From a virus: a stretch of DNA of 25,273 bases. The notes below the pieces were generated by a model. It was not told the origin of the DNA and made no database searches. It saw nothing but the letters and a program-made list of their open reading frames with translations. The stretch covers positions 1-25,273 of IMG/VR virus record IMGVR_UViG_3300009182_000298, one strand, 5' to 3'. The position numbers were made by a program, and so were the translations under genes. This document shows positions 1-25,273 of this stretch, piece by piece. Position 1 is the stretch's first letter. Every line of letters starts with the position of its first letter.

Positions 1-264
1 GCCCAAGAACTTGAACGTCGTTTGGATGATGATTTCTCCAAACAGTACGGTATGTTGCTCATGCAAGAGCAAAATGGCAAAATGGATCCCGCACAGAAAA
101 ATCAACTGGACACTGCGAAGCTACAGCTTCAACAGCAAAAAGCCAAGATTCGTAGCGAGTTGGAACCGGTGCTTGAATCGGCACGTCAAAAACTTGGCGT
201 AACGGACGGTAAACTATCCGCAGAAGACAAAGCATTGGTGAACAAGTACTCGGAAGGTAAGTGA
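1..264 (+). CDS. C-terminal part of a coiled-coil protein, probably virion-associated (partial)
   Basis: The frame is open from the first base and ends at TGA 262-264, so only the last 87 residues are visible and the true start lies outside the window. They are rich in Q, K, E and L with a heptad-like pattern (LQLQQQKAKIR...LEPVLESARQKLG), which suggests a mostly helical, coiled-coil protein. There is no cysteine, membrane segment or catalytic motif. The gene is separated by one base from the giant virion protein that follows and its last codons (GGAAGG) carry that gene's ribosome-binding site, so the two are very likely co-transcribed late genes. A role in the virion or its assembly is inferred from position only; I do not recognise the family. 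Confidence 0.7.
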   Translation, partial: AQELERRLDDDFSKQYGMLLMQEQNGKMDPAQKNQLDTAKLQLQQQKAKIRSELEPVLESARQKLGVTDGKLSAEDKALVNKYSEGK

Positions 265-265
265 C

Positions 266-3200
266 ATGGACTTGCAAAATGTGCTGACCGCACTGCGGAA
301 TGCGGATGCGGCGGGTGACACGCAAGCTGCCCAACAGTTAGCACGGATCGCCCAATCCATGCGATCAGCCCCTTCCGAAGAGTCAGACATTGAGGCACGT
401 TTGCAACAGCTACGTGCCGAACGCGAGGAGTTGCTCAAGCCAAAACCCACAGTTGGCGGCAACATCAAAGAGGCGTTCAAAGGCGTAGTCCCCGGTGCAA
501 TTGGCTTGCTTGAAACTGCGGGAACTGGTATCGCAGCGTTGCTCCCCGACGACACAGAAAAGGCTGTGCGGGAACAAATCAAAGAGATTGCTGGCGTTGC
601 CAAAAAACCATTTGAAGCGAGTGCGGGTTATGAAGATTCCGTCGGTCGTAAGTTAGGTGAAGGTTTAGGTTCAACCCTACCGTTCTTTGCCGCTGGCCCC
701 CTCGGTATAGTTGGGCGTGTTGCCGCTAGTGGTCTTGGTGTTGCTGCTGGCGCTGGTGAAGCTCGTGAGGGTGCTGAAGCCAAGGGCGCAACTAAAGAAG
801 AACGTTCTACCGCCACACTACTCGGCGCACCTACTGGTCTGCTGGACATGCTGGCACCCCAGATTAAACCGTTTAAGAGTCTGGTAGGCACCGCACTAGC
901 ACGTGGTGGCATAGAGGGCGCAACGGAAGCCGCACAGAAAATAGCCCAGAACTTGATCGCCAAGGGTGTGTATGACCCCGAGCAACCTATTGTGGCTGGC
1001 TCTGGGGAAGAGGGTGCGTACGGCGCTGGAGTTGGTGCACTAGCTAGCTTGATTGTTGACATGACCGTGGGCCGTAAGGCTCGCCGCGCATCATTGGGGC
1101 TGGACAAAGAAACCCCTGCACCGGGGGGCGAAAAACCTGCTGCTGGGCAACAACTGTTGGGATACACCCCGCCTACGCCTATGGTTACCCCCGAGGGGGA
1201 AACACTCACCACCACCGAACAGCAAGAAGCGTATGCGGCGCGGAAAAAAGCAGATGCGCAACAACGTGTACAAGACATACAAACTTCTGACCCCCTTGCC
1301 AACTTGTCCGCTGACCAACGCGACCTTGCACGTCGTGGTAAAGAAGCCGCACTAGCCGAAGCATTCGGACAAAAGCAAGAGCCGGGGCAGCTTGGCTTGC
1401 CGGGAATTGAGCGTGAAGACGGTACTGTAGAGGTGCCCGGCCAAGGGCGCATATCCCCCAAAGCCGTAGAAGAAGTTAGGGCGGGGGAAGAAGTTGCGCC
1501 CAAGCAAGACACCCAAACCCGCGACATGATCGACGAGTTGGAAACCCAACAAATCGAAGAGATGCAGCAGGCCGATGCTGCAAAGCAAGACAAGGCTAAA
1601 GCGGATGAGGCACGCCTAAAGTTTGAGTCTGACCTTGCCGAATTGACTGGGCAGGTAGATAGGAAGCAGGAAAAAACAACTCAGGACACGCGCCTTGAGT
1701 TGTTACTGCCAATTGTTGAGTCAGACACTAAGAACATCCCTAAAGCATTTGTACAGAGTCTTAAGCGTGAGGGCATCACCAACACCAACCTCACTGACCG
1801 TGAACGTGACCTTATCAACCGTGCCTACGACATTCGGCTGGCAGAGGCACCCGTGTTTGAAACCCTGCCGGTAATTAAACAGCCCGAAGGACAACTTAAA
1901 GCAATCGAGTCCCTTATTCCTGAAAAGAAGTCACAGCGTGTACCTGAACAGGTGGGTTTCCCGGGCATGGGTAAGCCGAAGGGTGCCGCACCCCAAGCGT
2001 TCTCTAAAGAAGAGCTTGCACTCCAAGAAGATCAAGATAAACAATTCGATACGGTGCTTACACCCGAGGTGTTGGCTAGCGCTGGGCTACCAAAGCAGTC
2101 GGGGTTCTATAAGCAGTTACTGAACATGGACATGGCTGATGCCGCTCAGCAGCCCATAGTTGCAAATATTTTTGGCCGTATACGTACTAACGCTAGCCTA
2201 TCCGCATCGACTAAGGACGCAGTTGAAAACCTAGCTATGCGAGCATTTGGCGGACTTGCTAAGCAAGGCGATATGTTTGTACCGGCTACACCCACTACAC
2301 CCACTAACACCACTAAGGAAGGTAAGAAAGATGCGACCCCAGCAAAGCCAGCCGCCAAAGAACCTGTCGCACGAGGACGTGGTACGGACACAGGAAATGT
2401 CGCTGGAGGAACTAGAACTAGCGATGCAGGTAGTAAAGTTAGCGGAGGGGAAGACAAGCGTGCTGGAGTTTCTGCCGATACCGAACAGCCTAAAGCACCT
2501 AAGTCCGCTGGATTGGGAAGTAGTGGGAAACCTGCTAATGTCTCTGGAGTACGAGCAAGCGTGGAGCCGAGTGCACTGAAGAAGGCCGAGCCGAAGGCCG
2601 AAGCTAAGCCCGAGGCTAAACCGGAAGTCAAGGCAGCGCCGAAGGTCGAGAAGGCCAAGCCAGAAACCAAGGCCGAAGCCAAGCCGGAAGTTAAGGCCGA
2701 AGCTAAGCCTGAAGCTAAGTCGACAGCCAAACCCGAGAAGGCCCAATCTAACGCAAGTTTCGGTGCGTACGGTCAAGTGATGGAGGCTGAAAGCCGGTCG
2801 GATGCGCTTGACTATTTGGCGTATGACATGTACATAGCCATGTTTGAGAAGTTCAAACTGCTTACCCGCATTGACACGCTCAACGACATTAATGCACAGC
2901 TTCGCAACGGCCAAATACCCGAGGTTGCATTCGGGCGTGAAGGTACAACTTCTATCGTGCCGTTGAGCGGTGGTAAGTATGCCAAGGCGTTTTACGAATC
3001 CCTGACGACGGCAGACAAGAAAGCACTTGCAGGAAAAATGGCCGAGCACTTTGGCGCATCCGAAAATGCGGTGCGTCGTGGCACTGCGCAATTCAGCGCA
3101 CAACAAGAGTTGGCCCGTGCTACTTCTGAGCAATTCAACGGCGATGTTCTAGAGCTTGCAAAAGATGCGGCGACCCTAAGTATGCCTTTGCACCCTGCCA

Positions 3201-6200
3201 TCCGTAAGGCGTTGGAGGCCGGTGATCTGCGCGGCGCTCTGACTATGCTGGGTTCGCAAAACCTTGGCCGTGCATCTACGGCTGCTAAAAAGTTGTCCGA
3301 CGCAATCGGCAAGACTAAAGTCAAACTGGTTGCAGGTTTGAAGAACGATGCGGGTAACCCCGTTGCAGGTCTGTACGATCCCAAGACAGACACTATTACG
3401 CTAGACGCGGGTGCGGGTTTAAATAATCACGTGCTATTACATGAAGTTGTACACGCCGCCACCTCACATGTGCTAGATAACAAGTCACACCCAGTGACTA
3501 AACAACTTACAGAGCTTTACAACAATGTCAAAGACTCACTAGACACGGCGTACGGTGCGCAGTCTCTGGACGAGTTCGTTGCCGAAGCTTTCAGTAATCC
3601 AGAGTTCCAACAGAAGTTGGCAGGGATTAACCCCAAGGGTGAACCCATTACTGCGTTGCGTCGGTTCATGCACGCTATTAGGAATTTCATGCGTACCCTC
3701 ATGGGTACTGGAACAAAGAGTATGGATACGGCGCTCGACGCTTCCGACTCGTTGACCAACGCTATCCTGTCCCCTGCACCTGAGTACCGCGATGCGGGGT
3801 CGCTATTTGCGGCATCCTTATTGGGTAAGAGTTCCGCAGTTTTCAAGTCTTTGGACGACCGAATCCTCTCGCTACCAGCGATGGACAACAAGATTGTTAG
3901 TGGTATCTACGAGTTGTTCCGTGAAGGAGTACCTTCAGCCACTAAAAAAATCGTGCTTCGTAGCTTGCCGCTAAACGCGCTAACAGAGGTCGCCAAAAAA
4001 GATATCCCCATGGCCCCTAAACTATCCGAGTTGGAAAAGCTTTGGAGTGGCGCGGTCGATAAGCGCAAGCAAGCTGCGCAAGCTACCATGAAAAACATCC
4101 AGAACTGGATTAAAGGCAACCCCGAGAAAGAAGCTACGTTAAACGACGTTATTGCTAACAGCACGTTGGAGCAGGTTGACCCATCTAAGCCCCGCGCTGA
4201 CTACAAAGGCCAGCAGTCCGAAAGCGGCGCAGACAAGCAAAAAGTGTGGGACGACCTGCAACCTAAGTGGAACAAGCTTGGCCCCGAGGGGCAGAGTGCT
4301 TACAAGCAGATGCGTGACACGTACGCCAAGACTTATGGCGAGTTAGTTGACTTGTTGCTTGCTAGGGTTGACTCTTCCGTAAAAGACAAAGAAGACGCCA
4401 AGAAACTTAAAGCTGAGATTTACCAGCGCCTTATGGCTAAAGGCAAGATCGAACCGTACTTCCCACTATCACGTTCCGGCGACTACCGCCTCTCATACGA
4501 CCTTAAAGGGGAGCACTACGTCGAGCACTATGAGAATTCGGTTGATCGTGAACGGGCAATAAAGGCGCTGGAAGCCGACGGCACGGCTAAGAACGTGCAG
4601 AGATTTAAGAGTGGTGATTCCAAGCGGACGTATAAAGATGCGCCGTCAACATCGTTTGTAAATTCTGTGTTGCGTACGCTAGACGCTAACAAAGTTGATC
4701 CCGAAGTAACCGACGAGATCATGCGCACTTTCCTAAACATGATGCCGGAGTCGTCGTTTGCACAGGCGTTCCGTAAACGTAAGAACACGCCCGGTTTTAA
4801 CTTTGATGCAACCGCCACGTTCTATACCCGGTCTATGGGCATGGCCCACCAGATGGCTAATCTTGAATACGGTAACAAGATGTACCAACTGCGCGATGAG
4901 ATTGAGGAACACGTCAAAACAAAGAATACTACTGAACCCGCCCGTGCTATGGCCGACGAACTGAACGGTCACATCAAGACATTGGTAAGTCCTGAAATTG
5001 CACCTTGGTCAAAGGCTCTGACCTCCACAGCTTTTGGTTGGACATTGGGTTTTAACGTATCGTCTGCGGTCGTCAACTTGTCGCAAGTCCCACTGGTGAT
5101 GGTGCCTTACCTCGGCGGTAAGTACGGCTACTCCGAAACGACTAAAGCCATAGGTTCAGCAACCCGTTTGTTTTTCGGCAGCGGCCTCAAACGCAACGCC
5201 GAGATGACTGTACCTACCGCTGACGGCAAGTCCAAGATCGAACTGAAAGCCAGCTTCTCTTTGGACAATTACGACTTTGATGCCAAGGGGGTTCCAGAAG
5301 ATGTTAAGCAACTAAAAGAATTATCTGAAGTTGCAGCGGACTACGGCTTACTTAGCCGGTCATTGACGCACGACATTCTAGACATGGACGAGAAGTCCAC
5401 TGTACTTAACCGTGTAAACGCATGGTCTGGGTTTATCTTCCACCATGGCGAGCGTATGAATCGTCAGGTTTCGCTGATTGCTTCTTACAAGCTTGAGCTT
5501 GAGCGCATGGCTAAAGCCGGTGAAGATATCAACAGCGCCTCACGCACCGAAGCGGCCAAACGCGCCGTGGAGATTACTGAGTTGATGAACGGTGGCGCAT
5601 CCGCAGGTAGTGCCCCGCTGCTGGCAAAGAACTCGCTGGGCAAGGTCTTGTTCATGTACAAGCGGTACGGTGTTTCCATGTATTACATGATGTTCAAGAC
5701 GGCCCGGGAAGCTATGAAGTCTGAGGACAAGCAAGTACGCGACGCTGCTATGCGGCAAATCGTGGGTATTTATGCCTCCGCAGGAATGATGGCTGGGGTG
5801 CAGGGTCTGCCAATGTTTGGCATCTTGGCTGCTGTATATAACTTGTTCAAGGGTGATGACGAGGACGATGCCGAGACCGCTGCACGCAAGTATCTTGGTG
5901 AGGGTCTGTTCAACGGCGCAGTCAACTACCTGACCGGCAGTGCCATCTCCAACCGTATCGGCTTGTCTGACCTGCTGATTAGCAGCACGGGATATAAAGA
6001 GCAAGACAACGCAATGTTGGCCTTTATGCAGCTTATGGGTGGCCCGGTTTACGGTGTTGCTGATCGGATACAGCAAGGCGTTAAGATGATTAACGAGGGT
6101 GACACCGAACGTGGTTTGGAGCGCATGCTTCCCGCAGGTATCGCCAACGGTATGAAAGGTATCCGGTTTGCCACAGAAGGTGCCAACACACTGCGTGGAG

Positions 6201-6580
6201 ACCCCATTACCGGTGAGATGTCAACATCTAATGCAGCGGCGCAATTCTTTGGGTTTGCCCCCGCCGAATACACCCGTCAGCTAGAGATCAACGCTTCCCT
6301 AAAGAACATCGACCGACGCGCCGCTACACAACGCACCAAGGCGTTGCGCGACTACTACATTGCTGCACGGGTCGGGGATACTGATGGGATGGCTGATGCC
6401 ATGGAGGACATGATGAAGTTCAACCGTGCCCACCCCGGATATGCGATTACAGCTAAGACGGTGCAGAATTCTATGGCTCAGCACATGAGAACAACTCAGT
6501 CTATGTACCACGGCGTTACCTTCAGCAAGGGTATGCGCAACGAGCTATTGCAGAACGCTTCGGAGTTTGACGAGGATTAA
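266..6580 (+). CDS. Giant polyvalent internal virion protein with metalloprotease motif (PLxRFG-like)
   Basis: A protein of 2,104 residues, with ATG 266 preceded by GGAAGG. Visible in order: an N-terminal helical part with Ala/Gly-rich hydrophobic stretches (about residues 80-100, 138-165 and 245-265); a long charged, low-complexity middle; a K-P-E-A repeat linker (about 772-826); a zinc-metalloprotease signature HEVVH at 1059-1063 followed by acidic residues near 1103-1107 that could give the third ligand; and a long helical C-terminal half with hydrophobic segments near 1589-1620 and 1832-1862. The C-terminal part (GERMNRQ, KNSLGKVLFMYKRYG) resembles large phage polyvalent proteins often labelled PLxRFG. 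Such proteins are thought to be packaged in the virion and ejected with the DNA. The protease could act on the virion or on host targets. Family placement is moderate; the exact role is inferred. Confidence 0.75.
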   Translation: MDLQNVLTALRNADAAGDTQAAQQLARIAQSMRSAPSEESDIEARLQQLRAEREELLKPKPTVGGNIKEAFKGVVPGAIGLLETAGTGIAALLPDDTEKAVREQIKEIAGVAKKPFEASAGYEDSVGRKLGEGLGSTLPFFAAGPLGIVGRVAASGLGVAAGAGEAREGAEAKGATKEERSTATLLGAPTGLLDMLAPQIKPFKSLVGTALARGGIEGATEAAQKIAQNLIAKGVYDPEQPIVAGSGEEGAYGAGVGALASLIVDMTVGRKARRASLGLDKETPAPGGEKPAAGQQLLGYTPPTPMVTPEGETLTTTEQQEAYAARKKADAQQRVQDIQTSDPLANLSADQRDLARRGKEAALAEAFGQKQEPGQLGLPGIEREDGTVEVPGQGRISPKAVEEVRAGEEVAPKQDTQTRDMIDELETQQIEEMQQADAAKQDKAKADEARLKFESDLAELTGQVDRKQEKTTQDTRLELLLPIVESDTKNIPKAFVQSLKREGITNTNLTDRERDLINRAYDIRLAEAPVFETLPVIKQPEGQLKAIESLIPEKKSQRVPEQVGFPGMGKPKGAAPQAFSKEELALQEDQDKQFDTVLTPEVLASAGLPKQSGFYKQLLNMDMADAAQQPIVANIFGRIRTNASLSASTKDAVENLAMRAFGGLAKQGDMFVPATPTTPTNTTKEGKKDATPAKPAAKEPVARGRGTDTGNVAGGTRTSDAGSKVSGGEDKRAGVSADTEQPKAPKSAGLGSSGKPANVSGVRASVEPSALKKAEPKAEAKPEAKPEVKAAPKVEKAKPETKAEAKPEVKAEAKPEAKSTAKPEKAQSNASFGAYGQVMEAESRSDALDYLAYDMYIAMFEKFKLLTRIDTLNDINAQLRNGQIPEVAFGREGTTSIVPLSGGKYAKAFYESLTTADKKALAGKMAEHFGASENAVRRGTAQFSAQQELARATSEQFNGDVLELAKDAATLSMPLHPAIRKALEAGDLRGALTMLGSQNLGRASTAAKKLSDAIGKTKVKLVAGLKNDAGNPVAGLYDPKTDTITLDAGAGLNNHVLLHEVVHAATSHVLDNKSHPVTKQLTELYNNVKDSLDTAYGAQSLDEFVAEAFSNPEFQQKLAGINPKGEPITALRRFMHAIRNFMRTLMGTGTKSMDTALDASDSLTNAILSPAPEYRDAGSLFAASLLGKSSAVFKSLDDRILSLPAMDNKIVSGIYELFREGVPSATKKIVLRSLPLNALTEVAKKDIPMAPKLSELEKLWSGAVDKRKQAAQATMKNIQNWIKGNPEKEATLNDVIANSTLEQVDPSKPRADYKGQQSESGADKQKVWDDLQPKWNKLGPEGQSAYKQMRDTYAKTYGELVDLLLARVDSSVKDKEDAKKLKAEIYQRLMAKGKIEPYFPLSRSGDYRLSYDLKGEHYVEHYENSVDRERAIKALEADGTAKNVQRFKSGDSKRTYKDAPSTSFVNSVLRTLDANKVDPEVTDEIMRTFLNMMPESSFAQAFRKRKNTPGFNFDATATFYTRSMGMAHQMANLEYGNKMYQLRDEIEEHVKTKNTTEPARAMADELNGHIKTLVSPEIAPWSKALTSTAFGWTLGFNVSSAVVNLSQVPLVMVPYLGGKYGYSETTKAIGSATRLFFGSGLKRNAEMTVPTADGKSKIELKASFSLDNYDFDAKGVPEDVKQLKELSEVAADYGLLSRSLTHDILDMDEKSTVLNRVNAWSGFIFHHGERMNRQVSLIASYKLELERMAKAGEDINSASRTEAAKRAVEITELMNGGASAGSAPLLAKNSLGKVLFMYKRYGVSMYYMMFKTAREAMKSEDKQVRDAAMRQIVGIYASAGMMAGVQGLPMFGILAAVYNLFKGDDEDDAETAARKYLGEGLFNGAVNYLTGSAISNRIGLSDLLISSTGYKEQDNAMLAFMQLMGGPVYGVADRIQQGVKMINEGDTERGLERMLPAGIANGMKGIRFATEGANTLRGDPITGEMSTSNAAAQFFGFAPAEYTRQLEINASLKNIDRRAATQRTKALRDYYIAARVGDTDGMADAMEDMMKFNRAHPGYAITAKTVQNSMAQHMRTTQSMYHGVTFSKGMRNELLQNASEFDED

Positions 6581-6583
6581 AAA

Positions 6584-6609
6584 AACCCCTGCTTTTTACG
6601 GCAGGGGTT
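6584..6609 (-). terminator. Rho-independent terminator between convergent blocks
   Basis: A perfect 9-base stem (AACCCCTGC / GCAGGGGTT) has an 8-base loop. On the minus strand the GC-rich stem is followed by seven T residues (complement of the A run 6579-6585), the classic layout for ending the leftward transcript. On the plus strand the tail is only AAATCCTTTTCC, so it is weaker there. It lies 4 bases after the stop codon of the giant virion gene and 52 bases beyond the last leftward gene. Confidence 0.85.
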
Positions 6610-6660
6610 AAATCCTTTTCCAAGGAGAACGAAGACAGGGAGACTGTCAAGCGGATAGTA

Positions 6661-6924
6661 TCACAGCCGCCGCCAAATGCGAACCCCCCAGCGCCCTTTA
6701 TCAATACCGGGCCTGTAGTGCATAACCCACCCCCACTCACTTGTTAGCTCGTGTACTTGCCGCACAAGTTCCAGCGTGTTTATGCAGGGGATGAACACCG
6801 AAGAGTCCACCGGAAACTCATCCCAACGGACAACAATCCGCACCCCATCGGGTGCGATGTCGTTAATCCTAATCCTGTTTTTCGAACAGCGCGGCGGTTG
6901 TCGCCATAATTTGCTCAGTTTCAT
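6661..6924 (-). CDS. Small conserved phage protein, unknown function
   Basis: The last gene of the leftward block, up to 87 residues, ending at TGA 6661-6663. The recognisable core is IAPDGVRIVVRWDEF, then SVFIPCINT, then WGVRIWRRL at the C-terminus. I recall similar short proteins near replication genes in other phages, but no function. The start is uncertain. ATG at 6924 would overlap the primase gene by 56 bases and has no clear ribosome-binding site. Similarity seems to begin near RINDIAPDG, so translation may instead start at an ATT overlapping the primase stop (ATTAG) or at a GTG a little further on. The alternating pattern and central Cys suggest a small beta-rich domain. Confidence 0.65.
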   Translation of the reverse strand: MKLSKLWRQPPRCSKNRIRINDIAPDGVRIVVRWDEFPVDSSVFIPCINTLELVRQVHELTSEWGWVMHYRPGIDKGRWGVRIWRRL

Positions 6925-9718
6925 CGTTCAAAAACCCTGTGCAGTCCAGTATTAAAACGTCGGTCGGGGGCAGGTTTACACGGGTGCCTTTGCCAAGCCT
7001 AGCTTTGGTCTTAATCGCCTTTGTACCCCCCGTCTTAAGACCGTCCACAAACCCTGCATAGTTGATCTGCTGCTTGCCGCACCACTCTTTCAACGGCTTA
7101 ACCAGCAAGTACAGCTTCTTAACGTCGTATTCATACCGCGCTACGAGTTGGCTTCGCGGTACGCCGTCTGGTTGCACGAGGTGATCCAGCATGCCAGCGG
7201 TAGTTCTTGAGTCATCAGTTGACTTAATACGGAGCATGTTGTTGTAGTTTTCTGCCATGTAGTCGGTCAGTTGGGACTCAACACTCACGTTCATCTCGCT
7301 AACCATAGCTTTGGCATCGGCCATAACTTTGATAATCCACTGCACAATCGGCGCAATTTTCCAATCAATCAGTCCCGCCTTTTTAGCTACCATCAACGCT
7401 GCAATATCACGTGAGGCCAAAGCAGACCAATACCTGTTTTCAGCGGAAAGCTGCGATTCTGTATCCAGTCTCTTCTGTACCGCCTTGGTAAGTTCGTTAA
7501 CTGCATCCAAATTATTCAGGATGTACTGTACGAAAATCACACCAGCATGCCCGTAGTTGTCTTTTATAGCGGCGCTAAATACGTCGGTCTCAGCCTTGGT
7601 TGCAAACTTAACGGGCTCAACACGGCATTCAAGTACCCGCTGGGCTTCGGCTTGTGGCAGTGCTTTGTACAGTGCGATACGCTCTAGCATTGAGGTGTTA
7701 CCCGTTGTGCCAAACAAAGTCTTCCAAGGCTTGCCTCGAACGCGCTCTACGTTACCCTTTGGCCCCATACGATTACGCTGCAAGCCACTAGGAATTTGGT
7801 ACGCCCAGTCCGACAAGTCTTTTGGGCTAGTGTTGGTCATCTCGTCCATGTAGCAGACGATGTTCTTATACACCTCGGCACGATTCATTTTTGAATTGAA
7901 CGTGTCTCGCTCCTGCATGACCAACAGATCGGGATCGCCCCAAACGGATGCACCTGCGTACATCGCCGTGGTCTTGCCCAAACCGGAACCCTTACTCCAT
8001 GCATGGAAAGCGGCAGCGTTGATAGGCTGAAACTCCATTAAGACAGAACCCAACGACAATCCAAACATGAACTGGTGCAACTCCATATTCGGCTGGTTGT
8101 AAAACTGCATGGTTTCTTTCCACTTCTCCAGCGTACCCTTAGTCTTAAAGATCGGGAACAGCCCTACGGTGGCAGAAGAGGGTGAACTTATGTCCACTCG
8201 GTCTTTAAAAATTTCCATGTTGCCAACAACAAACGACTCGTGGGATTTGTCTTTCCATCCAAACTGTCGGCATGCTTCGTCCGCCTCGGAGGTGAACTGC
8301 AACTCATTAACCCATTTCATTGTGTACTCCATAAGTTCTTGTACGTTAAGAACAGCCACGCCTTGTGAGGCAAGTAGCTTGCGAAATTCGTCTTTTGTAC
8401 CCACTGCGGTGAGGGGCACCATAAATTCTCGAACACCATCACGAGGGAGGTGCAACCGCATCACCACAGACTCCCCAATCTCAGGGTCAACTACGCGCCG
8501 GATGACATAAAGATCGTTGAAGTAAATCAGTTGGTCTTTGTCTTCCCCTTCCTCGTCTTTACCGTGCTTGAACACGCCACCGTTTTTACCCCTAAAAAAC
8601 GGGTGTGGGTACTTGGGTATCACGTATGCACGGGGGGTAGCCGCCGGTACGCCCAAGGGTTTTTCAAAAACTAAGTTGTCTGACTCTTCAGCTTCCTGAA
8701 CTTCTCTTCCGAGGGCTATAGGAGAACTGATCTTGCCCCAGTGCGGACACTCACTACAAACACCCCCACGGTACTCGTCAAACCTGCTGCACAAGTACGG
8801 GCCTTTGATCAGGTCTACCTTCTGCTCGGTGCTCTCAAATGTGTACTCAGGATGCTTCGATGAGATCTTATGGATTGCTTTACCGCCATCAACACAAAAT
8901 TTAGCTATCGACAACCCAGCCCTCCACAAGGGCTCTGATATGTTTGTTTGGTTGTTGATTACTTCCTTAAGTTGTTCACACCCAGTACCCGCAACGGTCT
9001 TGACCAAAATGGTCTTGAACTTGCTGATGTAGCTACCCGACAGGGCTTGCATCATTGCATCCTGCTGTCTAGGTACGTACTTCCTAGGTGGGGTCATCAC
9101 CGTTGCGTCGTCCCCTATGATGCTACAGAACGTGTCAAAGTCTACGGGTATACCGGGCTCCCCAACCAATACGACAGGTGCCGGAGGGTTAGACTTGTGG
9201 TTACTTGTATTGGGTACTCGTAGCACACGGGCCGCATCCGCTGGCACAGCAGGGTCTATCCGTAATCCTTTGGACTTGCACAGCCGCTTAAATTGTTCGG
9301 CAACATGCACCCAAGTTTCCCTAGCTACAGGGGTGGTTAGCGGCCAATACACGTGTATCCCACGACCGGAATTTATAAGCGTCGGGCGTGGTAGTTTTAG
9401 TTCTTTACAGAATATTCGTAACGCGCCTAGGGCTTCTGCCTGTGTCGCGTAGTCTTTATTTGGCCCACAGTCTATGTCTAAGAAGAATGACTTAAGCTGC
9501 TTTACGTTAGGTGCCTTGCGAGATCCAGCCTCTTCAAAAGTACCCAATGCAAAATAAGCGTCAAACCCTTCTGCGTTTAGATTGTGCGCAGCATGGACGG
9601 CGGTATCGAGGTCGGTGTAAAACTTCTGAATCTTGCGTTCATCGGATAGCCGATTAGCCCAGACGCAGTAGAAACCTTCGCCCCCCAGTACCGACTCCAG
9701 AAATGTTTTTGTTTCCAT
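6869..9718 (-). CDS. Primase-helicase fusion (AEP-type primase plus DUF927-like helicase)
   Basis: 949 residues counted from ATG 9718; a TTG at 9727 is in frame three codons earlier. The N-terminal third has archaeo-eukaryotic primase signs: FFLDIDCG (D81, D83) for metal binding, GRGIHVYWPL with the conserved His at about 122, and RVLRVPNTSNHK around 165-175. The C-terminal half resembles DUF927-type helicase modules: a Walker A-like SKGSGLGKTT (K582), the ASVWG block, and a Walker B-like CYMDE (D625, E626) followed by SGLQRNRMG and a GTTGN segment. It would prime and unwind DNA at the phage fork, in place of separate primase and DnaB genes. It follows a terminator (9760-9780) and has only a weak ribosome-binding site, so its expression may differ from the upstream SSB-like gene. 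Confidence 0.88.
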   Translation of the reverse strand: METKTFLESVLGGEGFYCVWANRLSDERKIQKFYTDLDTAVHAAHNLNAEGFDAYFALGTFEEAGSRKAPNVKQLKSFFLDIDCGPNKDYATQAEALGALRIFCKELKLPRPTLINSGRGIHVYWPLTTPVARETWVHVAEQFKRLCKSKGLRIDPAVPADAARVLRVPNTSNHKSNPPAPVVLVGEPGIPVDFDTFCSIIGDDATVMTPPRKYVPRQQDAMMQALSGSYISKFKTILVKTVAGTGCEQLKEVINNQTNISEPLWRAGLSIAKFCVDGGKAIHKISSKHPEYTFESTEQKVDLIKGPYLCSRFDEYRGGVCSECPHWGKISSPIALGREVQEAEESDNLVFEKPLGVPAATPRAYVIPKYPHPFFRGKNGGVFKHGKDEEGEDKDQLIYFNDLYVIRRVVDPEIGESVVMRLHLPRDGVREFMVPLTAVGTKDEFRKLLASQGVAVLNVQELMEYTMKWVNELQFTSEADEACRQFGWKDKSHESFVVGNMEIFKDRVDISSPSSATVGLFPIFKTKGTLEKWKETMQFYNQPNMELHQFMFGLSLGSVLMEFQPINAAAFHAWSKGSGLGKTTAMYAGASVWGDPDLLVMQERDTFNSKMNRAEVYKNIVCYMDEMTNTSPKDLSDWAYQIPSGLQRNRMGPKGNVERVRGKPWKTLFGTTGNTSMLERIALYKALPQAEAQRVLECRVEPVKFATKAETDVFSAAIKDNYGHAGVIFVQYILNNLDAVNELTKAVQKRLDTESQLSAENRYWSALASRDIAALMVAKKAGLIDWKIAPIVQWIIKVMADAKAMVSEMNVSVESQLTDYMAENYNNMLRIKSTDDSRTTAGMLDHLVQPDGVPRSQLVARYEYDVKKLYLLVKPLKEWCGKQQINYAGFVDGLKTGGTKAIKTKARLGKGTRVNLPPTDVLILDCTGFLNDETEQIMATTAALFEKQD

Positions 9719-9759
9719 AGCCGCCAATAGTTAAGGTTAAAGAGATGACTGAAAAGAAA

Positions 9760-9780
9760 GGGTGGGGAGCGACCCCACCC
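9760..9780 (-). terminator. Hairpin terminator between SSB-like and primase genes
   Basis: A perfect 8-base stem GGGTGGGG / CCCCACCC has a 5-base loop and is followed on the minus strand by TTTCTTTTC. It starts 10 bases after the stop codon of the SSB-like gene. The stem is very GC-rich and the T-tract is broken by one C, so partial termination or attenuation ahead of the primase gene is likely. Confidence 0.78.
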
Positions 9781-9790
9781 CTAAAAAGAA

Positions 9791-10744
9791 TCAGTCGTCC
9801 CAATCGCCAACTATGTCGCTCAAATCAGACTTCTCTTCCACCACAGGTGCGGCTTTCTTCGTAACCTTAATCGGCTCGGCTACGTCTTCAATGTCCACGG
9901 GGGCGGCTGGTTTCGGCGCGACCTTGGCAACGACCTTCTCGTATGCAGGGGCGTCTTCAGTCCGCATCAACTCACCCATGGGCAGGGCAGCTTTGGGTGC
10001 AGGGATTACACCGTCCATCTGAGACACGTTCAATGTGATCGCCTTAATGGTGTCGGGGTGGTTTTGCAACTTGACTGCAATCGCCAACTCGTCGTCTTCC
10101 AAGGGGCGCACAGGGTTGAACACCAGCTTAGGGGTTGCGCTGTCAATATCAAAACGCATCTCCGTCAGGACAGAAATCGCAGGGGTGTTATATGCCTTGA
10201 GGTGGCGACCATACGCTTGCAGGGGCATCTTCTTGCCGTCTGCGTCACCAAACACGGATGTGGATGGTAGGGTAATTTGATATACCTCACCCCTGTTCAA
10301 CTCACCATCGAGCGCCACAGCAATACGTTGCTGGAAGCGGCAAGCGCGGCCTTCTCCTTGACCGGAACCCTTGATGTGCTGCTTGCAGTCTTTGCAGAAC
10401 TTAGCTTGGCGTTGATCTTCGGGTACTGCTTTGTCAGGAGATTGCGTATCACTAGACCAGCATGTGGGTTTCATCTTCTGACCCTTGACATATGTACCTG
10501 CAAAGAACATACGGGACACGGGGGCAGCGTTAATCAGAATTACCTTCATGGAACGCTCTTCGCTCACACGAACTTCCTTGCCGTTAACGAACTCGCGGAA
10601 AGCACCGCCTTCAATACTGATGCGTCGATTACCACCACCGCTACTGCTACCAGCAAGGGTGTTTGTCAGGTTATCTTCAATGCTGCCCATCAATGCGAGG
10701 GCTGCGTTACTAGGCTTACCAAAAAGGGTCATATCGTTACTCAT
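9791..10744 (-). CDS. Putative single-stranded DNA-binding protein with zinc site and acidic tail
   Basis: 317 residues starting at ATG 10744, with a strong leader GGAGAAACGAAG. A central block CWSSD...FCKDCKQHIKGSGQGEGRACRF holds four cysteines that could bind zinc, followed by a beta-rich stretch (RIAVALDGE, GEVYQITLPSTSVFG). The tail is low in complexity, rich in A, P, K and V, and ends in the acidic-aromatic DIVGDWDD. That tail type is characteristic of phage and bacterial SSBs, where it recruits replication partners. The gene lies between an HTH protein and the primase-helicase. I recognise the pattern from phage replication modules, where it is usually a hypothetical or SSB-like protein. 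The assignment rests on tail, zinc block and context, not on a clear OB-fold motif. Confidence 0.65.
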   Translation of the reverse strand: MSNDMTLFGKPSNAALALMGSIEDNLTNTLAGSSSGGGNRRISIEGGAFREFVNGKEVRVSEERSMKVILINAAPVSRMFFAGTYVKGQKMKPTCWSSDTQSPDKAVPEDQRQAKFCKDCKQHIKGSGQGEGRACRFQQRIAVALDGELNRGEVYQITLPSTSVFGDADGKKMPLQAYGRHLKAYNTPAISVLTEMRFDIDSATPKLVFNPVRPLEDDELAIAVKLQNHPDTIKAITLNVSQMDGVIPAPKAALPMGELMRTEDAPAYEKVVAKVAPKPAAPVDIEDVAEPIKVTKKAAPVVEEKSDLSDIVGDWDD

Positions 10745-10758
10745 CTTCGTTTCTCCTG

Positions 10759-11040
10759 TTACATATCTTCGTTAGGGTCATTGAAATCCAATTCAAGCTG
10801 AACTGGGGTTTTGGGGGCGCTATTACCTGCTCCCTCCGGCGCTTCCGGCGTCTCTTCAACGTTCTCGTCTGCATTGGCTAAAGCCGCTACAACTTTGGAT
10901 ACATTGAAGCGGTATGTGTTACCAATCTTCAAATACGTATCCTTAGTGATATGGCCTTGCCGTATCCAAGAACGTATAGTCGATACCGAAACCGACAGAT
11001 GTTTTGCCAACTCTTCTATTGGCACGTATGGCTCGTCCAT
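10759..11040 (-). CDS. Small HTH DNA-binding protein (excisionase/MerR-like)
   Basis: 93 residues. Residues 1-50 form a winged helix-turn-helix of the HTH_17/excisionase type: PIEELAKHLSVSVSTIRSWIRQGHI followed by the wing YLKIGNTYRF. The rest is a charged tail rich in E, A and P, ending LELDFNDPNEDM. The start overlaps the upstream stop as TAATG and the ribosome-binding site GGAGG lies in the upstream gene's last codons. It sits directly before the SSB-like gene in a replication module, with no integrase nearby, so a transcriptional regulator or origin-binding role is more plausible than excision. The HTH is clear; the target is unknown. Confidence 0.78.
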   Translation of the reverse strand: MDEPYVPIEELAKHLSVSVSTIRSWIRQGHITKDTYLKIGNTYRFNVSKVVAALANADENVEETPEAPEGAGNSAPKTPVQLELDFNDPNEDM

Positions 11041-11447
11041 TACTTCCTCCGCACGGTTATGGTGTATTCGCTGTCCACGTTGAGTCCCGGTGGTAGCGTG
11101 TCAGGGTTGGCCTCAAGGAACTCTTTGAGGTTTGTTTGGTGTATGCGCTCATGCAGTAGTTGCGGCGCGTTGTGTTCAACGATGAACTTGTGCATGGACT
11201 CCCAGTCGTTTGTCCAGTAGTTTGTTTTGACAGTGCGGTAGAACAAGCCTTCGCCAGTACGTACGCTGTCCACGTTTTGCTCCTTGCAGAACGCCAAAAG
11301 GGCAAACTTCACTTTGTCCATCTGAGCTTTGAGCTTTTTCTCTTCAGTCTCGTAGGCGACGCGCATCTCATCGTGCTTAGCCCTCATCTTGAGGTAAACC
11401 TTAACTAGGGTTTCGGGAGGCACGGTTGTATCAGACGTACCAGTCAT
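11040..11447 (-). CDS. Conserved phage coiled-coil protein, unknown function
   Basis: 135 residues from ATG 11447, chosen over an ATG four codons earlier because GGAGG lies 5 bases before it. Residues about 15-55 are strongly helical and charged (VYLKMRAKHDEMRVAYETEEKKLKAQMDKVKFALLAF), followed by a compact domain with GEGLFYRTVKTNYWTNDW and a conserved-looking end, ERIHQTNLKEFLEANPDTLPPGLN then YTITVRRK. I recall similar proteins next to phage SNF2-type helicases and SSB genes, which suggests a role in replication or recombination, but no activity is evident. It overlaps the previous gene by 17 bases. Confidence 0.8.
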   Translation of the reverse strand: MTGTSDTTVPPETLVKVYLKMRAKHDEMRVAYETEEKKLKAQMDKVKFALLAFCKEQNVDSVRTGEGLFYRTVKTNYWTNDWESMHKFIVEHNAPQLLHERIHQTNLKEFLEANPDTLPPGLNVDSEYTITVRRK

Positions 11448-11721
11448 CTGCGCCTCCATCTTCTACACTGTTAAGCGCGATAGCCAGCCCATATGCCTGT
11501 TTAGCCTGTTGCATGTAGTTCTCAAGGGGTACGCCGTAAGCAGACGCTGCGTCCGCCAAAAGCCTAGACAGCGCGGTAAGAATTAACGGAGGGGTAACCC
11601 CACCATCGGCTGAAACTCTACGTACCGCCTGTTTTATGGCGGTGTCCAGATCCCCTAAAACTTTGGCAGATTTAATCAACTCTTCTGCACGGCGCATTTT
11701 ATCGTCGGTGTTATCTTCCAC
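11431..11721 (-). CDS. Small acidic helical protein, unknown function (GTG start)
   Basis: 96 residues. GTG 11721 is taken as the start because GGAGAGAACGAA ends right before it, the same leader used by other genes here; a longer frame up to 11802 would run back into the helicase gene and lacks such a site. The protein begins with an acidic stretch, then has two or three helices (RRAEELIKSAKVLGDLDTAIKQAVRRV, PPLILTALSRLLADAASAYG, YMQQAKQAYGLAI) and ends with acidic residues DGGADDWYV. No motif is recognised. It is the first gene behind a sigma70-like promoter at 11753-11781 and probably leads the transcript through the SSB-like gene. Confidence 0.72.
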   Translation of the reverse strand: MEDNTDDKMRRAEELIKSAKVLGDLDTAIKQAVRRVSADGGVTPPLILTALSRLLADAASAYGVPLENYMQQAKQAYGLAIALNSVEDGGADDWYV

Positions 11722-11733
11722 TTCGTTCTCTCC
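11722..11733 (-). promoter_or_regulatory. Ribosome-binding leader that fixes a GTG start
   Basis: GGAGAGAACGAA stands directly before GTG 11721. The ACGAA part is shared with the leaders of the genes starting at 10744, 13312, 21931 and 24322. Confidence 0.75.
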
Positions 11734-11752
11734 GTTGGTTAGTGAGGTGTTT

Positions 11753-11781
11753 ATTATAGTAGCAGTTTTTAACTTACGCAA
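11753..11781 (-). promoter_or_regulatory. Sigma70-like promoter
   Basis: On the minus strand TTGCGT (complement of 11776-11781) is followed after 17 bases by a perfect TATAAT (complement of 11753-11758). The -35 element matches only in its first three bases but the -10 is ideal and the spacing is optimal. It overlaps the last codons of the helicase gene and lies just upstream of the GTG-start gene. Confidence 0.65.
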
Positions 11782-13312
11782 GTATTTCTTTGTAAAGATC
11801 AACTATTTTTGAGTGAACATCAATTTTGTTATCTAATAAGTTGTAAACGTGTCTTTCTACACCAGACCCCGCGAGCTGCACTACTGTAGATGGGTGTCGT
11901 TGGCCGGAGCGGTGTACCCGTGCATTAGCTTGGGCGTATGTTTCCAAGCTGGATGTTGGCCCCCACCATACAACCGTGTTCGCTGCGGTAAGTGTTACGC
12001 CATGGGCAGCAGATTGGGGCTGAATCACCAGCACTCTCGGGTTGGGTGATTCTTGGAATCGTTTAAATATGTCCGTGCGTTTGTTGACTGGCACGTCCCC
12101 ACTAATCACTTCGGTGGTGTACCCGTCGGCGTTAAGTTTCTCGTGCAAGATGCTGATGACATGCTTGAACGGTACAAATACCAATACCTTTTGGCTGGAT
12201 TCGTCAATCACTTCGGTGAGCACGTTGTATCTGTTCTTGATGTCAAACTCTAAGGTTTCACCCGAATCGGAGTACACCGCGCCACAAGATATTTGCAGGA
12301 GCTTGGACATGTTCACTGCGGCGTTGACCGACGTGATCTCTTCCCCTGCGGCCTGAACTACCATTCTGCTCTTGAGCATGGTGTAGTAGCGTTCTTGTTG
12401 CTTGGTTAATTCGACGCGCCGTTTGGTGTATGTCATCTCGGGCAAGTCAAGGCACTCGTCCTTGGTGTATCGAATGGCGGGTTGCAGTGCCTCGTACACT
12501 GTTTTGGTAGCAGTCTCTTTGGCTATCCATTTGAAGTTAGTCAGCTTCAGCATGACTTGATCGCGGTAGGATGTGAAGTATTTAGGTACTCCGTTCGGGT
12601 TGACCAGCTTAGCCAGCCCATACGCATCGAGAGGGGACTGCGCAGCGGGGGTGCCTGTCATCATCCAAAGCCATGTATCTGCCTTGACAAGGGAGTTGAG
12701 CACCTTCCAGCGTTTAGTCTGTACGTTCTTATAGGCGTTTGCCTCGTCGATCACAATCAAGTCAAACCCGCCATTGGCAATGTCCTCGGCTACGATTTCT
12801 ACGCCGTCATAGTTGATGATCACAAACTCTGAGTTGCCGTTGATGATGGCCTTGCGCTTGTCCTTGGCCCCGTATGCGATGTCAACAGAGCGGTGCATAG
12901 CAAATTTAAATAGGTCAGCCCTCCATGCGGAATCCATAATGGACAGGGGGCATATCACCAGCACCCGATTGACGCGCTTTTGCTTGAGTAAATAGTCTGC
13001 CGCCCAAATGACTGAGCCCGTTTTGCCTGTGCCTTGCTCGTTCAAACAAAACGCACGGCGGTTCATAGTGAGGAATGCGGAGGTTGTTTTCTGATGGTCA
13101 AACGGCTTGAACTGGCCGGGCCAGTCGTAGCGTCCCATGATGGGTGATGGCACGTTTTTTACACGTAGATTTCTGAGGACTTGTGCCTCGTCTAAGCCCC
13201 AATGCACTAGCACCTGATTGTTAGGCAGCACTTTGCTCTTAGGGATTACCGTTGTGATGCGGTGCGGGTTACGCAGCGTCAGCAACAGCGCCTTGTTATC
13301 AATTATTTCCAA
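11774..13312 (-). CDS. SNF2/SF2-type DEAD-like helicase
   Basis: 512 residues with all main superfamily 2 motifs: Walker A NEQGTGKTGS (K97), motif II VIDEAN (D189, E190), motif III MMTGTP (219-222), and, in the second RecA-like lobe, motif V QPQSAAHGVTLTAAN and motif VI ARVHRSGQ (R465, R468, Q471). It is shorter than cellular SNF2 remodellers, as is usual for phages. It would translocate on DNA using ATP, most likely in replication, recombination or clearing bound proteins. The start is TTG 13312, supported by GGAGAACGAA directly before it; no ATG fits. It is the first gene after a promoter at 13385-13413 with a 5' leader of about 65 bases. Confidence 0.93.
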   Translation of the reverse strand: MEIIDNKALLLTLRNPHRITTVIPKSKVLPNNQVLVHWGLDEAQVLRNLRVKNVPSPIMGRYDWPGQFKPFDHQKTTSAFLTMNRRAFCLNEQGTGKTGSVIWAADYLLKQKRVNRVLVICPLSIMDSAWRADLFKFAMHRSVDIAYGAKDKRKAIINGNSEFVIINYDGVEIVAEDIANGGFDLIVIDEANAYKNVQTKRWKVLNSLVKADTWLWMMTGTPAAQSPLDAYGLAKLVNPNGVPKYFTSYRDQVMLKLTNFKWIAKETATKTVYEALQPAIRYTKDECLDLPEMTYTKRRVELTKQQERYYTMLKSRMVVQAAGEEITSVNAAVNMSKLLQISCGAVYSDSGETLEFDIKNRYNVLTEVIDESSQKVLVFVPFKHVISILHEKLNADGYTTEVISGDVPVNKRTDIFKRFQESPNPRVLVIQPQSAAHGVTLTAANTVVWWGPTSSLETYAQANARVHRSGQRHPSTVVQLAGSGVERHVYNLLDNKIDVHSKIVDLYKEILA

Positions 13313-13322
13313 TTCGTTCTCC
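13313..13322 (-). promoter_or_regulatory. Ribosome-binding leader that fixes a TTG start
   Basis: GGAGAACGAA stands immediately before TTG 13312. GGAG is 6 bases from the start codon, matching the spacing at the GTG start at 11721. Confidence 0.75.
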
Positions 13323-13341
13323 GGTGCAGACGGCTTAACGG

Positions 13342-13364
13342 AGCGAAGTGGTGTCCCACTCGCT
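13342..13364 (-). other. Hairpin in the 5' leader of the helicase mRNA
   Basis: AGCGAGTGG and CCACTTCGCT pair across the 4-base loop GACA with a single bulged base. It lies between the promoter (13385-13413) and the ribosome-binding site. No T-run follows, so it is not a terminator; it could affect translation or mRNA stability. Confidence 0.5.
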
Positions 13365-13384
13365 CTCGCTGCTATCGAACTTCT

Positions 13385-13413
13385 AATCTAACCCAACGCG
13401 CAGAGCACGTCAA
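13385..13413 (-). promoter_or_regulatory. Sigma70-like promoter for the helicase segment
   Basis: On the minus strand TTGACG (complement of 13408-13413) is followed after 17 bases by TAGATT (complement of 13385-13390). This gives 5/6 and 4/6 matches to consensus with ideal spacing, inside the longest intergenic gap of the window (13313-13409). The -35 element contains the TGA stop of the upstream HNH gene. Confidence 0.7.
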
Positions 13414-13706
13414 GCGGATTTTTTTCCGCCTTTTTCTTTTACGCTATGGCCGTTCCTTGCACGGTTCTTTGCAGGGGTAATGATGCGCAGCCCGTCCTTA
13501 TTAGACCCACCCTTGGATAACATCTTTATGTGGTCAATGTCTTTGCCTTCACGCTTGTCGGCTGTACCGTTTCCGTTTTTGTCGGGGGAACTGGCATCAA
13601 CTTTTCGACGGGCACGTTGACGTTCCATACGTTCGTCAAGCTCACCACGTTTCTTCTGCATTTCGTACTCGTGACGATAGGGTCTAGGACTTTTTGTATA
13701 AGGCAT
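13410..13706 (-). CDS. Small HNH endonuclease-like protein
   Basis: 98 residues from ATG 13706, preceded by AAAGGTGG; longer frames to 13835 lack such a site and overlap the upstream HNH gene heavily. The N-terminus is very basic and helical (RHEYEMQKKRGELDERMERQRARRK). The C-terminal half has the HNH-like core DIDHIKMLSKGGSNKDGLRIITPAKNRARN, with His, GG and Asn in the usual spacing. The short length and lack of a recognisable DNA-recognition domain resemble the small HNH proteins common in phages. It overlaps the preceding gene by 23 bases and its end carries the -35 of the helicase promoter. It may be a nicking or packaging-associated enzyme or a relic of a mobile endonuclease. Confidence 0.75.
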   Translation of the reverse strand: MPYTKSPRPYRHEYEMQKKRGELDERMERQRARRKVDASSPDKNGNGTADKREGKDIDHIKMLSKGGSNKDGLRIITPAKNRARNGHSVKEKGGKKSA

Positions 13707-14163
13707 GATCTGCCACCTTTCTGCACCAATCAATAAATTCGCCAAGTGGTGTGTCAATACGGAACTTGTTAAGCGCCGCGCACACCAGTTGCACATTATC
13801 CAGCGTATACGTACCTTTAGGGTCAATTCGGTCAATGCTAGCGTTGGTTTTACTCACAACCCCCTTCTGCAAAGCACATGTCAACTCAATGCCTGATAAG
13901 GCGCACTTCCCGTCTTGAGTAGTAAGAAGCCGCATCATCATGTCAGTGGTTAACCCTTCCCGTTTGAAACTGCGGGTGCATAGCCTATTAAAGTACCGTA
14001 CCCAATTACCACTTACCCGCTCGTATTGCCGCTCCGTTAAACCTGACGCTGTAATAGGTCGGCATACCCGAGAACAGTACTTGTGGTTGTTATTGGTAGC
14101 CGCGAACTTAACCTCACAAGTGGGGCACACTCGCGTGTTACGTACGGGCTTACCTTTGGGCAT
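13684..14163 (-). CDS. HNH endonuclease with N-terminal zinc ribbon
   Basis: 159 residues from ATG 14163, chosen over an earlier ATG at 14217 because GGAAGGAG lies 6 bases before it. Residues about 10-35 form a zinc-ribbon-like CPTC...YCSRVC. The C-terminal half holds an HNH-type core: CALSGIELT, NASIDRIDPKGTYTLDNVQLVC and a tail FRIDTPLGEFIDWCRKVADH. This matches a family of phage endonucleases often thought to be free-standing homing enzymes. It starts 3 bases from the end of the PD-(D/E)XK nuclease gene and overlaps the next HNH gene by 23 bases, so two HNH genes stand in tandem. Confidence 0.85.
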   Translation of the reverse strand: MPKGKPVRNTRVCPTCEVKFAATNNNHKYCSRVCRPITASGLTERQYERVSGNWVRYFNRLCTRSFKREGLTTDMMMRLLTTQDGKCALSGIELTCALQKGVVSKTNASIDRIDPKGTYTLDNVQLVCAALNKFRIDTPLGEFIDWCRKVADHALYKKS

Positions 14164-14165
14164 TA

Positions 14166-14843
14166 CTAACTCCTTCCGTTGTGTTGGCATGATAAAACAA
14201 CGCAATGCTTTTTGCAAAGCCCAGACGTTTTAGGGTTCCACACGTCTGTCTCATAAGCTCTTTTCATGCGACCGTGATCTCGTAACCATTTCTCCCATAG
14301 CTTGGGTTCATCTGATCTATCGTAGCTCGCCTTGGGGAACTGCTGAGCAATAACAAACAACAGCCCAGCCTTAACCCGCTTGACCTCGGGGAAGTGCTTG
14401 AACACCGCAAGTGCCATCATCTCAAGTTGCCCAGTGTCTGCGTACTTAGCACTCTTTCCGGTCTTGTAGTCCACTACTCGTGCAGTGCCGTCGTCTTCAA
14501 GGATGATCAAGTCAGCAATACCTCGCCACCAAACATCTGAATCCTTAAACCCACAAGGCTCTAAGTTTTCAGTCAGCCCCATCTCGTACTCACATAGCTT
14601 ACGGCCCGGCCTCACCTTGAGGTTATCCAATGAACTCTTAGCGTATGTGAACTGTGGGGGCAGTGGGGTGTTGTCGCGTATGTAAAGTTCAGCCGCCTCA
14701 TGAAAGGCGGTGCCGTATGTAAGGTGCTCTGCGTTCTGATCTTCTTGGAAGTCTTTAGCTACCTTCAGGTGGTAGAACTTCTTTGGGCATTGTTCAAACG
14801 TCTTGATCGACGAAAACGACCATGCCGGTATCTTAATTGTCAT
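14166..14843 (-). CDS. PD-(D/E)XK nuclease, Cas4/AddB-like with iron-sulfur cysteines
   Basis: 225 residues. The N-terminus is typical of RecB-family nucleases (WSFSSIKTFEQCPKKFYHLKV, then TYGTAFHEAAE with the conserved His). The catalytic core is GIADLIIL (D111) followed by VVDYKTGK (D125, K127) and a QLEMMALAVF segment. One early cysteine (C19) and three late ones (C210, C214, C219) match the pattern that binds a 4Fe-4S cluster in Cas4 and AddB. No cas1 or cas2 and no CRISPR array are present, so it is a stand-alone phage exonuclease, probably for recombination or DNA processing. The start overlaps the end of a 34-residue membrane protein gene. Confidence 0.9.
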   Translation of the reverse strand: MTIKIPAWSFSSIKTFEQCPKKFYHLKVAKDFQEDQNAEHLTYGTAFHEAAELYIRDNTPLPPQFTYAKSSLDNLKVRPGRKLCEYEMGLTENLEPCGFKDSDVWWRGIADLIILEDDGTARVVDYKTGKSAKYADTGQLEMMALAVFKHFPEVKRVKAGLLFVIAQQFPKASYDRSDEPKLWEKWLRDHGRMKRAYETDVWNPKTSGLCKKHCVVLSCQHNGRS

Positions 14844-14937
14844 CGTTAGATTCCGCTAAAAATAATTTGATGGTGATGTACACAGACAGCGCTAAGGTCA
14901 CGCCGCCAAGTGCTAATAGTAAAAAGATTTCAATCAT
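14833..14937 (-). CDS. Single-span membrane microprotein, 34 residues
   Basis: A short gene: ATG 14937 overlaps the upstream stop as ATGA and is preceded by AAGGAG. It encodes MIEIFLLLALGGVTLALSVYI and a short tail ending AESNDDN, then stops at TAA 14833, overlapping the nuclease start by 11 bases. Residues about 3-27 are a clear transmembrane helix with a short acidic tail. The start signal and both overlaps fit the chain of coupled genes around it, so I take it as real. No function is known. A small holin-like or membrane-modulating role is possible, but nothing in the sequence shows it. Confidence 0.7.
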   Translation of the reverse strand: MIEIFLLLALGGVTLALSVYITIKLFLAESNDDN

Positions 14938-15122
14938 GTGTTCTTCTCCTTGAATGTGTCGATGCAAGAGCAGCCACGCTCCATGCAAGCGGGATCGAGT
15001 TCGGGAATGTGTTTATCAATGGCTTCGGCAACCTTTTGGCGCAACAGGCTGGGGCTTGCGTGGTATAGCACAGCGATGTTCATCAGTTCTTCGACAAGCG
15101 GTTTGGATTGCTCGTATCTCAT
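14934..15122 (-). CDS. Microgene product, 62 residues, unknown
   Basis: Starts at ATG 15122, overlapping the upstream stop, with GGGAG in the upstream tail as ribosome-binding site. The product is helical (SKPLVEELMNIAVLY, LLRQKVAEAIDKHI) with three cysteines near the end (ACMERGCSCIDT). It finishes KEKNT, whose codons AAGGAGAAGAACACATGA form the ribosome-binding site and start of the next gene. It lacks the GLTDKE module of its neighbours but keeps the tail type. No function is recognised. Confidence 0.7.
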   Translation of the reverse strand: MRYEQSKPLVEELMNIAVLYHASPSLLRQKVAEAIDKHIPELDPACMERGCSCIDTFKEKNT

Positions 15123-15151
15123 GTGTTCAACTCCCGCAACTTAGCCTCGAT
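15119..15151 (-). repeat. 33-base direct repeat, copy 1 (gene junction)
   Basis: Identical to 15427-15459. It encodes the shared C-terminal IEAKLRELNT plus the stop codon, and contains the ribosome-binding site and ATG of the downstream gene. The two copies are 308 bases apart and bracket one gene. Confidence 0.95.
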
Positions 15152-15430
15152 CTCCCTAATGCATTGCATCTGATAGGGTGATAGGTCGCCGTCCCAGCAC
15201 TCTTCAATCTCTTTGTCTGTCAGCCTTACCCATGTGCGCTGTGGTGGGTAATTGTTGCGACTACAAGCAACGCACTCATAAAGAATTTCTGCTTTGCATT
15301 CAGGGCATAAAGGGCGCTGAGGCCGTTCAAAGTAAGTTCGAATGACATGGTTCTCTTTTGTAGGGTCAATGATTTCAACAAATGTTTTGCCCCATGCGGC
15401 CTTGGTTTCAATGACTTCATCTTCATTCAT
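15119..15430 (-). CDS. Zinc-ribbon microprotein with GLTDKE-type C-terminal module
   Basis: 103 residues. The middle has a zinc ribbon CPEC-x7-CVAC (C42, C45, C53, C56). The C-terminal 38 residues carry the module WVRLTDKEIEE...MQCIREIEAKLRELNT, which recurs in the products of 15427-15672, 16692-16952 and 17161-17409. ATG 15430 overlaps the upstream stop as ATGA. The gene is bracketed by the 33-base direct repeat, so recombination between the copies would remove exactly this gene and leave intact junctions. The combination of zinc ribbon and short helical module suggests a binding or adaptor protein; function unknown. Confidence 0.8.
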   Translation of the reverse strand: MNEDEVIETKAAWGKTFVEIIDPTKENHVIRTYFERPQRPLCPECKAEILYECVACSRNNYPPQRTWVRLTDKEIEECWDGDLSPYQMQCIREIEAKLRELNT

Positions 15431-15459
15431 GTGTTCAACTCCCGCAACTTAGCCTCGAT
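15427..15459 (-). repeat. 33-base direct repeat, copy 2 (gene junction)
   Basis: Identical to 15119-15151; holds the last ten codons, the stop and the overlapping start codon at the junction of two microgenes. Confidence 0.95.
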
Positions 15460-15672
15460 GTTCTGTATCCCCACAATGAAGTTGCCCTTCTTTAAAGTCT
15501 TCGCAAACTCCGTCACTTCATCAGCGGTTAGCCCTGACCAAGGGCGTGTACTTTCCGCTCTTAGTGCGGCTTTCTTCAGCGCTTTGTTCTCTGCCACAAG
15601 TTCGTTAATCTGATTAAGAACATCCTTCAGCATTTCAGAAGTCTCGTGGAGTGCCCTCATTGCGTCAGTCAT
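15427..15672 (-). CDS. Coiled-coil microprotein with GLTDKE-type C-terminal module
   Basis: 81 residues. Residues about 5-45 form a coiled coil (LHETSEMLKDVLNQINELVAENKALKKAAL). After that comes the shared module PWSGLTADEVTEFAKTL...IVGIQNIEAKLRELNT. The start overlaps the upstream stop (CTATGA) and GGAGG is in the upstream end. The N-terminus MTDA is the same as in the gene before it. The last ten residues are identical to those of the next gene because both share the 33-base repeat. Function unknown. Confidence 0.78.
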   Translation of the reverse strand: MTDAMRALHETSEMLKDVLNQINELVAENKALKKAALRAESTRPWSGLTADEVTEFAKTLKKGNFIVGIQNIEAKLRELNT

Positions 15673-15818
15673 AGCAGTGCCTCCGGTACATCAAGTTGTG
15701 GTTTAGGTTGCTTACGGTTAAGTTGTCGTAACGCATCCCCAGTGGCGCGTGTGAAAGGCCACCACTCGTTCCACTTGATCTCTTTGGGCTTCTTGCGTTT
15801 TGTTTCTGCGTCAGTCAT
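15669..15818 (-). CDS. Basic microprotein, 49 residues, unknown
   Basis: ATG 15818 is chosen: GGAG lies 10 bases before it and the overlap with the upstream stop (ATGACTGA) fits the coupled chain; a longer frame to 15878 has no such support. The product is basic and aromatic, MTDAETKRKKPKEIKWNEWW then PFTRATGDALRQLNRKQPKP and an end DVPEALL whose codons hold GGAGG for the next gene. The cluster KRKKPK and three Trp residues suggest a nucleic-acid or protein binder. Not recognised. Confidence 0.65.
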   Translation of the reverse strand: MTDAETKRKKPKEIKWNEWWPFTRATGDALRQLNRKQPKPQLDVPEALL

Positions 15819-15969
15819 GTTTGCCCGTCTCCTTTTGTGGCAAAGTTTGCGTAATAAAGCGCACAGCAGTGTCGCCATCTTTTAGTAGCACCGTTATCGT
15901 TGCGGCTTGCAAGTCACTGCCGTAAATCAGCATCAGTGCTTCCATGATTCTTTGTGTCTCGTTGTTCAT
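15811..15969 (-). CDS. Microprotein, 52 residues, unknown
   Basis: ATG 15969 overlaps the upstream stop as ATGA, with AAGGGGAC as ribosome-binding site inside the upstream RARGQA codons. An in-frame ATG at 16002 lies in the upstream gene and has no such support. The product reads MNNETQRIMEALMLIYGSDL, then AATITVLLKDGDTAVRFITQ and a polar end; it looks like a small alpha/beta fold. I recognise no family. Confidence 0.68.
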   Translation of the reverse strand: MNNETQRIMEALMLIYGSDLQAATITVLLKDGDTAVRFITQTLPQKETGKHD

Positions 15970-15984
15970 GCTTGTCCCCTTGCT
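15966..15984 (-). repeat. 19-base junction repeat, copy 1
   Basis: Identical to 16199-16217. On the coding strand it reads AGCAAGGGGACAAGCATGA, joining the RARGQA end of one gene, a ribosome-binding site, the stop and the overlapping start of the next. A 14-base core also occurs at 20435-20448. Confidence 0.9.
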
Positions 15985-16202
15985 CGGATGGCGGCGGCGC
16001 ACTCTTTAGCCAAGTTGTATGGTGTACCGTCATCGGTTTCTTCGCACAACTTTGCACAGGCTTCGCGCTCCTCGTCAAGTAGCATTTTTATTTTGTCCCC
16101 ATACATCGACACCACAATTGTCGGCAGGTTGATTGCTCGGGCGCGGTCGTACAAATCAATGTCTTCAGGGGTTAAGGTAACAATAACATCGTGCTCAATC
16201 AT
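15966..16202 (-). CDS. Microprotein with EREACA...AIRARGQA tail
   Basis: 78 residues, ATG 16202 overlapping the upstream stop as ATGA. The N-terminal part (MIEHDVIVTLTPEDIDLYDR) seems distinct and alpha/beta-like. The C-terminal 35 residues are the shared module EEREACAKLCEET...AKECAAAIRARGQA, also seen in the products of 16199-16456 and 16453-16695. From memory this tail is widespread in small phage and prophage proteins with variable N-termini, with no known function. The last codons serve as ribosome-binding site for the next gene. Confidence 0.8.
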   Translation of the reverse strand: MIEHDVIVTLTPEDIDLYDRARAINLPTIVVSMYGDKIKMLLDEEREACAKLCEETDDGTPYNLAKECAAAIRARGQA

Positions 16203-16217
16203 GCTTGTCCCCTTGCT
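16199..16217 (-). repeat. 19-base junction repeat, copy 2
   Basis: Identical to 15966-15984, at the same place relative to the genes (end of one, start of the next). Confidence 0.9.
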
Positions 16218-16456
16218 TTGATAGCATCAAGATTGTCAATACAAGCCGCCCATGCTGATTTTGCCGTCGGGTTTTGTTCAAGCCCAGCATACACATCAGC
16301 ATGTTTCTTGCAAATTTCAGCACAGGCCTCGCGCTCGGCTTCGATTGCACTGTTAACTAACCGCAAAACCTCTTCGTCACAATCCATTAAACGTTTAAAC
16401 GCAACAAGGTTTAGCTGTTGCTTGTGGAATAGTAGGTTGTATTCATCCCATGTCAT
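16199..16456 (-). CDS. Microprotein with EREACA...AIKARGQA tail
   Basis: 85 residues, ATG 16456 overlapping the upstream stop as ATGA, with GAGGTGA as ribosome-binding site. The N-terminal half (MTWDEYNLLFHKQQLNLVAF, KRLMDCDEEVLRLV) is helical and unlike the neighbours. The C-terminal module is AEREACAEICKKHADVY...NLDAIKARGQA. The cysteines of the module (EACA.IC and AACI) are retained. Unknown function. Confidence 0.8.
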   Translation of the reverse strand: MTWDEYNLLFHKQQLNLVAFKRLMDCDEEVLRLVNSAIEAEREACAEICKKHADVYAGLEQNPTAKSAWAACIDNLDAIKARGQA

Positions 16457-16695
16457 GCTTCACCTCTTGCTCGGATGGCATCCGCAATGATCTCAGAGTA
16501 GTTGCGTTCAGGCCCGTCAGCGTATTCGTCAGCCAACTTTGCACAGGCCTCACGCTCGGCAATGCAACAAGGTTTATTTGGTTGTTGCTCTCGTAAATCC
16601 ATTAAGCTTTGTAGTCTTGCAACTCTTCGTTCCCAAATTTCGCGCTCTTTGGCGGCTGCTTGTATCGCTATCTCAATGATTTCATCTTGTGTCAT
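16453..16695 (-). CDS. Microprotein with EREACA...AIRARGEA tail
   Basis: 80 residues, ATG 16695 overlapping the upstream stop as ATGA with GGGAGAAG before it. The N-terminal half is a charged helix (DEIIEIAIQAAAKEREIWERR). The module follows as CCIAEREACAKLADEYADG...IIADAIRARGEA; the second Cys of the module is replaced by Ala here. A 13-base DNA stretch at the 3' end is identical to that at 15979-15991. Unknown function. Confidence 0.8.
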   Translation of the reverse strand: MTQDEIIEIAIQAAAKEREIWERRVARLQSLMDLREQQPNKPCCIAEREACAKLADEYADGPERNYSEIIADAIRARGEA

Positions 16696-16952
16696 GCGTT
16701 CTTCTCCCGCAGTCGCTCTTGCACCGCCGCCACTAGGTCAAACGGCGCGTCTTTCTTGTCAAGCATCAAGGACATGCTCTCTTCGTCAGTCAGGTCTTTC
16801 CATCCATTTTTATACGCATACGACAAAGCATGTTGTAGTACGTCCTTGGCATGGCACAGCGCTTCTGTGGACTCGCTCAACTGCATAGGGGTAGTTGCAT
16901 CAAGCTCTAGCTTGATGGCTTCAATGGCAAATTTAATAGCTTCGATAATCAT
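16692..16952 (-). CDS. Microprotein with GLTDKE-type C-terminal module
   Basis: 86 residues, ATG 16952 overlapping the upstream stop as ATGA, with AAGGAG in the upstream codons. The N-terminal half is helical (IIEAIKFAIEAIKLELDA, ALCHAKDVLQHALSYA). The C-terminal module is GWKDLTDEESMSLML...LVAAVQERLREKNA, related to the tails of 15119-15430, 15427-15672 and 17161-17409. The REKNA codons hold the ribosome-binding site for the next gene. Unknown function. Confidence 0.8.
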   Translation of the reverse strand: MIIEAIKFAIEAIKLELDATTPMQLSESTEALCHAKDVLQHALSYAYKNGWKDLTDEESMSLMLDKKDAPFDLVAAVQERLREKNA

Positions 16953-17116
16953 GTGGTCTCCTTGTCAAGTTCATATTCACGTTCTACGCGATCAATAGCT
17001 GCTTGCATGGCCTCCAACCTTTTGATGGCTTCAATCACTTCCTGCTTCTCCTTGACAGATAGCGTTCGTGACGTTCGTAAACCATTTAAAGAGTTTAAGA
17101 TGGACTCGATACTCAT
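16949..17116 (-). CDS. Helical microprotein, 55 residues, unknown
   Basis: ATG 17116 is chosen because TAGGAG lies 6 bases before it; ATGs at 17140 and 17137 lack a good site. The product MSIESILNSLNGLRTSRTLS continues as VKEKQEVIEAIKRLEAMQAA and IDRVEREYELDKETT, almost entirely a charged helix, probably a coiled coil. The last codons (AAGGAGACCACATGA) form the start signal of the next gene. There is a 44-base gap upstream, one of few in this array. Confidence 0.7.
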   Translation of the reverse strand: MSIESILNSLNGLRTSRTLSVKEKQEVIEAIKRLEAMQAAIDRVEREYELDKETT

Positions 17117-17160
17117 AATATCTCCTAAAAAATCCATCATAAAGGCCACTCGTTACTCTT

Positions 17161-17409
17161 CTAGCTATTCCTTCTTCTCAATTCGTTCTCGATTGCTCGG
17201 GCAAACGTTAAGTAAACATTACCGTTCGTTTGCTTGCGTACATCTTCTAGGATGTCCGAAATGTCTTTCTCTCTAAGCCCTTCCCACGGCCCTTTGCTGG
17301 CGGCTGTACTGGGCTTGACTTGGGTATAAAGTTTCTTACATTTGCTACACGCCCATTCCGATGAACGGTTAGCACTTACATCCACCCAAACGTGTTCATC
17401 ACATGTCAC
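17161..17409 (-). CDS. Zinc-binding microprotein with GLTDKE-type module (GTG start)
   Basis: 82 residues from GTG 17409, preceded by GAGGAGGAG at 7 bases; a longer frame up to 17517 runs through the upstream microgene and has no such signal. The N-terminus has C3 and H6 and a CSKC pair (C21, C24) that together could bind zinc (CDEHVW...WACSKCKKLY). The C-terminal module is PWEGLREKDISDILEDV...FARAIENELRRRNS. The architecture (zinc site plus module) parallels the product of 15119-15430. Unknown function. Confidence 0.72.
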   Translation of the reverse strand: MTCDEHVWVDVSANRSSEWACSKCKKLYTQVKPSTAASKGPWEGLREKDISDILEDVRKQTNGNVYLTFARAIENELRRRNS

Positions 17410-17563
17410 TGTATTGCTCCTCCTCAACTCTGTTAGCGAGGGCATCGCGGAGTGCGTCAATAGCGTTGTCCACAAAACCCTCATCGAATGACGGGAGCTT
17501 GTTAAACTCCCGCACAACCTCTAGCGCCTTAAGCGCTAGTTCGGCAGCTTCTTTCAGCTTCAC
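17399..17563 (-). CDS. Helical microprotein, 54 residues (GTG start)
   Basis: GTG 17563 overlaps the upstream stop as GTGA and the frame ends at TGA 17399-17401. The product is KLKEAAELALKALEVVREFN followed by KLPSFDEGFVDNAIDALRDA and LANRVEEEQYSDM: two amphipathic helices of a kind I have seen in small phage proteins. The start lacks a strong ribosome-binding site and may depend on coupling. The last codons include GAGGAGGAG, the site for the next gene, which supports this frame being translated. Confidence 0.62.
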   Translation of the reverse strand: MKLKEAAELALKALEVVREFNKLPSFDEGFVDNAIDALRDALANRVEEEQYSDM

Positions 17564-17733
17564 GCGCGTTCGGACAGAATCCGCTCGGGGTCGCGCTTTG
17601 GCTCAGGAGCTTTCTCAGCCTTCTCGGGCTTAGCTTCTTGCTGTACCTTGACCTCAGCCGCTTTCTTTTCATCAGCCTCGATGCGTTTGATTGGCTCTAC
17701 TGGTGGTTTGTGACTTACTGATTCAATTCTCAT
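17560..17733 (-). CDS. Lys/Pro/Glu-rich microprotein, 57 residues
   Basis: ATG 17733 has GGAG 7 bases upstream and overlaps the previous gene by 11 bases; the frame ends at TGA 17560-17562, which overlaps the next GTG. The product begins MRIESVSHKPPVEPIKRIEA and continues with a disordered stretch KAAEVKVQQEAKPEKAEKAP, ending PERILSERA. The composition resembles the K-P-E-A linker of the giant virion protein. No family is recognised. Confidence 0.62.
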   Translation of the reverse strand: MRIESVSHKPPVEPIKRIEADEKKAAEVKVQQEAKPEKAEKAPEPKRDPERILSERA

Positions 17734-17896
17734 TTTCTAACTCCTGTAAAAATAAAATTACTGATCCCAACTCTTCTGCCATCCTCCGCTGAACTATCGG
17801 GTTGCCCCGCCCCTTGGCGCTAGCCTCTAACAACTCAGCGGCTTTGGTCAGCGAATCAATCGCATGCCCCAACCTCTCAATGTGTTCTGCTTTCAT
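17723..17896 (-). CDS. Helical microprotein, 57 residues, downstream of polymerase
   Basis: ATG 17896 is placed two bases after the polymerase stop, with GGAG in the polymerase's last codons about 10 bases upstream. The product MKAEHIERLGHAIDSLTKAA, then ELLEASAKGRGN and a helix RRMAEELGSVILFLQELENEN is all-helical. It may be a small accessory of the replication module but nothing shows this. Unknown. Confidence 0.7.
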   Translation of the reverse strand: MKAEHIERLGHAIDSLTKAAELLEASAKGRGNPIVQRRMAEELGSVILFLQELENEN

Positions 17897-17898
17897 GG

Positions 17899-19725
17899 TT
17901 AACAATCTCCATAAGATTTGCCACTGCCCGACTCACAATTAACTGGTAACCCTGTCGCCCACTCAGGCACCCACCGCATGCACTCTTCAACGTACTGCGT
18001 TGCAGGTACAACTTCCGCGTCGGGTACACATACAGCAATCGCGTCATGTACTGTTAGCACAACCTTGTACCGCCTACCAATCTTCAGCATCTGCTCAGCT
18101 ATGATACACCTTGCTATCGCCTGACAGGCATTCTCAATCACCTTACCGCCGTATATACGGGCGCGACCCTTGCGTATTTTGTAATGAAACTCCACACCCT
18201 TCTCGGTCTGGTCAAACTTCAAGTCGTCGTACCGCATCAGTAACCCTGACGGCAACCGTATCGCTGTCTCACTAGGTATCACTTCAAGTACGCCTGCACG
18301 TCCAAGTGGTGCGTGATCTCCCCGTGACATATTTACAAGAGCGTTCTGCGCCTGACGCCACAACCTGACCACAGCATCATTAGTGCGTCGGTAAATGTCA
18401 ACGATGCGTTTAGCCTCGTCTGCATCCACCTCGACACCCATAGTCTTAAGTTGGGCTTGGAACTTCACTGCACCCATGCCGTACCCTGCGCCAAGAATCG
18501 TGGTCTTACCCACGAACCGCTCTTCCTTGCTGATCTCGAACTCGGGCTTGCCGTAGATAGCCGAAGCCATCTTCTTGTACACGTCCTTACCCTCAGCAAA
18601 AGCTGTTACCAAGTCATCTTGCCCCGCCAACCATGCCAGCACCCGCGCCTCAATCTGTGCAGAGTCCGCATCAATGATGGTGTAGCCCTCGGGCGCAATG
18701 ATTGACTTCTTCAGCTTGTTGGCGTTGTTGCCACGGCTTGGCAAGTTTTGCATGTTGATCTTGTCATCACCACCAAACCGTCCGGTGTGTGCGGCGTAGT
18801 AACGGATCGGTACAGGCAAACTACCGCGCTTTGATATGTCAATGAACCGTTGCGTACGTGTCTCTTCAAGTGTCGATTTCGTACCTAGCCGTGCGGATAC
18901 AAGGGCTTGCACCTTGGGGTCGTCGTGTTCTGCGAGGGCTTTGAACTCTTCATCACTCTTAGCGAATGCGTAGGTCTGCTTACCCGTGGCAGGGCTCTCC
19001 TTCATAGGGGGCTCAACTCCACACGAGCGCAACAACTCCGCAAACTTGTCATTGCTCATCAACTCTGCCTTATCTACACCTGACAGTGCTAGTAGGTCGT
19101 CCTTCATCTTCTTAATGCCGATGAGGTGTTGCTGTAGCATGTCACCGTCTAGCTCAAGTACAGGGTCAATAAACATACGCAGGGTCTGATCAATCACCTT
19201 AAGCTCTTGCTTGGGGAATGACTTAGCCATCTTGTGGAACAAGTTGTATGTAAGCTCTACGTCGTTAATACAGTAGTCGCCATACCGCGCAAGCTCTTCC
19301 TCGGTGAAGTCTACCAACCTCTTCCCAAGCGCATTGACCACCTCCGTACCCTTCTCCCCCAGCCTATACCTTTCAGCCAACGCTTTAAGCGAACCGCCAA
19401 CCTCCACACCGTGAACGGCACGGCCCATGCACAGAGTATCAAGCCACCCACGAGGCTCAATACCGAAGCGCCAAGATAATATAGCCCCATCAAAAAGGGT
19501 GTTGTGTGCCAAGACAAGATAGTTCTTCCAATCAAAACTGTCCTGAAGCCACCGTTTAAGTTGTGTATGCGTACCACTTGCCCACTCCGTTTCTTGGTTG
19601 TTAACTTTCACAGATACGCCAATGACTTCAAAGAGGTCAGAGCGTATGTACTCTTCCGTTGTGATCTTAGACAGCGAATAGTCGCGGTCGTAATACGTTT
19701 CAAAATCTACTGTAATTAAATCCAT
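17899..19725 (-). CDS. DNA polymerase I-like (family A) with 3'-5' exonuclease
   Basis: 608 residues from ATG 19725; a GTG three codons earlier is in frame. The exonuclease domain is intact: VDFETYYD (D7, E9), AHNTLFD (D79) and YCINDVELT (Y151, D155). Polymerase motif A is IIDADSAQIEARVLAWL (D354), motif B RFVGKTTILGAGYGMG (K407, Y415), motif C LTVHDAIAV (H560, D561). There is no 5' nuclease domain, as usual for phages. Oddities: motif C has Ala where E. coli Pol I has Glu883, and motif B has Leu where it has Phe762. As the only polymerase in the window it is very likely the replicative enzyme. The start lacks a strong ribosome-binding site, so coupling to the preceding gene, which ends one base away, is likely. 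Confidence 0.96.
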   Translation of the reverse strand: MDLITVDFETYYDRDYSLSKITTEEYIRSDLFEVIGVSVKVNNQETEWASGTHTQLKRWLQDSFDWKNYLVLAHNTLFDGAILSWRFGIEPRGWLDTLCMGRAVHGVEVGGSLKALAERYRLGEKGTEVVNALGKRLVDFTEEELARYGDYCINDVELTYNLFHKMAKSFPKQELKVIDQTLRMFIDPVLELDGDMLQQHLIGIKKMKDDLLALSGVDKAELMSNDKFAELLRSCGVEPPMKESPATGKQTYAFAKSDEEFKALAEHDDPKVQALVSARLGTKSTLEETRTQRFIDISKRGSLPVPIRYYAAHTGRFGGDDKINMQNLPSRGNNANKLKKSIIAPEGYTIIDADSAQIEARVLAWLAGQDDLVTAFAEGKDVYKKMASAIYGKPEFEISKEERFVGKTTILGAGYGMGAVKFQAQLKTMGVEVDADEAKRIVDIYRRTNDAVVRLWRQAQNALVNMSRGDHAPLGRAGVLEVIPSETAIRLPSGLLMRYDDLKFDQTEKGVEFHYKIRKGRARIYGGKVIENACQAIARCIIAEQMLKIGRRYKVVLTVHDAIAVCVPDAEVVPATQYVEECMRWVPEWATGLPVNCESGSGKSYGDC

Positions 19726-19726
19726 G

Positions 19727-20185
19727 TTATGCACCGTTAGTTGTTAGGGATTTCATAAGTTGGTTGGCAAGGTACTGCGCAAAGTGCAAATCAATTTCTT
19801 CATCAGGCATGACAGGTTCATCAAACACAGTCCTTGCCATTTCACACACGTCCTCAAATACCATCCTCTTCAAACCAAGCAGTTGAAACTTCTTGTCGGT
19901 CTCACGCCTCATGTATACCTTGTTCCAACCACAAGCGTGTCTATAGCACAAGCGTGGTGACGTATGTTCCCTGTGCGCAAACCCACTAACAACATCCTTG
20001 ACTTTACGGAGGGTATCGGTATCACCCCTGCCGCATATGTCACACACTATGCCTGTTGGTTTACGTACGTGCTGCTTGTACACGGCATCAATCTCCTTGA
20101 CTAGAGCAAGTATCTTCTCCCTAGTCTCACCATGTACATGTGGCCTGTCAGTCTGTTGCATGAAGTCAAGCGCCGACTTAAGCAT
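19727..20185 (-). CDS. Conserved phage protein with possible zinc site, unknown
   Basis: 152 residues. ATG 20185 overlaps the upstream stop by 8 bases (ATGCTTAA). The middle contains CDICGRGD (C48, C51) and, 29 residues later, C80, H83 and C85 (PRLCYRHACGWN), a plausible zinc-binding set. The N-terminal part is helical (REKILALVKEIDAVYKQHV) and the end is acidic and helical (MPDEEIDLHFAQYLANQLMK). It lies directly before the polymerase, so an accessory replication role is possible. Family not recognised. Confidence 0.75.
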   Translation of the reverse strand: MLKSALDFMQQTDRPHVHGETREKILALVKEIDAVYKQHVRKPTGIVCDICGRGDTDTLRKVKDVVSGFAHREHTSPRLCYRHACGWNKVYMRRETDKKFQLLGLKRMVFEDVCEMARTVFDEPVMPDEEIDLHFAQYLANQLMKSLTTNGA

Positions 20186-20438
20186 GCTTTTCTTTCTTGC
20201 CTATGGGTATGCCACTAGCCGTTAAAGCCAGCGGTGTAAAACGCAGACCTGCTTTGTGGAATGTAGCAGCCTCAATCTCAAGCTTCTTAGTGTTGATAAT
20301 CTGCACCGCTAGTTTTGCCACGGCTGACGCTCGGTGTGAATCGCTGAGTCCGTTGCGTAGCAAGTCGAACTCCTCGAACAGCGCATCACAAAGCCCTGCG
20401 CTAGTTTTTTCTGTTAATTTAATTAGTTTGTTACTCAT
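20178..20438 (-). CDS. Small conserved phage protein, unknown
   Basis: 86 residues, ATG 20438 overlapping the upstream stop as ATGA, with GGGGGAC as ribosome-binding site. The sequence LCDALFEEFDLLRNGLSDSH and RASAVAKLAVQIINTKKLEIEAATFHKAG resembles a short helical protein I recall from other phages, including the feature of AVA.LA..IINT.KLE; function unknown. The end (GKKEKHA) overlaps the next start. Confidence 0.75.
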   Translation of the reverse strand: MSNKLIKLTEKTSAGLCDALFEEFDLLRNGLSDSHRASAVAKLAVQIINTKKLEIEAATFHKAGLRFTPLALTASGIPIGKKEKHA

Positions 20439-20641
20439 GCTTGTCCCCCAGTTGATTCGGCGTTTTCCTTAAATGCCAGCTTAGACACCGCCAAGATTCG
20501 GGCTAGTGCTACTCTGAATTGTGCGTTCTCTTCTTTCACGGTGCTAAGCTCCTGCTGTAGCTGTGCTATATGTTCTTTCATTTCTTTGTTCTCTTGTGTT
20601 AGGTCTGCAAGCGTCATTACGTTGCGCAGTGCGTCGTACAT
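20435..20641 (-). CDS. Coiled-coil microprotein
   Basis: 68 residues, ATG 20641 with TAGGAG before it. Residues about 12-45 form a clear coiled coil (LTQENKEMKEHIAQLQQEL, STVKEENAQFRVALARI). The C-terminal GGQA codons contain a 14-base junction element (GGGGACAAGCATGA) also present at 15966 and 16199. The first 98 bases overlap the end of the zinc-ribbon gene in another frame. Function unknown. Confidence 0.72.
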   Translation of the reverse strand: MYDALRNVMTLADLTQENKEMKEHIAQLQQELSTVKEENAQFRVALARILAVSKLAFKENAESTGGQA

Positions 20642-20810
20642 TGGTTACTCCTAAGTTGGGTGTAAGCCGCTCAAGATCTTCTTGTAGCATCTCAACGGTC
20701 TTAAATTTATGTTCGTTAGCACACAGGTGCGTCCGTCTTTTGGTGTTATCTAAGCGCATGCGTGTCTCCAAGACACTAGCCCATGCGCCGCATACTGGGC
20801 AGTTAATCAT
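20544..20810 (-). CDS. Small zinc-ribbon protein, NrdR-like N-terminus
   Basis: 88 residues, ATG 20810 overlapping the VRR-NUC stop as ATGA. The N-terminal 45 residues resemble the zinc ribbon of the regulator NrdR: NCPVCG (C4, C7), VLETRMRLDNTKRRTHLC (C30), ANEHKFKTVE (H34). The ATP-cone domain of NrdR is absent, so it is not NrdR itself. The last third, from about residue 57, is read in a different frame across the beginning of the next gene and looks like low-quality sequence (DACRPNTREQRNERTYSTAT), as if an original stop near 20640 had been lost. DNA-binding is a reasonable guess for the ribbon. Confidence 0.65.
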   Translation of the reverse strand: MINCPVCGAWASVLETRMRLDNTKRRTHLCANEHKFKTVEMLQEDLERLTPNLGVTNVRRTAQRNDACRPNTREQRNERTYSTATAGA

Positions 20811-21121
20811 TTTTTGAATGAGGTGTTAAATGGTAAGCAATGCAAGGTTTGGTATGCGTGGTCGATGTTGTCCTCATTGATAACCATGGCGATACCGCCC
20901 TTGGCTTTGATGCTGTCTAAGTTCTTTTGCTGTAGTGCAGTGGGTTTGTTCTTACCCGCCTTGCACTCAATACCAAAGAACCATCCGTTGTGGCATCCAA
21001 CAATATCGGGAACACCGCTACCACCATACCCACCAGTAACTGGATAGAAGTAGTAAGCGCCCAACGCTTTAAGCTGGGCAACCACCCGCTGTTTTACGCG
21101 ACTTTCGGGAGTCTGTGCCAT
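20807..21121 (-). CDS. VRR-NUC domain nuclease
   Basis: 104 residues, the typical length of stand-alone phage VRR-NUC proteins. Key features of this PD-(D/E)XK branch are present: E6 in the first helix, YPVTGGYGGSGVPDIVG (D39), WFFGIECKAG (E52, K54) and TALQQKNL (Q64), then a GGIAMVI strand. It probably acts on branched or replicating DNA, as in Holliday-junction or flap processing. ATG 21121 has AAAGGAAC before it and overlaps the HNH gene by 28 bases. Confidence 0.92.
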   Translation of the reverse strand: MAQTPESRVKQRVVAQLKALGAYYFYPVTGGYGGSGVPDIVGCHNGWFFGIECKAGKNKPTALQQKNLDSIKAKGGIAMVINEDNIDHAYQTLHCLPFNTSFKK

Positions 21122-21561
21122 TCTTTGTTCCTTTCAAATGTCCCCCATTGCTTCCAGCGCCAATGGGCAAGTTCTTTTGATATACCGAGCATTGCCGCAC
21201 ACTCGACGAGCGTTCCAGTGAATACCCCCTCCGTGTACCGCTTGGTGGTGGTCTTATTCTTTTGCTGCTCACTTCGAGTCGCCCACACACAATTTGCGGG
21301 TGAGTACCCCCGACGAGTATTCTTTCGCTCGATACTGTGATCTGCGCTCGGACGTTCTCCCATGTCGGCTATGAAGTTTGCGTATGTGTGCCATTGCTTG
21401 CAGACGCTTATGCCTTTGGCCCCGTAGTATTCGTACCCGCTAGCTGTAGGGCGATAGCACCGAGCCATCATCGTGCGCCATACGTAGTGTTCAGGGCGCT
21501 CTTTGCCGCCTAAATACCCACCGTGTTTGGTACGGGCTAACGCCCACTCGGTATCAGCCAC
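21094..21561 (-). CDS. HNH-type endonuclease-like protein (GTG start)
   Basis: 155 residues from GTG 21561, with AAGGAG 7 bases upstream in the end of the preceding gene; a longer frame to 21648 lacks such support. The central block is typical of a phage endonuclease-like family: PEHYVWRTMMARCYRP, YYGAKGISVCKQW, FIADMGERPS, then SIERKNTRRGYSPANCVWAT and EQQKNKTT. The C-terminal part (GTLVECAAMLGISKELAHWRWKQ) is an HTH-like DNA-recognition segment. In this family Asp often stands where SIERK has Glu. Probably a mobile, homing-type enzyme inserted in the replication block; activity is not certain. Confidence 0.83.
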   Translation of the reverse strand: MADTEWALARTKHGGYLGGKERPEHYVWRTMMARCYRPTASGYEYYGAKGISVCKQWHTYANFIADMGERPSADHSIERKNTRRGYSPANCVWATRSEQQKNKTTTKRYTEGVFTGTLVECAAMLGISKELAHWRWKQWGTFERNKEWHRLPKVA

Positions 21562-21931
21562 GGAACCACTCCTTGATACGTTGCCATAGAGTAGGCTCGA
21601 CCATGGTGATCTCCAACTCAGTCGGAAGCGTAGGTATTGGGTACACATTCTGTGCGGGGTGTACGTATGGGCTGGGCTGGGCCTTGATGCCAGTTCCTGC
21701 TCTCATGCGGCGCTTGGGTGGCGCACCGATGCCATCAGTAGGTTGCTTTGGCAGTTTGCCAATAGAGCCCAAACCTCTAGCCTTGTTAAGTTGATACCGT
21801 ATGTTGTATACGGCTTGTGGGCGAACCCCCAGCTTTTCAACAATAGCTTTGTTGCTGTAACCCTTGTAGACCATGGTGCGAATGCGCTGTGAGTCGCTAG
21901 GCGTAGTCTTCCGTTTTGTTTTCGTAGTCAT
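21554..21931 (-). CDS. HTH protein with proline-rich C-terminus
   Basis: 125 residues, ATG 21931 with the leader AGGAAACGAAG. After a basic start (TTKTKRKTTPSDSQRI), residues about 15-50 form a homeodomain-like helix-turn-helix: RTMVYKGYSNKAIVEKLGVRPQAVYNIRYQLN. The rest is proline-rich and basic, with a helical, Trp-containing end (LWQRIKEWFRG). It follows a 54-base gap with a hairpin and may begin a transcription unit, so a regulator of the early block is possible. The HTH is clear; the target is not. Confidence 0.78.
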   Translation of the reverse strand: MTTKTKRKTTPSDSQRIRTMVYKGYSNKAIVEKLGVRPQAVYNIRYQLNKARGLGSIGKLPKQPTDGIGAPPKRRMRAGTGIKAQPSPYVHPAQNVYPIPTLPTELEITMVEPTLWQRIKEWFRG

Positions 21932-21958
21932 CTTCGTTTCCTATAAGTTAAGTTAAAC

Positions 21959-21979
21959 GGCACGTGAAGCGCACGTGCC
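21959..21979 (-). terminator. Hairpin, possible weak terminator
   Basis: A perfect 8-base inverted repeat GGCACGTG / CACGTGCC with a 5-base loop, in the 54-base gap after the stop at 21986. On the minus strand it is followed by GTTTAACTT, a poor T-tract, so termination would be partial. It could also be a protein-binding site or a leader structure of the HTH gene. Confidence 0.5.
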
Positions 21980-21985
21980 AACGCA

Positions 21986-22444
21986 TCAAGATACGGTCGT
22001 GGGTGGGTATACCCAAAACACATCCCTCGATATCCTCCTACCTATACCCGCCACTTCTTTCGTTGGTGGGCTTGGGCTCGTGATCATTAAAACAGCAAGA
22101 CGTTCCTGTACCCAGCTAGGTAGATCGTTAGGGGTATCATAGTGCCCATCAATATTTGAGTCAACGTTTTCTAGCCCAAAACAAATTACATCTACACCAT
22201 CTGCCGCCGTGCTTACACGGTAGGTCAAGTTTTCTGACATCTTGCTCACAGAGTCCGCCCACACACCGGCTCTACTAGCCATAAATAGGTCGTACCCATA
22301 CACAGCCGCCGCCGTTTCCTTACGTTGGCTAGGAGCTAACTCATTAAGCCTAAGCTTTTGAATCATCTTGCGAGTCATAGACGTACCTGTGTTTACCTTA
22401 GTAGGGTTACTAAGCATAGTTAGAACTAAACGTTTTGGAGTCAT
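21986..22444 (-). CDS. Conserved phage protein with FWV-type C-terminus, unknown
   Basis: 152 residues, ATG 22444 overlapping the upstream stop as ATGA. The N-terminal part is basic (TPKRLVLTMLSNPTKVNTG, SMTRKMIQKLRLNEL) and helical. The middle has a DGVDVICFG strand region, and the end is LPSWVQERLAVLMI...GIGRRISRDVFWVYPP. The last 38 residues resemble the C-terminus of the neighbouring 312-residue protein (LPDNIAGAVAALSM...VGMRVDSTTFWV). I recall this tail in other small phage proteins. No function is known. Confidence 0.75.
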   Translation of the reverse strand: MTPKRLVLTMLSNPTKVNTGTSMTRKMIQKLRLNELAPSQRKETAAAVYGYDLFMASRAGVWADSVSKMSENLTYRVSTAADGVDVICFGLENVDSNIDGHYDTPNDLPSWVQERLAVLMITSPSPPTKEVAGIGRRISRDVFWVYPPTTVS

Positions 22445-23379
22445 TGTTGCACCCAAAAGGTTGTACTGTCCACCCGCATTCCTACATCACGCACAAAGTG
22501 GTTGTTGTCCACCATACTCAATGCGGCAACCGCCCCTGCAATGTTGTCAGGCAGTTCACTCATCTTGTATGTTGCTACCGGCACAGCGCGATCTACAGCC
22601 CAGCGACTTGTTATGTCTAGCGCCTCGATCACATCACACACCATCTCGTCCTGCTGTATACGTGCCGTCACGTAGTATCCATGCTTGGCGCGGGCTTTCT
22701 CAGCCTCACGCGCTAAAACATCTTCACGCCACTTGACTACGTGGTTGCGAAACTCCGGCGATACAAACTCATACCCTGCGTCTAGTAGATGGAACAACTC
22801 ACGCTGTAAGCTTTCCGTACCAATCACACTCTGCCTAGCCGTAACAACGGCTTCCTGTTGGGTAGAGCCTACTACTTCTAAGTTATTTTTAAACAAGTAG
22901 TATGTTAAGTTAGCACACTCGACCACAGAGTACGGAATCATGTAACGCTTGACGTTCTTAATCGCACGTTCCAAGTCCTCCGCTGTTGCCATGGTGTACT
23001 GATCACGGTCAGGTCTATACTTTTGGTTGTTGATCATCCGTGCCTGTACCATGTACTTAGACCGCCCACTACGCCGCTTGTCTGAGTAGTCGCCAAACCC
23101 CACACACATCACGGCATACGGCTGACCTTCAAAGTATGCATACACTTCCGTGCATACGTGGCGTAAAGATGTGCGACTATCAACACCAAACTTAATGTGG
23201 CGGCTTACCTTACGGATTGCCGCGCAAAACGCCGCCAACTGTGGTACGACAGCTATGCCGTCTACCTTATCAACAGGCGGGTCATTCTCATTCACAGTCT
23301 CGACCCAATTGGCTAATCGAGCTAAATAATCTTTAGTAGCTCGCTCTATCTTAGCTACTGATATATGTTTAAAAGCCAT
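22441..23379 (-). CDS. Conserved phage protein, 312 residues, unknown
   Basis: ATG 23379 with AAGGAG 8 bases before it, inside the last codons of the upstream gene (KEI, stop). Recognisable blocks are AVMCVGFGDYSDKRR, KYMVQARMINNQKYRPDRDQ, LERAIKNVKRYMIPYS and, at the end, VGMRVDSTTFWVQQ. The protein seems to have an alpha/beta N-terminal half and a helical middle rich in charged residues (VKWREDVLAREAEKARAKHG). I believe homologues occur beside the upstream 313-residue gene in other phages, but no activity is known. Confidence 0.8.
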   Translation of the reverse strand: MAFKHISVAKIERATKDYLARLANWVETVNENDPPVDKVDGIAVVPQLAAFCAAIRKVSRHIKFGVDSRTSLRHVCTEVYAYFEGQPYAVMCVGFGDYSDKRRSGRSKYMVQARMINNQKYRPDRDQYTMATAEDLERAIKNVKRYMIPYSVVECANLTYYLFKNNLEVVGSTQQEAVVTARQSVIGTESLQRELFHLLDAGYEFVSPEFRNHVVKWREDVLAREAEKARAKHGYYVTARIQQDEMVCDVIEALDITSRWAVDRAVPVATYKMSELPDNIAGAVAALSMVDNNHFVRDVGMRVDSTTFWVQQ

Positions 23380-23380
23380 C

Positions 23381-24322
23381 TTATATCTCCTTTGTTTCGT
23401 ACATACCTAACAACGTGTTCATCTTGCGGTTGAACGCCGCACGGATCTCGCGCAATACATCTTGTGAAGTGACCGGACGCTTACCACCAATCTCGTACAC
23501 TACCAACGCCATCAGCGGTACACGCATCGGATGTGCCTCATCTGCCACGATAGCCCTTGCAAGCTCTTGTGGGAACACGCCATTCCTACCCCATGGGGAG
23601 TAATTAAACACACTATTGGGCATGTTCTCTCTGCTCCACTCTGTGATCATGTGTCCATACAAAGTCCGCGATTCATACGATGTATCCAGCATAGAAGCTA
23701 ACGCCCCTGCATGGTCATAGAACGCATTGATCATGGGCTTCCACTGCTTCTTACGTTCTCTGTCTATCTGCTTCACCGTAACCGTGAACTGCTCACCCTC
23801 ACGTGTGAACGTGCCATCACCGTTTACCTTGAACCGCAGTCGCTTGCCATCATCCTCGGTCGCCGCACCTTTTGGGTATTCCCAACGATACGCAGTCTTA
23901 GGTAAGGGAAAGTCCTCATACCCTGTCGGTGTCTTAGCGGATACCCCGTGCTTACCCTGCTGGCTGCTCCTGAACCGCAGTCCTGTAGGCAGATACCACT
24001 GTAAGAACTTATACCGTGCGATAGGTACTGACCCTATTACGCCATTGCGTATGTAGATGTAGTCGCCATCAGCCTCACGCTTCCACATGATCGGTGCCAT
24101 GTCTTGCTCATACTGCTTCTTCGCTTGTTTTTCCCCACTATGCCAACTCCACAGGCCATCGAGTAGGCAGTATGTCTCAGCGTCCACCTTGAGAATGCGC
24201 TCCCACTTACGCTTGCGGCTACCGATAGGGCGAATGTTGTCCTCTGCCTTGTGGTGTTTACTTACGACAGGCTTGGTTATGTTGTACCAATTAACCACTT
24301 CATCAAATGTATTTAATATCAT
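23381..24322 (-). CDS. Conserved phage protein, 313 residues, unknown
   Basis: ATG 24322 with the leader AAGGAACGAAG. Characteristic blocks are EDNIRPIGSRKRKWERILKV, ETYCLLDGLWSW, MAPIMWKREADGDYIYIRNG, ARYKFLQWYLPTGLRFR and a helical C-terminus (RIQ-free, ending NRKMNTLLGMYETKEI). I recall the IRPIG.RKRKWERI block in unassigned proteins of many phages. The strongly basic and aromatic start suggests nucleic-acid or protein binding. It follows a 56-base gap with a 19-base palindrome, so its transcription may be controlled there. Function unknown. Confidence 0.8.
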   Translation of the reverse strand: MILNTFDEVVNWYNITKPVVSKHHKAEDNIRPIGSRKRKWERILKVDAETYCLLDGLWSWHSGEKQAKKQYEQDMAPIMWKREADGDYIYIRNGVIGSVPIARYKFLQWYLPTGLRFRSSQQGKHGVSAKTPTGYEDFPLPKTAYRWEYPKGAATEDDGKRLRFKVNGDGTFTREGEQFTVTVKQIDRERKKQWKPMINAFYDHAGALASMLDTSYESRTLYGHMITEWSRENMPNSVFNYSPWGRNGVFPQELARAIVADEAHPMRVPLMALVVYEIGGKRPVTSQDVLREIRAAFNRKMNTLLGMYETKEI

Positions 24323-24357
24323 CTTCGTTCCTTTTAAGGTTTAGGTTTGGTTTGTTT

Positions 24358-24376
24358 TGTTAGGGATTCCCTAACA
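24358..24376. promoter_or_regulatory. 19-base perfect palindrome, possible operator
   Basis: TGTTAGGGATTCCCTAACA is symmetric around T24367 and lies in the gap between the Lar-like gene and the 313-residue gene. No T-run follows on the minus strand; the following leader is A/C-rich. It could be a repressor site or an mRNA hairpin. Confidence 0.5.
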
Positions 24377-24378
24377 CG

Positions 24379-24576
24379 TTAAGCGCGTCTATTCCACAGG
24401 CGCACTGCTTCTTCCCGTGTACGCCCCATGCACTCGACAGGTTTGAGCACAGGCTTGCCCCCATCTTTGCACCAGTGCAACACGGATACAGAGAACACAC
24501 CCGCCGTCGAGTTGCGCTCACGTATCTCTACTTCATGCCCACCACAGAACGGGCAGGGTTTCATCTCGTTACTCAT
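24379..24576 (-). CDS. Lar-family zinc-ribbon protein (restriction alleviation-like)
   Basis: 65 residues from ATG 24576, one base after the VWA stop, with GGAGG seven bases before it. An upstream in-frame start would overlap the VWA gene without need. The start MKPCPFCGG (C8, C11), the later C36 and C49, and the end EEAVRLWNRRA are hallmarks of the Lar-type zinc proteins. Rac prophage Lar eases host type I restriction by modulating the methylase; most phage relatives are untested. Here the second Cys pair is spread apart (HWC...VEC) rather than CxxC, so metal binding may differ. Confidence 0.82.
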   Translation of the reverse strand: MSNEMKPCPFCGGHEVEIRERNSTAGVFSVSVLHWCKDGGKPVLKPVECMGRTREEAVRLWNRRA

Positions 24577-24577
24577 C

Positions 24578-25273
24578 TCAGTCCTCCACATGTACATATT
24601 TACCAACATCAGGGCAAGCACTCTTGTTACCCACGATGCACCACAGCACGGGGCAAGCCCACGTACCCCACGAATTACCTAAGTAGCCATCAGTCAGCAC
24701 CACCACCGCTTGCGGCTTAATACCACCGTCTGCCATGTACTTGGGCACACACTCCACAGTCGTACCACCACCGCCCTCGGGCTTGGTCGAGTCCACAATG
24801 TGTTCAATCTCCATACCGGTGTACCGCTCATCAGCACACACCTCGGTATCCCAGTACAACAGCCGCACGGTTTCAGGCTTAACCTGATCACAGATACCCT
24901 TGACCTCGCCAAGAAACTGTGCCAACTCACGCCCACCGATAGAGCCCGATGTGTCGATAGCAATTACAAGTTCACCCACCTGTTCACTCACACCCGATGG
25001 CATGTAATAGCCCGATGACACAAACCTACGGTTGGGCCGCCGCCATGTTGAGTAATCGTTACCTGTACATGTTGTGGAGATGAACTCCCGCAGTGCTTCA
25101 CGCCAGTCGATCTTTGTCTGTAACAAGTCATCGAACAAACGATCACCACCTGAGCCAAGCTTGCCAGCCGCTAGTGCGCCTTGACGTACTGCTTCGTCAA
25201 TGTCACGTGCTAACTGCTTACCTTCCTCGTCAGACAGTTCACTCGCGCCGTCCCAGTCGTGGTCGTCGATGCC
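24578..25273 (-). CDS. VWA-domain protein, DUF2201/CobT-like (partial, N-terminus outside window)
   Basis: The frame is open to the right edge, so the 5' end is missing; 231 residues are visible. A helical part ends in KIDWREALREFI, then a PNRRF...YMPSG segment typical of DUF2201 proteins, then a von Willebrand A domain: VIAIDTSGSIGG (the MIDAS DxSGS), EGGGGTTVECV (MIDAS Thr) and VVVLTDGYLG (MIDAS Asp). Such proteins usually work with a MoxR-type AAA+ ATPase as a remodelling pair, acting on metal-binding or multi-protein complexes. The ATPase gene would be expected just beyond the right edge. The stop overlaps the ribosome-binding region of the Lar-like gene. Confidence 0.88.
   Translation of the reverse strand, partial: GIDDHDWDGASELSDEEGKQLARDIDEAVRQGALAAGKLGSGGDRLFDDLLQTKIDWREALREFISTTCTGNDYSTWRRPNRRFVSSGYYMPSGVSEQVGELVIAIDTSGSIGGRELAQFLGEVKGICDQVKPETVRLLYWDTEVCADERYTGMEIEHIVDSTKPEGGGGTTVECVPKYMADGGIKPQAVVVLTDGYLGNSWGTWACPVLWCIVGNKSACPDVGKYVHVED

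Follow-up and report, generated by a model that had tools for sequence, protein, structure and literature searches.

How do adjacent small phage genes come to end alike when they begin differently? This question is raised by a 25,273-bp viral record from IMG/VR (IMGVR_UViG_3300009182_000298), which is called the window below and represents the whole stretch of DNA that was analysed. Its genes A (15966..16202, 78 aa), B (16199..16456, 85 aa) and C (16453..16695, 80 aa) were confirmed to lie on the minus strand, each in a 4-nt overlap (ATGA) with the next. Most probably, cassettes are exchanged under the guidance of homology at linkers within the coding sequence, in a phage island that is hypervariable, an answer that concerns the anatomy and mechanism of the exchange and not the function of the proteins.

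Shared endings of genes A, B and C

A sequence-only reading of this DNA had proposed that the three neighbours carry a common tail, EREACA...AI(R/K)ARG(Q/E)A, on unlike N-termini, and BLOSUM62 local alignment bears this out. The scores are 91 for A-C (shuffled 26.6+-5.0), 63 for A-B (25.0+-4.5) and 68 for B-C (28.3+-5.5), and 0/2000 shuffles reach the score of any pair, while the regions before EREACA score at the shuffle mean, i.e., at chance level. Of the two reported DNA repeats, that of 19 identical bases (15966 and 16199) is exact. The other exists, but it comprises 14 bases (CTTGCTCGGATGGC) at 15979 and 16466 and not 13 bases with a copy at 16465, and the DNA repeat at EREACA itself (16027-16070, 16293-16336 and 16514-16557) had been missed. 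Contrary to the same reading, the Cys positions are not all shared, the second Cys being present in A and B only and missing from C.

The tail is common only in part. It consists of two short conserved islands, EREACA and AIRARGxA, flanking a variable middle that is different in each of A, B and C and is itself exchanged. Gene A joins the N-cassette MIEHDVIVTLTPEDIDLYDRARAINLPTIVVSMYGDKIKMLLDE to EREACA, the middle KLCEETDDGTPYNLAKECA and AAIRARGQA; gene B has the N-cassette MTWDEYNLLFHKQQLNLVAFKRLMDCDEEVLRLVNSAIEA, EREACA, a long middle and AIKARGQA; gene C has an N-part ending in LQSLMDLREQQPNKPCCIA, followed by EREACA, the middle KLADEYADGPERNYSEIIA and DAIRARGEA.

The second island extends into the start of the following gene. 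The 3' island of A (15966..15992, minus strand) holds AIRARGQA with its stop codon, a Shine-Dalgarno sequence (AAGGGG) and the ATGA start of the next gene downstream (15811..15969, minus strand, 52 aa), which is ATGA-coupled and without the tail module. The island of B (16199..16225, minus strand) combines AIKARGQA and its stop codon with a Shine-Dalgarno sequence and the ATGA at which gene A starts, and that of C (16453..16479, minus strand) combines AIRARGEA and its stop codon with a Shine-Dalgarno sequence (AGAGG) and the ATGA at which gene B starts. AGG or AGA encodes the second Arg of ARG in 93% of cases (n=252 tails), compared with 26% of other Arg codons (n=1976), and 231/252 tail ends (92%) overlap the next start as ATGA. 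The Shine-Dalgarno bases are kept where the residues change (IRARE-stop, IRARK-stop), and the sequence after the stop, outside the island, is unrelated between same-tail genes. The AIRARGxA end therefore appears, on codon evidence, to be largely dictated by the Shine-Dalgarno sequence and the ATGA overlap. The earlier description of a tail plus start signal holds in this form, with the start signal explaining much of the terminal conservation, and serves as a warning that a conserved C-terminus can be a disguised ribosome-binding site.

The EREACA stretch is, judging from its synonymous sites, homologous DNA and not a product of convergence, since these sites are far from saturated. Synonymous divergence (pS) at EREACA is 0.55 between unrelated N-termini, against 0.985 expected from codon usage, and is similar to that within homologous N-cassettes (0.56-0.58). 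Its codon bias (GAG 85%, CGT 71%, GCG 79%, TGT 92%) is strong relative to the same ORFs and persists with one representative per N cluster. The third positions of the EREACA codons (GAG CGT GAG GCG TGT) are strongly biased, e.g., at 16053-16070, through shared ancestry alone or possibly through selection on the DNA or RNA itself. EREACA was also considered as a frame-independent DNA site; this was rejected, as 247/248 hits are in the same frame.

Re-pairing of gene parts and position of the joins

In order to follow the parts beyond the window, relatives were collected with a tail profile and with codon-degenerate patterns for N-parts and tails, yielding 254 records, some of which overlap, and in them 290 unique tail ORFs. 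The records are metagenomic with few exceptions, and since the loci were picked for containing these parts, frequencies among them are not population frequencies. A scan of bacterial genome contigs with the patterns gave 299 stretches with only 2 confirmed relatives, which makes the module a mainly viral one in the collections used. A tblastn search of tail proteins against GenBank phages gave nothing useful, probably because low-complexity masking hides the Ala-rich tail, and is thus no sign that relatives are absent there; searches of phages with the window's array by megablast and distant blastn gave no matches, and a literature search for the motif letters found nothing relevant. In one GenBank phage record (L260, MW202879.1), tail-module ORFs lie in an unannotated stretch at 1350-2663.

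Across the related viral contigs, the tail-bearing genes fall into 151 N-terminal clusters and display 275 distinct combinations of N-terminus and middle. After clustering, all multi-member N clusters (22/22) occur with more than one tail, and 33/46 multi-member tail clusters occur with more than one N-terminus. The window's own parts are found in other pairings. The N-cassette of B is joined to the A tail in L004 and L108, to the C tail in L104, to its own tail in L087, L102 and L112 and to a tail of a second type (W-type, see below) in L095; in total it was found in viral contigs with 11 distinct EREACA-type tails, its own included, plus other tail types. The N-cassette of A carries its own tail in L091, the C tail in L253 and other tails in L251, L252 and L028, and the A tail is found on a dozen N-termini (e.g., L003-L006, L108, L237, L247). 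Near-identical middles on unrelated N-termini share 78-92% DNA identity. The cassette shuffling proposed earlier is strongly supported by these pairings, which contradict the alternative outcome of its suggested tail-profile check for independent N-termini, namely that each protein and its tail evolve as a unit. Pairing is not fully random, with 56 same-N gene pairs sharing a tail against 29 expected by shuffling, as is to be expected where some pairings share common descent. Homogenisation of tails within one genome was not seen, neither at the 3' island, where copies of one record have 0.66 identity and those of different records 0.63, nor at EREACA (0.84 in both comparisons). A Cys/His-rich piece, roughly (I/D)HSC(H/G)xxCxxPxCxAV(R/K), precedes EREACA in tail genes of L086, L077, L080, L048 and L047; it looks like a further exchangeable part and is possibly metal-binding.

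The joins are sharply placed. In pairs with the same N-terminus and different tails, DNA identity is ~85% up to EREACA and 27-30% from +30 nt, and in pairs with the same tail and different N-termini the first base of EREACA marks a rise from ~0.4 to 0.91. As EREACA had served as divider for these initial pairs, the breakpoints were remapped from the gene ends only, without conditioning on it. Of 581 such unconditioned breakpoints, 82% fall within -6..+36 nt of EREACA, against 17% expected if they were uniform, and of the 141 anchored at the 3' end, i.e., in the tail, 91% are at the EREACA start. The N-cassettes begin exactly at the ATG, where identity changes from 0.40 to 0.88. Pairs that differ on both sides retain two islands, one at EREACA and the other at the 3' end/RBS/ATG, and the identity of the flanks is near random.

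The same edges emerge from BLASTN with the window, in which 62/154 ends of 77 hits sit on EREACA edges. At the hinge of A (the EREACA codons GAGCGCGAAGCCTGTGCA, 16053..16070, minus strand), 23/77 hits end at the upper edge; at the hinge of B (GAGCGCGAGGCCTGTGCT, 16319..16336, minus strand), 12 hits end at the upper edge and 19 start at the lower; and at the hinge of C (GAGCGTGAGGCCTGTGCA, 16540..16557, minus strand), 6 hits end at the upper edge. The match of L251 (16051-16336) begins at one copy of EREACA and stops at the following one, and L108 matches 16320-16457 and 15966-16070, joined over the EREACA bases, which is the product expected from a deletion between the B and A copies of EREACA. 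The parts are re-paired freely, they join at the EREACA codons and at the gene start, and the island codons fit the Shine-Dalgarno sequence and the ATGA overlap.

A second family of endings, (R)xWVGLTxEE...AIEAKLKEKNT (WVGLT...KLKEKNT in short; the W module), is found in four neighbours on the minus strand. These are the gene upstream of C (16692..16952, 86 aa), with the W-tail GWKDLTDEES...ERLREKNA (E 3e-7 to the W-tail profile), gene F (15427..15672, 81 aa), with RPWSGLTADEV...NIEAKLRELNT (E 8e-12), gene E (15119..15430, 103 aa), with RTWVRLTDKEI...EIEAKLRELNT, and gene J (17161..17409, likely GTG start at 17409), with GPWEGLREKDI...FARAIENELRRRNS (E 5e-10). A 33-base repeat, likewise missed earlier, encodes IEAKLRELNT, the stop codon and the next ATG; its two identical copies on the minus strand cover the end of E and the start of the next gene (15119..15151) and the end of F and the start of E (15427..15459). 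The W module was found in 193 ORFs of 122 records, 120 of which also hold EREACA tails, as expected from how the loci were chosen. Its end consists of AAGGAG and ATGA (overlap in 82/120), with Lys encoded by AAG in 94% and Glu by GAG in 92%, against about 45% and 40% elsewhere. Breakpoints follow the pattern of EREACA, here at the Trp codon, and the middle of gene E is found on another N-terminus in L247, its N-terminus with another middle in L004.

Genomic setting, mechanism and rival explanations

The minus strand of the window reads as a replication/early region, with predicted genes for a DUF927 primase-helicase (6869-9727), an SNF2-type helicase (11774-13312), an endonuclease VII-like protein (13684-14217), a PD-(D/E)XK exonuclease (phrog_69; 14166-14843) and a family A DNA polymerase (17899-19734). 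The exonuclease and polymerase genes are separated by about 3 kb of small genes, which are mostly coupled through ATGA overlaps. In L227, a backbone relative whose helicase, exonuclease and polymerase are 82-84% identical to those of the window, this interval holds 1.0 kb of different content (2023-3045), including one EREACA-tail gene, compared with 3.05 kb in the window (14843-17899). As its content is replaced in L227, the array looks like a hypervariable island at a fixed genome position. No annealing recombinase was recognised in the 25-kb fragment, in which the phrog_69 exonuclease and the endonuclease VII are present. Between the helicase and other early genes, the protein encoded at 11040-11459 matches phrog_13900 (1e-19), whose label 'minor head protein' is odd for this position. 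A single ORF of 2104 aa occupies 266-6580 on the plus strand, in the orientation opposite to the early region.

Searches of Pfam, PHROGs and NCBIfam gave no convincing E-value for A, B, C or eight relatives. The commonest class (44 sequences), a relative and not gene A, B or C itself, gave a good AlphaFold model (pLDDT 84.9, pTM 0.70) with three helices forming a helical hairpin, in which EREACA (45-50) lies inside the long second helix (31-55). According to this model, the joins fall mid-helix. The own model of gene A is poor (pLDDT 60.7, pTM 0.37), its tail helices being the same as in the model of the relative, and a structure search against PDB gave no significant match (best E 1.9). The N-B cassette, the YTTW cassette and four tail middles have pN/pS values of 0.12-0.37, indicating purifying selection, and look therefore like parts of working proteins; the value of 0.97 for the A N-cassette is unreliable, as a 4-aa insertion in L028/L121 shifts the ungapped alignment.

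We posit that the genes are assembled from interchangeable parts out of a pool common to many environmental tailed phages. Each gene would comprise an N-cassette that runs from the start codon up to EREACA, a middle that continues from there to about AIRARG, and a 3' island in which the final residues and the stop are combined with the ribosome-binding site and ATG of the following gene. The joins would arise by homology-guided recombination, by RecA or a phage Rad52-like annealing protein, at islands of ~18-27 nt. Exchange may take place within one array, where a deletion between two EREACA copies would leave the B N-cassette on the A tail (as in L108 and L004), or alternatively between co-infecting phages. 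With the reading frame and the central EREACA helix kept intact, most products could fold, and since the start signal of the next gene is part of the island, the operon would stay translatable.

The recombination might also be unguided. Illegitimate recombination could occur everywhere, with selection retaining in-frame joins that spare the fold and the next start, EREACA being merely a tolerated spot. Mosaicism in phages is usually explained in this way where boundary sequences have not been found (PMC3029335), and the explanation would fit both the helix, whose register would be kept, and the single frame of the motif (247/248 hits). We regard it as unlikely in view of the synonymous conservation of EREACA between unrelated proteins (pS 0.55 vs 0.985), which is expected if DNA is exchanged, the clustering of the joins within ~30 nt and not across the whole helix, and the like behaviour of the second, unrelated boundary of the W module. 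The unsaturated synonymous sites also contradict convergence, in which EREACA and AIRARG would have evolved several times over as motifs favoured in small helical hairpins, and so do the near-identical middles on unrelated N-termini (78-92% DNA identity); a helix-rich, Ala/Cys-rich motif in a modelled helical hairpin speaks for convergence, which we find scarcely conceivable nonetheless.

That the tail is a protein tag for targeting, degradation or partner binding, set on different effectors and conserved for that function, would agree with its presence in 151 N-terminal clusters and with purifying selection on its middles. We consider this very improbable: the residues between EREACA and AIRARG vary widely among genes, the conserved last residues follow the needs of the ribosome-binding site (AGG/AGA 93%, ATGA 92%) with Shine-Dalgarno bases that stay as residues change, the same N-cassettes are found ahead of tails of quite another kind (L095, L096, L110), and the mid-helix placement in the predicted structure is unlike a terminal tag. 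Boundary repeats of ~18-27 nt can confuse short-k assembly of metagenomic data, and assemblers might have fused unrelated genes at them. Such chimeras are hardly credible here because the same pairings recur in separate metagenomes, the B N-cassette with the A tail in 3300027963 and 3300032301, the B N-cassette with the LVNDENTIEYA tail in four metagenomes and the A tail with a FAKLVAQH-type N-terminus in six. Moreover, the parts are under purifying selection, and tail genes are present in phage records whose genomes were deposited as complete (OR003940, MW202867, MW202879), in some of which they are unannotated.

Homology-guided exchange at coding linkers is therefore the reading that we carry forward. 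Less firmly, we infer that the array is a hypervariable accessory locus of the early/replication region and that its helical microproteins target the host or the host's defences, so that fast re-pairing is favoured. The tail would then be one generic half of a small fold of helices and not a tag. That the proteins of the island serve host takeover or counter-defence is our guess among functions, and it may just as well prove wrong as right. It is possible, if rather doubtful, that environmental phages maintain a combinatorial system in which the linkers, lying inside a helix and at the translation start, serve as recombination sites, that new microproteins are made continuously from swapped halves while frame, fold and translation are kept, and that the linker DNA itself is selected for this.

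Relation to known mosaicism in phages

Classical phage boundary sequences have been described between genes or modules. The underlying boundary, or linker, idea, as summarized where it is cited in PMC3029335, is that short conserved junction DNA lets homologous recombination join unrelated modules. Our locus shares with linker mosaicism that short DNA is conserved at the junctions of otherwise unrelated segments and that different segments flank the same boundary in different genomes (22/22 and 33/46 clusters). It differs in that one boundary is intragenic, inside coding sequence and in the middle of a predicted helix, where it joins protein halves, and only the other is at a gene junction. 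It is a variant of linker mosaicism and not a plain member because of this boundary within the coding sequence.

The closest precedent is the pair of adjacent small genes 67 and 68 of mycobacteriophage Island3, which share their C-terminal 18 residues and ~60 bp of 3' DNA; the second gene of the pair is without known homologue, and the single copy in Brujita has been explained by recombination between the Island3 repeats (PMC3029335). That is one case in one phage pair, whereas here hundreds of genes and two tail families are involved, a boundary inside the gene (EREACA) is added to that at the 3' end, and the middle is exchanged as well. Rad52-like phage recombinases have been shown to carry out exchanges at short homologies in lambdoid phages, where small gene fragments are exchanged more often than complete modules (PMC3945230). 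Such relaxed recombination is alike in the enzyme activity proposed, and the short homologies are here a repeated sequence family.

The Start-Associated Sequences of Cluster K mycobacteriophages are repeats whose Shine-Dalgarno core lies shortly before the start of many non-structural genes, and they sometimes include the upstream stop codon; they measure 13 bp and, in the passages considered, do not figure as a shared protein tail or exchange point (PMC3203893). In our case the island also codes for the C-terminal residues that the upstream gene shares with others, and its consensus is GCAAGGGGACAAGCATGA and not the 13-bp GGGATAGGAGCCC found 3-7 bp before the start codon. Domain mosaicism shuffles fragments between otherwise unrelated phage proteins, and its authors expected it to be more frequent in proteins of unknown function (PMC10684548). 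The cases considered from that source are structural, lysis and replication proteins with recognised domains, whereas here proteins of ~80 aa are joined within one helix.

The exchange described here offers a concrete route to phage orphan small proteins, in which existing halves are re-paired at shared coding linkers. That homology ends mid-protein may explain why such proteins resist family classification, the profile libraries having given no match. The pool of parts is defined well enough for direct tests of short-homology exchange and of re-paired proteins. What is known among these systems is mosaicism at boundary sequences, and what is new is its intragenic variant.
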